A stretch of 64,000 nt of DNA from a bacterium (lineage in GTDB: Bacteria; Zhuqueibacterota; Zhuqueibacteria; Residuimicrobiales; Krinioviventaceae). Positions within the stretch are counted from its first letter, which is position 1. The number at the start of each line of letters is the position of its first letter. The stretch covers positions 1 through 64,000 of the forward strand of contig JAKQIY010000083.1 of NCBI GenBank assembly GCA_029561455.1, given 5' to 3'. This document shows positions 1-64,000 of this stretch, in pieces. The translations under genes were made by a program, and so were the position numbers. The notes below the pieces were generated by a model, which did not search any database, was not told the origin of the DNA, and saw nothing but the letters and a program-made list of their open reading frames with translations.

Positions 1-286
1 GCGCTTGCATCATTGCCACGATCTTTAGATCGTGGAATAGCCTAACCCCTCACCCAGGCTTTAGCCTAAAAATGTATATTTGACTAAAGTCATTGTTTTT
101 ATTTATATTAATCCACGACATGAATGTCGTGGCAATGATAATGGAGTGTTTGTAGTCCCGGCTTTAGCCGGATTGATGAAATACCGCCTGTAGGCCGGAC
201 TACGAACGAATAACGCCGGGGTTGCTCCTGCCCACCCTGTCATTGCGACAAGTGAAGCGGGGAGAATCCTGCCCTTGCGCCTGAAC
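1..286. repeat. Intergenic direct repeat, copy 1
   Basis: This segment recurs almost unchanged at 333-613, so one unit of about 280 bp is spaced by about 332 bp. It is made of small perfect palindromes: CCACGATC-TTTA-GATCGTGG at 16-35, CCACGACAT-GA-ATGTCGTGG at 113-132 and CCGGCT-TT-AGCCGG at 158-171. No reading frame is shared between the copies. It looks like a composite of short REP-type elements rather than a gene. The left edge may continue outside the window. Confidence 0.85.
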
Positions 287-332
287 AGTGCCGATACAGA
301 TCGCGCCGGAGTTCCCTTTGCCTACCATGCTG

Positions 333-613
333 GCGCTTGCATCATTGCCACGATCTTTAGATCGTGGAACAGCCTAACCCCTCACCCAGGCTTTAGCCTA
401 AAATATATATGACTAAAGTCATTGTTTTTATTGATATTAATCCACGACATGAATGTCGTGGCAATGATAACGGAGGGTTTGTAGTATCGGCTTTAGCCGG
501 ATTCATGAATACCGCCTGAAGGCGGGACTATGAACGAATAACGCCGGGGTTGCTCCTACCCTCCCTGTCATTGCGACATACGGAGCGGGGAGAATCCTGC
601 CACTGTGCCTGAA
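333..613. repeat. Intergenic direct repeat, copy 2
   Basis: Second copy of the unit at 1-286. It starts with the same gcgcttgcatcattgcc and ends at the shared gagaatcctgcc...gcctgaac. It has scattered substitutions and a 2-3 nt deletion, but both CCACGA stem-loops are kept intact. That conservation of palindromes against drift elsewhere suggests the hairpins are the functional or mobile part. Confidence 0.85.
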
Positions 614-801
614 CCGCCCCCCACAGCATAAAATAATTAACAAAAGGGGATTGTACCAGTGAAAATGTAAAATATTTGTTGCATATTTCCGCAAAATTTA
701 ATTAATTTACCTGCCATTCGATATGGATTTTATTACACGGGTACGGCGGGAGTTTGTTGTATATTATATGATGTAAAATTTTTGTACTGGTTTGAAATGG
801 T

Positions 802-903
802 ATGGCTATTGTTAATGAAAGAAACATTATACAGTCAAATCCAAAATTAATGGAGCAAGCACAGGCAACATTCAATTTTAGTAAACAGTTTACAATTTTA
901 TAA
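802..903 (+). CDS. Possible small protein of 33 aa upstream of the AT-rich pair
   Basis: An uninterrupted ATG-to-TAA frame of 33 codons (MAIVNERNIIQSNPKLMEQA...) lies in the 340-bp gap between the repeats and the next gene. It has no convincing Shine-Dalgarno site and I recognise no family. It could be a small leader protein, the stump of a truncated gene, or chance. The rest of 614-952 is AT-rich and shows nothing else I can name. Confidence 0.2.
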   Translation: MAIVNERNIIQSNPKLMEQAQATFNFSKQFTIL

Positions 904-952
904 AAAAAAATTTGCTATATGGAAATAATTTCAACTATTGGAAGATAAAATT

Positions 953-1522
953 ATGTTAGGGAAAAAACATTTGGACGAAAGCAAAGATGAGACAGTACAA
1001 TTGGGCCAAAGTGACAACCGAAATACTAAAAATGAAAAAGATTCTATAGAAACTACTTTTTCAATAAGCCTTGCCCGATCTTTATTAAATGTATTAGAAA
1101 TAACTCGTCCCAATTTATTCGGATTTGGTCTACTAAATCTTGAATTTTTACTACCTTGGAAAAGAGAAGAGCGACGCAAAACGTTAGAAGAAAAAAAATT
1201 ATCTCTAGTAAAAAATTTACTTGAATCAAATATTGACCCAAAAGTTTTTGACATTCTTTTACAAAACGAAATAGACCGTATGTTAAAAGTTAAATTTGGT
1301 ACCGCCTTTTTATTAATTACTGTGTTTTTTTCAATTGTTTCTTATTCAATTGTAATATTAGATGGTATTCTTAAATGGAATGTTTCACAAATTGCAATTA
1401 CATCATTAATAATTGAAACACCAATACAATTTGTAGGCCTTTTATATATTATTGCTCGAAACTTATTCCCTCAAATTACTAATAGAAATAATGATTTAAC
1501 TAATAAATATGAAGATGATTAA
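953..1522 (+). CDS. Hypothetical two-helix membrane protein next to a KAP ATPase
   Basis: A 189-residue protein of unknown family. A charged, probably cytoplasmic N-terminal half (about 1-110, rich in Lys, Glu and Asn) is followed by two hydrophobic segments near residues 115-135 and 145-167 and a short acidic tail. The ATG at 953 is preferred because GGAAG lies 8 nt upstream; the same frame can also start at a TTG at 938. The gene is very AT-rich, like the KAP ATPase gene 187 bp downstream and unlike the GC-richer genes after 4,055, so the two probably arrived together. KAP-family ATPases act at membranes, so this small protein could be a membrane partner, but that is inference. Confidence 0.6.
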   Translation: MLGKKHLDESKDETVQLGQSDNRNTKNEKDSIETTFSISLARSLLNVLEITRPNLFGFGLLNLEFLLPWKREERRKTLEEKKLSLVKNLLESNIDPKVFDILLQNEIDRMLKVKFGTAFLLITVFFSIVSYSIVILDGILKWNVSQIAITSLIIETPIQFVGLLYIIARNLFPQITNRNNDLTNKYEDD

Positions 1523-1709
1523 ACAAATTAGGACGTTTTTTATTTTTATGGAGCAATGTTCCGTTAGAAACCAAATTGAAAATATTATAAATCGTTGAAA
1601 AAGTAATGTTTATAAAAATTAAAAAATTGCCTAATAATACTAAAAGTAATTGATGTTTTCCAAATCTGGTAAAAAAGAATGAACAAAAAAAGTGGTGAAT
1701 TTGAGATAA

Positions 1710-3893
1710 ATGTTGGAGATAAACTTGTTTAATGCCGATCAACCAATTCTTACGTCTAAAGATGACATTTTAGGCAGGAAAAATTTTGCATACAATTTAG
1801 CCGATACAATAACAAGTTATAAAGATAAAAACAACATCGTTATTGGACTTTATGGTGAATGGGGTTCAGGCAAAACTTCACTTTTAAATCTAATTACTGA
1901 AAGAATAAATTTAAAAACAAAAAATTCAAAACATAAACCCATAATAATCAAGTTTAATCCATGGAATTTTTCAGAACAAAATCAATTAATAACTCAATTT
2001 TTTTACATTTTATCTTTATCATTGAAAAGAAAAGATAATTCAACCAAAATTAAAAACATTGGTGAAAAGATAGAAGATTACTCACAAATAATAGAACCCT
2101 TATCACTTATTCCTGTTGTAGGGCAATATTCAACACTTGCTAAAATTTTCACAAAATTGACAGGAAGTTCAATTAAGAAGTGGGGAAAAAGTAAAGAAAA
2201 AACAATTGACGATATTAGAGATGAATTAAATAAACTCCTTTGTACAATAAATAGAAAAATTATAGTCATTATTGATGATATCGATCGTTTAACACCAATT
2301 GAGATAAGACAAATATTTCAATTAGTAAAAAAACTAGGTGATTTTCCTAATACTATTTATATTCTTTCTTTTGATAAAAATGTAGTATTAAAAGCATTTG
2401 AAGATACATTTAAAGGATTTGAGAAAGAGTATTTGGAAAAGATAATTCAAATACCAATTGAAATTCCTCAAATTTCTAAAGCAGAGATATACAAGTTATT
2501 TTTTAATAAACTTGAGCAAATAATTGTTGATATCCCTGAAGACATATTCGATTCTAACCATATGAGCAATATCTTTCACGATGGGTTGAAATATTTTTTT
2601 AATAATTTGCGTGATGTAAATAGATTTACAAATACATTATCTTTTAATTTTTCATTAATAAAAGGCAAAGTTAATCCAGTGGATTTTATTGCTATAACAG
2701 CTTTACAAATTTTTTTACCCAATATTTATTATCATATAAGAGATAACAAGGAATTATACATTGAATCAGATCAGTCACGAGATAATAATCAATTACTTAA
2801 TGAACATCCAAATTTGAAAGAATTCAATGATATTATAAGTACTGTAAATAATTTCCCACATGATAAATTGATTGATTTTTTAACCAGATTATTTCCAAGT
2901 CTGGGGGTTGTATTCAATAGAATTAATTATAATTATGATTCTTTTAATGAAAAAAGAAAAAAAGGAAGAATATGTTGTACGGAGATGTTTGATATTTATT
3001 TTACTTTAACAATCCATAAAAATCAAATAACTCTGATTGAGATGAAATCGATATTATCAAAGGCAAATAGTTATAAATTATTTTCTGATTCACTGATTTT
3101 AATTACAGAAAAAGAAAAAATTTTATATTTTTTAGATTCATTAGGGGATTACACAAAAGATAAAAATTATATACCAGATGAAAATATTAGTACAATTATA
3201 AATGTCCTCATGAATCTTGGTGATACATTTCCTGAACAAGATTTTGATTTGTTCACTCATAGCACATCAATGGATATTTTTCGAATAATACATCAATTAT
3301 GTCTTCGTTTTAAGGATCATGAAAATAGATACAACTTAATTAAAAATGCAATAGAACAAGTAAAAGATAGTATCTATACAATAGTTTATGCAGTTAATAT
3401 ACTTGAAAAACAACAGGATAAAAATAACCCAAATAAAGACCTTAATTCAATTGACGAAATGATAGTAACATCAGAACAATTTGAATTATTGAAATTACTT
3501 TCTTTAGAGAAAATTGAAAAATGGGCGGCGGATGGTCGTCTTTTAAAACATAGGAATTTTGTTACTATTTTATTCTATTGGAAAGACTGGGCAGGTATTG
3601 ATGTAATAAATCAATATGTTAAGAATTTGATAAAAGACAAATATAGTTTAATTCTATTTATCACTTCTTTTTTAAATAAATCAAAAAGTTATGGAATGTC
3701 AGATTATACAGGTAAGGAAAATTTGAGTATTAATTTAAAAAGTTTTGAAGAATTTATTGATATTAAGCTAATTGAACCACAAATAAGAAAAATTTACAAC
3801 TCTAAGAAATTTGAAGGTCTTAGTGAGGTACAAATTAAAGCTATTAATCTTTTTATTGATACACTTGATGGAAAAATAAATTATGAATGGTAA
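1710..3893 (+). CDS. KAP family P-loop NTPase
   Basis: A 727-residue ATPase of the KAP family (Kidins220/ARMS and PifA group). The Walker A motif GEWGSGKTS is at about 49-57, the family-typical FNPWNFS at about 82-88, and a Walker B with IIVIIDDIDRL at about 184-194. A mildly hydrophobic stretch (about 128-150) sits where other family members carry membrane helices. The C-terminal ~400 residues are unrecognised. Members of this family include the F-plasmid phage-exclusion protein PifA and ATPases in defence islands, so a role in phage or plasmid defence is possible but not shown. One 60-nt line inside the gene (2041-2100) counts 17 G+C, against 36 of 60 in a line of the M56 gene at 5161-5220, which supports horizontal acquisition. 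Confidence 0.85.
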   Translation: MLEINLFNADQPILTSKDDILGRKNFAYNLADTITSYKDKNNIVIGLYGEWGSGKTSLLNLITERINLKTKNSKHKPIIIKFNPWNFSEQNQLITQFFYILSLSLKRKDNSTKIKNIGEKIEDYSQIIEPLSLIPVVGQYSTLAKIFTKLTGSSIKKWGKSKEKTIDDIRDELNKLLCTINRKIIVIIDDIDRLTPIEIRQIFQLVKKLGDFPNTIYILSFDKNVVLKAFEDTFKGFEKEYLEKIIQIPIEIPQISKAEIYKLFFNKLEQIIVDIPEDIFDSNHMSNIFHDGLKYFFNNLRDVNRFTNTLSFNFSLIKGKVNPVDFIAITALQIFLPNIYYHIRDNKELYIESDQSRDNNQLLNEHPNLKEFNDIISTVNNFPHDKLIDFLTRLFPSLGVVFNRINYNYDSFNEKRKKGRICCTEMFDIYFTLTIHKNQITLIEMKSILSKANSYKLFSDSLILITEKEKILYFLDSLGDYTKDKNYIPDENISTIINVLMNLGDTFPEQDFDLFTHSTSMDIFRIIHQLCLRFKDHENRYNLIKNAIEQVKDSIYTIVYAVNILEKQQDKNNPNKDLNSIDEMIVTSEQFELLKLLSLEKIEKWAADGRLLKHRNFVTILFYWKDWAGIDVINQYVKNLIKDKYSLILFITSFLNKSKSYGMSDYTGKENLSINLKSFEEFIDIKLIEPQIRKIYNSKKFEGLSEVQIKAINLFIDTLDGKINYEW

Positions 3894-3992
3894 AATTAAT
3901 TTAAAAAATAAAAATTTCTCCCTCCCCTCTCCTGCCCTTCCAGAATCATCCCCAAAAAAATCCCAATAATTCCAAATTCTCTCACTTTTCTC

Positions 3993-4036
3993 TTGACAAA
4001 CTTCTACAAATGTAGTATATTCTACTACACATGTAG
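3993..4036 (+). promoter_or_regulatory. BlaI-type promoter with double operator
   Basis: A near-consensus promoter, TTGACA at 3993-3998, 17 bp, then TATATT at 4016-4021, is overlapped by two dyads: CTACAAATGTAG (4004-4015, in the spacer) and CTACACATGTAG (4025-4036, over the expected start site). The TACA...TGTA half-sites match the known BlaI/MecI/CopY operator type. The repressor gene starts 18 bp later, after GGAG. The arrangement implies autoregulation of the repressor and both protease genes. Confidence 0.85.
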
Positions 4037-4054
4037 AAGTAACGGAGAAAACCA

Positions 4055-4447
4055 ATGAAACTATCCGATGCCGAATGGCAGATCATGAATGCGCTGTGGA
4101 AAAAGCATCCCGCAACGGCGCGGGAACTGATGGAACAGATGCCCGCCGATAACGACTGGGCTTATACCACGGTAAAAACCATGTTGACGCGGCTTATCAG
4201 CAAAGACGCGGTGAGCGAGCACAAACGCGGCAACACCAGCGTGTACGAGCCGCTGGTCTCGCAGCAAAAAGCCCGCTCCAGCGCCCTCAAATCCCTGTTC
4301 GAAAAAGCGCTGGACGGCGCCCTGGAACCGGTGATGCACTATCTCGTCGAGGAGAGAAAACTCTCGGAAAAAGAACGCCGCAAACTCATCCAAATCCTGG
4401 AAGCAATGGACAAACCGGGAGAGGAGGAAGAAAATGAACCTCATTAA
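4055..4447 (+). CDS. BlaI/MecI/CopY family transcriptional repressor
   Basis: A 130-residue winged-helix repressor. The N-terminal domain (MKLSDAEWQIMNALW..., about 1-75) has the family pattern with recognition-helix region WAYTTVKTMLTRL, and the C-terminal helices (about 78-120) form the dimerisation part. In the known bla/mec systems this dimer blocks transcription until it is cleaved on a signal from an M56 membrane protease. Here the next two genes encode such proteases, and the start of the first overlaps this gene by 14 bp, indicating translational coupling. Two matching operators lie directly upstream. Length is normal for the family. Confidence 0.92.
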   Translation: MKLSDAEWQIMNALWKKHPATARELMEQMPADNDWAYTTVKTMLTRLISKDAVSEHKRGNTSVYEPLVSQQKARSSALKSLFEKALDGALEPVMHYLVEERKLSEKERRKLIQILEAMDKPGEEEENEPH

Positions 4448-6629
4448 TAATATTGCCCACCTGTGGTGGCAGTGGATGGGCGCCATGCTCTGGCAGGCGA
4501 GCCTGCTGGTCATTGTTATTTCCTTGCTGGATTATTTTTTATTCAAACACGTCTGGCCACCGGTGCGTTACGCCGTGTGGATACTGGTACTGGTCAAGCT
4601 GTTCATTCCCCCGGACTGGTCGCTTGCCACTGCGATTGTCCCTAAAATCCAGCCGCTGGTGCAAAAACAGATTGCGGAAAAATGGCTGGCTCCTTCCAGC
4701 GAAACGTCAATACAGAATACCACAGCGGATATGGCCGCACCCGCTGCAACCGACGCCAAAGCGGAACCTGGGCAAGGCATCCCCTCGCTGCCCTTCAGCA
4801 ATATCGCGGCAGCAGCCCCGGTTGCCGCCGCGCCGGTCTGGCAGGTATACGCCATGTTCGCCTGGCTGCTGGGCATGCTCATCTTTGCCGCACTGCTGCT
4901 CGGCAAAATCGCGCAGCTCTGTAAATGGCACCTTATGCAACAGGAGCGGGAAAACATTCCGGTCTGGTTCCACGAAATTCTCACCCGCACCGCGGCGCGC
5001 CTCAACCTGGACAAGCTGCCGGCCATCGTCTATTCCGACAAAGCCGTTACCCCGGCGGTGTATGGCCTGTTCAATCCCGTCTTGCTGCTGCCGCTGCATT
5101 ATTTCGACACTCTCACGGAACAGGAAGCGGAACACGTGCTGCTGCACGAACTGGCGCATCTCAAGCGCGGCGATCTGTGGATCAACGCCCTGTGCCTGTT
5201 GGCGCAGATCGTCTACTGGTTCAATCCCCTGCTGGTGTGGGCCAGAAAGCAGCTCAGGCACATCGGCGAACTCTGTTGCGATATGACCGTCGCCAATATT
5301 CTGAAAGAGAAAACCACGCACTACCGGCAAACCCTGTTGAACACTGCGCGCGTCATGCTCACCGAATCCCTCGATCCTGGCATGGGACTGCTGGGCGTGT
5401 TTGAAGAACCGTTTCGGCTGGTAAACCGCCTCAAATGGCTGGAAAAGAACACCTGGAAAGACCGCAAGCTGATGATCGTTATAGCGGCCATGGTTTTCAT
5501 TTTCATGGCCGGATTCATCCTGCCGATGGGCAGCCAGGGCAAACAGGCAAAATCCGCCGCCGAACAGACGGAACAGCTAACAGATAAAGAACCCGGAACG
5601 CCCCTTGCAGAAAACGCAGAAAAAGACGCTTCCTGGTGGGACAAGCTAAAGAGCAAAAAATCCGGAAACTGGGATTATAATTTTTTCCTCAAGGAAACGG
5701 AAGAGTTTTACGCGGTAGTATTGCCCATGCAGGGCCCACTCGACCAGGTCTACGACGCCATGCATCGCCTGCAGGATTATTGCCGGGAACACCGCATCCA
5801 ACCAAACGGGCCGTCCTTTTTGCGGCAATTATCGCAGAACAGTATTGCCGAGCCGGAATATGCGCCGGTGTGGGAAGTGGGTTACCCGGTCGCTAAAAAA
5901 ATATCAGTCTCCGCTCCCTTTGAACTGAAAAACTTCCCTGCGGAAAATTCCGTTTGCTGCCGGTTGGATCAGTCCCTGGAAGAGGACTCCTGGAACCGGC
6001 AAATGGCGAACTATTTATACAATGAAAACCTGGTCGCCACAGATGCGGCATTTATATACTGCCCGGATCAGTTGTATGATCATAACGACTGGCGCCCCAA
6101 ATGGGAAGTGCAAATCCCGGTGCAAAAGTCCGAAAAACCGTTCCCCACAGTGCCGCTGTACACCAAATGGACCGAGGAAATGGTCGCGCTGGTGCTGCCG
6201 GTGCAGGGTTCATACGACCAGGAAGCGAGCGCCCTGGCCAAGTTGCGGGCGTATTTAAAAGAGATCAATGTAGAGCCGCAGGGCGAGCCGTTTTTCAGGT
6301 ATTTTAACAATAAAGAATTTATACCTGAAGAAGAGGTATTGTGGGAGGTCGGGTTCCCCGTACCCAAAGGCACGGCGGCCGTGGCGCCATTTGAGATCAA
6401 GTATTTCCCTGAAGAACTGGTTATCTGTACGGAATTCAAATATGATTATAAAGAATTGCTGCTGTATGTGCACAGCATGGCGCTTTCATATAATATAAAT
6501 GGTTACCGCGATACCGGCTACCCGATGCGTATATTCAAGAGCGGCGACGTGCATGGCGAGCAGGTCAACGAGTTCCGTATTGCCGTGCGTAAAGCACATT
6601 ATAATGTTACTCAATTACCAAGATTCTAA
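4434..6629 (+). CDS. M56 (BlaR1-like) membrane metallopeptidase with tandem GyrI-like sensor domains
   Basis: A 731-residue BlaR1/MecR1-type protein. Hydrophobic helices lie near 17-35, 42-60, 138-160 and 345-364. The zinc protease signature HELAH is at 238-242, followed by the downstream GELCCD segment that supplies the third ligand in this family. The region beyond the last helix is not a penicillin-binding domain: two successive modules (about 424-567 and 584-731) each begin with YAVVLP or ALVLP and contain WEVGYPV or WEVGFPV, the look of GyrI/AraC-effector-binding domains. The inferred role is a receptor that binds a small molecule and triggers loss of the BlaI-type repressor. The start ATG at 4434 follows GAGGAGG. 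Domain assignment of the tail rests on motif similarity only. Confidence 0.85.
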   Translation: MNLINNIAHLWWQWMGAMLWQASLLVIVISLLDYFLFKHVWPPVRYAVWILVLVKLFIPPDWSLATAIVPKIQPLVQKQIAEKWLAPSSETSIQNTTADMAAPAATDAKAEPGQGIPSLPFSNIAAAAPVAAAPVWQVYAMFAWLLGMLIFAALLLGKIAQLCKWHLMQQERENIPVWFHEILTRTAARLNLDKLPAIVYSDKAVTPAVYGLFNPVLLLPLHYFDTLTEQEAEHVLLHELAHLKRGDLWINALCLLAQIVYWFNPLLVWARKQLRHIGELCCDMTVANILKEKTTHYRQTLLNTARVMLTESLDPGMGLLGVFEEPFRLVNRLKWLEKNTWKDRKLMIVIAAMVFIFMAGFILPMGSQGKQAKSAAEQTEQLTDKEPGTPLAENAEKDASWWDKLKSKKSGNWDYNFFLKETEEFYAVVLPMQGPLDQVYDAMHRLQDYCREHRIQPNGPSFLRQLSQNSIAEPEYAPVWEVGYPVAKKISVSAPFELKNFPAENSVCCRLDQSLEEDSWNRQMANYLYNENLVATDAAFIYCPDQLYDHNDWRPKWEVQIPVQKSEKPFPTVPLYTKWTEEMVALVLPVQGSYDQEASALAKLRAYLKEINVEPQGEPFFRYFNNKEFIPEEEVLWEVGFPVPKGTAAVAPFEIKYFPEELVICTEFKYDYKELLLYVHSMALSYNINGYRDTGYPMRIFKSGDVHGEQVNEFRIAVRKAHYNVTQLPRF

Positions 6630-6653
6630 GTAAACAAGATGTTGGAGGATTCT

Positions 6654-9533
6654 ATGGCACTTTTAAATAATATCGCCCACCTGTGGTGGCAATGGATGGG
6701 ACCCATGCTGGTGCAGGTTACATTGCTCATCGCCATCATCAGCATACTGGATTTATTGCTGCGCAACTGGGCCTGGCCGCAGGTTCGTTATGGTTTGTGG
6801 ATTCTGGTGCTGGTTAAGCTGCTCATTCCGCCATCCTGGTCGTTCAACGGCAGCCTGGTATCGCAATTGCATACACCGGTGCGGCAAGCCATGACCGCGC
6901 GGGTAACTGTTCCGGCGAACTTGACGCCCCTCACCACGCCGGCCCCGGCGCAAACGGCGGCGATGCCAACACCGATAACATCGCACCGGGGACTCACTTC
7001 CTTGCCGCAGCCCGGACAAGTTGCCGCCGCAAAAGCAACTGCATCCACATCCGCGCCGGACATAGCGGTAAAACCGGATCTGCTGGTCTGGGTTATGCTG
7101 GTATGGCTTGTTGGGATACTGGTATACATGGCCCTGTTATTCGGTAAAATGCTCAAGTTGCGGCGCTGGCACGAGCAGCAAAAAGAACGCGAAATTCCGC
7201 AGTGGTTCCATGAACTGCTAGTGCTCTCTGCGCAGCGGCTGGGACTGGAGCAGTTGCCGGCGGTGGTCTTTGCCAATAAAGCAGTGACCCCGGCGGTGTA
7301 CGGCATGTTTCGTCCCGTGCTGCTGCTGCCCGCCGGGTACTTTGATAATCTCAAAAGCGACGACGCCGAACATGTGCTGCTGCACGAGTTGGCGCACCTT
7401 AAACGCGGCGACCTGTGGCTGCACGGCTTGACCCTGTTCTTGCAGGTCGTCTACTGGATGAATCCGCTCATGTTGTGGGTGCAAAAACAGATCAAGCAGG
7501 TGCGGGAAATATGCTGCGATTTAACGGTAGCCAGTGTACTGCGTGAAAAAACCGCCGCCTACCGGCAAACCCTGCTCGAAACCGCCCGTCGCTTATTGAC
7601 GGAAAAGGTGGAGCCTGGACTGGGATTCCTGGGCGTATTCGAAGAACCTTACAGGCTTGTGACCCGCCTGAAATGGCTGGAAAAGAAATCCTGGGAAACC
7701 CGCACCGTAGCGCTTATCACTGCCTTTGCCGCGGCGTTTATCCTGATGTTCAGCCTACTGCCAATGGCGGAAGCGGAAAAGAATGGGGATGTTATTTTTA
7801 AAATGAACTGGGACAAGCCATCGGCTAACGCTCAAGCCGGCAAAGATACTAAACCCATATCCCTGAATATTACCTTTAAAGAAACCGAGCCATTGTATGC
7901 GGTAGTACTGCCGATGGTCGGTTCGCCCAATGACCAGTTCGAACAGGCGGCGCAGCAGGTTCGCAGCCTGGCCGCGCAGCAGGGCATCAAGGTTATCGGT
8001 TCGCCGTTTGCCCGCTATTTCAGCGATCCCGAAAAAGTAGCGCTGTCGCAATCTAATTGGGAAATCGGATATAGAGTTAAACCGGGCACACAGGCAAAAG
8101 CACCGCTGGAAATCATTCAGCAGGTCGGCTGGAATATGGCCTGTACACAGGTGGAAGGCATTAAAAACACCGACCGGGTATGGGAAGCTTTTATTGCCCA
8201 AATACAGGATATGGGTTATATCCCCTGTTTTCCGCCGGCTATGGAATTCTGTACGGGTGACCAGGTGGGCAAGGAATTCTGGTGGAAAACCGAACTATGT
8301 ATCCTGGCATTCCGCCCGGAGGATGGGTATCCCGGAATGGAGATCACCTTTAAAACCACCCCTGAAGAAACAGCGCTGGTTCTGCCCATGTATGGCTCTT
8401 ATGCACAGTTGCCGCAGGCGATTGCACAATTGGAGAGTTATATAAAGAAAAACCAAATCACAACCACCGGCGACCAGTTCGGCTGCTTTTACAGCGACGC
8501 CTCGGAAACCCTGGCGGATAATTATGTGTGGGAAGTCGGCTACCCGGTTGCGCCGGGGACGCAGGCTCATGCGCCTTTTGTCATCAAAGAGTATCCGGCT
8601 AGTCCGGTTGCTTCCGCAATAATAAAAGGTAAAGCGGAGCAAGAGTATCCCTGGGCCGCATTTATCACCATGTCGATTTTAAGCGGTCAAATTCCAATGG
8701 GACCGGGAGTAGAGATCTGGTCTGCCGACCAAACCGGCAATCCCACTACGGAAATGCTCATTCCGGTAATGGATATGCAGGCAATGGCGCAAGATATATC
8801 TGGAATTGTCGCAACTGCCGCGTTAACGGAGGAAAGTATTCCAACGGTTACAAAAAATGAGCAAGTCTGGCATTTTAAAGAGATTAACGAAGAGGAAACC
8901 TGGAGTTTGGGCAAAAAAGTGGATAGTAAATTTTTATATACCAGCGACACCTGGATCGGCCAGGATGTTATTGCCCTGGTGGAACCGAACCGGAAGATGA
9001 TCTTTAATAAAACAGAAAACAGGTTTTACTATGTCAATCTAAAGGATAGCACGTGGGTAGAATCGGCCGTTCCCCTGAACATTCCCGCTTTTGTAGATGA
9101 TGAACTGTACTGGCGTTATCAAAAAATGCTCAAGACCGGTAAAGTAAAGAAAACCGGGAAAAATACAGACCTGTCAGGGAAAAAATGTACCCTTTACGAG
9201 GTAAATTACTGGAATTCATCTGAAAGTGGTAAAACCAACGAACGCGATATTGAAGTTTGGGCAAGCGATGATTTTCCATGTAACCTGGAGTTGTTCTATG
9301 GAATGATGGATATTATGCGCGCCCTGCACAACAGCGATACCAAACTGCGCAACGAGTTGGCCAAAGTTAAAGGCATCCAAATGCAGGTTATTGTTAAAGA
9401 AAAAAATATGATTAACGGTAAACACTATATTTCCAATGTTGTTGAGGCATCCCAGACTGAAGCCCCGGCAGGTTTGTTTACTGTGCCAGCGGGATTTACC
9501 CAAAAAGAACGCCTGCAAAGTAATGATTTTTAA
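6654..9533 (+). CDS. Second M56 (BlaR1-like) metallopeptidase with GyrI-like repeats and an extra C-terminal domain
   Basis: A 959-residue paralogue of the preceding gene; both begin with nearly the same N-terminus (NNIAHLWWQWMG). The ATG at 6654 is chosen because GGAGG stands 6 nt upstream and the N-terminus then matches the paralogue; an in-frame ATG at 6639 is less likely. Helices are placed as in the paralogue, and HELAHLKRGDLW holds the zinc motif at about 244-248. Two GyrI-like modules follow (about 400-545 and 555-690, with YAVVLP/WEIGYRV and ALVLP/WEVGYPV). A further ~250 residues (from KNEQVWHFKEI) resemble a DUF4412-type secreted domain. A 24-bp gap from the previous gene suggests one operon with the repressor. 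Confidence 0.83.
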   Translation: MALLNNIAHLWWQWMGPMLVQVTLLIAIISILDLLLRNWAWPQVRYGLWILVLVKLLIPPSWSFNGSLVSQLHTPVRQAMTARVTVPANLTPLTTPAPAQTAAMPTPITSHRGLTSLPQPGQVAAAKATASTSAPDIAVKPDLLVWVMLVWLVGILVYMALLFGKMLKLRRWHEQQKEREIPQWFHELLVLSAQRLGLEQLPAVVFANKAVTPAVYGMFRPVLLLPAGYFDNLKSDDAEHVLLHELAHLKRGDLWLHGLTLFLQVVYWMNPLMLWVQKQIKQVREICCDLTVASVLREKTAAYRQTLLETARRLLTEKVEPGLGFLGVFEEPYRLVTRLKWLEKKSWETRTVALITAFAAAFILMFSLLPMAEAEKNGDVIFKMNWDKPSANAQAGKDTKPISLNITFKETEPLYAVVLPMVGSPNDQFEQAAQQVRSLAAQQGIKVIGSPFARYFSDPEKVALSQSNWEIGYRVKPGTQAKAPLEIIQQVGWNMACTQVEGIKNTDRVWEAFIAQIQDMGYIPCFPPAMEFCTGDQVGKEFWWKTELCILAFRPEDGYPGMEITFKTTPEETALVLPMYGSYAQLPQAIAQLESYIKKNQITTTGDQFGCFYSDASETLADNYVWEVGYPVAPGTQAHAPFVIKEYPASPVASAIIKGKAEQEYPWAAFITMSILSGQIPMGPGVEIWSADQTGNPTTEMLIPVMDMQAMAQDISGIVATAALTEESIPTVTKNEQVWHFKEINEEETWSLGKKVDSKFLYTSDTWIGQDVIALVEPNRKMIFNKTENRFYYVNLKDSTWVESAVPLNIPAFVDDELYWRYQKMLKTGKVKKTGKNTDLSGKKCTLYEVNYWNSSESGKTNERDIEVWASDDFPCNLELFYGMMDIMRALHNSDTKLRNELAKVKGIQMQVIVKEKNMINGKHYISNVVEASQTEAPAGLFTVPAGFTQKERLQSNDF

Positions 9534-9546
9534 CATACAAGATGAT

Positions 9547-9578
9547 CCTCTCCACAAGCGCGGGAACTTGTGGAGAGG
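9547..9578 (+). terminator. Perfect 12-bp hairpin after the M56 operon
   Basis: CCTCTCCACAAG (9547-9558) pairs perfectly with CTTGTGGAGAGG (9567-9578) around an 8-nt loop, 13 bp after the stop codon. No run of T follows, so it is not a classical intrinsic terminator; it may end transcription with another factor or stabilise the 3' end. Confidence 0.5.
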
Positions 9579-9884
9579 AAACCTCATCCTCCAGTTCAAC
9601 CTGGTTTTTCACAATAAAATTTAAAATACCAAAAGTTTTTTCCTCATTTCCTAAAAAACTTGCACAAATGTTGCTGCATCAAATAATGCTTTCTCCAAAT
9701 ATTATGTAATTCGGAAAAATTTTTACAGGTATCAGCTACCGGAGTTTACCGGACAGCAAAATATAGTTAAACCGATAATGATAATCATATTTGATATTAA
9801 CAATGTGATACCGGACAATGTGTTTAAAAACGCCTGAACAAGATAAATAATTTACAAAAAATTATAATTACAGGGAGAAGTAAC
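9579..9884. other. Intergenic region
   Basis: About 300 bp of AT-rich sequence with no convincing frame. It must hold the promoter of the large secreted protein that follows, but I see no clear -35/-10 pair. AGGGAGAAG at the 3' end is the ribosome-binding site of the gene at 9885. Confidence 0.5.
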
Positions 9885-12800
9885 ATGCGCAAAAGGATTG
9901 GGGTTAGGTTTATAATTTCATTATTATCAATTATTACGTTCATTTTACATACCCCGCTTACCGCCAACGACAGGCTTGAATTTAGTGAAGTAGTTATTGG
10001 CGCCTCCGAAAACTTAAATACGATCTTTTTTGCCGGCAATAATGCCTATATAGCCGGTGATGGCGGCGCCTTTCATTGGTCGCCAACCAACGGTAACACC
10101 TGGTATAGCTTTTGCCTTCAGGGAGGACCGGATTTTAAAGCCGGGGCCGGTAAAAGCTTCACAAAAGGTGATTCGGATCAAGTTGCCGGCACACTGGCCG
10201 GGGTAAACGGGGCGCTCTACCAGCTAACCCAAAAAGAGGGAGAACAGCCGCAGTTACAACAACAACCCACAAATTATACCGGCACATTTAACGATGTTTT
10301 TTATACTCCTGTGGAAAATAATAACAGTAATGCCTGGCTTGCCGGATCTGGTTCGGGACTGCAATGGTCGCCCGATTTCGGTTCAACCTGGTACAACCAG
10401 GTCGTCACCTATCCGAACGACAACCTGCAATCCATTCATTTTAATAATTTGCAAAACGGCTGGGCGGTTGGCGATAATGGCATCATTTATAACACCACCA
10501 ACGGCGGTCAGCAGTGGAATTATATCGAGGGCGATCACACTAATCCGGATTATAAAGGAGTCTTTTTCATCGACCCGCAAACCGGGTGGCTCTGCGGCAG
10601 CGGTGGAACGATATTGCAAACCACTAACGGCGGAAAAGACTGGACGAAACAAACTTCAGGCACAACCAATACCCTGAATGATATTCTGTTCACAAACGCC
10701 ACCACCGGCTGGGTGGTTGGCGACAACGGGACATTTCTCTTCACCAAAGATCAGGGGGCAATCTGGTACAATCTAATGTCCAATACCAGTAGTAATTTAA
10801 ATAAAGTAACCAAGGACTCCAAGGGTAACCTGTGGGTGGCAGGTGATAATGGTAAAATTTTGACCAATAAAAAACCCGGCAGCACCGAAACGAGCATCGG
10901 CCAAATCAATTTTGCCGCAATACCGGATTGCTGCAAAACACAACATCAAACAGTGTATGTTAATTCCAGCGGCGATCCGCAATTCCAATGGACTGTTACG
11001 AGCGATCAAACATGGTATTCAATAGTACCCAATCACGGCACCGGTTCCGGATATTTTTCCGTATTTGTCGACCCGACCGGGTTAACTCCCGGGCAATATT
11101 CCGGAACAATTTCAGTTTATGACGGCCAAGACAATACCCTGCCGAACTGGATTAATATATATATGAATGTGCTTGGCAAAGGTTCTTCAATGTCACCCTT
11201 TGGCTCGTTTGACACCCCGCAGGCCGGGACAACTGTGCAGGGGACTATACCGGTTACCGGCTGGGCTCTGGATGATGTTGGTGTAGAATATGTTAAACTG
11301 TTCCTGGAGTACAATGGCAATATGAGCTATCTTGGCGAAGCGTCCTTTATTGAAGGGGCCCGGCCGGACTTACAACAAGCTTATCCACACACTCCCAACA
11401 ATCAAAAGGCCGGTTGGGGTTATATGCTACTGACCAATTTCCTTCCCAATGGCGGCAACGGCATGTATTCAATTTGGGCGCATGCTTCGGATCTGGAAGG
11501 TAACTCGACAACACTGGGAGCAAGCACAATTATTTGTGATAACGCCCATGCCGTAAAACCATTTGGCGCTATCGATACCCCCAAACCGGGCGGAACGGCT
11601 TCCGGTTCGAATTATAAAAACTGTGGCTGGGTACTTACTCCTCTACCTAACACTATACCCAAAGATGGTTCAACTATTGGAGTTTATGTGGATGGAGTAC
11701 TGGTTGGACATCCGTTATACAATTTATATGGCGTAGATCTTCATGCTTTGGATCCGAGTAATAATAATGCAGATGGCGCCGCCGGTTATTTTATCCTGAA
11801 TACCAAACAATATCAAAATGGTGTACATACTATTCTATGGACCGCTGCAGACAATGCCGGCAATTCGGACGGCATCGGCAGCCGCTACTTTTGTATAAAC
11901 AATTCCAGCAATCCCGCGCCCAGAACCGACAGATCATCGCTGAACTATGGTTCCAACGCCGGCGGGTTGAAAAAACAATACCGGATTGAGAACATATCTG
12001 CCGATGTATCACCGGTTACCCAGGTATTTCAGGTTCAAAATGGCGGCGAAGGAATTCTTAACTGGCAGGTCGAATCCGACCAACCCTGGCTGACATTAGA
12101 GCCGACATCCGGAATCGGCGACGACTGGGTTTATGCGACAATAAATACTGCCGGTCTATCGGAAGGTTATTACCCCGCACAGATCACTATTTCAGAAATC
12201 AATAACGCCAATCCGCCCGAATATATCAAAGTTGAACTGGCGGTGCGTAGTCAAACCTCTGCGCCGATAGGCGAATTTAATTATCCCGATTCCGGGCGCA
12301 CCGTAAGCGGCAGCATTAATCTATACGGCTGGGCTCTGGATGATATTGGCGTCGAATCGGTGAAAATTTACCGGCAAAACGGCGCGGAAAAAATATATCT
12401 AGGAGATGCGGCCTTTGCACAAGGCACCAGACCGGACATCGCAACCTTTTATGCCTATTATCCTAATTACGACCGGGCCGGCTGGAGCATGAACTTTATT
12501 ACCAGCACCCTTGAAAACGGCGAGTATACCTTTATTGCCGAAGCAACGGATTTTGAAGGCAATTCTACCGAACTGGTAAGCAAACCGTTCCTTATCGACA
12601 ACAGCAACGCGGTTCTGCCGTTCGGTTCGCTGGATAATCCCACCGAAGGCGGTATAGCCTCCGGCGAGGGATATGTGGTGTCCGGCTGGGTCCTCACTCC
12701 CCAGCCCAATATTATTCCGGTGGATGGTTCGACGATCAAGGTGGTTGTTGATGGCGATACGCTCGGTAATGTTACCTATAACCAGCCGCGCGAAGATATT

Positions 12801-13289
12801 ACTGCGCAGTTCCCCGGTTACCAGAACAGTTCCGGCCCCGGCGGCAAGTTTATTCTGGATACAACCCTACTGCCAAACGGCGTTCATACTATTACATGGG
12901 TTGTAAGCGACAACGCCGGCAACAGCAATGAACGGCTTGGAGTGCGTAATTTTATGGTTCTTAACAATTCCACCACCACGGAGATCAAACAAACCACAGC
13001 GCTGCCGTACCAAACCGATCTGCTGCCGGGCTATCCAAATCCGTTCAATGCCACAACGACGATCAGTTATCAACTGACAAAGGACAGCCATGTCAGCATA
13101 TATATTTACGATATCCTCGGCCGCAAGGTTGCCGATTTGCTGGATAATGAGTATAGAACCGCCGGTACATATAAACTGAACTGGAACGGCGCCAGCCGGA
13201 GTGGCAATGCCGTTGCCAGCGGCGTTTACCTGCTGGTTTTCAAATCCGAAGACCTGAACAAAACCCAAAAGCTGCTATTATTGAAATAG
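9885..13289 (+). CDS. Large secreted Ycf48-like / BACON / Ig multidomain protein with C-terminal sorting domain
   Basis: An 1134-residue exported protein. Signal peptide about 1-28; then beta-propeller blades of the Ycf48/BNR type (about 130-330, repeats such as GWAVGDNGIIYNTTNGGQQW and GWLCGSGGTILQTTNGGKDW); a BACON-like domain (about 345-430); an Ig-like module starting PFGSFDTPQAG and containing GWALDDVGVEYVK; then a second BACON-plus-Ig pair containing GWALDDIGVESVK. It ends with a FlgD-like module (GYPNPFNATTTI...SGVYLLV...KLLLLK) typical of type IX-like sorting. The internal duplication of the BACON-Ig block is plain. A role in binding glycan or the cell surface is inferred from domain types; there is no catalytic domain. 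AGGGAGAAG precedes the ATG. Confidence 0.85.
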   Translation: MRKRIGVRFIISLLSIITFILHTPLTANDRLEFSEVVIGASENLNTIFFAGNNAYIAGDGGAFHWSPTNGNTWYSFCLQGGPDFKAGAGKSFTKGDSDQVAGTLAGVNGALYQLTQKEGEQPQLQQQPTNYTGTFNDVFYTPVENNNSNAWLAGSGSGLQWSPDFGSTWYNQVVTYPNDNLQSIHFNNLQNGWAVGDNGIIYNTTNGGQQWNYIEGDHTNPDYKGVFFIDPQTGWLCGSGGTILQTTNGGKDWTKQTSGTTNTLNDILFTNATTGWVVGDNGTFLFTKDQGAIWYNLMSNTSSNLNKVTKDSKGNLWVAGDNGKILTNKKPGSTETSIGQINFAAIPDCCKTQHQTVYVNSSGDPQFQWTVTSDQTWYSIVPNHGTGSGYFSVFVDPTGLTPGQYSGTISVYDGQDNTLPNWINIYMNVLGKGSSMSPFGSFDTPQAGTTVQGTIPVTGWALDDVGVEYVKLFLEYNGNMSYLGEASFIEGARPDLQQAYPHTPNNQKAGWGYMLLTNFLPNGGNGMYSIWAHASDLEGNSTTLGASTIICDNAHAVKPFGAIDTPKPGGTASGSNYKNCGWVLTPLPNTIPKDGSTIGVYVDGVLVGHPLYNLYGVDLHALDPSNNNADGAAGYFILNTKQYQNGVHTILWTAADNAGNSDGIGSRYFCINNSSNPAPRTDRSSLNYGSNAGGLKKQYRIENISADVSPVTQVFQVQNGGEGILNWQVESDQPWLTLEPTSGIGDDWVYATINTAGLSEGYYPAQITISEINNANPPEYIKVELAVRSQTSAPIGEFNYPDSGRTVSGSINLYGWALDDIGVESVKIYRQNGAEKIYLGDAAFAQGTRPDIATFYAYYPNYDRAGWSMNFITSTLENGEYTFIAEATDFEGNSTELVSKPFLIDNSNAVLPFGSLDNPTEGGIASGEGYVVSGWVLTPQPNIIPVDGSTIKVVVDGDTLGNVTYNQPREDITAQFPGYQNSSGPGGKFILDTTLLPNGVHTITWVVSDNAGNSNERLGVRNFMVLNNSTTTEIKQTTALPYQTDLLPGYPNPFNATTTISYQLTKDSHVSIYIYDILGRKVADLLDNEYRTAGTYKLNWNGASRSGNAVASGVYLLVFKSEDLNKTQKLLLLK

Positions 13290-13345
13290 CCCCCCATAAC
13301 AATCGACCCATAAATGAATACCTCCCATGTATTCAAATCGCAGAC

Positions 13346-13372
13346 GGCCTCAAACCACCCCGGTTTGGGGCC
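13346..13372 (+). terminator. Hairpin downstream of the secreted Ycf48-like protein
   Basis: GGCCTCAAACC (13346-13356) pairs with GGTTTGGGGCC (13362-13372) with a single mismatch and a 5-nt loop, 57 bp after the stop codon. No T-run follows. It is of the same type as the other gene-end hairpins in this window. Confidence 0.4.
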
Positions 13373-13510
13373 GGTGCGATAATATCGGATGCCCGAAAAT
13401 TCAATCACTGCAAACCAACCGGTTTCCCGCTAAAAATATATTTGACATTATGCATAATTTATTGTAGAATAGTAACATTCAAACCAAAAAAATTAAATGC
13501 AGATTTGCCA

Positions 13511-13657
13511 ATGGAAGAATTCATCAATATAAAAATACCAGGCGGCGTAAATTTAAACAGGCTGGCGGAAGAATGTAAAAAATCAGATCCGGCTTTTGAA
13601 CAAACCCTGGCGGAAGAGGGGATTGCGAAGGATTTTGAATTATGGCCGGAATATTGA
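13511..13657 (+). CDS. Possible small acidic protein of 48 aa
   Basis: A 48-residue frame (MEEFINIKIPGGVNLNRLAE...) whose composition looks coding: charged, ending KDFELWPEY, with no hydrophobic segment. The frame remains open upstream to 13442, but the ATG at 13511 gives the sensible N-terminus. No strong ribosome-binding site and no family recognised. It could be a small regulator or an antitoxin-like protein, or chance. Confidence 0.3.
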   Translation: MEEFINIKIPGGVNLNRLAEECKKSDPAFEQTLAEEGIAKDFELWPEY

Positions 13658-14096
13658 GCGCTGGGTTATAATCTATTATATTAAGCAATAACAAAAGTGG
13701 AATTAAAACATAATTTTTCAGGCATATCCATCAAAAAAGTAAAAACAGGAAAAGCCTGAAAAATTCACTAAAGCATCATGCAGACAAGTTGGGAGCATTG
13801 AAAGGTAACAAGAGTTACACACCGGCAATTTTTAAAATATCTTCCTCTGCGTTCCCGGCGATCTCTGCGGTAAAAAATATTGAAACCGCCGAGGTCGCAG
13901 TGGACGCAGAGAAATCAATGTTCTATTGTTAAACATATACTGATTTTAAAATCGCTTTTTATTTTTTACTATCGATGATTAAAATGTTGAACAAGTTACC
14001 CTAATAAAATTACCTGTTAACAAGCAATGTGGTTGATTTCAGGTATGTAAATTATTCAGGATAGATAAATTGGATATTTAATTCAGGAAAGATAAA
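13658..14096. other. Intergenic region with one long imperfect hairpin
   Basis: About 440 bp without a convincing gene. It holds the 27-bp inverted repeat at 13845-13911 and the ribosome-binding site AGGAAAG of the following lipoprotein gene. Otherwise it is AT-rich and featureless. Confidence 0.55.
13845..13911. repeat. 27-bp imperfect inverted repeat
   Basis: The left arm 13845-13871 (ctctgcgttcccggcgatct...) and the right arm 13885-13911 (accgccgaggtcgcagtgga...) are imperfect reverse complements around a 13-nt AT-rich loop. The arm ends are CTCTGCGT and ACGCAGAG. It resembles short dispersed palindromic elements common between genes in many bacteria; only one copy is visible here. Confidence 0.6.
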
Positions 14097-15875
14097 ATGA
14101 CTCTTTCTTTCAATCTCCATTCTAAATTTTTCTTTATAATTATTACAGGTCTGCTGTTATCGTGCAGTGCGCCCAAGCCGGAACTGCTGCAACCGGTTAA
14201 TGTTACCGATATAACAGTCGACGGCGAAATCGGCCGGCGCATCGATGTGACCATTAACAAAAACTTGCTGGCTATCGATATGGAAGATCAATTCCTGCGC
14301 CATTTCCGTCAGCAAAAAGAAAAGCCGGAGCTGCGGGACGACTTTTGCGGTATAGGTATGTTTATAGACGGACTGGTTACTTTTGCGGCTTACAAAAAAG
14401 ACAGTTCCCTGACGGCATTCAAGGATCATATTATCAACGAATTGCTGCACACCCAGGATTCCACAGGCTATATGGGCGTTTATACTCCCCCTATGCGCAA
14501 AAAAAACTGGGATAACCACGAAAGCGCCTATATCATAATGGGCCTGGTGAATGATTACCATTATTTTAAAAATCAAAATTCCCTGCGCGCCGCCCAAAGA
14601 TTGGCTGAAAATATGGTGAACCACAAAGACCCATACATTTGCGGTTTTGAACAGGCGCTGCTCGCCTTGTATCGCGAGACCGGCGATAAACAGTATTATA
14701 AATACTGTGTCAATGAACTTGGCCTGCCGGTTTTCAAGGGTGGTTCGGAACATCATTCCACCCATGTGTACGGCTATATAGCCCGCGCTTATGCACAACT
14801 GCTTTTGTATGAAATGGAACCCGATCCATTATTATTGTACAGAAGTAAAGCTGCAATTGAAAACATGATCACCTTTCACGCTATGGATATTACCGGAACA
14901 ATTGGCAGTTGGGAACATTGGAACAACACCTGCGCCGGTATAGGCGCGTGCGGCGAAACCTGCGCCAGCGCTTATGCTCTGCGTATGCTTGGCAAACTAC
15001 TGCAAATCGAGCGTAACTCGCTGTATGGCGACATGATGGAGCGGATCATTTACAACGCCCTGTTTGCCGCCCAGTCCCCCGATGGCCGCCAGTTACGTTA
15101 CTTTACCCCATTCGAGGATGAGCGGGTTTACTATCCTGACGACTATTTTTGCTGTCCTAACAACTTTAGGCGCATTATGGCGGAACTGCCCGCTTTTATC
15201 TATTACCAGGCGCAGGACAGTATTTTTGTTAATTTATATAACGAATCTCAGGCGGAACTGCTCATTAACGGCAATAAAACAGGTCTTTCGCAAACAACCG
15301 ATTATCCCGCCAGCGGTAAAGTTATCATTACGGTCTCTCCTGAAAAAGCCGAAACATTTACAATCCTGCTGCGTATCCCCTCCTGGTGCAGTGATGCTCA
15401 TATCGGCGTTAACGGCGTCGTTGTAGACGCTAAACCGGTACGGGGTCATTTTTATGCCATTAACCGGCAATGGCGCGCCGGCGATGAGATTAATCTTTCT
15501 CTACCCATGGAATTGCGGTTCATCAGCGGTACTATGGAACAGTACAACCGCGCCGCATTGATGCGCGGACCGGTGGTTTTTTGCCTGAGCAATGAGGATA
15601 ATCATAATTTGTTGGATGCCCGAATTCGCAAACAACAAATCCTTGTCGATCCGCAATCCATTTCGGCAGTGGTAGCGGATAGCCGTTTCCGGCCCGGCGG
15701 CGCACAATACTCGGTTCGGGCGCTGGCGATTGGCGGTAAAACGCTGCAAAACACCCGGCTGATCCTGAGCGAATTTATAAATCCGGACGGAATTAAAACG
15801 TTTTTTGATCTGCCCGATTCTTTATTTAATAAACTGGTTGTTGAAGATGAATTTTTGCTCAAGGATAAATTATAA
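14097..15875 (+). CDS. Lipoprotein glycoside hydrolase, GH127-like (beta-L-arabinofuranosidase family, DUF1680)
   Basis: A 592-residue enzyme with a lipoprotein signal (LLLSC, lipidated Cys at 23), so probably anchored facing the periplasm or cell surface. The (alpha/alpha) barrel carries the diagnostic zinc/nucleophile set of GH127: GETCAS (Glu287, Cys289) and FCCPN (Cys352, Cys353), the same Glu-x-Cys and Cys-Cys arrangement as characterised beta-L-arabinofuranosidases, where one Cys is the nucleophile. A beta-domain follows (LLRIPSWCSDAHIGVNG). Known substrates are beta-L-arabinofuranosides of plant glycoproteins and pectin side chains including RG-II, which fits the apiose genes downstream. 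Start ATG at 14097 after AGGAAAG. Confidence 0.87.
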   Translation: MTLSFNLHSKFFFIIITGLLLSCSAPKPELLQPVNVTDITVDGEIGRRIDVTINKNLLAIDMEDQFLRHFRQQKEKPELRDDFCGIGMFIDGLVTFAAYKKDSSLTAFKDHIINELLHTQDSTGYMGVYTPPMRKKNWDNHESAYIIMGLVNDYHYFKNQNSLRAAQRLAENMVNHKDPYICGFEQALLALYRETGDKQYYKYCVNELGLPVFKGGSEHHSTHVYGYIARAYAQLLLYEMEPDPLLLYRSKAAIENMITFHAMDITGTIGSWEHWNNTCAGIGACGETCASAYALRMLGKLLQIERNSLYGDMMERIIYNALFAAQSPDGRQLRYFTPFEDERVYYPDDYFCCPNNFRRIMAELPAFIYYQAQDSIFVNLYNESQAELLINGNKTGLSQTTDYPASGKVIITVSPEKAETFTILLRIPSWCSDAHIGVNGVVVDAKPVRGHFYAINRQWRAGDEINLSLPMELRFISGTMEQYNRAALMRGPVVFCLSNEDNHNLLDARIRKQQILVDPQSISAVVADSRFRPGGAQYSVRALAIGGKTLQNTRLILSEFINPDGIKTFFDLPDSLFNKLVVEDEFLLKDKL

Positions 15876-15922
15876 AAAACTGATGATTATTAACCTGGAA
15901 ATAATTTAAAAATAGAATGATT

Positions 15923-16429
15923 ATGAAAGCATTGATCGTATACGACACATTTTTCAGTAATACGGAACAGATTGCCCGGGCCATTGGCAATACCCTGTCG
16001 ACGCTCACCCCCCAGGTTAATGTACAAACCCGGCGGGTTCAGGAGATAGTTCCGGAACACCTGCGGGACCTGGATTTATTGGTAGTCGGTTCGCCCACCC
16101 GCGCCTTTAAACCGACAGCCCCCATTACCAATTTGCTGAAAGCCATGCCCCGGCAGGGATTACGTGGAGTAAAAGCGGTGGCATTCGATACCCGGATTCC
16201 CCTTGAAGGTATTAATTCCGTGATAGGACGTTTTTTTATCCGGCGGTTTGGTTATGCTGCCGAAAAGATTGCCCGGGCCCTGCAAAAGCACGGCGCGGAA
16301 CTGGTAGTCCCGGCAGCCGGTTTTGCGGTTAGGGCATCCGAAGGACCGCTACAGGAAGGCGAATTGCAACGTGCCGCCCACTGGTTGGAAGTGATAATTC
16401 AGAAAATTGCCGCAGGGGATAGAGAATAG
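15923..16429 (+). CDS. Flavodoxin-domain protein
   Basis: A 168-residue flavodoxin-like protein. The N-terminal MKALIVYDTFFSNTEQIA (about 1-18) is the FMN phosphate-binding loop type; LVVGSPT (about 54-60) and AFDTRI (about 89-94) lie where the other two FMN loops are expected. It would act as a small cytoplasmic electron carrier or flavoprotein; the partner is unknown. The frame also opens 6 nt earlier at an ATG (15917); 15923 is chosen because it gives the usual MKALIVYDT start, though neither has a strong ribosome-binding site. It follows the GH127 gene by 47 bp and may be cotranscribed without functional relation. Confidence 0.85.
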   Translation: MKALIVYDTFFSNTEQIARAIGNTLSTLTPQVNVQTRRVQEIVPEHLRDLDLLVVGSPTRAFKPTAPITNLLKAMPRQGLRGVKAVAFDTRIPLEGINSVIGRFFIRRFGYAAEKIARALQKHGAELVVPAAGFAVRASEGPLQEGELQRAAHWLEVIIQKIAAGDRE

Positions 16430-16601
16430 ATACAGCGTACAGCAGGTATGACCTTTTTATGGTTTAGTAATAGCAACGTTTTTGAATAAACCTCCAGGTA
16501 AAAACTGTTGCGCTTGTTACTTGAACTTTCGCAATATGGAGCGTACCATTTTTTGCATAAAAAATCAGTATTTTTAATCAAAAATTCGCTCGTAAAAAAT
16601 A

Positions 16602-16630
16602 TTGCTGTTTTGCAATTAAAAAGTTATATT
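16602..16630 (+). promoter_or_regulatory. Candidate promoter of the GH43 gene
   Basis: TTGCTG (16602-16607), a 17-bp spacer, then TATATT (16625-16630), about 75 bp before the GH43 start codon. The spacing is ideal and the -10 is close to consensus. Identified by eye only. Confidence 0.4.
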
Positions 16631-16706
16631 CATAAATAAGAAAAAAACAACAGCATTTCAATAAATCCATTTCATTATTAACCATGTTGGAGTAAAGGAA
16701 AAGCTC

Positions 16707-18050
16707 ATGAAAAAAAACAGCGCTGCTTTTTTCGCACTGCTCTGCTGCCTGTTGGCAGCTTCAGGTACTGTAATTGCGGAAAATCCGTTCATTACCGATC
16801 AGTTCACCGCCGACCCCACTGCGCGGGTGTTTAACGGCAAAGTATATGTTTACCCATCTCACGATATTCTTGCCAAAGAAGGCATGGGGCGTCCCGGCTG
16901 GTTCTGTATGGAAGACTATCACGTTTTCTCTTCAGCAAACCTTACCGACTGGACCGACCATGGCGTCATCGTCACCCAAACCAAAGTGGATTGGGTGGAT
17001 GCATCTACATACAGCATGTGGGCGCCGGATTGTATTGAAAAGAACGGCAAGTATTATTTCTATTTTCCGGCTGGCGTTAAAAAAGAATATGGCCGGGGTT
17101 CTGGTGTAGGTGTGGCCATTGCAGAAAAACCCGAAGGTCCTTATATTCCCCAGCCTGCCCCAATTAAAAATCTTCATGGCATCGATCCCAACATTTTTAT
17201 AGATAAAGACGGTCAGGCGTATATATATTGGGCTATGGGAAATATTTCCGGGGCCAAGTTGACAGATGACCTGTTAGAGTTAGCCTCAGAACCGCAAATC
17301 ATCGCAGAAATGCCCAAAGAGGGATTAAAAGAAGGCCCGTTCCTGTTCGAACGCAACGGCATTTATTATATGACCTATCCGCATGTGCAGAATAAAATCG
17401 AACGACTCGAATATGCCATCGGTGACAACCCGATGGGGCCGTTCAAGTTTACCGGCGTTATCATGGATGAATCGCCGACTAATTGCTGGACCAACCACCA
17501 ATCCATCGTCGAGTATAACCAGCAATGGTACCTATTCTATCACCACAACGATATCTCTCCGCAATTCGACAAAAACCGCTCCATCCGGGTGGACAGCCTG
17601 TTCTTTAACGCCGACGGTACGATTAAAAAAGTTACCCCCACCCTGCGCGGCGTTGGTTTGATGGCCGCCACTAAAAAACTACAACTGGATCGCTACACAG
17701 CCATCAGCGGCGAGGGCGCCTCTATTGCATTCCTCGATACCCTGGACAAGCATCAGGGCTGGCAGGCAATTATGGATAAACCCGGCGCCTGGTTCCGCTA
17801 CAACAGCGTCGATTTCGGCAAAAAGAAACTGAAAAAGGTCACTGTCAATGCCCTGTCCGCAGCCGGCGGTGTAATCGAAATCAGAATAGATAAATTAGAC
17901 GGCCCGGTCATTGCTGTGGTTACTATTCCCAAACATACGGGTTGGACTGAAGTGACTGCCAAAGTATCGAAAAAAACCACCGGTGTTCATAACCTGTTTG
18001 CCGTGTCAAAAGACAAGCCGGTTGCCATCGACTGGCTGAGTTTTGAATAA
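16707..18050 (+). CDS. Secreted glycoside hydrolase family 43 with C-terminal CBM6-like domain
   Basis: A 447-residue enzyme with a signal peptide (about 1-24). The five-bladed GH43 propeller shows its three acidic residues: Asp36 in ADPTA (base), Asp160 in GIDPNIF (pKa modulator) and Glu209 in LKEGPF (acid). MWAPDCIEKNGKYYFYF is the usual blade motif. After about 320, a beta-rich segment (GASIAFLDTLDKHQGW... to DWLSFE) matches a CBM6-type carbohydrate-binding domain. Family activities include beta-xylosidase, alpha-L-arabinofuranosidase and arabinanase; the exact substrate cannot be read here. The ribosome-binding site AAAGGAAAAG fixes the start. Confidence 0.9.
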   Translation: MKKNSAAFFALLCCLLAASGTVIAENPFITDQFTADPTARVFNGKVYVYPSHDILAKEGMGRPGWFCMEDYHVFSSANLTDWTDHGVIVTQTKVDWVDASTYSMWAPDCIEKNGKYYFYFPAGVKKEYGRGSGVGVAIAEKPEGPYIPQPAPIKNLHGIDPNIFIDKDGQAYIYWAMGNISGAKLTDDLLELASEPQIIAEMPKEGLKEGPFLFERNGIYYMTYPHVQNKIERLEYAIGDNPMGPFKFTGVIMDESPTNCWTNHQSIVEYNQQWYLFYHHNDISPQFDKNRSIRVDSLFFNADGTIKKVTPTLRGVGLMAATKKLQLDRYTAISGEGASIAFLDTLDKHQGWQAIMDKPGAWFRYNSVDFGKKKLKKVTVNALSAAGGVIEIRIDKLDGPVIAVVTIPKHTGWTEVTAKVSKKTTGVHNLFAVSKDKPVAIDWLSFE

Positions 18051-18080
18051 ACACTATGCGATTCCAAAAATAAATAAGCT

Positions 18081-18105
18081 CGCCCTGGGGATGTTCCCCA
18101 GGGCG
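18081..18105 (+). terminator. Perfect 11-bp hairpin after the GH43 gene
   Basis: CGCCCTGGGGA (18081-18091) and TCCCCAGGGCG (18095-18105) pair perfectly with a 3-nt loop, 30 bp after the stop codon. There is no following T-run. Confidence 0.5.
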
Positions 18106-18230
18106 TATAATAAAGCAGGTCATTTTATCCTGCAAAAAGTAGTACTATACAATTAGCTTCGTGTGGGGTAATTTTTCACTAAAATAAAATCATTCAAATT
18201 CTTACCAACCGAAAATGCAGGAAAATAATA

Positions 18231-18557
18231 ATGTTTTACAAAAACGCACCCACCGGTTATAAAAAGCTGTTGGACGGCATTTTTCAAAAAGCCTGCGTCT
18301 ATGGCGAAAAAATGCTGCTTTCGGAATTTCAACTGGAAAAGGGCAGAATATTACCGCGGCATGCCCATCCCCAGGAACAGATCGGGCGGCTTATCTCCGG
18401 GAAAATTCGATTACACATCGAAAACCAGGCGCAGGTGCTTGAACCAGGCGATTGCTGGTGCATTCCAGCCAACATTGAGCATGGCGCCGATATTCTGGAA
18501 GACTCGGTCGCCATCGAGGTCTTTTCACCCGTACGTGAAGATTATTTGCCGGAATAA
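18231..18557 (+). CDS. Cupin-domain protein
   Basis: A 108-residue single-domain cupin. Motif 1 is HAHPQEQIGRLISGKIRLHI (about 44-63, metal ligands in HxHPxEQ) and motif 2 is PGDCWCIPANIEHG (about 72-85, with the third His). The short gene has its own ribosome-binding site (AGGAAAATAATAATG). Proteins of this size in glycan loci bind a sugar or metal; no catalytic role can be assigned. It is an ordinary-length family member. Confidence 0.85.
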   Translation: MFYKNAPTGYKKLLDGIFQKACVYGEKMLLSEFQLEKGRILPRHAHPQEQIGRLISGKIRLHIENQAQVLEPGDCWCIPANIEHGADILEDSVAIEVFSPVREDYLPE

Positions 18558-18862
18558 TAATCTTTGCCAAAAACAGGAAATAACGATAACCTTTTCCAGT
18601 CCGCTTTTTAAAATATAAATGAACCGTAAATATTTCATACCCTTTTATTCACTATTTTTCTTTAATATCCATCCTCAGCAATTAATTACTACAAATTAAT
18701 AAAAATCCGGCAACAAATTAAAAGCATTGAATGATTTATGTATTAAATATGTTTTAATACTGATTATCAATCTATTTTGAATTTAATCAACAATATATTA
18801 AAAGGGTGAGCAAAGTTGATTCACAGGGATGTTATCGTGTGAAAAATAATAAGGAGAATGCA
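18558..18862. other. Intergenic region
   Basis: About 300 bp of AT-rich DNA. It ends with the strong AAGGAG (18851-18856) serving the next gene. I see no hairpin, riboswitch or clear promoter. Confidence 0.5.
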
Positions 18863-21013
18863 ATGAATAAAAGAATGCACCTGTTTAATTTGTTATTGGT
18901 TTGTTTGATAATATCCACTTTGGCATTAGCCAACGAAGCACCGGTATTCATATCGAACAGCAGATTACAGATTTCCATAGAAAAAAATGGCTTGTGGACC
19001 CCGGCCGGAACTCTTGAATTTGGGAAAATATTTTCTACCAAAACCATCAACCTGCTAATAGACAATACCGGTAAAGTCAGGGTAAAAATTACGGCCCCAA
19101 ACTCTTATCCGACGCACCTCGATGCTATTTCGTTAGGGGATAATGCCCCGGCAGCAGTATATGGATTAGATAACCAACCCGACTCCCGGTTGGCCAAAGC
19201 TCTCAACAGCGATTATGATATTCTGGATATCAGTGGTCATGCGCCGGTATTTGAATTCAACCGGACAAGCGGTGCAACAACCCTGAGTATCCGGGCGCGT
19301 ATTGAACCGGGTAAGATCGACGCTACTCCATTTAATTACCCAAAAGAAAATATGTACCTGGAATCAACATCCTTTAACGCTTTCTATTCATATACATTAA
19401 ATTCCAACCGTGGCAGTATAACTGTGAACGGAGTTCTTGGTAATGAAACACTTGGCAAACCTTTTTTTAAAGAGTTTTCAGTGACGGGTTCCGGACATCC
19501 CTCCGACTATACTTATGGTTGGGTACGCAATGATAATGAAAACCTGTATGTGGCTATCGATTTTGTGCCCGATAACTCATGCGACGGCGACCTGGATTAT
19601 ACTACGGTTTATATAAAAAACAGGGCGGGATTAAAATCTTTTACGATCTCCGAGCTACAGCAGCAATGGGGCCGCACCGGTTTTGGTTATACTCCGCGTG
19701 CTTTGTACCAGCACAAGGTTTACGAGTATCAAATTCCTTTAACGGAACTTGGTATAACTGAATTTCCTTCCGATCCATTACAACTGGCTTTTGCCGCTTA
19801 TGGCACGGCTACGCCGCTGGCCAAGGGTCAAAACATTGATAGCTTTGATGAACCCGGCGGCGGCGTAACAGTCACCGTAACATCTTTATCAACTAACGGA
19901 AGTTTAGCAGATGGCGCCATGTACAGTACCGAAAGAGATATTCACGGAGTTGAAACCGGCGGTGGAGGCCCGATTGTGGTTAGTGTCAACGATGCTTCTT
20001 CAGATAATCTTCGGTTTAACAGCAGCGGCGGGGGTAAAGGAATCGCCTCAATTGTCTGGGATGGAAATGATAATAACTATTCCTCAATTTCTTTTGTGAA
20101 CTATGTTCGATACTTTGGGACAACAAATGATCGAATTTCCATGCTTAATGTTAACAATTCGGGTTCGGCGTCTATGGATATGATGTTTAAACTTTATCAG
20201 GATGCCTCAAATTTTCTGACTTCGCCGGTGCAAACGATACCCTCCGGCAGTGGCCCGGTTTATAAAGAATTCCTGATTTCCAGCTTTATTTCGACAGGAA
20301 CTTTAACAGATCTTCGCGCCATAGAACTGATTCTCAACAATACATCTTACAGCAGCGGCGCCGATCTGTCGATAGATCAGATCACATTTTCAGATGCGCC
20401 GTTGCCCGTAACTCTCGTTTCTTTTTATGCCGAACCTCTGCAGGAAGGTATACTGCTGCATTGGAAGACAGCTTCCGAAGCCAACAACCTGGGCTTTAAA
20501 ATCTATCGTAATGATGTTGATGGTAGTAATGAGAATTTCAGTTGTATTTCCGGGCTGATCGGGGGACATGGTTCCAGCAGCGAAGCTCATGAATATGCTT
20601 TTGTCGACCGGCAGGTCCGGCAGGGTTCTGTCTATCGTTATCGTCTGTACCAGCTTGATGTCAATTCAGGCAGCGAAAATTTGTACGGTGAGATTATTGC
20701 CCTGGCGGGTGCACAGGCTATTCAGAATACACCTGTTGATTTTATATTGCACAATAATTATCCCAATCCATTTAACGCTGAAACCTCTATCGGATTTACC
20801 ATTCCCGCGGCTGCCGATGTCAACCTTTCTATTTATGATATAAACGGGAAACTGGTAAAAACAATTCTCCATAACCAGTTACCAGCCAATTCTTACCAGG
20901 CAAAATGGGACGGCACAGATGAACTGGGGCAAGTTGTGAGTTCCGGAGTATATTTCTATAAATTAATTGCCGGAGATTATCAAGAGATCAGGTCTTTATT
21001 ATTGTTAAAATAG
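18863..21013 (+). CDS. Secreted protein with fibronectin-like region and C-terminal sorting domain
   Basis: A 716-residue exported protein. The ATG at 18863 is chosen because AAGGAG lies 6 nt before it and a signal peptide (MNKRMHLFNLLLVCLII..., to ALAN) follows at once; the frame opens earlier at 18806. The N-terminal ~350 residues are unrecognised beta-rich sequence; about 370-515 is another beta domain (DNLRFNSSGGGKG...). Around 520-625, LPVTLVSFYAEPLQEGILLHW begins the fibronectin-like block common before type IX-like tails, and the tail NYPNPFNAETSIGF...SGVYFYKLIAG ends the protein. No catalytic motif was recognised; a glycan-binding or surface role is plausible only by context. Confidence 0.8.
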   Translation: MNKRMHLFNLLLVCLIISTLALANEAPVFISNSRLQISIEKNGLWTPAGTLEFGKIFSTKTINLLIDNTGKVRVKITAPNSYPTHLDAISLGDNAPAAVYGLDNQPDSRLAKALNSDYDILDISGHAPVFEFNRTSGATTLSIRARIEPGKIDATPFNYPKENMYLESTSFNAFYSYTLNSNRGSITVNGVLGNETLGKPFFKEFSVTGSGHPSDYTYGWVRNDNENLYVAIDFVPDNSCDGDLDYTTVYIKNRAGLKSFTISELQQQWGRTGFGYTPRALYQHKVYEYQIPLTELGITEFPSDPLQLAFAAYGTATPLAKGQNIDSFDEPGGGVTVTVTSLSTNGSLADGAMYSTERDIHGVETGGGGPIVVSVNDASSDNLRFNSSGGGKGIASIVWDGNDNNYSSISFVNYVRYFGTTNDRISMLNVNNSGSASMDMMFKLYQDASNFLTSPVQTIPSGSGPVYKEFLISSFISTGTLTDLRAIELILNNTSYSSGADLSIDQITFSDAPLPVTLVSFYAEPLQEGILLHWKTASEANNLGFKIYRNDVDGSNENFSCISGLIGGHGSSSEAHEYAFVDRQVRQGSVYRYRLYQLDVNSGSENLYGEIIALAGAQAIQNTPVDFILHNNYPNPFNAETSIGFTIPAAADVNLSIYDINGKLVKTILHNQLPANSYQAKWDGTDELGQVVSSGVYFYKLIAGDYQEIRSLLLLK

Positions 21014-21070
21014 CCTGGTTCATTCCAAAATGTTACTGTATTATTACCTGTAAAGTTTGGCTATATCTCT

Positions 21071-21096
21071 CGTCCGGGGCTCTTAAACCCCGGACG
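21071..21096 (+). terminator. Perfect 9-bp hairpin downstream of the secreted protein
   Basis: CGTCCGGGG (21071-21079) pairs with CCCCGGACG (21088-21096), 8-nt loop CTCTTAAA, no T-run. It lies 58 bp after the stop codon and before the AraC regulator. Confidence 0.5.
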
Positions 21097-21294
21097 ATCT
21101 GTTATGTGGCTATCAATTTATCCTCTATCAGAAAATTAACAGCCACAATGATTACTATCTTGCAGAACAGGGATTAGAACGAACAGACCTGCATTTTTCA
21201 TACTGTGTAACTAATATTTTCACCGGAAAAGTAATCCTTGATAATTAAACATTATTCTTTTATTTTAAGCTGAAAAATGTATTATGTATGAAAC

Positions 21295-22263
21295 ATGACA
21301 TACTTGATCTTAAAGTCAATGAAATTACAGTCCCGCAATATATCAAACGAAAGCATCCACTGGACAACCAGTGACGAAATGTTGTTTACAGAAGGGAAGA
21401 AATACAGCCTCCGTCTCCCTGAAGAATTTCCTATAGATATTAAATTTTACCAATTCAACATAGCTCATCCTATCATTCCAAATTATCATGATTTTTATGA
21501 AATCAGTTACTTTTATTCCGGGCAGGGAATCTATCAAGTCGGCGATACAAAGTTCCCTATCAAACCAGGGGCAATTGTCCTAATTCAATCGGGACAAATG
21601 CATAATGTGGAAGCAGATAATAATGACTCTGTTAAAACGGCGAGTATTTATTTTTACCCGGAACTAATCTATCATCCGGGGGCATATACATACGAGCATA
21701 ATTATTTGTTGCCCTTTATTCATCCGGACCTGAATAAAGTTATGCCATTTCATGAAACAGACCTGGGACTATCTTTCCGGGATCTATTTATTGAAATGAA
21801 TAATGAACTTGTTAATAAACCAAATTTTTATCAGCTTTCCCTGAAAAGCAGGTTATGTGAGATTCTGTTAATATTTCTTAAAAAAATGAATCCAATAACC
21901 AAACCCCCAAGTTCAGGCTATCCCTTAAATAGAATCAATCGCTTAAAAAAAGTATTCGATTATATCGGCGACGAATATTCATTTGCTATAACACTGGAGC
22001 AAATGGCGGAAAAGGCCTGTATGAGTCCTGCATATTTCTGCCGTTATTTTAAAAAAGTAACCGGTCTATCTCCGAATCACTATATTCTGCGATACAGAAT
22101 TGATAAAGCCAAGGAACTTCTTATTACATCAGACCTTTCCATCACCGAAATCGCCTTTAAAATTGGCTTTAACAGCTCTAGTTATTTCGACAGAATTTTT
22201 CAGCGTTTTACAACCCTTAGCCCATCCCAATTCCGGCAAGCCTATAAAACCCTGCCAATATAG
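21295..22263 (+). CDS. AraC family transcriptional regulator with cupin N-terminus
   Basis: A 322-residue regulator. The N-terminal cupin-type ligand-binding half (about 50-130: HDFYEISYFYSGQGIYQVGD...IKPGAIVLIQSGQMHNV) would bind a sugar. The C-terminal double helix-turn-helix (about 215-318) contains TLEQMAEKACMSPAYFCRYF and the hallmark IAFKIGFNSSSYFDRIFQ. It precedes the apiose gene run by about 165 bp in the same direction and is its likely activator; that is inference from position. An alternative in-frame ATG at 21319 is possible; neither start has a clear ribosome-binding site. Confidence 0.88.
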   Translation: MTYLILKSMKLQSRNISNESIHWTTSDEMLFTEGKKYSLRLPEEFPIDIKFYQFNIAHPIIPNYHDFYEISYFYSGQGIYQVGDTKFPIKPGAIVLIQSGQMHNVEADNNDSVKTASIYFYPELIYHPGAYTYEHNYLLPFIHPDLNKVMPFHETDLGLSFRDLFIEMNNELVNKPNFYQLSLKSRLCEILLIFLKKMNPITKPPSSGYPLNRINRLKKVFDYIGDEYSFAITLEQMAEKACMSPAYFCRYFKKVTGLSPNHYILRYRIDKAKELLITSDLSITEIAFKIGFNSSSYFDRIFQRFTTLSPSQFRQAYKTLPI

Positions 22264-22311
22264 TACCTCTTGACGTTATTCCACTTTATACAATTCTATT
22301 CCAACCATTAA

Positions 22312-22337
22312 TGTCAATTTTGTACAAAAAGTTGACA
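22312..22337 (+). promoter_or_regulatory. Imperfect palindrome upstream of the apiose gene run
   Basis: TGTCAATTTTGTAC and GTACAAAAAGTTGACA share a centre (TGTCAA ... TTGACA, inner TTTTGTACAAAA) with a one-base offset between arms. It lies between the AraC gene and the transporter start at 22428. TTGACA at 22332-22337 could double as a -35 element, but no good -10 follows at 17 bp. It is a candidate operator. Confidence 0.35.
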
Positions 22338-22427
22338 ATATCGTTATAGTATTTATTGCCGGATTATCTTATTATAGATCAAGATAAATCACATTTAAAC
22401 ATTATTAAACTAACCAGGGAAAATCCT

Positions 22428-23444
22428 ATGGTATTCATTCAAGATTATACACTGGCCATAATATTTTGCGTATTTGCCATGATCTGCTGGGGTTCGTGGG
22501 CAAACACACAAAAACTGGCAGCCAAAAACTGGCGTTTCGAACTATATTACTGGGATATGATCATCGGTATTTTTTTAATGGCATTGATAGCCGCATTTAC
22601 TGTTGGCAGTCTTGGTTCCAAAGGCGCCTCCTTCATGCAGAATTTGCAGCAAGCAGATGGAACCAGTATTTTGAATGCGATGCTTGGTGGAGTATTATGG
22701 AACACCGGCAATTTGCTACTCGTCGCGGCTATATCAGTAGCCGGTCTATCGGTAGCTTTCCCAATTGGCGGCGGCATAGCCTGGATACTGGGTATTATCA
22801 TCAACTATATCGTTGTAGAAATGTCCGGGAATACGGCAACAGGGAAACCGGGATTTTTATGGAGCGGAGTTGTAATCATCATCGTGGCGATCTATTTGAG
22901 TAGTGTAGCCTATAACAAGCTCGCCAAAGAACAAAAGAAACCTTCCTTTAAAGGGATAATACTTTCCGTGATTGCCGGGTTATTTATTGCCTTCTTTTAT
23001 GGCGTGCTGGTTCGCTCTCTGGACGGCGCGATTGTTGCCGGCGGAACCGGGAAATTACTGCCATTTACCTCTATATCTTTCTTTTCAATTGGCGTGATAC
23101 TGGGAACGATACCATTAAATTACTTTTTCATGCGCAAACCGATAACAGGCGCGCCGCTGACGATGAAAAACTATCTGGCCGGTACTTTCCGCAATCACCT
23201 CACCGGAATACTGGGCGGAATGATTTGGTGTTTGGGCATGGTCGCCAGTTTTCTTGCGGTTGGCGCTGCCAGTCCCGCTATTGCTTACGGTTTGAGTAAC
23301 GCCGCGCCGGTGGTGGCTTTTTTGTGGGGTATTTTTGTATGGAAAGAATTCAGCCAGGCGCCCAAAGGCACCAACCGGATTTTAACAATTATGTTTATTT
23401 TATACCTGATAGGTTTGGCGATAATCACTTATTCAAATGCCTAA
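22428..23444 (+). CDS. GRP-type sugar transporter (DMT superfamily), candidate apiose importer
   Basis: A 338-residue integral membrane protein with about ten hydrophobic helices. The N-terminus (IIFCVFAMICWGSWANTQKL) has the WGSWANT pattern of glucose/ribose-uptake (GRP) family and related permeases; SVAFPIGGGIAWILG and YGLSNAAPVVAFLWGIFVWKE are conserved-looking loops. The ATG at 22428 is chosen because AGGGA stands about 8 nt upstream; the open frame reaches back to 22356. It is the first gene of the run leading into the apiose enzymes, with only 9 bp before the next gene, so its substrate is most likely the sugar released by the GH140 enzymes. Substrate is inferred from context only. Confidence 0.82.
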   Translation: MVFIQDYTLAIIFCVFAMICWGSWANTQKLAAKNWRFELYYWDMIIGIFLMALIAAFTVGSLGSKGASFMQNLQQADGTSILNAMLGGVLWNTGNLLLVAAISVAGLSVAFPIGGGIAWILGIIINYIVVEMSGNTATGKPGFLWSGVVIIIVAIYLSSVAYNKLAKEQKKPSFKGIILSVIAGLFIAFFYGVLVRSLDGAIVAGGTGKLLPFTSISFFSIGVILGTIPLNYFFMRKPITGAPLTMKNYLAGTFRNHLTGILGGMIWCLGMVASFLAVGAASPAIAYGLSNAAPVVAFLWGIFVWKEFSQAPKGTNRILTIMFILYLIGLAIITYSNA

Positions 23445-23453
23445 GGAACGCTT

Positions 23454-24263
23454 ATGCGGCTTGGAATCAGTTCTTACGCTTACACCTGGGCTATTGGTGT
23501 TCCGGGTTACCCGGTAAAAGCCCCGATGACGCCATTACAACTGCTGGAAATGGCAACTGATTTGGGTGTTTCCTGTGTGCAGATAGCCGATAATATGCCG
23601 CTGCATCTGCTCAAACCATCCGAATTGACAGAAATCGAGGAGCAAGCGAATTCACGGCATATTGCTGTAGAAATCGGCTCCAGGGGATTGCAGCCGGATA
23701 ACTTTTTCAGGTATCTCAATATCGCCGGGTTATTTCATTCACCAATATTGCGAATGGTGATCGACGCCGCTAATTTCGAACCCGGTATTGCAGAAATCAT
23801 CAGCCATTTGCAGCAGTATATACCGTACCTTGAAAAGTACAAAATCAAACTGGCTATAGAGAATCATGATCGCTTCAAAGCCGGGGAATTTTTACAAATA
23901 CTAAAGTCCGTCAACTCTTCATGGGTTGGAATATGCCTGGATTCAGTCAACTCACTGGGCGCCGGGGAGGGAGTTCACCTTGTGACAGAAGCGCTCGGCC
24001 CATATACACTCAATTTTCATGTCAAGGAATTTGCCATCCGGCGTATCGACCACAAAATGGGCTTTATAGTTGAAGGGAAACCGGCCGGACAGGGGATGCT
24101 GCCTTTGCCATGGATGCTGGAAAAAATCAGTAATCAATGTCAAAGCGCCATTCTTGAACAATGGGTGCCGCCGGAAGATTCTATCGATAAGACAATAGCA
24201 AAAGAAGCACGTTGGGCAGAGGCAAGTATTCACTACTTGAAACATTTTTTTCATAATGATTAA
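23454..24263 (+). CDS. Xylose-isomerase-like TIM barrel protein (candidate OiaC-type decarboxylase or sugar isomerase)
   Basis: A 269-residue AP-endonuclease-2/xylose-isomerase-like TIM barrel. MRLGISSYAYTWAIG starts strand 1; likely metal-site residues appear in LAIENHDRF (about 137-145), GICLDSVNS (about 159-167), LNFHVKEF and EQWVPPED. Characterised D-apiose pathways use a protein of this fold in the OiaC step (3-oxo-isoapionate to L-erythrulose), and related folds act as sugar isomerases. Position between a transporter and the dehydrogenase supports a role in apiose use, but the exact reaction cannot be fixed from sequence. AAGGA precedes the ATG. Confidence 0.75.
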   Translation: MRLGISSYAYTWAIGVPGYPVKAPMTPLQLLEMATDLGVSCVQIADNMPLHLLKPSELTEIEEQANSRHIAVEIGSRGLQPDNFFRYLNIAGLFHSPILRMVIDAANFEPGIAEIISHLQQYIPYLEKYKIKLAIENHDRFKAGEFLQILKSVNSSWVGICLDSVNSLGAGEGVHLVTEALGPYTLNFHVKEFAIRRIDHKMGFIVEGKPAGQGMLPLPWMLEKISNQCQSAILEQWVPPEDSIDKTIAKEARWAEASIHYLKHFFHND

Positions 24264-24278
24264 CAGGAGTTCTATAAT

Positions 24279-25304
24279 ATGAAAAAGAAAAGAATCTGTA
24301 TATTCGGGTGTGGATTTTGGGCAAATTACCAGATTCCCGGTTGGCTGGAACTGGAAGGCGTCGAAATCCCGGCTGTTTTTAATCGTACCAAAACCAAGGC
24401 GGAAGCAATAGCTAAAAAATTTAAAATTCCCCGCTTTTATGATAATGCAGAAGAATTATTGGCAAAGGAAGAATTTGAGGTTGCCGACATCATTACCGAT
24501 GTCGATACTCATCTACAGTATACGAAAATGGCGGCCAAACACGGCAAAGACGTGGTCTGCCAAAAACCAATGGCGCCAAACTATGCGGACGCCAAAAAAA
24601 TTGTGCAGGTATGCCGCACGAACAATGTTAAACTTTTTGTCAATGAAAATTTCCGTTGGCAAGCGCCGATCCGCGCCGTAAAAAAAGTGTTGGTTTCCGG
24701 GCTGATCGGCGAGGTTTTCAAGGTACGGGTTTCCTTTTGTTCCGGCTTTCCCGTCTTCGATAACCAGCCTTTTCTGGCGGAACTGGAACAGTTTATACTA
24801 ACCGACATTGGTTCGCATATTCTGGATATTTGCCGTTTTCTTGCCGGTGATGTAAAAATGTTATATTGTAAAACCAACCGAATTAATCCAAAAATCAAGG
24901 GTGAAGATGTTGCCAATGTTTTTATGGAAATGAAAAACGGTATCCACTGTTATGCGGAAATGTCTTACGCTTCCATACTTGAAAAAGAAGCTTTTCCGCA
25001 AACCCTGGTTTTGATCGAGGGCTCGCATGGTTCAATAAGACTGGATGTAAATTTTAAACTCTCTGTAACCACACGGCAGGGTACAAAAACAGAGACGGTA
25101 AAACCGGTCAAATACAAATGGATCGATCCGGCTTATGCAGTCGTGCATTCCAGTATTGTCGATGCCCAGCGGGATATTTTGAACGGCCTGCGCGGTGGTG
25201 TAGCTGAAACCAGCGGCGACGACAATTTCAAAACTGTACAATTGGTATGGGCATCCTATCAGTCGGCAGCCACCGGCAAGGTAATTGATATGGATAAATT
25301 TTAA
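24279..25304 (+). CDS. apsD: Gfo/Idh/MocA oxidoreductase, likely D-apiose dehydrogenase
   Basis: A 341-residue NAD(P)-dependent dehydrogenase. The Rossmann domain opens with ICIFGCGFWANYQIPGW (GxGxxA type, about 6-22); CQKPMAPNYADA (about 94-105) holds the Lys of the family EKP motif; VNENFRWQ (about 126-133) is a conserved substrate-side segment, and TDIGSHILDICRFLAG (about 174-190) carries the catalytic-region Asp and His. The known ApsD, which oxidises D-apiose to D-apionolactone, belongs to this family, and the lactonase and later pathway enzymes are encoded just downstream. The family is broad, so the substrate assignment depends on context. AGGAG precedes the start. Confidence 0.75.
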   Translation: MKKKRICIFGCGFWANYQIPGWLELEGVEIPAVFNRTKTKAEAIAKKFKIPRFYDNAEELLAKEEFEVADIITDVDTHLQYTKMAAKHGKDVVCQKPMAPNYADAKKIVQVCRTNNVKLFVNENFRWQAPIRAVKKVLVSGLIGEVFKVRVSFCSGFPVFDNQPFLAELEQFILTDIGSHILDICRFLAGDVKMLYCKTNRINPKIKGEDVANVFMEMKNGIHCYAEMSYASILEKEAFPQTLVLIEGSHGSIRLDVNFKLSVTTRQGTKTETVKPVKYKWIDPAYAVVHSSIVDAQRDILNGLRGGVAETSGDDNFKTVQLVWASYQSAATGKVIDMDKF

Positions 25305-25373
25305 ATGTTGCTGTTTATAAAGAAAATTATCATTATATAGAAAAACAAAATAAATATAAACACAGGTGTTATT

Positions 25374-26702
25374 ATGAAAAAAATTATAATCTTTATAATT
25401 CTTGGTATTATTGTTCCATTATTTGCCGGTGAACCGGTATCGGTCTCTGCCAATAAAAGGTACCTTGTCGATGAAAACGGCAAACCGTTTTTCTGGCTGG
25501 GCGATACAGCCTGGGAGTTGTTTCACCGGCTCAATCGTCAAGAAGCGGATTTGTACCTGCAAAACCGCGCTGATAAAGGCTTTACCGTAATCCAGGCCGT
25601 CGTCCTTGCGGAACTGGATGGATTGAATACCGACAATGCTTATGGAGAAAAACCGCTTTTCGACAACGATCCGGCCAGACCTAATGAAAAATATTTCAAA
25701 CATGTCGATTATATCGTTAATAAAGCTGCCAAACTTGGACTGGTCATCGGTATGCTGCCCACCTGGGGCGATAAATACAACAAACAATGGGGCGCCGGTC
25801 CGGAAATATTCACCCCGGAAAATGCCAGTGCCTTTGGTGAGTATCTCGCTAAACGCTATAAAGACAAACCCATTATTTGGATACTGGGCGGCGACAGGAA
25901 CCCGGCAGATGATGAAGACCGGATGATTACCAATGCCATGGCCAAAGGGATCAGACTGGTTGATAAAAAACATCTTATTACCTATCACCCTACCGGAGGC
26001 TACAAAGCCAGTGATTTTTATATCCAGGCCGATTGGCTGGACCTGGATTTCTACCAATCGGGTCATCACATACGCCTGGAGCCGCACTATCTTATCAGCT
26101 ATAATGAAAAATCGCTGTCGCAGGAACCTAAACGACCTGTAGTCAATGGCGAACCCAATTACGAAGATCATCCGGTCAACTGGCTGAGCAATGGCGAACG
26201 CGGTTGGTTCGATGATTACGACTGTCGCTATGCGGCGTATATTAGTTTACTCACCGGCGCCTGCGGGCATACCTATGGCAATCATAATATCTGGCAAATG
26301 TGGCAAGAGGGTCGGAACCCGATTTCGTTTGTCCGTACCAAATGGAGCCGCGCCCTGGATCATCCCGGCGCTTTTCAAATGGGTTACATGCGGCACTTGT
26401 ACGAATCCCTGCCCTGGGAAAAGCTGGTCACCGGTAAATATCAAATTCTAAATCCTGATCACTCGTCCTTTCAGATCTGCACATTGTCTGAGGATCAGCA
26501 ATTCCTGCTGGCGTATACGGCGGATGGGACGGAGTTGACTATAAATTTAAATGATTTGCAATCAGAAAAAGTAACAGCCACCTGGTTCAATCCCCGCGAT
26601 GGTGAAAGGCTACCGGTTGGTGAATTTGCTACCGATGGCGCACAAACATTTAAACCGCATTCTTTTGGGCGCGGCAGCGACTGGATTTTGATATTAAAAT
26701 AA
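25374..26702 (+). CDS. Secreted GH140-type apiosidase (DUF4038)
   Basis: A 442-residue exported glycosidase: signal peptide about 1-18, then a TIM barrel beginning FFWLGDTAWELFHRLNRQEA, typical of DUF4038/GH140. The two expected acidic catalytic residues are visible in ILGGDRNP (Asp174) and NGEPNYED (Glu260). The C-terminal ~90 residues (YQILNPDHSSF... to GSDWILILK) form the small beta domain usual in this family. The founding GH140 activity is release of D-apiose from rhamnogalacturonan II side chains. It sits directly before the genes that can catabolise apiose, 14 bp from the RuBisCO-like gene. Full-length by comparison with the family. Confidence 0.88.
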   Translation: MKKIIIFIILGIIVPLFAGEPVSVSANKRYLVDENGKPFFWLGDTAWELFHRLNRQEADLYLQNRADKGFTVIQAVVLAELDGLNTDNAYGEKPLFDNDPARPNEKYFKHVDYIVNKAAKLGLVIGMLPTWGDKYNKQWGAGPEIFTPENASAFGEYLAKRYKDKPIIWILGGDRNPADDEDRMITNAMAKGIRLVDKKHLITYHPTGGYKASDFYIQADWLDLDFYQSGHHIRLEPHYLISYNEKSLSQEPKRPVVNGEPNYEDHPVNWLSNGERGWFDDYDCRYAAYISLLTGACGHTYGNHNIWQMWQEGRNPISFVRTKWSRALDHPGAFQMGYMRHLYESLPWEKLVTGKYQILNPDHSSFQICTLSEDQQFLLAYTADGTELTINLNDLQSEKVTATWFNPRDGERLPVGEFATDGAQTFKPHSFGRGSDWILILK

Positions 26703-26716
26703 CGGTAAATTATCGT

Positions 26717-27964
26717 ATGAGTAGAAACCTCACTGCAAAATATCTGATCGAGACATCCTTGGATGTAGAGAAAGCCGCACAAATGATGGCTGGAGAACAA
26801 TCGAGCGGTACTTTTGTAAAAATTCCGGGGGAAACCGATGAATTAAAAGCTAACCATGCTGCGCAAGTTATAAAAATTGAAATTATAGGTGAATGTGAAA
26901 CTCCAACATTACCGGGGGCCAAAAGAAAAAACGGGAATACCATTCACAGAGCAATTGTAGAATTAAACTGGCCTTATGAAAATATCGGTAATAACCTGGC
27001 AAATCTGTGTGCGACAATAGCCGGAAATTTATATGAATTGCATCCCTTTTCCGGGTTAAAATTACTGGATGTTGAAATTCCAGTTGAATTCACCCAAAAA
27101 TATAAGGGGCCACGTTTCGGCATTGCCGGAACCCGTGAAAAGACAGGTGTTTTTGGACGACCGATCATCGGAACGATCATCAAGCCTTCAGTGGGATTGA
27201 CGCCAGAGGCTACTGCAGATCAGGTGAAAATATTGATCAATGCAGGGCTGGATTTTATTAAAGATGATGAACTCATGGGTGATTCGCCCCATTCACCATT
27301 TGAAAAACGGGTGGATCTTGTAATGGATGTTATTAATAAATATGCCGACAATACTGGAAAAAAGCCCATGTTCGCATTTAATATCAGCGGTGATATGGAT
27401 GATATGCTAAAAAGACATGATTATGTTTTTAGCAAAGGTGGTACATGTATTATGCTCAGTATGAACTGGGTGGGTATTTCTGCAGTATCTAAAGTTGCTA
27501 ACCATACCCAGCTACCTTTACACGGGCATCGAAATGGCTGGGGGATGTTTACACGCTGTGAAGTATTAGGAATGGACTTTTTAGCCTATCAAAAAATCTG
27601 GAGAATGGCCGGAGTTGATCATTTGCATACCAATGGAATCCGCAATAAATTTTGTGAATCCGACGAATCAGTAATCCGTTCTATTAAAGCCTGCCTCGAA
27701 CCTATGCATGGTGGTTATCATGCTATGCCGGTTTTAGCGTCAGGTCAATGGGCGGGTCAGACAGTTGATTCTTACAATGCAATAAAAACCGTTGATATTA
27801 TGTATTTATGTGGTGGTGGTATTGTTGCTCATCCGGGTGGAATTACCGCCGGAGTTAAAAGTGTAATACAGGGATGGGAAGCAGCTGTTCAGGGTATAGA
27901 TTTACAAACCTATGCCAAAACAAATAAAGAACTTTTTCAAGCTCTGGAGTTTTTTAAATCATGA
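26717..27964 (+). CDS. RuBisCO-like protein (form IV), likely 3-oxo-isoapionate-4-phosphate decarboxylase or transcarboxylase/hydrolase
   Basis: A 415-residue RuBisCO-superfamily protein. Active-site features kept: GTIIKPSVGL (Lys156, equivalent to RuBisCO K175) and LDFIKDDE (Lys182, Asp184, Glu185, equivalent to the carbamylated Lys plus two metal ligands). Loop 6 is not RuBisCO-like (HTNGIRNKFCESDES replaces GTVVGKLEG), so it should not fix CO2. Known apiose pathways use two such proteins, OiaX (decarboxylase) and OiaT (transcarboxylase/hydrolase), on 3-oxo-isoapionate 4-phosphate. The adjacent kinase gene overlaps it by 4 bp (ATGA), which fixes the pathway. I cannot tell OiaX from OiaT by eye. 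Confidence 0.85.
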   Translation: MSRNLTAKYLIETSLDVEKAAQMMAGEQSSGTFVKIPGETDELKANHAAQVIKIEIIGECETPTLPGAKRKNGNTIHRAIVELNWPYENIGNNLANLCATIAGNLYELHPFSGLKLLDVEIPVEFTQKYKGPRFGIAGTREKTGVFGRPIIGTIIKPSVGLTPEATADQVKILINAGLDFIKDDELMGDSPHSPFEKRVDLVMDVINKYADNTGKKPMFAFNISGDMDDMLKRHDYVFSKGGTCIMLSMNWVGISAVSKVANHTQLPLHGHRNGWGMFTRCEVLGMDFLAYQKIWRMAGVDHLHTNGIRNKFCESDESVIRSIKACLEPMHGGYHAMPVLASGQWAGQTVDSYNAIKTVDIMYLCGGGIVAHPGGITAGVKSVIQGWEAAVQGIDLQTYAKTNKELFQALEFFKS

Positions 27965-29367
27965 TTCTTTATAATAAAATTTTTATCAGTTTTTACGGGG
28001 ATGATTTTACAGGTTCCACCGATGTTATGGAATCTCTTGCCCTGAATGGTATACGCACTGCTCTTTTTCTTGCACCGCCTACAGCGCAAGAAATAGAAAA
28101 CTTTGTACTGAAAAAATCAATTGATGGCACAGGTAAAAAAAATATTGAAGCGTTTGGTGTAGCAGGTATTTCCCGTAGTCTTTCAATTACACAAATGGAA
28201 CAAGAATTACGCCCCGTATTTACTGCTATCAGTAAAATTCCTTCCGATTTTTTTCATTACAAAGTGTGCTCCACCTTTGATAGTTCACCAGAGGTGGGCA
28301 GTATCGGTTATGCTACTGATCTGGCTTTAGAATATTTCCCATCAGATATTATACCCACTTTGATTGGCGCCCCATTTCTGAATCGGTTTTGCATTTTTGG
28401 TAATTTGTTTGCAAAAATCGATGGCATAACCTATCGTCTCGATCGACATCCCACAATGTCCAAACATCCGGTAACGCCAATGCACGAAAGTGATTTACGC
28501 ATTCACCTGGGTAAACAGACTACCAGACCAGTAGAGCTATTCGATCTTTTCATGCTTGACGAACATGATACAATTCAAAACAGTACTTTTAACAAGCTCA
28601 ATCGTAAAAAGGGAGAAATATTACTTTTTGACACATATAATATTCATCATCTTTTATCAATTGGAAGATTGATAATTGAAAATAAGCAACAAGGGCCACA
28701 ATTGATTGTGGGTTCTAGCGGTGTTGAATATGCGCTCACCTATCATTTACATAAAAGCGGTCGACTGCTAAAGCCTGCTTCCCCGCAATCGCCTGGATTA
28801 GCCGATCAAATCGTGGCACTTTCGGGAAGCTGTGCTCCAACTACCGGTAAACAAATTCAATGGGCATTAAAAAAAGGTTTTGCAGATATTCGTTTAAATA
28901 CCACGGACTTGATAGATTTGCAAAAACAAAATGCTGAAATGGAACGCGTAAAAAAAGCTGCTTTGGATGCCCTGTCGAAAAAACAAAGCGTGATGATCTA
29001 CTCAGCTATCGGTCCAGATGATCCAGCTATTGAAAAAACACGCGAGTATTTAGAGAATTTCGGCCAGGAAGATACCAATGTCCGGCAAAGGCTGGCAGCT
29101 AATCAGGGGAAAATATTGAAATCAATTTTGGAAACCTGTGGGAAAAAACGTACTGTTGTGTGTGGTGGCGATACAAGCGGTTATGTTGCTCGCGAACTGG
29201 GTATTTATGCCCTGGAAACCTTAATACCAATCGCCCCGGGAGCGCCGCTTTGCACAGCACATTCACAAAATGCCTCCTTTGATGGCCTGGAAATCAGTTT
29301 GAAAGGCGGACAAAATGGTAAAGAAAAATATATTGAAAGTGTTTTATATGGAAAGAATTTAGATTAA
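27961..29367 (+). CDS. oiaK: DUF1537 four-carbon acid sugar kinase family, likely 3-oxo-isoapionate kinase
   Basis: A 468-residue kinase of the DUF1537 family. The N-terminal half starts FISFYGDDFTGSTDVMESLA (about 9-28), the conserved DDFTG acid-sugar binding segment; the C-terminal half has VVCGGDTSGYVARELGIYALE (about 397-416, nucleotide-binding GGDTS) and APGAPLC, both family hallmarks. OiaK phosphorylates 3-oxo-isoapionate at O4, giving the substrate of the RuBisCO-like enzyme encoded by the gene this one overlaps by 4 bp. Other DUF1537 members act on erythronate/threonate-type acids, but the neighbours argue for the apiose pathway. The ATG has no strong ribosome-binding site and is probably reached by translational coupling. 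Confidence 0.85.
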   Translation: MILYNKIFISFYGDDFTGSTDVMESLALNGIRTALFLAPPTAQEIENFVLKKSIDGTGKKNIEAFGVAGISRSLSITQMEQELRPVFTAISKIPSDFFHYKVCSTFDSSPEVGSIGYATDLALEYFPSDIIPTLIGAPFLNRFCIFGNLFAKIDGITYRLDRHPTMSKHPVTPMHESDLRIHLGKQTTRPVELFDLFMLDEHDTIQNSTFNKLNRKKGEILLFDTYNIHHLLSIGRLIIENKQQGPQLIVGSSGVEYALTYHLHKSGRLLKPASPQSPGLADQIVALSGSCAPTTGKQIQWALKKGFADIRLNTTDLIDLQKQNAEMERVKKAALDALSKKQSVMIYSAIGPDDPAIEKTREYLENFGQEDTNVRQRLAANQGKILKSILETCGKKRTVVCGGDTSGYVARELGIYALETLIPIAPGAPLCTAHSQNASFDGLEISLKGGQNGKEKYIESVLYGKNLD

Positions 29368-29379
29368 GGAGTGTACAAC

Positions 29380-30219
29380 ATGTTAAAAATTACTCTTTTG
29401 GGCGCTGGGGGCAAAATGGGTTGCAGAATTACCGACAACCTTAAGAACAATCCAGATTACCATGTAGATTATGTAGAAATCAGTGAGACAGGAATAGCAA
29501 ATCTGAAAGCCCGCGGGTTGACAACAACACCTCAGGATATTGCAATTGCCCGTGCAGATGCTGTTATTCTCGCTCTGCCGGATCGATTGATTGGTAAAGT
29601 TACTCAAGAAATCATCCCATTACTTAAAGCAGGAACAATGGTAATTGGTCTGGATCCTGCAGCCAGTTATGCCGGTGTTATCCCGCTTCGTAATGATCTG
29701 GTATATTTTGTCACCCACCCCTGCCATCCGCCGATGTTCAATGATGAGGTGACCCCTGAAGCCCGCGCCGATTGGTTTGGCGGCGTTCATGCCAAGCATC
29801 ATATTGTTTGTGCTCTGCACCAGGGCCCGGATTCCAGTTATGTGGTTGGCGAAAAGATTTCCCGCGATATGTTTGCCCCGGTAATGAAATCATTTCGTAT
29901 TACTGTCGAGCAGATGGCAATTCTTGAACCAGCTTTAGTTGAAACCTTTAGTGCGACAGTTATTATGGCTATTCATGAAGCATTTTTAGAAGCAGTTAAA
30001 ATGGGTGTTCCCGAAGAGGCTGCATGGGAATTTCTTTCCGGTCATGCCCGTATCGAGTTTGGAATAATTTTCGGTTTTGCAGGTTTTCCCTTTTCTGACG
30101 GCGCAAAACTGGCTATTGCCAAAGCCCAAGAAAAAATATTCAAGCCGGACTGGAAAGAACGTATTATGAATATGGAAGCAATTAAACATAGTGTTCGCGA
30201 AATTACCGGCCAAATTTAA
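29380..30219 (+). CDS. apnO: ApnO-like D-apionate oxidoisomerase
   Basis: A 279-residue NAD-binding protein. LKITLLGAGGKMGCRI (about 2-17) is the Rossmann GxGxxG-type loop; the N-terminal domain resembles 6-phosphogluconate-dehydrogenase-like folds and continues into an all-helical C-terminal half (about 165-279). THPCHPPMFNDE (about 109-120) is a conserved-looking active-site stretch. In the described pathway ApnO oxidises and isomerises D-apionate to 3-oxo-isoapionate, the OiaK substrate. The ATG at 29380 follows AGGAG with an 8-nt gap and lies 12 bp after the kinase stop; the open frame begins at an upstream GTG (29371) that is part of that site. Assignment rests on family look plus context. 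Confidence 0.78.
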   Translation: MLKITLLGAGGKMGCRITDNLKNNPDYHVDYVEISETGIANLKARGLTTTPQDIAIARADAVILALPDRLIGKVTQEIIPLLKAGTMVIGLDPAASYAGVIPLRNDLVYFVTHPCHPPMFNDEVTPEARADWFGGVHAKHHIVCALHQGPDSSYVVGEKISRDMFAPVMKSFRITVEQMAILEPALVETFSATVIMAIHEAFLEAVKMGVPEEAAWEFLSGHARIEFGIIFGFAGFPFSDGAKLAIAKAQEKIFKPDWKERIMNMEAIKHSVREITGQI

Positions 30220-30384
30220 AAAAGAAGAGAAATTCGGACTGGTAAACAGATCTAATATAACTAGTTTTGCACATCAGGATACCATCATTTGTTTTTTTTG
30301 TAGTACTTTTGGTACGATTTGAATAATAAAAGTAACTCATGAAAAGTGCTATACTGCAAAATGTAAGCTAATTATAAGGATTCA

Positions 30385-32283
30385 ATGTTGACCACAGAAC
30401 AAGCCTTTTTAATGACAGGAAAGCCTTTTTTGCCAAAAGAATCACAAGAGTTAAAAACCAGCCGATTTAATGTCCAATACGAAAACGGCAGCCTGCGTTA
30501 TATTAAATACGGAAACACAGAACTAGTCCGTATGATCTATTCCGCAGTTCGCGATCATAACTGGGGGACAATCGAACCGGTGATCCGGGATGAAACCATT
30601 GAAAAACAAGGCGATTCTATAATTATAAGATATAAAGTGGAATATAAAAAAAATGATATTGTATTTTCAGCTGAATATACCATCTCAATAATCGGGGACA
30701 TAATCCGGTTTACAATGCATGGACAGGCGGGTAAATCTTTTAAAAAAAACCGCATTGGCTTTTGTGTGCTGCACCCCATTAAGGAATGTATGGGCAAGGA
30801 ATGCATTATAACCCATCCTGACGGTACGGAAACAACCGGAAAATTTCCAAAATACATCAGTCCCCATCAACCCTTTAAAAACATTCAATCTATGCGCTGG
30901 CAGCCGGAGCCGGGAATAGAAGCAAGCATCCTATTCCATGGTGAAGTATTTGAAACCGAGGACCAACGTAATTGGATCGATGCTTCATATAAAACTTATT
31001 GTACACCCCTCGAATTACCATTTCCGGTTCGAATCACAAAAGGACAGGTTATTGAACAATCGGTTGAAATCAAAATTCAGGGTCAAATGGCCGGCGTCGC
31101 CGGCACATCCCACAGTTTTCACGTTTCTAATGAAACCATCAAAATCCCGCGTCTCGGAATTGGTGCGTCATCTCTTAAAAAAACACTGGATGCTGAAAGC
31201 GTTGCCAGACTCAAAGCCCTCAAGCTGCATCACTACCGGATCGATATCGATCCGGAGAATACGACCTGGGCCGTCGATGCAGCACGCGAGATCGCAAATG
31301 CAGCGGCCTTGAATCTTCAATTGGAAGTGGCTCTGTATATCGAACCCAATCAATTAACCGAATTTGCGGCATGTGTTCAATTTCTTCAATCGGCTGCCGC
31401 GCAAATATATGTTTTTAATATTTATGATAAAACCCGAAAAGCAACTAACGGTGAATTGCTGACCCGGGTGGTTCCAATGCTTCGTTCCGCTTTTCCAACA
31501 GCCTTGATTGGCGCCGGTACGGACTTTTTCTTTGCCGAGTTAAATCGTAGCCGGTCACCGGCTGCACTAGTCGACTTTCTGACTTTTTCGATTAATCCCC
31601 AGGTTCACGCCTTTGACCACCGCTCCCTGACGGAAACACTGGCCGCGCATCAATATGTGGTGAGCAGCGCCCGGCAATTTACAAATGGGAAAGAACTGCA
31701 CATCTCGCCGGTGACTTTAAAAATGCGCTCAAATCCTAATGTTACCGGCCCGGAGCCGGCGCCGGAACCAGGTGAGTTGCCGTGTACGGTTGATTCACGG
31801 CAAATGTCGCTATATGGCGCAGCCTGGACATTGGGAAGTATCAAGTACTTGGCCGAAGCAGGCGCTGACGCCATCACGTACTTTGAAACTGTTGGCTGGC
31901 GGGGGCTGCTGCAAGGCGATCAGGATTCGGAATTGCCGGAAAAATTTGCTGCGGTTAAAGGACAGGTTTTTCCAGTTTGGCAGATATTTAAATGGATTCT
32001 TGAATTTCAAGCAGGCGTAATAATACCGATTACCAGTTCACAACCACTTTGGGTCGATGGTTTAATGCTGCAAAAAGATGCAAAGCGTCGTCTGATAATG
32101 GCCAATTATAGTCTTAAGTCTCAAACCTGGTCACTTCCGGAAAAGACCGACCATATCGTCGTTCTTGATAAGCAATCCGTAACCGATTTTTCGCATCATC
32201 CGGAAGCATTAAAAGTAATGGACATTCATCAGGAACAGATAACGCTTTTACCGTATTCGGTGGCTTGTATTGATTTTATATAA
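30385..32283 (+). CDS. apnL: ApnL-like D-apionate lactonase
   Basis: A 632-residue protein with no signal peptide, so cytoplasmic. The N-terminal third (about 25-235) is beta-rich (WGTIEPVIRDETIEK..., VLHPIKECMG...), followed by a TIM-barrel-like region (about 250-530; RLGIGASSLKKTLDAE, YRIDIDPE, FLTFSINPQVHAFDHRSL, GAAWTLGSIKYLAEAGADA) and a small beta tail. This size and layout fit the ApnL family, which hydrolyses D-apionolactone to D-apionate, the step between ApsD and ApnO. It lies 165 bp after apnO and may have its own promoter. Two decayed pieces of ApnL-type sequence occur downstream (34261-34433 and 37886-38023). Family membership is recalled, not searched. Confidence 0.72.
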   Translation: MLTTEQAFLMTGKPFLPKESQELKTSRFNVQYENGSLRYIKYGNTELVRMIYSAVRDHNWGTIEPVIRDETIEKQGDSIIIRYKVEYKKNDIVFSAEYTISIIGDIIRFTMHGQAGKSFKKNRIGFCVLHPIKECMGKECIITHPDGTETTGKFPKYISPHQPFKNIQSMRWQPEPGIEASILFHGEVFETEDQRNWIDASYKTYCTPLELPFPVRITKGQVIEQSVEIKIQGQMAGVAGTSHSFHVSNETIKIPRLGIGASSLKKTLDAESVARLKALKLHHYRIDIDPENTTWAVDAAREIANAAALNLQLEVALYIEPNQLTEFAACVQFLQSAAAQIYVFNIYDKTRKATNGELLTRVVPMLRSAFPTALIGAGTDFFFAELNRSRSPAALVDFLTFSINPQVHAFDHRSLTETLAAHQYVVSSARQFTNGKELHISPVTLKMRSNPNVTGPEPAPEPGELPCTVDSRQMSLYGAAWTLGSIKYLAEAGADAITYFETVGWRGLLQGDQDSELPEKFAAVKGQVFPVWQIFKWILEFQAGVIIPITSSQPLWVDGLMLQKDAKRRLIMANYSLKSQTWSLPEKTDHIVVLDKQSVTDFSHHPEALKVMDIHQEQITLLPYSVACIDFI

Positions 32284-32383
32284 CTGAAAATGATCTGATT
32301 CTGGATCTGGATAATTCATAAAATTCAGAAAAAATGCTTTTTTAGAACGAATTTGAATTAGCTTTATAATTTTGGAGTTTTAC

Positions 32384-34051
32384 ATGAATAAAAAAATCTA
32401 TATCAGGCTTTTGCTTCTCACCGTCATTATTTTAAATTTTTACTATGGCTGTTCCCGGCATTCACAAAATATGGTTGAAATGGAACAATGGCAGGAAATT
32501 GAATTAAATTTCACATCAGAAAATCAATATCAAAATCCTTATACGGATGTTGAATTCTGGGTAGAGTTTACCGGGCCAAATGGTGAAAATCTCAGCCGTC
32601 CGGGATTCTGGTTTGAGAAAAATATCTGGCAAGTCCGATTTGCCAGTCCAACTGATGCCGGCCAATGGCACTGGAAAAGTTTTGCAAACGATACTACCGA
32701 TTTAGGCTTAAATGGACGACAGGGAACGTTAATCTCCAAGCCCTATAAAGGGAAAAATCCGCTGATCAAAAACGGCTTACTCAGGATGTCGCCTGGAAGG
32801 CGTAATGTGATTCATGCAAATGGAAAACTGTTTTTAATGATTGGCGATACACCATGGGCCCTTCCCTGGCGTGGAACTGTCAAGACGGTTACTGAATATG
32901 CACAAAAGAGACAATCGCAGGGTTTCAACACCGCTTTACTTATGTCGCTGCAACCCGACTGTGAAGCCAAAGGTCCAAGAAACCGCACCGAACGGGATGC
33001 TTTTGATGTAGCCTTTGAAGATTTAAAAGATGGTCATATAAACCAGTTGAATCCCTTTTATTTTCAATATGTTGATTCGTTGCGTAATATCCTGGTTGAG
33101 CATGGTATTGTACCGGTATTTCAACCCGTTTTTCATGGTTTTGGCTGGAAAGGTCAAAAGGTGCTGGGTTGGGACATGGATGCAAAAGAATATGCCCGCT
33201 ATTGTCGTTACCTGGTTGCACGTTACGGCGCTCAACCGGCTATGTGGCTGGTAGGGGCCGATAGTGATGGACGTAACAAAGGCATTAAAGAAGGCGGTGA
33301 AGAAATTGAAAAATGGGATGCCTACCAACAACCTGCTGGTATTCATTACTCTCCATTCGATGATTACACGCCTGATTTTCTGAAGGATTTTGGTGGAAAA
33401 TACGAACCACACATGAACCGAACGTTTCAGGAGGCGGACTGGTTAGATTTTCAATGGTGCCAGACCGGACACAGTGGCAAACATCTGTTCCATAAAGTGG
33501 CGCTTATGCATGACAATAAACCGGTTAAAGCATCATGCAACGCAGAACCTACTTATGAGGGGATCAGCGATTCGCTGAATGGTTCTGGCTGGTGGCAGGG
33601 TCATGAGGCATGGTCACAATTTTGCTCAGGTGGGACTATGGGGGTTATCTACGGTGCAGGTGGCTTGTGGAACTGGAAATTGTATAAAGATGAACAATGG
33701 CCCGAATGGGCAGATTCAAAAGTTTCGTGGCAAGAAGCCATTCAGCTTCCCGGAGCAAATTTTGTGGGTTATCTTGGCAAGGCACTTGAAGGTCTGGACA
33801 TTACGGACATTGAAAGACATCCTGAGCTTGCCGATGGGCAGCTCTGCCTGGCAAAACCTGGCAAGCTTTATATAATCTATTTGCCTGAAGGAGGTAAAGT
33901 AAAGATTGCCGGGCTGTCGGATCAAATGCAGTATCGCTGGTTTGATCCGGTAAAAGGAAATTTTGAGGTGGATGGCGTTGTTCAAGCTAGCAAAAATAAT
34001 TTTATTGCGGATGGGAAAAATCCACAAGTGCTTATTATTAAAGAGAAATAA
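32384..34051 (+). CDS. Lipoprotein DUF5060-DUF4038 glycosidase (GH140-like)
   Basis: A 555-residue lipoprotein (MNKKIYIRLLLLTVII...YYGC, lipidated Cys near 23). The ATG at 32384 follows GGAG by 6 nt. After the signal, a DUF5060 beta-sandwich (about 35-125: NPYTDVEFWVEFTGPNG...DAGQWHWKSF) precedes a DUF4038 TIM barrel starting LMIGDTPWALPWRGT. Candidate catalytic acids lie in WLVGADSDGRNKG and CNAEPTYEG, matching in position the Asp and Glu of the GH140 enzyme at 25374. The C-terminal small beta domain ends VLIIKEK. Probably a surface or periplasmic apiosidase or related pectin side-chain hydrolase. Confidence 0.82.
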   Translation: MNKKIYIRLLLLTVIILNFYYGCSRHSQNMVEMEQWQEIELNFTSENQYQNPYTDVEFWVEFTGPNGENLSRPGFWFEKNIWQVRFASPTDAGQWHWKSFANDTTDLGLNGRQGTLISKPYKGKNPLIKNGLLRMSPGRRNVIHANGKLFLMIGDTPWALPWRGTVKTVTEYAQKRQSQGFNTALLMSLQPDCEAKGPRNRTERDAFDVAFEDLKDGHINQLNPFYFQYVDSLRNILVEHGIVPVFQPVFHGFGWKGQKVLGWDMDAKEYARYCRYLVARYGAQPAMWLVGADSDGRNKGIKEGGEEIEKWDAYQQPAGIHYSPFDDYTPDFLKDFGGKYEPHMNRTFQEADWLDFQWCQTGHSGKHLFHKVALMHDNKPVKASCNAEPTYEGISDSLNGSGWWQGHEAWSQFCSGGTMGVIYGAGGLWNWKLYKDEQWPEWADSKVSWQEAIQLPGANFVGYLGKALEGLDITDIERHPELADGQLCLAKPGKLYIIYLPEGGKVKIAGLSDQMQYRWFDPVKGNFEVDGVVQASKNNFIADGKNPQVLIIKEK

Positions 34052-34260
34052 TGATAAAAAGTTGAATAAGCAATGAATATTAACAATATGAATTTTTTTT
34101 CCTGAATTATTCGAGTACTCAAAATATTTGGAAAACGCAGCAAAACATAGATCGTTACAATAATATCGCAAATATTTTATATACCGGCAAAACTGAACAA
34201 GTTCTGTTATCCATAGTAGTAAACCGGCGGTGATTGGTGTTACGGTTTGCTTTTTTACCT

Positions 34261-34433
34261 GAGCAGCGTCCGGCTATTGACGGAAGGCAAAGTATTGGAT
34301 ATCTCCCAAGTGACATTTAAAATGCGCTGAAATCCTGATGTCGCCGACCCGGAGTCAGCGCCGGAAACAGGTGAATTGCCGGTTACAGTTGTTTCCTGAC
34401 CGATATTGCTGTTTGGCGCGGCCTGGACATTGG
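34261..34433 (+). pseudogene. Decayed fragment of an ApnL-type lactonase gene (C-terminal part)
   Basis: This 173-nt stretch aligns without gaps to apnL positions 31662-31834; by hand count 134 of 173 bases match. Read in the same frame it gives SSVRLLTEGKVLDIS... against SSARQFTNGKELHIS..., then FGAAWTL against YGAAWTL, but with two in-frame TGA codons. The preserved frame with stop codons shows a dead duplicate. The flanks (34052-34260 and 34434-34560) show no further match that I can see. Confidence 0.85.
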
Positions 34434-34582
34434 TGTTTTTTTATACGAGGCCATCAATCGCTAGCCGTGATTTAGCCGAATGATATTGGGAACATAAATC
34501 GAAGGGAACGGCCAAAGCATTTCATGAAATGGTTTGAGGAAAAATTTTGATTAATTTATTATCATTTTTTAGGAGGATTATA

Positions 34583-36835
34583 GTGAAATCAACAATTGAA
34601 AATTATTCAGGTAAACAGACCTGTACAATCAATTTAATAATTAGCCTGATTATCGTTTTTTTATTAACATCCCTCGCCTGCAATAAGAACCAAGCCACTG
34701 ATCAAATTGAAATCTGGGACAGGTTCGAAGTTCAATTACAGGGACCAAATACAGGCAATCCCTTTCAAGAAGTTCAAATAACGGCATCTTTTTCAACTGA
34801 TGGAACCCGCAAGGATATCACAGGCTTTTATGATGGGGATGGGATTTACAAAATTCGGTTTATGCCCGATAAAATCGGAACCTGGTCGTATGTCACTAAA
34901 AGCAACCGTCCTGAACTGAACGGAAAGCAGGGGACGTTTCTGTGCATCCCTGCTTCGGGCAAAAATCACGGGCCTGTTCAAGTCTTTAATACCTATCATT
35001 TCCGCTATGCCGATGGCACGCCCTACCAACAAATCGGTACCACCTGTTATGCCTGGGTGCACCAGGGCGATTCGCTGGAGAATAAAACGCTTGAAACATT
35101 GAAAAATGCGCCATTCAACAAGTTGCGGATGTGTATTTTTCCGAAAGATTATACCTATAATAAAAATGAACCCCGCTATTATCCATTTAAGCGGGATAGC
35201 CTGGGAAATAACGACTTTACCCGCTTCGACCCAGCCTTCTGGCAGCATCTGGAGCGGCGTCTGGAGGATTTGCTAACTTTGGGCATCCAGGCCGATATCA
35301 TTCTGTTTCATCCCTACGATCGCTGGGGCTACGCCGTCATGCCCGACTCGGTCGATGAATTTTATCTGGAATATGTTCTGGCAAGATTATCAGCCTGGAG
35401 GCATGTCTGGTGGTCAGCAGCCAATGAATTCGATTTCATGCACAACAAATCTATGCCAGACTGGCATCGTTTTTTTGAGATTTTGTATCGCAACGACCCG
35501 TATCATCGCTTGCGCTCCATTCACAACGGTCTCATTTTTTATGACCATACGTTACCCTGGATCACCCATGCCAGCATTCAGAGCACACATTTCGACAGCG
35601 CCCTGGCCTGGCGTGAACGTTACCAAAAGCCGCTCATTTATGATGAATGCCGCTACGAGGGTGATGTTACAGAAGGTTGGGGTAACCTGACGCCACAGGA
35701 GATGAATGCCATGTTCTGGAAAAGCTTGATCAATGGCGCTTATGCTGGGCACGGCGAAACTTACAAGCATCCCCAAGATATCCTGTGGTGGTCCAAAGGG
35801 GGCGAATTGCACGGCCAGAGTCCCGCCCGTATTGCCTTTTTCAAATCAATTCAGGAACAGACGCCGGCAACGGGATTAGAGCCAATTGACCCATTTGCGG
35901 CTGGAAAATTTGGTGAACAATATATTTATTACTTTGGCGAACAGTCTCCGGTGAAATGGTCGTTTGACCTTCCACCAAATATCGGGTATCAGGTGGAGGT
36001 CATCGATACCTGGGACATGAAATGTGACACACTACACGATAAATATAGCGGGAAATTCACCATCGATCTGCCCGCGAAAAAATATATCGCGGTGCGCATT
36101 ACCAAATCTGATTTAATATTCCCGATTAAAGATCCCGATTATTTCCCCAAAGGATCGTTGTTCTATGACCAAATTGTGGTTCGGCTGACCCATCCCTATC
36201 CCAATACGCTTCGTTATACGCTTGATGGCTCGGTGCCTTCTATCAATTCGCAGCCGTACACTGGCAGTATTTTGATCAATAAAAACACGCCGCTCAGGGT
36301 GCTAAGTATCGAGGGAAATCGCATGAGCAATTTGCTGGCCATCGATTTCAAACAGTCCGGCATGCAGCCTGCGACGGAGGTAGATGGGTTGGATAACGGT
36401 CTGGAATACCGCTTATTCAAAGGCAAGTGGGAGTCGATGCCAGATTTTACCAAATTAACGCCATTGAAAAAAGGTCTGACTAATCAGATCGATCCAGGCT
36501 TGGTCGATGAAAATGAGGATTTTTTCGGTCTGGTTTTTCAAGGCTATATTCTGATTCCTGAGGATCAGGTTTACAATTTTTATGCATCATCCGATGATGG
36601 TTCATTGATTTTCATCGATGGTCAGAAAGTTGTGGATAATGATGGCGTTCATGGCGTTGTTGAGCAGAGGGGACAGATCGGACTGAAACAAGGCTATCAT
36701 GCACTCGAAGTCCGGTTTTTCGATAACTGGTACGGTCAATTTCTAAAAATTGAAATCGAGAGCCCAAAGATGGCAAGACAAGCGGTTCCATCAACGATGC
36801 TGTTTCATACAAAGCGGAATATACAACAAAAATAA
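34583..36835 (+). CDS. Multidomain lipoprotein glycosidase: DUF5060, TIM barrel, DUF5605, chitobiase-like and PA14 domains
   Basis: A 750-residue lipoprotein. The start is a GTG at 34583 because AGGAGG sits 6 nt upstream; the frame also opens at 34547. Signal with LTSLAC (Cys near 33); DUF5060 (about 40-135); catalytic TIM barrel (about 145-430) with likely acids in SAANEFDFM and YDECRYEGD; a DUF5605-like beta domain (about 440-535); a chitobiase C-terminal-like segment (TLDGSVPSIN..., about 545-605); and a PA14-like carbohydrate-binding domain (about 625-735; SSDDGSLIFIDGQKVVDND). The Asn-Glu catalytic motif differs from the two GH140-like neighbours, so the linkage cut may differ. No enzyme name can be given safely. 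Confidence 0.8.
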   Translation: MKSTIENYSGKQTCTINLIISLIIVFLLTSLACNKNQATDQIEIWDRFEVQLQGPNTGNPFQEVQITASFSTDGTRKDITGFYDGDGIYKIRFMPDKIGTWSYVTKSNRPELNGKQGTFLCIPASGKNHGPVQVFNTYHFRYADGTPYQQIGTTCYAWVHQGDSLENKTLETLKNAPFNKLRMCIFPKDYTYNKNEPRYYPFKRDSLGNNDFTRFDPAFWQHLERRLEDLLTLGIQADIILFHPYDRWGYAVMPDSVDEFYLEYVLARLSAWRHVWWSAANEFDFMHNKSMPDWHRFFEILYRNDPYHRLRSIHNGLIFYDHTLPWITHASIQSTHFDSALAWRERYQKPLIYDECRYEGDVTEGWGNLTPQEMNAMFWKSLINGAYAGHGETYKHPQDILWWSKGGELHGQSPARIAFFKSIQEQTPATGLEPIDPFAAGKFGEQYIYYFGEQSPVKWSFDLPPNIGYQVEVIDTWDMKCDTLHDKYSGKFTIDLPAKKYIAVRITKSDLIFPIKDPDYFPKGSLFYDQIVVRLTHPYPNTLRYTLDGSVPSINSQPYTGSILINKNTPLRVLSIEGNRMSNLLAIDFKQSGMQPATEVDGLDNGLEYRLFKGKWESMPDFTKLTPLKKGLTNQIDPGLVDENEDFFGLVFQGYILIPEDQVYNFYASSDDGSLIFIDGQKVVDNDGVHGVVEQRGQIGLKQGYHALEVRFFDNWYGQFLKIEIESPKMARQAVPSTMLFHTKRNIQQK

Positions 36836-36857
36836 ATCAATATAACTATTACTATGG

Positions 36858-36902
36858 ATACTACAGGTTTTTGTTGAGTTTGTTAACCAAAACCTGTAGT
36901 AT
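36858..36902 (+). terminator. Perfect 14-bp stem-loop after the multidomain glycosidase
   Basis: ATACTACAGGTTTT (36858-36871) pairs perfectly with AAAACCTGTAGTAT (36889-36902), 17-nt loop, beginning 23 bp after the stop codon. No T-run follows. A terminator or 3'-end stabiliser is likely; an operator for the next gene is a lesser possibility. Confidence 0.5.
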
Positions 36903-37101
36903 AAATGGCATACCAGTATTTATAATGTAGTCTGTGACAGGAAAATATTAATAATTTAAATAACCAATTGGTAAGTAAAAGAGTTGAAAATGATCAAGTA
37001 AGAGTTATATAGTAGCGGATAATGTATAAAGCTCGTTACAGATTAGCAACGGTATCGTTTTTTATAGAATTAAAAATCAATAACTAACGAGAAGAATTAA
37101 A

Positions 37102-37797
37102 ATGAAAAAAAATGTTCTGATTTTATTGACATTAACTTGTATGGGGTGCTCAAAAAAAGACCCATCACTGGTTGCCTGGTGGAATTTCGATTCAGTAAAC
37201 AGTGGAATTGTTAAAGATATGTCCGGCAACGGATTGGATGCGGTTAGCCGGAATGCAACATTTGGAAAAGGCAAAAGTGGCCAGGCCTTCTATGGAGACG
37301 GCAAAGGGTATCTTGAAGTCAAATATACGCCTGCTATGAATGATTTTAAAAACGGGATAACTCTATCTGTATGGATTTTCCGGGACAGAAATTCAAACAA
37401 GGTATACAATTGCGTGGTTACCCGTGAAGTACGCGACACCTGGTCGGAGTACTTTGACATTGCTGTGGTTAACAACAAACCTTTATTTGCCATTGATGCC
37501 GATGGCGCAAATTACCAGCAAGCCGAAGGCCCCGACTCTATTCCGCTCAATAAGTGGATCCACCTTACAGGTACGTTCGATAACAAAACCATGCGGTTGT
37601 ACATCAATGGAAAAGAATCTGCAACCCTGCCCTATGAGAAACCATTTACCTTCTCTGATAAAAATCCCCTAATCATCGGAAGCAATACTAATGACCAGGG
37701 TAAAATAATGCACGACTTTTTCTATGGTTATATTGACGATTTAAAGATCTTTAATCGTTCGCTGTCTGCTGAAGAAATAATGGAATTGGCAAAGTAA
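37102..37797 (+). CDS. LamG-domain lipoprotein
   Basis: A 231-residue exported protein. The short signal MKKNVLILLTLTCMGCSKK has a possible lipidation Cys at 15 or 18. The rest is one LamG/concanavalin-like beta-sandwich: LVAWWNFD, GNGLDAVSRN, GKGYLEVKYTPAM, TLSVWIFRD, WIHLTGTFDNKTMRLYINGKE and GYIDDLKIFNRSLSAEEI are all standard positions. Such lone LamG lipoproteins near glycosidases usually bind glycan. It lies between the two apnL relics and is preceded by GAGAAG. Confidence 0.85.
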   Translation: MKKNVLILLTLTCMGCSKKDPSLVAWWNFDSVNSGIVKDMSGNGLDAVSRNATFGKGKSGQAFYGDGKGYLEVKYTPAMNDFKNGITLSVWIFRDRNSNKVYNCVVTREVRDTWSEYFDIAVVNNKPLFAIDADGANYQQAEGPDSIPLNKWIHLTGTFDNKTMRLYINGKESATLPYEKPFTFSDKNPLIIGSNTNDQGKIMHDFFYGYIDDLKIFNRSLSAEEIMELAK

Positions 37798-37885
37798 TTT
37801 TCGCAAACAGAAATTATTCGCCGTCATGAAAGCAACCCGCTTATCACTGAAACGCCTTGCATAATTTCAATTCCACAGTAATAGA

Positions 37886-38023
37886 TTTGAAACCGTAGAG
37901 CCGTGCAAATTGGGTGATGCCTCGTACAAATCCTGGTGCACCTATCCTGAGTATCCCATTCCGGTTCAAATGCAAGCCGGTCAGATAGGAAAGTAAATTT
38001 TAGAGCTATCTATACAAGGCAAT
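37886..38023 (+). pseudogene. Decayed fragment of an ApnL-type gene (middle part)
   Basis: Aligned without gaps to apnL 30949-31083, the same reading frame gives FETVEPCKLGDASYKSWCT... against FETEDQRNWIDASYKTYCT..., later PIPV against PFPV and SIQG against KIQG. By hand about 20 of 45 residues match and one in-frame TAA interrupts it. It is more diverged than the relic at 34261, so it probably derives from a different ApnL-family gene. No similarity was seen in 37798-37885. Confidence 0.72.
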
Positions 38024-38459
38024 GCTCTGGTGTATACCGAGACTACCACTGGTTTTATTATCTCTATGCGCTGGGGCTTGTGTGGATTTTTAATATGATT
38101 AAAAGAAATCATTATTTTAATTATAAGGATCAATTTTCCCCTCAAAATCTTCATTTCAAACCCGGCAAACTTGCGATTATAAACTAGAAACTCTATATAA
38201 AATACAGCCGAAAACTTAAAATCTTCTTGTTTTTTTCCATAAAATTCACTTACTTGAGTAGCTTTAATTTTTTATATACATGGGTTTTGGCGGGTTCTTT
38301 TTAATATTATAAAGTTCTAGAATTTGTTGGTCTTGACAGGCGGCGGTTGTTATTTTTTAATTCATTATTAACGCTGGATTATTGTATCCAGTGGAAAAGA
38401 ATGCTAATAGATATCAAGTTGTTAATTCTTTTAAATTGGGACATTAAAATTTTTATTGT
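38024..38459. other. Intergenic region
   Basis: About 435 bp of AT-rich, apparently non-coding sequence between the apnL relic and the unrecognised gene cluster. I see no hairpin of note or clear promoter. It may contain further, unrecognisable gene debris. Confidence 0.5.
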
Positions 38460-39512
38460 ATGATTAAACCCAGAAAAATTGAACTTGTTATAATTGTTAT
38501 TCTAATTATATCAATATTTCTGGTCTATCTTGATCGTTATTTGGATTTAGGTATATACCCTTATCAAAAAGGACATACTGTAACCGAAGAAATAAAAAAA
38601 AATGATCAAAAGATAGACCTGGTTACTCTTACTTGTATACCATTAGATGCCCAACTTGTAACGAATGCTGCTGAATATGTTCAACAGGTTGAAAAGTTAT
38701 TAAAGAAATGGGATAAAAAAGTAAACAAATGTCGTTTTGAGGAAATCATATGGGAGCAAACCAAGGCAACGGCAGAACAATTCAAAAATTTTAAGATGCA
38801 GCAGGGATACCAGTTAATGCAAAAATCAATAAAACATTTTTCATCCGAAAATAATATTAGAAAAATGACCCCATTACCCGATATTGATTTTAATGAATTA
38901 CTGGGAATTCTAGATCACCTCCAGATAGAAGAAAGTTATGTACTCGATTATGTTTATTATCTTGACTCAATAGCCGGCATTCCTATTGTTTATGCCAGGC
39001 AAACAGAAGCCAAGCCAATCGATTGCCTGAATAATTTCCCCAACTGGAGAAATTATTTAATTGACGACCATATTAGAGAATCTCTGAATCGGCATTTTAT
39101 AAATCACATCAGGCTTGATGACTCCCCGACAAGTTATTTTCAACTTGCTGTGTTGGCATTGTATTGCAACCGGTTTTTCTTATACTGGCATTCTGCTAAT
39201 CGCGATGAAACTATTCTGGCCAACAATCAGGATATTTTACAAATTATGCAATCCATTATTGTGCAAATTGAATGTCTAGTGGATTCTACTGCTTACAACA
39301 AATTAACAGAGTTGCAATCCGAGCTGCAACAAATAAATATAACCCCTTATGTTGTAATGAATAAAGACATTGTGCAAACTGTATTTTACTATTTTACATA
39401 CTCGGGTGGTGTATATAAAGTCGTTTGGCATGTCTCACGAGAGTTTCCTCATATAGAAATAAACTTGACAAGACAAAAAATTATTAATTATAATAAAGAG
39501 GTACAGTTTTGA
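38460..39512 (+). CDS. Hypothetical membrane-anchored protein
   Basis: A 350-residue protein with one N-terminal hydrophobic helix (about 8-25, IELVIIVILIISIFLVYL) and a long soluble part rich in predicted helix (about 45-340), probably outside the cytoplasm. No family recognised. It contains aromatic- and Asp-rich stretches (HLQIEESYVLDYVYYLDS) but no catalytic motif. It is AT-richer than the glycosidase genes and begins a run of four unrecognised genes in one direction. The ribosome-binding site is weak. Confidence 0.6.
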   Translation: MIKPRKIELVIIVILIISIFLVYLDRYLDLGIYPYQKGHTVTEEIKKNDQKIDLVTLTCIPLDAQLVTNAAEYVQQVEKLLKKWDKKVNKCRFEEIIWEQTKATAEQFKNFKMQQGYQLMQKSIKHFSSENNIRKMTPLPDIDFNELLGILDHLQIEESYVLDYVYYLDSIAGIPIVYARQTEAKPIDCLNNFPNWRNYLIDDHIRESLNRHFINHIRLDDSPTSYFQLAVLALYCNRFFLYWHSANRDETILANNQDILQIMQSIIVQIECLVDSTAYNKLTELQSELQQINITPYVVMNKDIVQTVFYYFTYSGGVYKVVWHVSREFPHIEINLTRQKIINYNKEVQF

Positions 39513-39648
39513 ATTTTTCAATAAATTTATGTATATCAGAACAATGAGAACCCCCAAAAGATATTTAGCGCGGCAGACAATAGACACTAATAACTTTACT
39601 GATAATTATGATATCTTCAAAACACATATTAAATAAAGGAAATGAAAA

Positions 39649-40467
39649 ATGAACCTGAAAAAATTCAATACAATACTTGTATCAATAGGGCTTGTTTTGT
39701 TAATTATTATTTTATCAATTGGACTTTATACAATTATTAAGGATAATTTCCCAAAAGACGAAAAGGACCAGATGCTTTCAGAAACACAAATTAATAAACT
39801 GCTGGAAGAAGATAAGCGTATACAATTAATAGACTTTAATACAATCGATCTGTTAGATTCTCTGCATCAAATCTATATTATCCCGGTATACCAAAAATCA
39901 TTACAATCGCCGGAAGAAATTGAAACAAGTAAATATTTAACAATGGAGTTCGCAGATATTCCTGCAACTTATCAAAGAAATTATATACCATCACTCAATA
40001 CAAATAACTTTTATTATGCGAATGATAATATGAACAACTTGATTATTTATTACATGAAAAAAAATATTTCATACCCCTTATTTGAAAAAAGAATCAGTAT
40101 AATAGACTTTGTACCATATAAAGTAGAGAAAAATCACTATTTATTTATCATTGTGTGTGATAAAGATACAAATGAGGATGGTGTATTAAATAATGATGAT
40201 TTGTTATCATTATTTTCATTCAATATTCTTACTAAAGAAATGAAAAGGATTAATAAAGAAGCTGAATTCATTGAAAGTTCAAACTACCTGGAATTAACAA
40301 ATAAGATAATTCTTAAAGTCGGTATTGATAGAAACAAAAACAATAAATTTGATAAACAATTTGAGCCATTAATATTCAAACAATTTGATATAATTACAAA
40401 CGAATACAGCCTATTAATTGATGAAGAAACAATCAACAAGTTGCAGAAAATATTGGATGGAAAGTAA
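39649..40467 (+). CDS. Hypothetical membrane-anchored protein with two EF-hand-like calcium loops
   Basis: A 272-residue protein: N-terminal transmembrane helix (about 9-31) and a soluble domain. Two Asp-rich loops, DKDTNEDGVLNNDD (171-184) and DRNKNNKFD (227-235), have the DxDxDG-like spacing of calcium sites and are set in beta-strand surroundings (LFIIVC and ILKVGI before them). AAGGA precedes the start ATG. It follows the previous unrecognised gene by 136 bp and precedes the next by 29 bp. Function unknown; calcium binding is inferred. Confidence 0.65.
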   Translation: MNLKKFNTILVSIGLVLLIIILSIGLYTIIKDNFPKDEKDQMLSETQINKLLEEDKRIQLIDFNTIDLLDSLHQIYIIPVYQKSLQSPEEIETSKYLTMEFADIPATYQRNYIPSLNTNNFYYANDNMNNLIIYYMKKNISYPLFEKRISIIDFVPYKVEKNHYLFIIVCDKDTNEDGVLNNDDLLSLFSFNILTKEMKRINKEAEFIESSNYLELTNKIILKVGIDRNKNNKFDKQFEPLIFKQFDIITNEYSLLIDEETINKLQKILDGK

Positions 40468-40496
40468 ACTCAAATTCTATTTGCAGGAACAACACT

Positions 40497-41669
40497 ATGA
40501 AACTAAAATATCTGCTCATCTTCTTACTCTTGTCGTCAATGACGCTATTTGCCCAGGAAAATAATGAATTGGAAAAACAATTCACCAAACGCTCTTTTAA
40601 CTGGGAAGATATTTCGTATAACTGCTCTTATTTAATTGCCAAATATTTCAACGAGGATAAACAGGATTCTGTCCAGATAATTTTGGATTACTGGAAGAGC
40701 AAACAGGTTGACAAGTATAGCGAACCCACTATGCGCTTTTCGATTCTGTATGCAATTTATCAGGGGAATTTTAACGAGTCCATTTATTTGAAAGATATTA
40801 TTAATTACCTGATTCAATACAGGTATCTGCTGGAATTAAATAATTATAATGAAGATTGGGGACGTTCTTATTTAAATAACAATTTGGCATTTATCAGGGT
40901 GCCATATTTACATAAAGATTTCAATATGCTCACCAGCACCCTGGCAACCCAGTTAAAAATAGAAACTGCGGCAAACAGTTTGGAAAATTTGTTATGCAGC
41001 TTTTATGCCGATGATTTTGAAGGTTTTTATAATAACCTGGTTCGGGATGAATATAAGGAAACAAATTTACAGCGATATTATCTGGACTATGTTAATCAAT
41101 TAAAACGAGAGCCAAGCAGTGGAATGTCACTCTTTACTTCACTATGGACGCCCACCGGAAAAGCTAAGGTGCTAGGCCCGCACCCTGAACTTGGTCTTGC
41201 AATTGAAATTAATGATCCGGAATATTTTTGGGGGTTAACTTTGGCTATTCGATTTTTAAAAACCAAAGATAAATATTCCGTTTATCATGAAAACAAAATA
41301 CATACTACCAATTATTATTTGGGTGGTTTTATCGGAATAGAGGGAGGTTATAAATTGCTTAACTATAAAAGAACCTCTTCATGTATCCTCTTTGGGTTAG
41401 GATACGATGGCTTTGATGTTATGGAAGAAACGGAAGATCATAGTTCTAAAACTATAAACTCTTTAAATTTAAACGCCGGCATAGGCTATCACATTTATCT
41501 TGACAGGTATTTATCAAAATATATAGGTTTTCAATTCAGGTATAATTTAATTAACTATTACACCAATGGAGGTACAGACCTGTCCGGTAATAGTGTTACA
41601 TTACGAGTGAGTTATAGTTTTGAGATGGATGATGGCAGGATTAGATTATTAAAAAATTTGAATCAATAA
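40497..41669 (+). CDS. Hypothetical secreted or outer-membrane protein
   Basis: A 390-residue exported protein with a clear signal peptide (MKLKYLLIFLLLSSMTLFAQ). The N-terminal ~190 residues are helical; from about 235 on, alternating hydrophobic strands with Gly turns (GGFIGIEGGYKL, CILFGLGYDGF, LNLNAGIGYHIYL, YIGFQFRYNLI, VTLRVSYSFEM) look like outer-membrane beta-strands. No family recognised. AGGAA is its ribosome-binding site, and it lies 29 bp after the calcium-loop protein, probably cotranscribed. Confidence 0.65.
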   Translation: MKLKYLLIFLLLSSMTLFAQENNELEKQFTKRSFNWEDISYNCSYLIAKYFNEDKQDSVQIILDYWKSKQVDKYSEPTMRFSILYAIYQGNFNESIYLKDIINYLIQYRYLLELNNYNEDWGRSYLNNNLAFIRVPYLHKDFNMLTSTLATQLKIETAANSLENLLCSFYADDFEGFYNNLVRDEYKETNLQRYYLDYVNQLKREPSSGMSLFTSLWTPTGKAKVLGPHPELGLAIEINDPEYFWGLTLAIRFLKTKDKYSVYHENKIHTTNYYLGGFIGIEGGYKLLNYKRTSSCILFGLGYDGFDVMEETEDHSSKTINSLNLNAGIGYHIYLDRYLSKYIGFQFRYNLINYYTNGGTDLSGNSVTLRVSYSFEMDDGRIRLLKNLNQ

Positions 41670-41720
41670 CCGGTTATATAACAAACCAGAGCGTCGGAGC
41701 CGGATTAGGAGAATTTGGTA

Positions 41721-42584
41721 ATGAAAAAATGCTTGTCAATCTTGAGTTATTGTCTACTTTTAGTGGTCATGTTAAATTGTGCTACGACCCAAGTTCCCAA
41801 ATTAAAAAGCAAGCAGGATTGTAGTACCAGTCTGGAAGGATTTTTCCATAGCGCAAATGCATGGCAAAAGAAAATACCGGCATTAATTGTGAAAGAGAAT
41901 CCGGACATTATTTTATATGGCAAGATTCTTTCAATTGGAAATGACGGTATAATATATGATCCTGATAAAGAAAGCCCCTTTTATGATCCGGAGGAAAAAT
42001 TTTTTCCTTTTACCGAAATTGAAATGTTAATTAACGAAAAAGGGGAACTTGTTTATGGACAAATTCCTAAAATTTACTCAAAATCATGGTCAATGTTTTT
42101 TCACATTGTGTCTATGGAAAAGCCAGAACAGAAACCAATGGTCATGGAATTTGAACAAAATCATAAATTTAGTTTTTGCTTGCCTGAAGGGAATTATTTA
42201 GTAAAACAAATACTCTTTATGGATAAAAATGGCAATATTGACATTGGTAAGGATTTTCCCGGTTTAGTTTTTAAAGTAAACGCAAATCAAGCAAATTATT
42301 TAGGAGATATTTATTTAGATATTGATGATGAAAATAAAGATAAATACATAATCGTCCCCTATATAATGGGCAGGCGAAATTCAGCATTTCCAATATATCC
42401 AATCAGTAGTGGTGTATTTTCAGCAGCACTTGAAGGCGCAATAGTTGGCATCATAGAGTCTGTTATATATAAATCAAAAGGAGCAATTGGTGCACATTTG
42501 ATTGTTATAAAACAAGAAAGTAATTACGTTCCCGAACTCAACATGCCGGTAAACAATTGTCAAATATATGTTGATATGCCGTGA
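41721..42584 (+). CDS. Hypothetical lipoprotein
   Basis: A 287-residue protein with a lipoprotein signal (MKKCLSILSYCLLLVVMLNC, Cys near 20). The ATG at 41721 is chosen because AGGAG stands 9 nt upstream; a TTG at 41715 is also in frame. The body is beta-rich (FSFCLPEGNYLVKQILFMDKNG..., NYLGDIYLDIDDENKDKYIIVP), which resembles small surface lipoproteins with a fibronectin-like fold, but no family is recognised. It is the last of four unrecognised genes here. Confidence 0.65.
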   Translation: MKKCLSILSYCLLLVVMLNCATTQVPKLKSKQDCSTSLEGFFHSANAWQKKIPALIVKENPDIILYGKILSIGNDGIIYDPDKESPFYDPEEKFFPFTEIEMLINEKGELVYGQIPKIYSKSWSMFFHIVSMEKPEQKPMVMEFEQNHKFSFCLPEGNYLVKQILFMDKNGNIDIGKDFPGLVFKVNANQANYLGDIYLDIDDENKDKYIIVPYIMGRRNSAFPIYPISSGVFSAALEGAIVGIIESVIYKSKGAIGAHLIVIKQESNYVPELNMPVNNCQIYVDMP

Positions 42585-42751
42585 AATATGTTTATTGTGT
42601 TTGGCATTTTCTATCTAGTCATTGCTTTGCACGAGAGAGCATATTCATTAAAAAACTGTTATACAACCTTTTTTTAACTGTCCTCATTAGAACAAATGAT
42701 CCTTATCTACGTTTTAATAAAGGAATATAAAGTATTGGCAAAGGTATTAAA

Positions 42752-43687
42752 ATGAATGTAAAAAACAGACAATTATTAAAACAACTCCTCCTGCTTTCAG
42801 GGCTGATCGCAGCCCCGTCATTATTTGCTCAAATGGTCAATATCGACCATATCACCCGCAAATGGCTGGATAGTGCTTATGCGGATCAGTCTCCGGCGCA
42901 AAAGCTGGATATTTACCTGCCCGAAAGCGGCGACGGCCCGTTCCCGGTGATCCTGTCCATTCATGGCGGCGCTTTTTCAGGCGGCGATAAACGGGATGGG
43001 CAGGTAACCCCCATGCTGGAAGGTCTGAAACGCGGCTATGCCGTGGTTTCCATTAATTACCGGCTGAGCGGCGAAGCCATCTGGCCGGCGCAGATAAACG
43101 ATTGTAAAGCGGCGGTGCGCTGGATTAGAGCGAATGCCGACGACTACAAACTGGCAGCTGGTAAAATTGCCGCCTGGGGTGGCTCAGCGGGCGGGCATTT
43201 GTCCGCCATGCTTGGCACAGCAGGCGATGTGGCATTGCTGGAAGACCTGTCCCAGGGCAATGCACAGCAATCCAGCCGCGTTCAGGCGGTGGTCGACTGG
43301 TTCGGGCCAACCAATTTCTTAACAATGGACGAGCTACAGAAACAGAGTGGCATTCCGAATCCGATGATCCATTCGGTTCCCAAATCGCCCGAATCACTGC
43401 TAATTGGCGGCAACCTGGAAGATTTTCCTGACAGAGTCAGTTCGGCCAACCCGGAAACCTATATCAGCAAAGACGCTCCCCCCTTCCTTATTCAGCATGG
43501 TACTGAAGACAACCTGGTGCCGCATCTCGGTTCACTTTTATTTGCCAGAAAGCTCGGCATGGCGCTGGGGTATGAAAAAGTAGCGCTCGAATTTTTCCCC
43601 AACACCGGTCATGGTGGCCCGGCATTTAATACCCGGGAGAACCTGGAGCGGGTTTTTACATTCCTGGATAAAGTTCTGGTAAAATAA
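42752..43687 (+). CDS. Secreted alpha/beta-hydrolase esterase (BD-FAE-like)
   Basis: A 311-residue esterase with a signal peptide (to about 26, SLFAQ). SIHGGAFSGGDK (oxyanion hole HGG), WGGSAGGHLSAMLG (nucleophile Ser in GxSxG), HGTEDNLVP (Asp) and NTGHGGP (His) form a full catalytic set. This type removes acetyl or feruloyl groups from plant polysaccharides, which fits a pectin or hemicellulose locus. It is GC-richer than the four genes before it and stands alone, with a terminator-like hairpin at 43792. Confidence 0.88.
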   Translation: MNVKNRQLLKQLLLLSGLIAAPSLFAQMVNIDHITRKWLDSAYADQSPAQKLDIYLPESGDGPFPVILSIHGGAFSGGDKRDGQVTPMLEGLKRGYAVVSINYRLSGEAIWPAQINDCKAAVRWIRANADDYKLAAGKIAAWGGSAGGHLSAMLGTAGDVALLEDLSQGNAQQSSRVQAVVDWFGPTNFLTMDELQKQSGIPNPMIHSVPKSPESLLIGGNLEDFPDRVSSANPETYISKDAPPFLIQHGTEDNLVPHLGSLLFARKLGMALGYEKVALEFFPNTGHGGPAFNTRENLERVFTFLDKVLVK

Positions 43688-43791
43688 AGCAGGCTTTATA
43701 TCTCACTTAAATAAATAATTAATATTGTATTGTAATTACAAGGGGGATTTTTTGCTTTTTTTTTACACACAAGTAGGGAATTAATTTAATC

Positions 43792-43824
43792 AAAATGGGG
43801 TAACAGTCATCCAGCCCCATTTTT
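43792..43824 (+). terminator. Rho-independent-type terminator after the esterase
   Basis: AAAATGGGG (43792-43800) pairs with CCCCATTTT (43815-43823) around a 14-nt loop and runs into TTTT then AAAC. The short stem with flanking A/T tract fits an intrinsic terminator, possibly acting in both directions. Confidence 0.6.
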
Positions 43825-44530
43825 AAACTTTATCAGCTACAACATTTTGTTAATTTTGTTGCGCAATCTGGTTATAAGAAAATTAACAAATGGCTTGTAT
43901 TCTCATTAAAATATTATTATAATATTTTACTTTACATTTGAGGTCACTCTTCACTATTGTCCCTACATTTGTGAAAGTTTTTTAACCTGTTGTTCTTTTT
44001 GTTTTCATGATTGCATCATCAGTTACGATTGAAGATATTTTTGTCTTTGCGTTTCAAAATAGCGCTTTTCAGGAATGATAAATTGAACATAGTTAAATAC
44101 CGGCTTTTTTCAATTGATGGAATTTTTACTCCCCGGAGTAATTCATCCGTCATTATGCTAACAATTACAGTGGTGAACCCAAAGTGACTAGTTTTTCCTG
44201 GAGCGGTCAATACTATTCTCCATTTTTAACTAAACACGCCTATCGCGCCAGTCGACGCATTATTAAAGCATGTCTAAAGCAGCTGCAAAAATTGATTTTT
44301 TCGATCAGGTTTTGTGGTTTTTATTCACAAAATACTTTGCTTAATTCCAACACCAACCGGAATAATATCCTGCAACTGCTCTCCTGTAGATTTCAATTTC
44401 AATATTTATCAATTTGACCAATAATAAAATTTTATGGATAAAATATTAGAAGAAATAGTGCCTATGGAATACTGTAAATTAAAAAAAATATTATATCATT
44501 AACTGAACAACCCAGAGATGGAGGTACCAG
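43825..44530. other. Intergenic region
   Basis: About 700 bp with no convincing gene. A 77-codon frame at 44184-44417 has no ribosome-binding site and an unprotein-like composition, so it is not called. No repeat of other parts of the window was seen. It ends at the operator/promoter of the receptor operon. Confidence 0.5.
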
Positions 44531-44578
44531 AAATTATCAAACGATAATTTGACACTGTTGGTAACTGGATAATAATAA
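44531..44578 (+). promoter_or_regulatory. Operator palindrome overlapping the promoter of the TonB receptor operon
   Basis: AAATTATC-AAAC-GATAATTT (44531-44550) is a perfect 8-bp inverted repeat. Its last two bases begin TTGACA (44549-44554), a consensus -35; TAATAA at 44573-44578 is a plausible -10 with an 18-bp spacer. The receptor gene starts 42 bp later after AAGGAGGG. A repressor bound to the palindrome would cover the -35. Confidence 0.55.
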
Positions 44579-44619
44579 GAACGAATAAAATGGAATCATT
44601 CTAATGAAGGAGGGTTGTA

Positions 44620-47346
44620 ATGACAAGATCTACAATGTCTCTGCTTTTACTGTTCTTGTGTCTCTGCCTGGCGTCATTGGCATCAGCACAAACAACCGGT
44701 AAAATTGCCGGTAACGTTTTGGATGAGCAAACCGGTGAACCGCTCATGGGCGCCAATATATCAATCCTTAACACCAATATGGGTGCGGCAGCCGGCGCCG
44801 ACGGTTCCTTTTTCATCATTAATGTTCAACCCGGTAGTTATAGTTTACGGGTACAAATGATGGGTTATGAAACGATGATATTGACTGATGCCCGGGTTTC
44901 AGTCAACCGCACGTTGAATATTACGGCAAAACTCAAACCGACAGTCATTGAAGGTCAGGAGGTTATTGTAACTGCCGAAAAATTACAGCTCAAAAAAGAC
45001 CAAACCAGTTCGGTGCGCAATGTTTCTGCCGATGAAATTGAACTGCTGCCAGTGGAAAGCGTTGGTCAGGTTGTCAACATGCAGGCGGGTGTAGTTGCCG
45101 GCCACTTTCGCGGCGGCCGCGACACCGAAGTAACCTATATGATCGATGGCATGCAGGTTGATAACAGCTTTTACGGCACATATAGCGGCGTCAGCGTCGA
45201 GACTGAAGCGGTTCAAGATCTTGAAGTTATAACCGGCACCTTTAATGCCGAATATGGCCGGGCCATGAGCGGTATTGTCAACGCAGTTACCAAAGAAGGC
45301 GAAAATTCCTTTCACGGTTCTGCTTCCGGCAGTGTGGCAAATTTTTTGACCGGTAAAACGGATGTCTTTCCCGGTTTGGAATTTAATTCCGATCTTAATA
45401 TGAGTCAGGATTATAAAATCCAGTTGGAAGGTCCGGTAATAAAAAATCGGTTAACCTTTTTTACCAATTACCGCTATCAAAACCTCAACGGCCACCTCAA
45501 CGGCATTCATAAATTTAATCCGTCCGATTACAGCGTCTATCCAACCGACGACCCCGCGACCTGGCATACGGAAGCCACCGGTACCGGTGAATATGTTTCT
45601 ATGGATAAAGACTATTATCATAATTTCACCGGCAAACTGGCCTTAAAAGTTACCAACAACATCAAAGCATCTGTACTTTATACTTTTAATAAAAGCAAGA
45701 ATAGCGATTATAACCATAATTATAAATATAATCCGACCGCGCTCCGTAATAATTATGGCGAATCGAATTACACCGCTTTTACGTTTACCCACATGATCAA
45801 TCGCGCCTTGTTTTACGACCTGAAAGTGTCGTACCTCAATAATGTCGGCGAAAGTTATGTATATGAAAATCCGCTCGATTCCCGTTATGTCCATCCCAAA
45901 TATGTGGGCACCGGTACAACCGGCTTTGCCACCGGCGGCAATGGAGACACAGGGAAAAGCACAGATTCGTTTAACGATCTGACCACCAAACTGGACTTTT
46001 ACTGGCAGGCCAATAAAATCCACAGTTTCAAAACCGGTGTTCTTTACATTGATCATGAGATTGACCGTTTCCGGGTCGATGTTCGCAATATCTATTCCGG
46101 TTTGTCATTTGAAAACGAACAGGAAGTTGATGCGGTTACCGGTAAAATTACTTACCCCTTTTATGAACTGGAAATAATGCCGATTACCGATAAAACCATG
46201 GACGTTTATAATGTTCGTCCTTATGAGCTTTCCGGTTATTTACAGGACAAAATGGAATTCCAGGAAATGGTCATCAATGTCGGCTTGAGGTATGATTATT
46301 TCAATTCCAACCAGGTCTTCCCTTCCGACCGCAGAAACCCGGCCAACCAGCTATCACTGCCGGATAGTATGATGTCGACATATAAAAAAGCGGACCCGCA
46401 AACACAACTCAGTCCCCGTTTTGGTTTGTCATATCAACTCAGTGACCAGGCGGTTATGCATATCAGTTATGGGCATTTTTTCCAAATGCCGCCAATGTAT
46501 TCTTTATATGCCAACAACATTTTCCGCGTACCTGTCAGCGATTATTCCACCACCATGGGTAATACCCTGTTAAAACCGCAAAAAACCATACAATATGAAA
46601 TCGGCATCTGGCAGGAGTTGACCAAAGGCATGGGTCTTGAACTGTCTTTGTACTATCGCGATATTTACGATTTGTTATCTACAAAAATTGTCTCTACGTA
46701 TAACCAGATCGAATACGGACTGTATACGAATAAAGATTATGGCAATGCGCGCGGTCTGGAAGTTAAATGGGATTATATCATCGGGAAATTTTATACAGGC
46801 TTGAATTATACACTGGCCTATACACGTGGTAATGCCGATAATCCGACCCAAACCTTTACCCGCGCCGGGAGTAGTATGGACCCCATTACACGACTTATCC
46901 CTATGACGTGGGATCAGCGGCATACTTTTAATACAACTGTCCGCTATTCGACCGGGAATATGGGCGCTACATTTTTGCTTTATTACAATTCGGGCACCCC
47001 GTATACTTATCAACCGTTGGAGATCAGCCCGCTCTCGCTGATTAATTTGTACGAAAACAATGCCTATAAACCATCGGGAATTACTTTAGACTTTTCGAGC
47101 TATTATAACATTACTCTTTTGGGGAATATCAAAGGTCAATTCACTTTGAATATTTATAATTTACTTGACAGAAAGAATGCCATGTGGGTGTATAACGATA
47201 CCGGTCAACCTTATACCACAATCATATTCGACAGTGACCGCGCTAACCATCGCAGTAATTTCAATACCTATGATGACCGTGTTCAAAATCCGACCGCCTA
47301 TTCAGCGCCCCGGCAAATCAAACTTGGATTTGGCATTTTGTTTTAA
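44620..47346 (+). CDS. TonB-dependent receptor with carboxypeptidase-like N-terminal domain
   Basis: A 908-residue outer-membrane receptor. Signal peptide about 1-23; a carboxypeptidase regulatory-like beta-sandwich (about 27-105, GKIAGNVLDEQTGEPLMGANI); a plug domain (about 110-230, with VTYMIDGMQVDN and TGTFNAEYGRAMSGIVNAVTKEG); then a 22-strand-type barrel to the C-terminal Phe (IKLGFGILF). Such receptors import oligosaccharides or siderophores with TonB energy. It is not followed by a SusD homologue; a very large secreted protein and a PorV-like barrel come next instead. Strong AAGGAGGG ribosome-binding site. Confidence 0.92.
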   Translation: MTRSTMSLLLLFLCLCLASLASAQTTGKIAGNVLDEQTGEPLMGANISILNTNMGAAAGADGSFFIINVQPGSYSLRVQMMGYETMILTDARVSVNRTLNITAKLKPTVIEGQEVIVTAEKLQLKKDQTSSVRNVSADEIELLPVESVGQVVNMQAGVVAGHFRGGRDTEVTYMIDGMQVDNSFYGTYSGVSVETEAVQDLEVITGTFNAEYGRAMSGIVNAVTKEGENSFHGSASGSVANFLTGKTDVFPGLEFNSDLNMSQDYKIQLEGPVIKNRLTFFTNYRYQNLNGHLNGIHKFNPSDYSVYPTDDPATWHTEATGTGEYVSMDKDYYHNFTGKLALKVTNNIKASVLYTFNKSKNSDYNHNYKYNPTALRNNYGESNYTAFTFTHMINRALFYDLKVSYLNNVGESYVYENPLDSRYVHPKYVGTGTTGFATGGNGDTGKSTDSFNDLTTKLDFYWQANKIHSFKTGVLYIDHEIDRFRVDVRNIYSGLSFENEQEVDAVTGKITYPFYELEIMPITDKTMDVYNVRPYELSGYLQDKMEFQEMVINVGLRYDYFNSNQVFPSDRRNPANQLSLPDSMMSTYKKADPQTQLSPRFGLSYQLSDQAVMHISYGHFFQMPPMYSLYANNIFRVPVSDYSTTMGNTLLKPQKTIQYEIGIWQELTKGMGLELSLYYRDIYDLLSTKIVSTYNQIEYGLYTNKDYGNARGLEVKWDYIIGKFYTGLNYTLAYTRGNADNPTQTFTRAGSSMDPITRLIPMTWDQRHTFNTTVRYSTGNMGATFLLYYNSGTPYTYQPLEISPLSLINLYENNAYKPSGITLDFSSYYNITLLGNIKGQFTLNIYNLLDRKNAMWVYNDTGQPYTTIIFDSDRANHRSNFNTYDDRVQNPTAYSAPRQIKLGFGILF

Positions 47347-47384
47347 TCAGTGTTGATGTGAATACACAAACCAGGAGAGTACGA

Positions 47385-50300
47385 ATGAAAAAGATCATTA
47401 CCTTAATAATTGGCCTCATCATCTGCCTGTACACGTCAGCATTCAGCCAGGGCAAGATTTATGAAGGCCCGGATGATCCGGCTGGGGATATTTCCGAAGA
47501 AAGAGCCGGTTATATGAATGGCAATCGTGTATTTCTATATTTTGAAAACACAACCCAGTTAGCTGACTATCCGCGCGTCAACACCTCTAAATGGCCAAAT
47601 GACTATACCGGTTGTCGAATGCTGGATAATGTCTCCGTTCTCATTGGCGGTGAAATATATTTGCAAAATGAAAAAGACCCGGTTACTGATCCCGCTCAGG
47701 TTGCACAGCTTTCCGCCCAGGGTGGCATTGATACCCTGTTCTATCTGCAGACCAGTGGTTTTCCCTCAGCCAGCATGGATATGAATTATGACGGGACAGT
47801 TGAATGGGGCTTTTACCCGGTGCCCGGTTATATGAATCCGTTACAGGATTACCCGGCAATGAGTAATAAACCGGACTCATGGCCGGTGGATGGCTGGCCC
47901 TCTACAGGCCGTTTGAAAAAATGGCCGGGAGAATGGAACGGCAGATTCGGTCGGGGTATTAGTTATGCCGATCTGGAAACTTATTTTGTGGCGAATGACG
48001 CCCAGGACATGGAATATATTATTCAACGCAATGACCCCGAAGAAAAACCCATTACGGAAGGACTGCGATACTATCCCCGTCCGGGAGTTAAAATCGGCGA
48101 TGTAAATCCCAATGTGACCATACAAAAAGGTTTTCCCTGGGGCGGACTCGGACTGCGGGTTGAAGTGCGCGGTTTTCAATGGAATAATCCGGAAGCCAAA
48201 GACATCATCTTCTGGGAATATAACATTGCCAACATTTCCGATTATGATTTGATCACCTGTGGGTTCGGATACTTTATTGATAACAGCATCGGCGGCGATA
48301 CCGGCGGTGACAAGGAAGAAGGCTATTTTGATAAAGTACTCGATTTGTCTTATGTGTGGGAATCGATAGGAATTGGCGAAGGCGGCCTGGTGCCGGGAAT
48401 CATCGGCATTGCCTACCTGGAGAGCCCGGGACGACCTTTTGATAATGCTGATAACGATGATGATGGTCTGATTGATGAAAAACGCGATAACGGCACCGGC
48501 GAGTTGATCGGTGCAACCGACGGCATTCAGGACATGAACAAATTCTTGTCCTTTTATAACTATACCAGCGATGACTTGCACCCGCATTATTCCGGTGATG
48601 AGGATCAGGACTGGTCTGATGGTTTGGATTTGAATAACAATGGCACATATTCATATCAGGGTAATGATGGCAAATGGGTCATTGAAGAGGGTGAATACGC
48701 AGGCGATGACGTCGGTTTGGATGGTGTTGGCCCGGCTGACTTGAACTACAACGGCCCCGACGAAGGCGAATGTAACCACCGACCGGATTATGTTGAAGCG
48801 GTAGGATGCGAGCCAAACTTTGCGGCTACGGATGTCTCAGAAGCCGATATGGTTGGCTTGACCTCCTTTGCATTGTTTGACTGGCCGCAGTGGCAGGAAT
48901 GGAATTATATGCTCGATGAAGATAAAATAATGTGGAATGTTATGAATTCGTTCAACCTGGACAGCTACCTGCTTTCCGCCGGCCCGGGCTCACTTTACGA
49001 AATTTTTGGTTCCACTGTCTTTCCATTTTATAAAGGCCGCACCGAACGTATCTCTATGGGTATAATGTTTAGTTATGACAATCTTGCCGATTTACAATCG
49101 TCCACGCATTATGCTCCCAAAATGTTCAGACTTAAAGAAACGGCCCAGGTCATATACGAGCGTGATTATCGCTTTGCCCAACCGCCGCTTATGCCGACAT
49201 TGCAAGCCACTGCGGGTGACGGTAAGGTGATCCTGAGTTGGGATAATATTTCCGACCAAAGAACCTACGAGCCGTTCCTGCAAAATGAGAATGATTTTGA
49301 AGGCTACAAACTCTATCGCGCTACCGATAAATTGTTCTCCGACGCTGAGATCATTACCACCGGTCAGGGAGACAAACACAGAAAAGCGCCAATTTTCCAA
49401 TGCGATGTAAAAAACAGAAGAATTGGGTACGCCAATTATGGTATTGTTGAAGGCAGCGCCTTTTATCTTGGCGACGATACAGGAATTAAACATTATTATA
49501 TTGATCAAGACGTCAAAAACGGCGTTACCTATTATTATGCCATTGTCGCTTACGATTATGGTGTGCCGGATTTTGGGGTATCGCCTACCGAAAATAATAT
49601 TGTCATCGAACTGGACGAAGCTGAAGAAATCGTTCGGTTGGGCCAAAATGTGGCTGTGGTAACACCGCAAACCAGGGCCGCCGGGTACAATCCACCCAAT
49701 ATATTAATAAACAAAGAGTTAACATCCGGTTCAATTACCGACGGCATGTTTACTCCTGTCATTATGGATATTAAAGAAGCGCTGGCAAATCATACCTACA
49801 AAATGACATTTCAAACCGATACAATCGGTCATTCGAAATCTGAACGTTATCGACATGCGATGGATATGAAATTGGTAACAAGCGGGTTGAAAATCTATGA
49901 TACCACTACTAATAATTCACTTACATATATAGAGAATTCAAACAGTTATCCTGAAGATAACTTGCTTTATAATTCGGATATTGATTATTGGTATTATAAT
50001 TCTAGTAAAACATTGCTGACCGATATTTTCAATGGCATCCAAATCACTATGAACATACCTGATGATTCTGTTTCTATTGATGTAGACCGGTCAGGCTGGA
50101 TCACCGGGTCATCCCAGATAAATATTGCCACCGGTGTGGAAACAGTATTTTTCCCATGGGAATATGAAATCGTATTTACCGAAGGAGCCGACCCATATAA
50201 AACAATAACGACTATGACAAGTAGTATAAAAGACACTGATGGCCGTTCAATTAAAAAAGATTCTTTATTGTTAAACCAAACATATAATTTTTATGTAATT

Positions 50301-50933
50301 AATAAAAAATCGGTTGATTCAACAGGAGCCTATGAAAAGGTTGATCTTGTCACTTTTGACCTGAATGACAATGGGGTTTATGATTGGGATCAGGATATCG
50401 TTCTTGTTGGCCATTGCATTTTATCTACAAGCAGATATTACTGGTGCGGTACCATTTTTACAATCGATTTACGCGCTAATGCTGATGAGCAAGCCTTGCC
50501 GAAAGCGAACGATGTGTATCGCCTTATTCTTTCACGGCCGCTAACAAAGGATGATCAATTTGTATTTACTGTTAATCCCGAACAAAAAGTAAAAAGGGCA
50601 AATATAAAAACTTCTATGGATTCCATCAAAGTTGTACCTAATCCGTATATTGCGACTAATGAAATGGAGACTGCTGTAGCCAATAAATACCTTAACCAGC
50701 GTCGTCGCATTATGTTCACCCATATACCGGCGCAATGTGATATCCGTATTCTGACCTCTTCAGGCATACTCGTCAATCATATTGAAGTGAATAATGAACC
50801 GGAAGCAGGCGCCGTTCACTGGGATTTACTCTCGTACGAAGGTTTGGAAATTGCCGCCGGCATGTATATTTATCACGTTAAATCCCGTGTAACAGGTGAT
50901 GAAAAAATCGGCAAGTTTGCAGTGATTAAATAA
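47385..50933 (+). CDS. Very large secreted protein with calcium loops and C-terminal sorting-like domain
   Basis: An 1182-residue exported protein. The ATG at 47385 is preferred (AGGAG at 47373-47377, then MKKIITLIIGLIICLYTSAFSQG as signal peptide); the frame opens at a GTG at 47358. Asp/Asn-rich calcium-type loops occur around 355-370 (DNADNDDDGLIDE) and 410-425 (GLDLNNNGTY). A fibronectin-like block (PLMPTLQATAGDGKVILSW...EGYKLYRA) lies near 600-690. The C-terminus (VVPNPYIATNE...LSYEGLEIAAGMYIYHV...GKFAVIK) is a FlgD-like sorting-type module. It follows the TonB receptor by 38 bp and may be the surface ligand-capturing partner; that is inferred from position. Confidence 0.8.
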   Translation: MKKIITLIIGLIICLYTSAFSQGKIYEGPDDPAGDISEERAGYMNGNRVFLYFENTTQLADYPRVNTSKWPNDYTGCRMLDNVSVLIGGEIYLQNEKDPVTDPAQVAQLSAQGGIDTLFYLQTSGFPSASMDMNYDGTVEWGFYPVPGYMNPLQDYPAMSNKPDSWPVDGWPSTGRLKKWPGEWNGRFGRGISYADLETYFVANDAQDMEYIIQRNDPEEKPITEGLRYYPRPGVKIGDVNPNVTIQKGFPWGGLGLRVEVRGFQWNNPEAKDIIFWEYNIANISDYDLITCGFGYFIDNSIGGDTGGDKEEGYFDKVLDLSYVWESIGIGEGGLVPGIIGIAYLESPGRPFDNADNDDDGLIDEKRDNGTGELIGATDGIQDMNKFLSFYNYTSDDLHPHYSGDEDQDWSDGLDLNNNGTYSYQGNDGKWVIEEGEYAGDDVGLDGVGPADLNYNGPDEGECNHRPDYVEAVGCEPNFAATDVSEADMVGLTSFALFDWPQWQEWNYMLDEDKIMWNVMNSFNLDSYLLSAGPGSLYEIFGSTVFPFYKGRTERISMGIMFSYDNLADLQSSTHYAPKMFRLKETAQVIYERDYRFAQPPLMPTLQATAGDGKVILSWDNISDQRTYEPFLQNENDFEGYKLYRATDKLFSDAEIITTGQGDKHRKAPIFQCDVKNRRIGYANYGIVEGSAFYLGDDTGIKHYYIDQDVKNGVTYYYAIVAYDYGVPDFGVSPTENNIVIELDEAEEIVRLGQNVAVVTPQTRAAGYNPPNILINKELTSGSITDGMFTPVIMDIKEALANHTYKMTFQTDTIGHSKSERYRHAMDMKLVTSGLKIYDTTTNNSLTYIENSNSYPEDNLLYNSDIDYWYYNSSKTLLTDIFNGIQITMNIPDDSVSIDVDRSGWITGSSQINIATGVETVFFPWEYEIVFTEGADPYKTITTMTSSIKDTDGRSIKKDSLLLNQTYNFYVINKKSVDSTGAYEKVDLVTFDLNDNGVYDWDQDIVLVGHCILSTSRYYWCGTIFTIDLRANADEQALPKANDVYRLILSRPLTKDDQFVFTVNPEQKVKRANIKTSMDSIKVVPNPYIATNEMETAVANKYLNQRRRIMFTHIPAQCDIRILTSSGILVNHIEVNNEPEAGAVHWDLLSYEGLEIAAGMYIYHVKSRVTGDEKIGKFAVIK

Positions 50934-51011
50934 GGCCTGACAATGGTAAAAGATCTGTTATCTGGTCAAACATTTATCTTTTCCCTTGTCTTCTATAAAG
51001 GAGAATAAAAA

Positions 51012-52067
51012 ATGAATATAAAGCTAGTACTGACAGGCATTTTGTTGTTCGTAGTGACATCATGCCTCTTTGCCAACAAGCCCTACCGGGTTGGTACAAC
51101 CGCAGCAAACTTTTTAGAAATGGGTATAGGCAGCAGCGCCGGCGCCATGGGCGACGCTTATGTGGCAGTGACCCGCGATTTGAATTCCGTTTACTGGAAC
51201 CCGGCGGGCCTTGCCTTCATGGATGCCAAGGAGGTACAATTTTCATATCAACCCTGGATAGCCGATATTAATGTCCAGTTTGCCGGAGCCGGCATTGTTA
51301 TGCCTCAAGTCGGTACGCTTGCGCTCAGCGTAAGTAGTATGAATTATGGTCGTACCGACGTTACCACCATGGATATGCAGGAAGGTACAGGTGAATCATA
51401 CCAGGCGATTGAATATGCGGCAACATTATCTTACGCCCGCAAACTTGCCCAATGGTTCAGCTTTGGGTCTTCTGTTAAATATGTATCTTCCAACATCTGG
51501 CACATGAAGGCCCAGGCTATGGCTCTCGATCTGGGCGTAATTATTAATACCTACTTTTTCTCCCCGACCAAAAACCGGGAAGATGGTATGACAATTGGTA
51601 TGAGTATTGCCAACTATGGCACCCGTATGCGTTATGACGGTATGGACTTGTTGCGGCCAATCGATATCCTGCCGGATCAAAATGGTAATTATAAAGATGT
51701 GGAAGGCCAGTTCCGGTTGCAGCAATGGGAACTGCCGCTTACCTTGCGGCTCGGTGTCGCTGTCTATCCAATCGTCACCAAATCACAAAAACTGACCCTG
51801 GCTGTTGACGCTTTGCATCCAAACAACAATTGCGAATCTGTCAATGTTGGCGCAGAGTACGGTTACCTTATACCCGGCGTAGGGCGTTTTCTGTTACGCA
51901 CCGGTTACCGCGGGCTATTTATGGAAGAATCTTTTTATGGAATGACCTTTGGGGCCGGTATGCATTTGACATTGCTTGGCAACAGGCAGCTTAAATTCGA
52001 TTATGCAGTCAAGGACTTGGGTATACTTGGCTACTCTTCGATATTTAATATTGGTTTTACATTCTAA
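51012..52067 (+). CDS. PorV/PorQ-type outer-membrane beta-barrel protein
   Basis: A 351-residue outer-membrane protein: signal peptide about 1-21, then the family hallmark at the N-terminus (FLEMGIGSSAGAMGDAYVAV, DLNSVYWNPAGLAFM) and a FadL-like barrel ending GYSSIFNIGFTF. PorV-type proteins hold or shuttle proteins with type IX-type C-terminal domains at the surface. The gene lies 78 bp after the gene of a protein with such a tail, which supports that role. AAAGGAG precedes the ATG, and a 15-bp perfect hairpin ends the operon. Confidence 0.88.
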   Translation: MNIKLVLTGILLFVVTSCLFANKPYRVGTTAANFLEMGIGSSAGAMGDAYVAVTRDLNSVYWNPAGLAFMDAKEVQFSYQPWIADINVQFAGAGIVMPQVGTLALSVSSMNYGRTDVTTMDMQEGTGESYQAIEYAATLSYARKLAQWFSFGSSVKYVSSNIWHMKAQAMALDLGVIINTYFFSPTKNREDGMTIGMSIANYGTRMRYDGMDLLRPIDILPDQNGNYKDVEGQFRLQQWELPLTLRLGVAVYPIVTKSQKLTLAVDALHPNNNCESVNVGAEYGYLIPGVGRFLLRTGYRGLFMEESFYGMTFGAGMHLTLLGNRQLKFDYAVKDLGILGYSSIFNIGFTF

Positions 52068-52074
52068 ATACTGT

Positions 52075-52108
52075 TGAAATCAAGGAGTCGCCTGACTCCT
52101 TGATTTCA
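52075..52108 (+). terminator. Perfect 15-bp hairpin ending the TonB receptor operon
   Basis: TGAAATCAAGGAGTC (52075-52089) pairs perfectly with GACTCCTTGATTTCA (52094-52108) with a 4-nt loop, 7 bp after the stop codon. It is followed by CTTTATAT, not a real T-run. Confidence 0.65.
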
Positions 52109-52289
52109 CTTTATATATGAGATATTACAAGATTTACAAAAGAAAAGAATTAAACCCAACCTGAATAATTGTAACTGTTAAAAAAATTATATAACTTTAT
52201 TGGACTTGTCATAAAAAAGTTGACTTTACAGTCAGGAACTGAAAGTAAACACAAAACAATAACTCTATTAGATAATGAGGTACATAAAA

Positions 52290-53294
52290 ATGAAAAAAAT
52301 AGTTGTTGCCGGAGCCGGCGGGTTCATTGGTGGACATTTAACAAAAGCGCTAAAATCTATGGGGCATCAGGTAAGGGCAGTTGATATTAAACCGCTAAAC
52401 AGATGGTATCAGGTAACTCCAGGCGTTGAAAATTTAGTGCTGGACTTGAAAATAAAAGACCATTGTTACCAGGCCCTAAATGGTTACGAAGAGGTATTTA
52501 ATCTGGCTGCCGATATGGGTGGCATGGGATTTATCGAAACGCATAAAGCCGATTGTATGTTAAGTGTGCTGATTAACACCCATTTGTTAATGGCCGCACG
52601 TGATCTTGGCATACAAAGATTCTTTTATGCATCATCAGCCTGTGTATATAATGGAGAAAAGCAAACAGATCCAAATAATCCCGGTTTGAAAGAAGCTGAT
52701 GCTTACCCTGCATTGGCAGAAGACGGTTATGGCTGGGAAAAACTCTTTAGCGAAAGAATGTGCCGTCATTTTCATGAAGATTTCGGTCTTGTAACCCGCG
52801 TAGCGCGCTTCCATAATGTTTATGGTCCTTTTGGCACCTATGACGGTGGACGTGAAAAAGCTCCTGCCGCAATTTGCCGGAAAGTTATTGATGGCAAGTT
52901 GTACGGTAAAAAAGAAATTGTCATTTGGGGAGATGGCCATCAAACACGAAGTTTTATGTACATAGATGATTGCATTAAAGGGATTCAGGCAATAATGTAT
53001 AGTAATATTGAGGAACCGATAAACCTTGGCAGTGCGGAAATGGTATCTATCAATCAACTTGTTGATTATGTTGAAGAAATTGCCAATTTCAAACTTGAAA
53101 GGAAATATGATCTCAAAGCGCCCAAAGGTGTTCGCGGCAGGAACAGCGACAATACACTCATAAAAAAATACCTGGATTGGGAACCTTCCATTCCATTAAA
53201 AGAAGGATTAAAGAAAACTTTTGACTGGATTAAAGAACAAATAATTGAAAATAAAGGTAAAGATTCTCATAAAGTTGTATTCAACGAGTTTTAA
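52290..53294 (+). CDS. GDP-mannose 3,5-epimerase-like SDR enzyme
   Basis: A 334-residue extended short-chain dehydrogenase/reductase. KKIVVAGAGGFIGGHL (about 2-17) is the NAD-binding GxxGxxG; NLAADMGGMGFIETH (about 71-85) and RFHNVYGPFGTYDGGREKAP (about 174-193) are nearly the signature segments of plant GDP-mannose 3,5-epimerase. The catalytic Tyr-x3-Lys is DGYGWEKLFSE (about 147-157). That enzyme interconverts GDP-D-mannose and GDP-L-galactose. The ATG at 52290 has GAGG 9 nt upstream; an in-frame ATG at 52275 is less likely. First gene of a tight operon with a sugar kinase fusion, mutarotase and symporter. Confidence 0.85.
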   Translation: MKKIVVAGAGGFIGGHLTKALKSMGHQVRAVDIKPLNRWYQVTPGVENLVLDLKIKDHCYQALNGYEEVFNLAADMGGMGFIETHKADCMLSVLINTHLLMAARDLGIQRFFYASSACVYNGEKQTDPNNPGLKEADAYPALAEDGYGWEKLFSERMCRHFHEDFGLVTRVARFHNVYGPFGTYDGGREKAPAAICRKVIDGKLYGKKEIVIWGDGHQTRSFMYIDDCIKGIQAIMYSNIEEPINLGSAEMVSINQLVDYVEEIANFKLERKYDLKAPKGVRGRNSDNTLIKKYLDWEPSIPLKEGLKKTFDWIKEQIIENKGKDSHKVVFNEF

Positions 53295-53311
53295 ATTAGG
53301 GCATGTTACTG

Positions 53312-54448
53312 ATGAAAGTAAAAAAAGTTCTAGTTAGCGGGTGTTATGATCTGATTCATGGAGGGCATGTCACTTTTTTTAAAACAGCCGCGCAATACGG
53401 CAAACTTTATGTAGCAGTAGGAGCCGATGCAAATTTGCTGTTACTTAAAGGTAAAGCGCCCTATTTCTCTCAGGAAGAGCGACTTTACCTGGTAAAATCA
53501 ATTCGTTATGTTGAAGAAGCGTTTATCTGTTCCGGATCCGGCATGCTAGATTTCGAACCGGATATAGAAAGAATAAAACCGGATATTTTTATTGTTAATT
53601 CCGATGGGCATACGCCGGAAAAAGAAGGGTTATGTAAAAAGCATGGTATTGAATATAAAGTACTGGAAAGAATTCCGGCAAATGGTTTACCTGCCCGCGC
53701 CAGCTCAACCATAAAAAAAGAATTACAATTCCCTTATAGAATTTGTATTGCCGGGGGGTGGATGGATCAGCCATGGGTTTCAGAAATTCATCCCGGTAGC
53801 GTGGTTGTGGCGCAATTGTCGCCTACTATCGAATTCAACAATCGTTCAGGTATGGCGACCAGTTCAAGAAAAATTGCAATAGATATATGGGGTAACCAGC
53901 TTCCCCATGGAGATCCGATCAAAAATGCAAAATTATTGTTTGGCGCAGAAAATCCTCCCGGTTCGGCTTATGTTTCCGGTTCACAAGATCAAATTGGTTT
54001 GCTAAATCCGGGCATCAGTCGTCTTTATTATAATGGAAAATATTGGCCGGAGCACATTGATTCCACAAGAGAGCAGGATATTTGTGAATGGCTTGGCAAC
54101 GTTCTTTATTTAATACCATTGGAACCGAGAGCGTTCGACTATGATCCGCTCATCAAGAAAAATCTCGACAAAGAAACTATAAAAGAGTTGGGCGATGCGG
54201 GAGAACAATGCTGGCAAAGTATTCTACTTAAAGATACTAAAGGTTTGGGTCAATCTATGACCAGAACATTTTTGGCCTGGAAAAAGATACTACCTTACAC
54301 TGTTCCCGAATATGTTATGAATGAAATGGAAAGCAAGTATTTCCCCAATTATCCCGGCGCTATAACATCCGGTGGTGGTGGTGGTTATGTTGTAGTGGCT
54401 TGTGATAAAGAAATTAAAGGCGCACTGAAAATAAAAGTGAGGTTTTAA
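53312..54448 (+). CDS. Nucleotidyltransferase - GHMP sugar kinase fusion
   Basis: A 378-residue bifunctional-looking protein. The N-terminal cytidylyltransferase-like domain (about 1-140) has GCYDLIHGGHVTFF with the HxGH nucleotide-binding motif at 16-19 and SSTIKKEL at its end. The C-terminal part (about 142-378) resembles a GHMP kinase of the fucokinase type: RICIAGGWMDQPW at the start, NRSGMATSSRKIA in the phosphate-loop region, TSGGGGGYVVVACD near the end. The combination would phosphorylate a sugar at C1 and attach a nucleotide. This is the reverse domain order and much shorter than the known L-fucokinase/GDP-fucose pyrophosphorylase. Start ambiguity: ATG at 53303 or 53312. It abuts the mutarotase gene. 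Confidence 0.78.
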   Translation: MKVKKVLVSGCYDLIHGGHVTFFKTAAQYGKLYVAVGADANLLLLKGKAPYFSQEERLYLVKSIRYVEEAFICSGSGMLDFEPDIERIKPDIFIVNSDGHTPEKEGLCKKHGIEYKVLERIPANGLPARASSTIKKELQFPYRICIAGGWMDQPWVSEIHPGSVVVAQLSPTIEFNNRSGMATSSRKIAIDIWGNQLPHGDPIKNAKLLFGAENPPGSAYVSGSQDQIGLLNPGISRLYYNGKYWPEHIDSTREQDICEWLGNVLYLIPLEPRAFDYDPLIKKNLDKETIKELGDAGEQCWQSILLKDTKGLGQSMTRTFLAWKKILPYTVPEYVMNEMESKYFPNYPGAITSGGGGGYVVVACDKEIKGALKIKVRF

Positions 54449-54850
54449 TTGGTAAAGAGATTCAAACGTTATTGCAAAACATTGGAGCTTGAAAACAATC
54501 CGTTGTTGATTGAAGAATATAAAAAAATGCATTCTATGGGCAAAGCATGGCCTGAAGTAACCCAAGGCATGAAAAAGGTTGGCATTATTGATATGGAGAT
54601 TTATTTAACCGGGACAACATTGTTTATGATTATGGATACGGAAGAAAATTTTGACCATGAAAAAGCAATGACAGAGCTTGGTAGTTTGCCCCGTCAGTCG
54701 GAATGGGAAGCAGCAGTATCCAAATTTCAAAAAACAAATGCTTTATCTTCAGCCAAAGAAAAGTGGCAATTAATTGAACGAATTTACAAGCTGGATCAGG
54801 TTGCAGAAAATAATATTACTGATGGATATGTTGAACAAATAACTATCTAG
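54449..54850 (+). CDS. L-rhamnose/L-fucose-type mutarotase
   Basis: A 133-residue protein of the RhaM (DUF718) ferredoxin-like fold: LIEEYKKMHSMGKAWPEVTQGMKKVGIIDMEIYLTG matches the usual substrate-site His, Trp and strand pattern, and SEWEAAVSKFQ is near the end of the standard domain. It would interconvert alpha and beta anomers of an L-sugar, feeding a C1 kinase. The start is a TTG directly after the TAA of the previous gene, with GAGG 6 nt upstream, and the N-terminus then matches the family; no ATG serves. Confidence 0.87.
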   Translation: MVKRFKRYCKTLELENNPLLIEEYKKMHSMGKAWPEVTQGMKKVGIIDMEIYLTGTTLFMIMDTEENFDHEKAMTELGSLPRQSEWEAAVSKFQKTNALSSAKEKWQLIERIYKLDQVAENNITDGYVEQITI

Positions 54851-54889
54851 TATTAACTAAACAATTCACATTAATATCGGGAATTAACT

Positions 54890-56569
54890 ATGACCCCAAT
54901 TCCTCTCTCGCCATTCGATTGGGCAATAATGATCGTTTATTTTGCATTTATTGCCTGGATCGGTTTTTATCTGAAAAAATTCACAAAAACGGATAATGAT
55001 TTTTTCCTTGCTGGAAGAAGAAACAGCATGTGGGTTTGCGGCATTGCATTCATGTCCGCCAACATGGGTTCTATGGAAGTTATCGGCTATGCCGGGCAAA
55101 GCATCAAGTACGGTTTGTATGCCGCGCATTTTTATTTGATAGGCGCTGTACCCGCAATGCTCTTTTTAGGGGTTTTTATGATGCCGTTTTACTACCACAG
55201 TAAAATTAAATCTATTCCCGGTTATTTAAAAGCCCGCTTTAACGAAAGTTCACGTGTTTTTAATGCCGCAATGTTCGTAGTGAATATGATACTCGTCTCG
55301 GGTATTGCGCTTTATCTTCAGGCGCTCATCTTTCATACTTTTCTGGGCTGGAATTGGGATATGAGTATTTGGCTTTCCGCAGCGTTTGTGGCTTTTTATG
55401 TTACCCTTAGCGGGCTACTTTCAGCAATGTTCACAGAAATTCTCCAGTTCTTTTTAATTTGGGCCGGTATTTTGATTCTGCCAATATTGGGCTTGGTTGA
55501 TATTGGCGGCCCTGCAGAAATTTCACAAAACCTTGCGGTTGGTTTTAAAACTTTATGGTCCACATCAAATCTTCCGCAAAACAATCCCATGTATATTACC
55601 TGGGGTGGGTTGGTGTTGGGATTGGGTTTTGCAATCGCATTCGGATACTGGACCACCGATTTCCTGATTATTCAACGCGCTTTTTCCGCCAAAAATTTAC
55701 GTTCCGCGCGAATGACGCCAATTATTGGATCGTATTTTAAACTATTACTCGGCGCGGTAGTCGTTGGTACAGGAATGATTGCATTGGTATTAATCAATAA
55801 TCCGGCTAGCGGGTTCAGCTTGCTGGTGGAAAATGGCAAAACTAATTATGATTCGGTAATGCCGCTGTTAATGAGAAGATATTTTACACCCGGCTTGATA
55901 GGTGTTGGGGTCACTTCTCTGTTAGCTATGTTTATGGCAGGAATGGCCGGCAACATGAGTTCTTTTAATGCGGTTTGGACTTATGATATTTATCACTCGA
56001 TAATAAATAAAAACGCCTCGCCGCAAAAACTACTACAAATTGGCAGAATAGCTACGGTATGCGGAATTATTCTCAGCGTTGCCGGAGCATATATTGCGCG
56101 AAGCATGCCAACCGTAATCGACTATCTTCAGGCCATCAGTTCCATGTTTTTATCCCCCTCAGTTGCAATAATTATTTTAGGAATGTTCTGGAAATTTATC
56201 ACTCCCAAAGGCGGATTCTGGGGAATGTTAGTCGGTACTCTTGTAGCTGTGGCACTATTCATTGCGCAAGAAGTTAAATTGATACCTGTAAGTTTTGTGA
56301 TACCGGGATTCAGTGGTGCCGATGAGCAATCATATATGGCGGCGAATTTCTGGCGAGCTGTTTGGGCCTGGTTAATTTCAACCGGCGCCGCAATTGCCAT
56401 AAGCTTTTTTACACAGAAAAAAACCGATGAAGAGTTGCGAGGTTTTGTTTACGGATTGGTTGATAAAGATCAGGCAGTAGAAGAAAAAGTGGTATTATAT
56501 AAAAAACCGGAATTCTGGGGAGCGGTTACATTGGTTATTTTTATTATCATTAATATAGTCCTTTGGTAG
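54890..56569 (+). CDS. Sodium:solute symporter family sugar transporter
   Basis: A 559-residue integral membrane protein with about 14 helices. FDWAIMIVYFAFIAWIGFYL starts helix 1; FFLAGRRNSMWVCGIAFMSANMGSMEVIGYAGQ is the conserved N-terminal SSS region, and FMAGMAGNMSSFNAVWTYDIY the Na+-site helix region. SSS members next to mutarotases and sugar kinases carry monosaccharides. It lies 39 bp after the mutarotase gene in the same operon, so its substrate is likely the L-sugar handled there. Confidence 0.9.
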   Translation: MTPIPLSPFDWAIMIVYFAFIAWIGFYLKKFTKTDNDFFLAGRRNSMWVCGIAFMSANMGSMEVIGYAGQSIKYGLYAAHFYLIGAVPAMLFLGVFMMPFYYHSKIKSIPGYLKARFNESSRVFNAAMFVVNMILVSGIALYLQALIFHTFLGWNWDMSIWLSAAFVAFYVTLSGLLSAMFTEILQFFLIWAGILILPILGLVDIGGPAEISQNLAVGFKTLWSTSNLPQNNPMYITWGGLVLGLGFAIAFGYWTTDFLIIQRAFSAKNLRSARMTPIIGSYFKLLLGAVVVGTGMIALVLINNPASGFSLLVENGKTNYDSVMPLLMRRYFTPGLIGVGVTSLLAMFMAGMAGNMSSFNAVWTYDIYHSIINKNASPQKLLQIGRIATVCGIILSVAGAYIARSMPTVIDYLQAISSMFLSPSVAIIILGMFWKFITPKGGFWGMLVGTLVAVALFIAQEVKLIPVSFVIPGFSGADEQSYMAANFWRAVWAWLISTGAAIAISFFTQKKTDEELRGFVYGLVDKDQAVEEKVVLYKKPEFWGAVTLVIFIIINIVLW

Positions 56570-56577
56570 GAGGAATT

Positions 56578-56799
56578 ATGAACACCGATATAAAGGGAAT
56601 GAGAAGCATCTGGTTTTTTGTTGGCTTGATCTTGACCGCCATTGGAATTATCGTACTGGCTGCAGGGATATTCGAATTATTCTATCCTGCAAACCCGGAA
56701 GTGAGATTGGCCGGCTTGCATGCCAATATTTGGTGGGGAGGTTTGATAATTATTTTTGGCTTGATTTACACAATTACAAATAAAAACAAGTATGTTTAA
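56578..56799 (+). CDS. Small two-helix membrane protein
   Basis: A 73-residue protein with two hydrophobic helices (about 9-32, WFFVGLILTAIGIIVLAAGIFEL, and 48-66, ANIWWGGLIIIFGLIYTI). The ATG at 56578 follows AGGAGG with a 4-nt gap and lies 8 bp after the symporter stop. It is probably an accessory subunit or companion of the transporter; no family was recognised. Confidence 0.75.
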   Translation: MNTDIKGMRSIWFFVGLILTAIGIIVLAAGIFELFYPANPEVRLAGLHANIWWGGLIIIFGLIYTITNKNKYV

Positions 56800-56849
56800 A
56801 TTATTAGAGTTGTGAAATAACATGATTGTTTTTTCAGAAAGATAGCAAC

Positions 56850-57308
56850 ATGTCGGATCAGGATATTAATTCATCCAACCCAATTACTAACGAACTGATT
56901 GCCCCGTGCGGCATGAATTGCGCAATCTGCAGCCGTTACCTGGCATTCAAGAACAATATCAAACGCAGTCAATGTACAGGCTGCCGGACACAGCTCAGCC
57001 CGTGCACCTATCTGTTTGCCAAATGCACGGGAATCAACAACACCACCCAGGGAAAAGCCGTTTTTTGTTTCGAATGCAGTCAATATCCCTGCAAACAGAT
57101 CAAGCGCATGGAAAAGCGGTATAAAAACATTTACAAAATGAGTGTAATTGAAAACCTGGAATTTATCAGAGAAAAAGGGCTTAACGCTTTTATTGAGGAG
57201 CAATATCGCACGTACCGGTGCAGCAGATGCGGTGAATTGATCTCGATTCATAATAAAAAATGCTTTAAATGCGATACGATCACCAGACTGGTAGATAAAA
57301 ATTCCTGA
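56850..57308 (+). CDS. DUF3795 Cys-rich protein
   Basis: A 152-residue protein with many Cys pairs. LIAPCGMNCAICSRYL (about 20-35) is the DUF3795 hallmark; CTGCR, CTYLFAKC, CFECSQYPCKQI and a final zinc-ribbon-like CSRCGELISIHNKKCFKC follow. It probably binds zinc or an iron-sulphur cluster. The function of the family is unknown. The ATG at 56850 is preferred over a TTG at 56826; the ribosome-binding site is weak. It is not clearly linked to the sugar operon. Confidence 0.82.
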   Translation: MSDQDINSSNPITNELIAPCGMNCAICSRYLAFKNNIKRSQCTGCRTQLSPCTYLFAKCTGINNTTQGKAVFCFECSQYPCKQIKRMEKRYKNIYKMSVIENLEFIREKGLNAFIEEQYRTYRCSRCGELISIHNKKCFKCDTITRLVDKNS

Positions 57309-57441
57309 CTCAAACTTTTTTTACCTGCTGAGCATTGTAGTATTGTAACGCAACTAAATTAATGAACGTAAAATATCTGAAAGCCGGACCAACCGGTATT
57401 TGATTTTAAAAATACTATAAATCATCATCACAGGAGGAACT

Positions 57442-57630
57442 GTGAATAAAACGGATAAAAACAACAAATTAGCTTTAGGAGTTGCAATTGGTATGGCCGT
57501 CGGTGCTGTTATTGGAATTTTCATTGGCATAGCCGGGGGCGATTTGGCAGTGTGGCTGGCAATTGGTATTGGCTGTGGCATGGCATTGGGTGCAGCGCTG
57601 GGTGTAGTACAATCTAAAAAAACCAGTTAA
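57442..57630 (+). CDS. Small glycine-rich membrane protein
   Basis: A 62-residue protein: a charged N-terminus (NKTDKNNK) then two Gly/Ala-rich hydrophobic helices (LALGVAIGMAVGAVIGIFIGI and LAVWLAIGIGCGMALGAALGV). The start is GTG at 57442 with AGGAGG 4 nt upstream. It resembles short glycine-zipper membrane proteins; function unknown. Confidence 0.75.
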   Translation: MNKTDKNNKLALGVAIGMAVGAVIGIFIGIAGGDLAVWLAIGIGCGMALGAALGVVQSKKTS

Positions 57631-57812
57631 GCATTCAGTCATTCAGTCCTGCCAAGTGCAACTTTACGTATCAATCTGATTATTGTGCTCAGGTGCTGGT
57701 TACTCTGTTTTCAAGGTGTTGCAATGCCGGGTTATCCTGGCATTTGCAATGGGAATTTATTAAATCAGGTAATTAAAGTACATATTATAACAATAAAAAC
57801 GAGACCCCCAAA

Positions 57813-58607
57813 ATGGATACGTACAAATATATCCACTTTCCCAAAACCCGAATTGCTACCCTGGATGTTTGTGAAATCGGCCGCAAGAAACACCACATGC
57901 AGGCAATCCTGGAACTGGATGTTACTGATGCCAGAAAAGCGATTAAAAATTACCGCCAGGTTACCAAAAACAAAATCTCCTTTACCGCCTGGCTTGTAAA
58001 AACCATCAGCACAACCATCGGGGAATATCAAACCGCCCATGCTTATTTAAAAAATAAAAAAACAGCGCTTGTTTTTGACGATATCGATATTTCAATTACA
58101 GTTGAACGGGAGTATGGCGGCGAGCTGGTGCCGTTGCCCTATGTGATCAGGCGGACCAATAATAAAGAGATAATAGATATTACTAATGAAATTGCAACGG
58201 CCAAAAATCAACAGGTCGCTGCCGACGATATTGTACTAGGTCAAAAGCAAAACCAATTTTCCACCAGCCTGTACTATGCCTTGCCGGGTTTTTTAAGAAG
58301 ATTCATCTGGCAATCTTTTTTATTAAAACCCAAATTTGCCAAAAAGAACATGGGTAGCGTAATGCTGACCTCCATCGGTATGATGGGGCAAGTGAATGGC
58401 TGGTTTATTTTCACCAGTATTCATCCCCTGGCTTTCGGTGTTGGCTCGATAATGAAAAAGCCTGCCGTGCATGATAATAAAATAGAAATCCGGGAAATTC
58501 TCAACATGACAGTTCTCATCGACCATGATGTGATGGACGGCGCGCCGATGGCCCGGTTCATTGCCCGGTTATCGCATAATATCGAAACAGGATCGGGTTT
58601 GGCATAA
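57813..58607 (+). CDS. Stand-alone 2-oxoacid dehydrogenase E2-type acyltransferase domain
   Basis: A 264-residue protein consisting only of the E2/chloramphenicol-acetyltransferase fold. The catalytic HxxxDG appears as DHDVMDGAPMARF near residues 238-250, the core strands as GSVMLTSIGMM and HPLAFGVGSIM. There is no lipoyl domain, no E1/E3-binding domain and no dehydrogenase gene nearby, so it is not part of a normal pyruvate dehydrogenase complex. An acyl-CoA-dependent transferase role is likely; the substrate is unknown. The ribosome-binding site is weak. Confidence 0.83.
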   Translation: MDTYKYIHFPKTRIATLDVCEIGRKKHHMQAILELDVTDARKAIKNYRQVTKNKISFTAWLVKTISTTIGEYQTAHAYLKNKKTALVFDDIDISITVEREYGGELVPLPYVIRRTNNKEIIDITNEIATAKNQQVAADDIVLGQKQNQFSTSLYYALPGFLRRFIWQSFLLKPKFAKKNMGSVMLTSIGMMGQVNGWFIFTSIHPLAFGVGSIMKKPAVHDNKIEIREILNMTVLIDHDVMDGAPMARFIARLSHNIETGSGLA

Positions 58608-58616
58608 CCTTTGGTA

Positions 58617-58700
58617 GGGGCAGACCTATGTGTCTGCCCCGAACTGTATGTCTGCCCACTTTATTATATTCCCGGAATAAATACTACGCCCCTGCCAAAA
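58617..58700. repeat. Dispersed intergenic element, copy A
   Basis: Begins with GGGGCAGAC-CTATGT-GTCTGCCCC (58617-58640, perfect 9-bp stem) and ends with gcccctgccaaaa (58688-58700). Both ends recur in the element at 60857-61012, and the start recurs in degraded form at 63894. Confidence 0.65.
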
Positions 58701-58772
58701 TTTTTCCGTTTGATTTTCGCAACATTTTCTTATATTACAAAAACATTACAATACACAAACCGGAGAGAGCAC

Positions 58773-60842
58773 ATGAAAAAGGTCTTGCTGATTTGCTTTG
58801 TTTTATTCGTTATTAATCAAATCCCCTGCCCGGCGCAGGATTTTACCGAAAACATCCGCATTAACCAGATCGGTTACTATCAAAATGGCCCCAAAACTGC
58901 CATAATTGTCGACGCCGTCTCAGATACCTTTAAAATTATGACGCCCGATCTGCAACAAACCGTCTACACCGGTCTTCTCGGTCCGGCCGCTGTGTGGAGT
59001 TATTCCGAAGAGTCCGTCCGCAAAGCCGATTTCTCCGCCCTGAGCGATTCCGGTACTTTTGTTGTGGTCGTCCCCGGCCTGGGGTATTCACAAGACTTTG
59101 AGATCAAGTCTCACGTGCATCAGCAAGTCGCCAAAGCGGCCATAAAGAGCTACTACTTTCAGCGTACCGCTATCGAACTCACCGAAGCCTATGCTGGCGT
59201 TTGGAAACGTAAAGCCGGTCACCCTGACACCTTGGTCTATGTGCATGCTTCCGCCGCAACGGCAAACCGGCCGGTAAATACTATTATCTCATCGTCGCGC
59301 GGCTGGTACGACGCTGGGGATTATAATAAATATATCGTCAATTCCGGCATCAGTACCTATACTATACTGGCTACTTACGAGTATTTCCCCGAATACTGTC
59401 AAGCCCTTAAACTATCAATCCCTGAAAGCGGCAACGCCATACCGGATATTCTTGACGAAGCGCTGTGGAACATTCGCTGGATGCAGACCATGCAGGATCC
59501 GTTTGACGGCGGCGTGTATCATAAATGTACTTCGGAAAATTTTTGCGGCTTTGTTATGCCGGATAAAGATAAATCCAAACGCTGGGTCGTGCAAAAAAGC
59601 ACCCCCGCGGCGCTGGATTTCGCCGCAGTCATGGCGCAATCTGCCCGTATTTTTACAGAGTTCGAAGCAGAGATGCCCGGCTTTGCAGATTCTTGTCTCA
59701 CTGCCGCTATTGCGGCCTGGAACTGGGCGCAGGCAAATCCTGCCGTTCGCTATCGCCAAAGTGATGTGAACACATTGTACGATCCTGATATTGTTACCGG
59801 CGAATACGGGGACAGCAATTTTGCGGATGAAAATGATTGGGCAGCTATGGAGTTGTATGTTACCACCGGTCAGGACAGCTTTTTACAGAACCTCGACGTC
59901 TTTGCCGCCAACGTCCGTGTGCCGAGTTGGCCGAATGTGCGCACATTGGGTTATTGTACTCTGGCCCGTTATGCCATCCAGCCTTTATCACCATTCCCCG
60001 AAGCCGTTACCGCATTGCAAAAGATTATTGAGCTTGCCCATTCTCTACGGGAAACCTGGTATACTTCCGCCTATAATGTGGTCATGGGCGTTACCGCCAG
60101 CGACTTTGTATGGGGCAGCAATGCCATCACCGCCAACCAGGCAATGGTATTGCTCCAGGCATTTATTGCGACACAGGATAGTTCCTATCTGCACGCCGCT
60201 ATAGCGAATCTCGATTACCTGCTGGGACGCAACGCCACCGGCTATTCCTTTGTAACCGGGTATGGCGATAAAACTTCCATGAAAATTCATCACCGGCAAT
60301 CCGGCGCCGACGGCGTTAAAGACCCTGTTCCCGGTTTCCTGGTCGGCGGACCGAATCCCAGCCAGCAAGATGGCGTTGTCTATCCTTCCAACCTGCCGGC
60401 CAAATCGTTTGTCGATAACCAGAACAGCTATGCTTCCAACGAGATCTGCATCAACTGGAATGCGCCGCTGGTTTTCCTGGTTTATGGTATGGAAGCCATA
60501 ATGTCGCCGGACGGGAAACCGGATTTAACTGCTATTGCTGAAAAGAATAACGAAGCGGCGCCGGTTGATTTCCAACTGGCACAGAACTATCCGAATCCTT
60601 TTAATCCTGAAACCACAATCACAATGGCTATGAATAAAGCCGGGCAGTACAGACTGGAAATTTACAACACCCTGGGCCAAAAGATCATCACCCTGCTGGA
60701 TGAATACAGTACGCCGGGCAGCCGGACAGTGACCTGGAACGGTCATAACGCCGCAGGACATATTGTCCCTTCCGGCATTTATTATTACAAACTCTCATCC
60801 GGCCGGCAACAGCAATACAAAAAAATGCTGCTCTTGCACTAG
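58773..60842 (+). CDS. Secreted glycoside hydrolase family 9 glucanase with C-terminal sorting domain
   Basis: A 689-residue exported enzyme. The ATG at 58773 follows GGAGAG and starts a signal peptide (MKKVLLICFVLFVINQIPCPAQ); the frame is open from 58611 across the repeat, but that part is not protein-like. An N-terminal CelD-type Ig domain (about 25-110, IRINQIGYYQNGPKTA) precedes the (alpha/alpha)6 barrel: GWYDAGDYNKYIVNSG (catalytic base Asp, about 173-188), KIHHRQSG, and NSYASNEICINWNAPLVF with the acid Glu (about 552-569). The tail NYPNPFNPETTITM...SGIYYYKLSSG is a type IX-like sorting module. Likely an endoglucanase on cellulose or mixed-linkage glucan. Confidence 0.92.
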   Translation: MKKVLLICFVLFVINQIPCPAQDFTENIRINQIGYYQNGPKTAIIVDAVSDTFKIMTPDLQQTVYTGLLGPAAVWSYSEESVRKADFSALSDSGTFVVVVPGLGYSQDFEIKSHVHQQVAKAAIKSYYFQRTAIELTEAYAGVWKRKAGHPDTLVYVHASAATANRPVNTIISSSRGWYDAGDYNKYIVNSGISTYTILATYEYFPEYCQALKLSIPESGNAIPDILDEALWNIRWMQTMQDPFDGGVYHKCTSENFCGFVMPDKDKSKRWVVQKSTPAALDFAAVMAQSARIFTEFEAEMPGFADSCLTAAIAAWNWAQANPAVRYRQSDVNTLYDPDIVTGEYGDSNFADENDWAAMELYVTTGQDSFLQNLDVFAANVRVPSWPNVRTLGYCTLARYAIQPLSPFPEAVTALQKIIELAHSLRETWYTSAYNVVMGVTASDFVWGSNAITANQAMVLLQAFIATQDSSYLHAAIANLDYLLGRNATGYSFVTGYGDKTSMKIHHRQSGADGVKDPVPGFLVGGPNPSQQDGVVYPSNLPAKSFVDNQNSYASNEICINWNAPLVFLVYGMEAIMSPDGKPDLTAIAEKNNEAAPVDFQLAQNYPNPFNPETTITMAMNKAGQYRLEIYNTLGQKIITLLDEYSTPGSRTVTWNGHNAAGHIVPSGIYYYKLSSGRQQQYKKMLLLH

Positions 60843-60856
60843 CCATCTACTCGTAC

Positions 60857-61012
60857 GGGCAGACCTGTGTGTCTGCCCCAATTGGTTATATCTTTATATG
60901 TAAAAGATCTATACAGAGGGGGCTACACTTTAAACGGGCGAAGCATCATTGCCTGGATCATAATACAATATGTAGAATTCCTGGAATTGATGCTTCACCC
61001 CTGCCAAAAAAT
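60857..61012. repeat. Dispersed intergenic element, copy B
   Basis: Starts with GGGCAGAC-CTGTGT-GTCTGCCC (60857-60878). GGGCGAAGCATCATTGCCTG (60936-60955) matches the last 20 bases of the window with one difference, and GGGCGAAGCATCA (60936-60948) is matched in inverse by TGATGCTTCACCC (60988-61000). The end cccctgccaaaaa is shared with copy A. Confidence 0.7.
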
Positions 61013-61050
61013 TTGGCAAACCTGCTTGTCCGCCCCCTATATATTACAAA

Positions 61051-61090
61051 AAACCGCCCGGGAGCAAATCCCGGACGGTTTCATTTTTTT
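61051..61090. terminator. Bidirectional intrinsic terminator between convergent genes
   Basis: AAACCGCCCGGGA (61051-61063) pairs with TCCCGGACGGTTT (61069-61081) with one mismatch. On the plus strand it runs into CATTTTTTT; on the minus strand the stem is followed by a run of seven T. It serves both the GH9 gene and the convergent dipeptidase gene. Confidence 0.9.
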
Positions 61091-61131
61091 ATCTGCGCTA
61101 ATCGGTGTAATCTGCGGATAAACAAACGCCA

Positions 61132-62757
61132 TTACCACTTTTCATCATATTTGGTCCACAACTCATCGCCCAGCTTCCAGCAGCGTTCCACTACCCGGTC
61201 GCCCCATTTGGTTGTATAGCGGGTAATATAATCCACTGCCTTTTGCTGCGATTGATCGAACAACAGAATCGCTTCGATTTCTGTCTTGGTCTGCGCATCG
61301 AACATTTCTTTTTGCAGGGGATTCCACACCGCATCCACATCCTTGTGCATATCGCCCCAGCGTTGCGCCGTCAACGTGCCCAACCGGTTGAACGCCCACC
61401 AGACGGAATCGCGGGTAAAACCATTAGTGCGCCCGGGAGTTTTAAAAGATCGCGGCAAGTCGGTTACCCCGCAGTACACTGGCACATAAATCGAAGTCGC
61501 TACATTATCGAACGCCAGCCACACCACGCCGCCAATTTCATCCGGCATCCATTCCCGCGATTGGGTAATGGTAGCGTACATGGTATACCAGCGCGCAATA
61601 GTACGCTCGCCGAGTTCGCCCCAGCCGCCGTTAACCTTGAACAATTTATTCATTTCATAGGGCATAAATGGATTGGCAAATGGCGAGATCACTTCCTTGC
61701 CAGTGGAATCGGCCTGGGTAATATTTTTCACAAAATTATAATCCGTGCCCTCGTAATAATCTTTAAAGATCGTCACCAGCTTTTGCAGCGTTACCAGGGT
61801 ATCGGGGCGTACTGAAAACGGAAAATCCTTGTCGTTAGCATGCAGATTCAGCGACGGCGCTACCATACTAAGCACCCGCCATTCCCGCCGCCGCGCTGAA
61901 AATGATTCGCGGCCTTCCGGGTCGTAGGCATAGCAAAATTCAAAGGGTTTGTTAGCAGGATTCCACCAGCCACTGTCCTGCGCTACTTTTTTTACATTTG
62001 CTGAGGCCATAAAGAAATCCGGCTTGGTCAAATCGATTTCACGAATCCGGCTGGCATTAGCGCATACCGAAACATAGTCGTCCGGTACGCGCTGCGCCGC
62101 CCATACGGCGCCCTTGTTGCCCTTGCCCGGTCCGGTGATTTCCAGGTGCCACACCTCTTTTTTATCGGCAATGGTCAGGCACTCGCCGTCATCTATGTAA
62201 CCATAAGTTTTAGTTAAATTATCGGCCAATTTTATTGCTTCGCGCGCGGTTTTACAGCGTTCCATCAGCAACTGCACCAGTTGCTGACAATCGATCATGC
62301 CGTTATCCGATTTCAGGCTGGGACGCCCCTCAAAAGTCGATTCGCCGATAGCCAGTTGATATTGATTCATACAGGGATAAGCGGTGTTTATATAGCTGTT
62401 GGTGGTGCCGACCTGCGGTATTTCACCCACCGGCGAATAGCGATATGCCGGCATAGCCTGACTGTTATCCGGCACTCGTTTCATCATGGCTGCACGGCTG
62501 CCGTCCGGCCAGGTTTTTTGCGGTACCAGATTAACCTCAGAGCGGGTGCGGTGACTGTCACAGGTATGCGAGGTAGTGACCCAGCCACCATCGGTGGCAT
62601 TTTTACCAACGGTTATCGTAGTGCAGCCATCCGGCCGGCCGTCTTGCCAGTCCGGTTTATCATCAGCCGAGTTCGCTGCTGTCGGAATTGTCATAGATAT
62701 AAATAGAATAATAAATACAAATATATACATTCTGAATACCACGGTGCGGAATTCCAT
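61132..62757 (-). CDS. Secreted C69-family dipeptidase
   Basis: A 541-residue peptidase of family C69 (dipeptidase A, N-terminal-nucleophile fold). The signal peptide (about 1-30) is followed by a short linker and GCTTITVGKNATDGG; Cys45 would be the nucleophile, possibly exposed by processing. EIPQVGTTNSYINTAYPCMNQYQLAIGEST and DDGECLTIADKKEVWHLEITGPGKG are family segments. It would hydrolyse dipeptides outside the cytoplasm. GAGGAG stands 7 nt before the ATG. It converges on the GH9 gene with a shared terminator and is not functionally tied to it. Confidence 0.9.
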   Translation of the reverse strand: MEFRTVVFRMYIFVFIILFISMTIPTAANSADDKPDWQDGRPDGCTTITVGKNATDGGWVTTSHTCDSHRTRSEVNLVPQKTWPDGSRAAMMKRVPDNSQAMPAYRYSPVGEIPQVGTTNSYINTAYPCMNQYQLAIGESTFEGRPSLKSDNGMIDCQQLVQLLMERCKTAREAIKLADNLTKTYGYIDDGECLTIADKKEVWHLEITGPGKGNKGAVWAAQRVPDDYVSVCANASRIREIDLTKPDFFMASANVKKVAQDSGWWNPANKPFEFCYAYDPEGRESFSARRREWRVLSMVAPSLNLHANDKDFPFSVRPDTLVTLQKLVTIFKDYYEGTDYNFVKNITQADSTGKEVISPFANPFMPYEMNKLFKVNGGWGELGERTIARWYTMYATITQSREWMPDEIGGVVWLAFDNVATSIYVPVYCGVTDLPRSFKTPGRTNGFTRDSVWWAFNRLGTLTAQRWGDMHKDVDAVWNPLQKEMFDAQTKTEIEAILLFDQSQQKAVDYITRYTTKWGDRVVERCWKLGDELWTKYDEKW

Positions 62758-62835
62758 GAGTTCTCCTCAAATAATATAATATATTCAATACGTTACAATA
62801 ATAACCCGGGTTGAAAAACGCAGAAAAAAATTGTT

Positions 62836-63483
62836 TCACTCTGGGGGATTCTTTTCCACTTTTTTCTGACTGCGCTGCTTTTTAAACTCTTCAAGGTCCG
62901 CTTTAGCGTACTTTTCATAACAGTCGGGACAAATCCCGTGACTAAAGCGTGCATCGGAAAACTGGGTGACATATTCTTCCACCTGGTGCCAGTAATTATT
63001 ATCATCGCGGACTTTTTTACAATAGGAACAGATCGGCAGCAAGCCTTGCAGCTTTTTAACATGATTCAACGCTTCTTCAAGGCTTTCGATTTTTGTGGAA
63101 AGGTCCTTTTCCAGTTCAATAATTCGCCGTCCGACCTTGATGCGACTTTGTAATTCACCCTGGTAATAGGGTTTATTAATATAATCATCGGCTCCGGCTT
63201 CAAGCGCTTCAACAATATCCTGTTTGGTATCCTTGGCGGTGAGCATGATGATATAGACATAACCTTTATCCCACTGTTTTCGTACATGGCGGCAAACATC
63301 CAGGCCGTCCATTACCGGCATCATCCAGTCAAGTATTGCTATTCTGGGAGCATTTTTTTGATTTAAAATTTCCAGCGCTTGCTGACCGTTATGCGCAATG
63401 ACTACTTCGTATCCCCATTTCTTTAACCAGTACTCTAGTATCCTTCTGGATACATCATCGTCTTCGGCTATCAGTACTTTCAT
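62836..63483 (-). CDS. Response regulator with Cys-rich C-terminal domain
   Basis: A 215-residue protein. The receiver domain (about 1-120) has the acidic pocket EDDD (7-10), phosphoacceptor Asp52 in LDWMMP, Thr in MLTAKD and Lys in YINKPY. A coiled coil (about 125-150) leads to LPICSYCKKVRDDNNYWHQV (about 152-171) and SHGICPDCYEKY, a four-Cys module found on many sensor and regulator proteins, probably metal-binding. There is no DNA-binding domain and no kinase gene in the window, so it is an orphan that probably acts by protein contact. The tail is Lys-rich. Confidence 0.9.
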   Translation of the reverse strand: MKVLIAEDDDVSRRILEYWLKKWGYEVVIAHNGQQALEILNQKNAPRIAILDWMMPVMDGLDVCRHVRKQWDKGYVYIIMLTAKDTKQDIVEALEAGADDYINKPYYQGELQSRIKVGRRIIELEKDLSTKIESLEEALNHVKKLQGLLPICSYCKKVRDDNNYWHQVEEYVTQFSDARFSHGICPDCYEKYAKADLEEFKKQRSQKKVEKNPPE

Positions 63484-63893
63484 GAAAACACAAATCCTGT
63501 CATATGTGTTTAATTCGAATACCTGTGCTGACCCCGAACAGCATGAATTACAAATTATCTGGTCTTTGCAGCTTAAAATTTAATTTCTCAACCGGAATTA
63601 TTGCTCTGTAATCGTTTGGTCACAAAACAGCATTTTCACCTGCTTTTATTCCAGATACGATGCAGCAATAAATACAAAACACTTAATTTATAAAACATTC
63701 AAACAATTTGCAACTTTTTTGTAATAATTGACGTTGACAATTTCAAATTACCTGAACATTATTTTAGTTATAAAGTTATGGGCCGTCAGCTTTCAGCTAT
63801 CATTAATCAATAGTTTATCATTCCCCTGGATTAAAGACGTTAGATCGCGCCGGGGTTGCCACCTGGTGCGCCACAAAAAAGAATAGGTTGCTT
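63484..63893. other. Intergenic region upstream of the response regulator
   Basis: About 410 bp, AT-rich, with no convincing gene. It must contain the minus-strand promoter of the response regulator. On the plus strand TTGACA (63735-63740), 17 bp, then CATTAT could be a promoter reading out of the window; this is weak. AGATCGCGCCGGGGTTGCC at 63842-63860 resembles the sequence at 299-316 between the two direct repeats. Confidence 0.45.
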
Positions 63894-64000
63894 GGGTAGA
63901 CCTATATCTCTTCCCGAAACAAATCGGAGTGCTGCCCCTTTATGGGCAGCTTAACCATTTACAATCTGCCCAATTTGTAAGGGCGAAGCATCACTGCCTG
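63894..64000. repeat. Dispersed intergenic element, copy C (cut by window end)
   Basis: GGGTAGACCTATATCTCTTCCCGA is a degraded form of the hairpin that opens copies A and B. A perfect GCTGCCC-CTTTAT-GGGCAGC stem lies at 63931-63950. GGGCGAAGCATCACTGCCTG (63981-64000) differs by one base from 60936-60955. The element continues past the window. Confidence 0.6.

Follow-up and report, generated by a model that had tools for sequence, protein, structure and literature searches.

L-Galactose is a constituent of pectin RG-II, cereal xylan, and red-algal polysaccharides. The bacterial routes for its breakdown that we found in the literature are oxidative; they proceed by dehydrogenases through L-galactonate and D-tagaturonate, and no nucleotide sugar is involved (PMC12632266). 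In vitro, FKP of Bacteroides fragilis (BfFKP) converts L-galactose to GDP-L-galactose, although weakly (PMC11982464), and the sole characterised bacterial GDP-mannose 3,5-epimerase (GME), that of Methylacidiphilum, has a proposed role in lipopolysaccharide synthesis (PMC6678494). In the open-access literature that we searched, we found no paper on the breakdown of L-galactose via nucleotide sugars, and no cytidylyltransferase-GHMP fusion acting on L-fucose or L-galactose. The component families are already known. Here we analysed a stretch of 64,000 nucleotides (the window), its host genome (G000), and related loci (L numbers). Our genomic data make it likely that an operon of the window serves the salvage, that is the catabolism, of L-galactose via GDP-sugars in a Leloir-like manner; which sugar and nucleotide are used, in which direction the route runs, and that ManC takes part are inferred.

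The operon and its predicted products

Five genes on the + strand are tightly packed at 52290-56799, with intergenic gaps of 8, 0, 39, and 8 bp according to the ORF calls, and form an operon (Table 1). For the GME-like gene an alternative in-frame ATG upstream, at 52275, is possible, and the RhaM-family gene starts with a TTG immediately after the stop codon of the fusion gene. The Pfam matches within the operon were PF01370 (Epimerase), PF01467 (CTP_transf_like), PF05336 (rhaM), and PF00474 (SSF); the small membrane protein had no match in the Pfam search.

Table 1. Positions of the operon genes and of neighbouring features in the window.
Feature	Position	Strand	Evidence or content
GME homologue (SDR)	52290-53294	+	best PDB match 2c59, catalytic residues kept
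Fusion of nucleotidyltransferase and GHMP sugar-1-kinase	53303-54448	+	PF01467, predicted fold
RhaM-family sugar mutarotase	54449-54850	+	PF05336
Sodium:solute symporter (SSS), probable L-sugar importer	54890-56569	+	PF00474/TIGR00813
73-aa membrane protein, role unknown, final gene of the operon	56578-56799	+	ORF 8 bp past the symporter
TonB-dependent receptor, large secreted protein, PorV-family protein	44620-52067	+	association only
Apiose-type catabolic cluster, upstream of the operon	23454-36832		three apiosidase-domain proteins, RuBisCO-like protein, PF07005/PF17042 kinase, PF16896 dehydrogenase-like protein

The epimerase is 49% identical to Arabidopsis GME, the structure of which (2c59) was the top PDB match (E=1.2e-97). 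A second GME entry (8sg0) matched at 9e-97, and all other structures had E values of about 1e-29 or worse. The complete plant GME catalytic set is present (S116, C118, Y147, K151, K190, R282): the GxxGxxG motif is met by GAGGFIG at residues 8-14, S116, Y147, and K151 form the Ser-Tyr-Lys triad, and C118, K190, and R282 align with C145, K217, and R306 of plant GME. A Cys acid together with a Lys base (His in GDP-fucose synthase) and an acidifying Arg (Lys in GDP-fucose synthase) distinguish GME from GDP-fucose synthase and GalE (PMC8787198). Around the substrate we listed 48 positions of plant GME; the window enzyme and closely related enzymes have the same residue at most of them. This conservation is not trivial, since the plant residues H204, Q243, R306, and S310 are replaced in a second GME type from Chloroflexi. 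The window epimerase is a GME by sequence, but interconversion of GDP-mannose and GDP-L-galactose is itself inferred from sequence alone.

The fusion protein of 381 residues consists of an N-terminal nucleotidyltransferase with cytidylyltransferase fold (about residues 6-141) and a C-terminal GHMP sugar-1-kinase (about residues 142-381). An AlphaFold2 model based on 72 aligned homologues had a mean pLDDT of 89.8. Structure comparison of this model revealed resemblance of residues 6-141 to glycerol-3-phosphate cytidylyltransferase (1coz; Z 17.8, 1.9 A), while the nearest folds for residues 142-381 were WcbL heptokinase (Z 22.0), FKP fucokinase with beta-L-fucose 1-phosphate (Z 20.0), and galactokinase (Z 20.0). 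As the kinase half gave no match in the Pfam search, its designation as a kinase rests on the predicted GHMP fold. R146, W153, D155, and D229 are invariant in the 72 sequences and, as inferred by spacing and not by superposition, would correspond to FKP residues R592, W599, D601, and D762 (PMC11982464). The kinase end of a sister-clade fusion matches the NCBI model for bifunctional fucokinase/fucose-1-phosphate guanylyltransferase (1.3e-12). The fusion did not meet a test for the fucose pyrophosphorylase domain PF07959, since PF01467 was its only Pfam domain, nor a test for HldE: the kinase half is GHMP and not PfkB, and the heptose adenylyltransferase model TIGR02199 scored only 44 bits, far short of its cut-off of 181.5. 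To our knowledge, no activity has been established for any protein of the window's fusion clade. Among nucleotidyltransferases of this fold, those whose substrates are known use CTP or ATP, and the sole basis for inferring GTP as the nucleotide of the fusion is its GME partner. Viral contigs contained no relative of the fusion, and searches of plasmids returned only matches to the nucleotidyltransferase domain, not a full-length relative. In one locus (L075:6043-8834) a window-type GME is followed by separate kinase-like and nucleotidyltransferase-like ORFs, which replace the fusion.

The RhaM-family protein exceeded the Pfam cut-off for PF05336 (E=1.5e-25, 89.8 bits versus 23.4) but did not meet the L-rhamnose mutarotase equivalog TIGR02625 (19.8 bits versus 99.6); it aligns closely with RhaM proteins from other GME-fusion operons. 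The symporter matched PF00474 (1.2e-47, 163 bits versus a cut-off of 22.8) and TIGR00813. It is 43% identical to a symporter adjoining FucI in the relative G010 (L135), an adjacency that is consistent with an L-fucose-like sugar as possible cargo.

A preliminary description of this region, made without database searches, had proposed a tight operon of a symporter, a mutarotase, a C1 kinase and nucleotidyltransferase in one protein, and a GME-like epimerase. Every named part was confirmed. For the fusion this holds at the level of families and predicted fold, with the enzyme activity inferred, and for the epimerase it is supported by the full GME fingerprint, with activity on GDP-L-galactose inferred.

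Two clades of fusion proteins and their gene neighbours

A scan of named genomes yielded 541 confirmed stretches with members of the fusion family, the best 80 of which were examined. The tree of the fusions has two fully supported sides: group 1, which includes the window (21 sequences from Bacteroidota, Ignavibacteriota, KSB1, Planctomycetota, and Verrucomicrobiota), and the sister clade, group 2 (51 sequences from Bacteroidota, Chloroflexota, and others). Members of group 1 are 55-72% identical to the window fusion and those of group 2 44-48%, with no intermediate values. A clean separation of the groups is given by sixteen alignment columns; columns 134, 135, and 138 of the nucleotidyltransferase belong to this set, as do 148, 326, 333, 353, 356, and 357 of the kinase.

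Within 5 kb of the fusion in 20 group 1 loci we found GME (18 loci), LacI (11), GH29 (10), FucP (8), RhaM (6), ManC (6), and GH95 (4), but no FucI, GMD, or Fcl. The usual operon contains GME, fusion, ManC, FucP, RhaM, and GH29 (L048, L053); in L057 and L061 there is no GME next to the fusion. Two cultured carriers, Draconibacterium aestuarii (L053) and Maribellus sp. YY47 (L051), possess GME, fusion, ManC, FucP, and RhaM. We found the GME-fusion pair repeatedly, in Bacteroidota, Ignavibacteriota, Planctomycetota, and KSB1-type genomes, and often together with ManC, RhaM, FucP, LacI, and glycosidases; its presence in 18 of 20 same-clade loci across several phyla argues that the pairing is not due to chance. 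The loci share ancestry, so that partner counts are not independent and Fisher values are descriptive only. ManC of group 1 is of the mannose-1-phosphate guanylyltransferase type and reaches 330 bits with TIGR01479; it stays below the whole-protein cut-off (373) since it lacks the isomerase domain that the model includes. ManC is not part of the window operon. A block of secreted-protein and PorV genes like that preceding the window operon is also found upstream of the GME-fusion pair in L036, L037, and L058, there together with GH95. By association only, it is possible that the TonB-dependent receptor, the large secreted protein, and the PorV-family protein of the window contribute the outer-membrane stage of sugar uptake to the system that the operon encodes.

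The partners of the 51 group 2 loci were FucP (8), FucI (7), GME (5, including a distant SDR), GMD (5), Fcl (4), ManC (4), GH29 (2), GH95 (1), and LacI (1), in contexts such as FucP-GMD-Fcl-ManC (L080) or FucK-FucA-FucI-FucP (L088). Judged from these neighbours, group 2 fusions may be candidate GDP-L-fucose salvage enzymes with a nucleotidyltransferase half unrelated to that of FKP. Examples come from Bacteroides sp., Tannerella forsythia, Flavobacterium, and Anaerolineae (L080:2023-3159, L089:10010-11140, L081:10001-11137, L084:9362-11137), and some group 2 fusions have a rhaM domain as an additional N-terminal part (L084). The second GME type (R306Q, S310F, H204Q, Q243A in plant numbering; L094:11140-12189, L105:6911-7876, L096:2916-3887, L075:11127-12110) is paired with Chloroflexi fusions of this clade, mostly adjoining FucI. 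Its sequence suggests that its specificity is probably different.

The glycosidases next to the fusions also differ between the groups. The group 1 GH29 of L049 scored 333 bits with BpGH29, an exo-alpha-L-galactosidase of a porphyran system (PMC12316285), versus 195 bits with the next fucosidase, and GH29 proteins that share at least 66% identity with that of L049 occur in six other loci. For the group 1 GH95 proteins of L037 and L036, the alpha-L-galactosidase BACOVA_03438 (PMC4491172) was closest (872 versus 755 and 883 versus 750 bits). In group 2 controls a fucosidase was closest for both GH29 (L084, 187 versus 114 bits) and GH95 (L112, 630 versus 577 bits). This two-way contrast in two unrelated families associates group 1 with release of L-galactose and group 2 with release of L-fucose. 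As an exception, L057 (also numbered L035) has no adjacent GME and a GH29 that resembles human tissue fucosidase. The GH29 proteins of L046, L050, and L053 are of other types, those of L050 and L053 being only 34-36% like the L-galactosidase type. The comparison is limited by the references, as structures exist for only one GH29 and one GH95 L-galactosidase.

Three candidate indicators were dropped. A Thr/His residue of GH95 does not discriminate L-galactose from L-fucose, since a fucosidase with Thr has been described, and this specificity is not determined by any one GH95 residue. Mutual exclusion of FKP (12 of 82 genomes) and the fusion (9 of 82) was not supported, because the overlap of one genome is close to chance. 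Absence of FucI is not informative about L-galactose either, as nearly all genomes of fusion-bearing relatives contain FucI.

Proposed route and alternative explanations

In the host genome, which is 98.8% complete, the classical L-fucose genes lie outside the operon (FucI on contig C36, FucK on C51, FucA on C76), and L-fucose thus already has its own route. ManC is found on C54, and two PGM/PMM proteins are encoded as well. No type I mannose-6-phosphate isomerase (PF01238) was found in G000; this is weak evidence, since the same search misses 12 of 14 control genomes. From ManC and two PGM/PMM proteins without the type I enzyme we infer that G000 would have another type of this isomerase. GDP-mannose 4,6-dehydratase (GMD) is absent from G000 (best candidate 27% identity), and no FKP exceeded the cut-off there, the sole PF07959 match being sub-threshold and on a contig other than that of the window. 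G000 has three GH95 proteins; the one tested matched BACOVA_03438 best, though only narrowly (860 versus 828 bits). An L-galactosidase-type GH29 in this genome (L143, C76:171467-172930) is 38% identical to that of L049 and has an internal TAA, which marks a pseudogene or a sequencing error.

In the route that we propose, the symporter would import L-galactose, the RhaM-family mutarotase would set its anomer, and the kinase half of the fusion would form L-galactose-1-phosphate. The nucleotidyltransferase half would transfer GMP from GTP, the inferred nucleotide, to L-galactose-1-phosphate, generating GDP-L-galactose and pyrophosphate, and GME would convert GDP-L-galactose to GDP-D-mannose. ManC, encoded in operons of relatives and elsewhere in G000, would use pyrophosphate on GDP-mannose to release mannose-1-phosphate and GTP, and phosphomannomutase would then feed glycolysis. 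Gene content, families, folds, conserved active sites, and recurring gene partners are observed. The formation of GDP-L-galactose by BfFKP in vitro indicates that the proposed chemistry is feasible.

The preliminary description had suggested the same path from L-galactose via the 1-phosphate and a nucleotide sugar to GDP-D-mannose, and this is supported by genomic inference, with activity, GTP, and flux direction inferred. It had left L-fucose or another L-sugar open. Three lines of evidence now favour L-galactose: the glycosidase contrast between the clades, the separate FucI/FucK/FucA set, and GME as the enzyme of GDP-L-galactose and GDP-mannose. Conservation of the operon across genomes, which it had named as a check, is borne out by the GME-fusion pair in 18 of the 20 clade loci, and ManC in related operons adds a likely, inferred exit step to its route. 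Its link to RG-II remains a suggestion: apiose and L-galactose both occur in RG-II and the apiose-type cluster of the window fits, but one shared polysaccharide for both clusters has not been shown.

The strongest alternative, still unlikely, is salvage of L-fucose, with the fusion as an FKP analogue making GDP-L-fucose and the epimerase either acting on GDP-L-fucose (to GDP-6-deoxy-D-mannose) or serving another pathway. It is supported by FucP, FucI, GMD, and Fcl next to the sister clade, by FucP, named for L-fucose, in 8 of 20 window-clade loci, by the closeness of the kinase fold to FKP fucokinase, and by L057, which couples the fusion with a fucosidase-like GH29. However, GME is near-obligatory in the window clade and has the catalytic site of plant GME, the glycosidases of this clade point to L-galactose, G000 has a separate classical L-fucose route, and neither FucI nor GMD is found near window-clade loci.

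It also appears unlikely that the operon is biosynthetic, in which case GME would supply a surface glycan with GDP-L-galactose made from GDP-mannose, and the fusion would merely recycle free L-galactose into the pool. The role proposed for Methylacidiphilum GME in lipopolysaccharide synthesis (PMC6678494), the ManC of some loci, which would provide GDP-mannose, and the presence of some sister-clade fusions in glycan-synthesis clusters would agree with this view. Yet instead of glycosyltransferases, window-clade loci contain glycosidases, importers, and LacI regulators, and the window operon has an importer and a mutarotase without a glycosyltransferase. Another L-sugar or nucleotide (e.g., activation with CDP or ADP and a GME relative whose specificity has changed) would be in line with a nucleotidyltransferase domain nearest to CTP- and ATP-using enzymes and with the RhaM name, which refers to L-rhamnose, but is very unlikely given that all GME catalytic residues are kept and that ManC, a GDP-mannose enzyme, occurs in six related operons.

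Salvage of L-galactose remains the preferred reading. A bolder version, which we can neither favour nor discount, is a complete Leloir-type L-sugar cycle in which ManC would regenerate GTP from pyrophosphate, the fusion would use GTP and have evolved independently of FKP, and the sister clade would do the same for L-fucose. The net reaction would be L-galactose + ATP to mannose-1-phosphate + ADP.

Comparison with known systems

If L-galactose salvage is correct, the GME reaction that plants use for making vitamin C is run backwards as catabolism. The window enzyme shares identity and the full catalytic set with plant GME. The known roles of plant and Methylacidiphilum GME are biosynthetic (vitamin C, glycans), whereas the window GME adjoins an importer and a sugar kinase, neighbours from which the reverse direction is inferred.

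The fusion would represent a second, unrelated kind of GDP-L-sugar salvage enzyme and give a function to a family present in hundreds of genome stretches, with L-galactose and L-fucose branches separable by neighbours and diagnostic residues. Like FKP, it unites N-terminal nucleotidyl transfer and a C-terminal GHMP sugar-1-kinase in one protein, and the GHMP domains superpose (Z 20 to 9iip). The N-terminal folds differ (PF07959 in FKP, cytidylyltransferase-like PF01467 in the fusion), FKP is much longer (about 950 residues), and the fusion is paired with GME. HldE/RfaE has a nucleotidyltransferase domain from the same superfamily, but its kinase is PfkB; the nearest fold to the kinase half is that of WcbL.

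Oxidative L-galactose catabolism, as in Phocaeicola vulgatus and Luteolibacter LG18, has the same substrate as proposed for the window operon. With the Leloir pathway for D-galactose (GalM, GalK, GalT/pyrophosphorylase, GalE), the proposed route shares the logic of mutarotase, 1-kinase, nucleotide transfer, and nucleotide-sugar epimerase. The Leloir pathway uses UDP, a D-sugar, and a 4-epimerase, while the window route would use GDP (inferred), an L-sugar, and a 3,5-epimerase.
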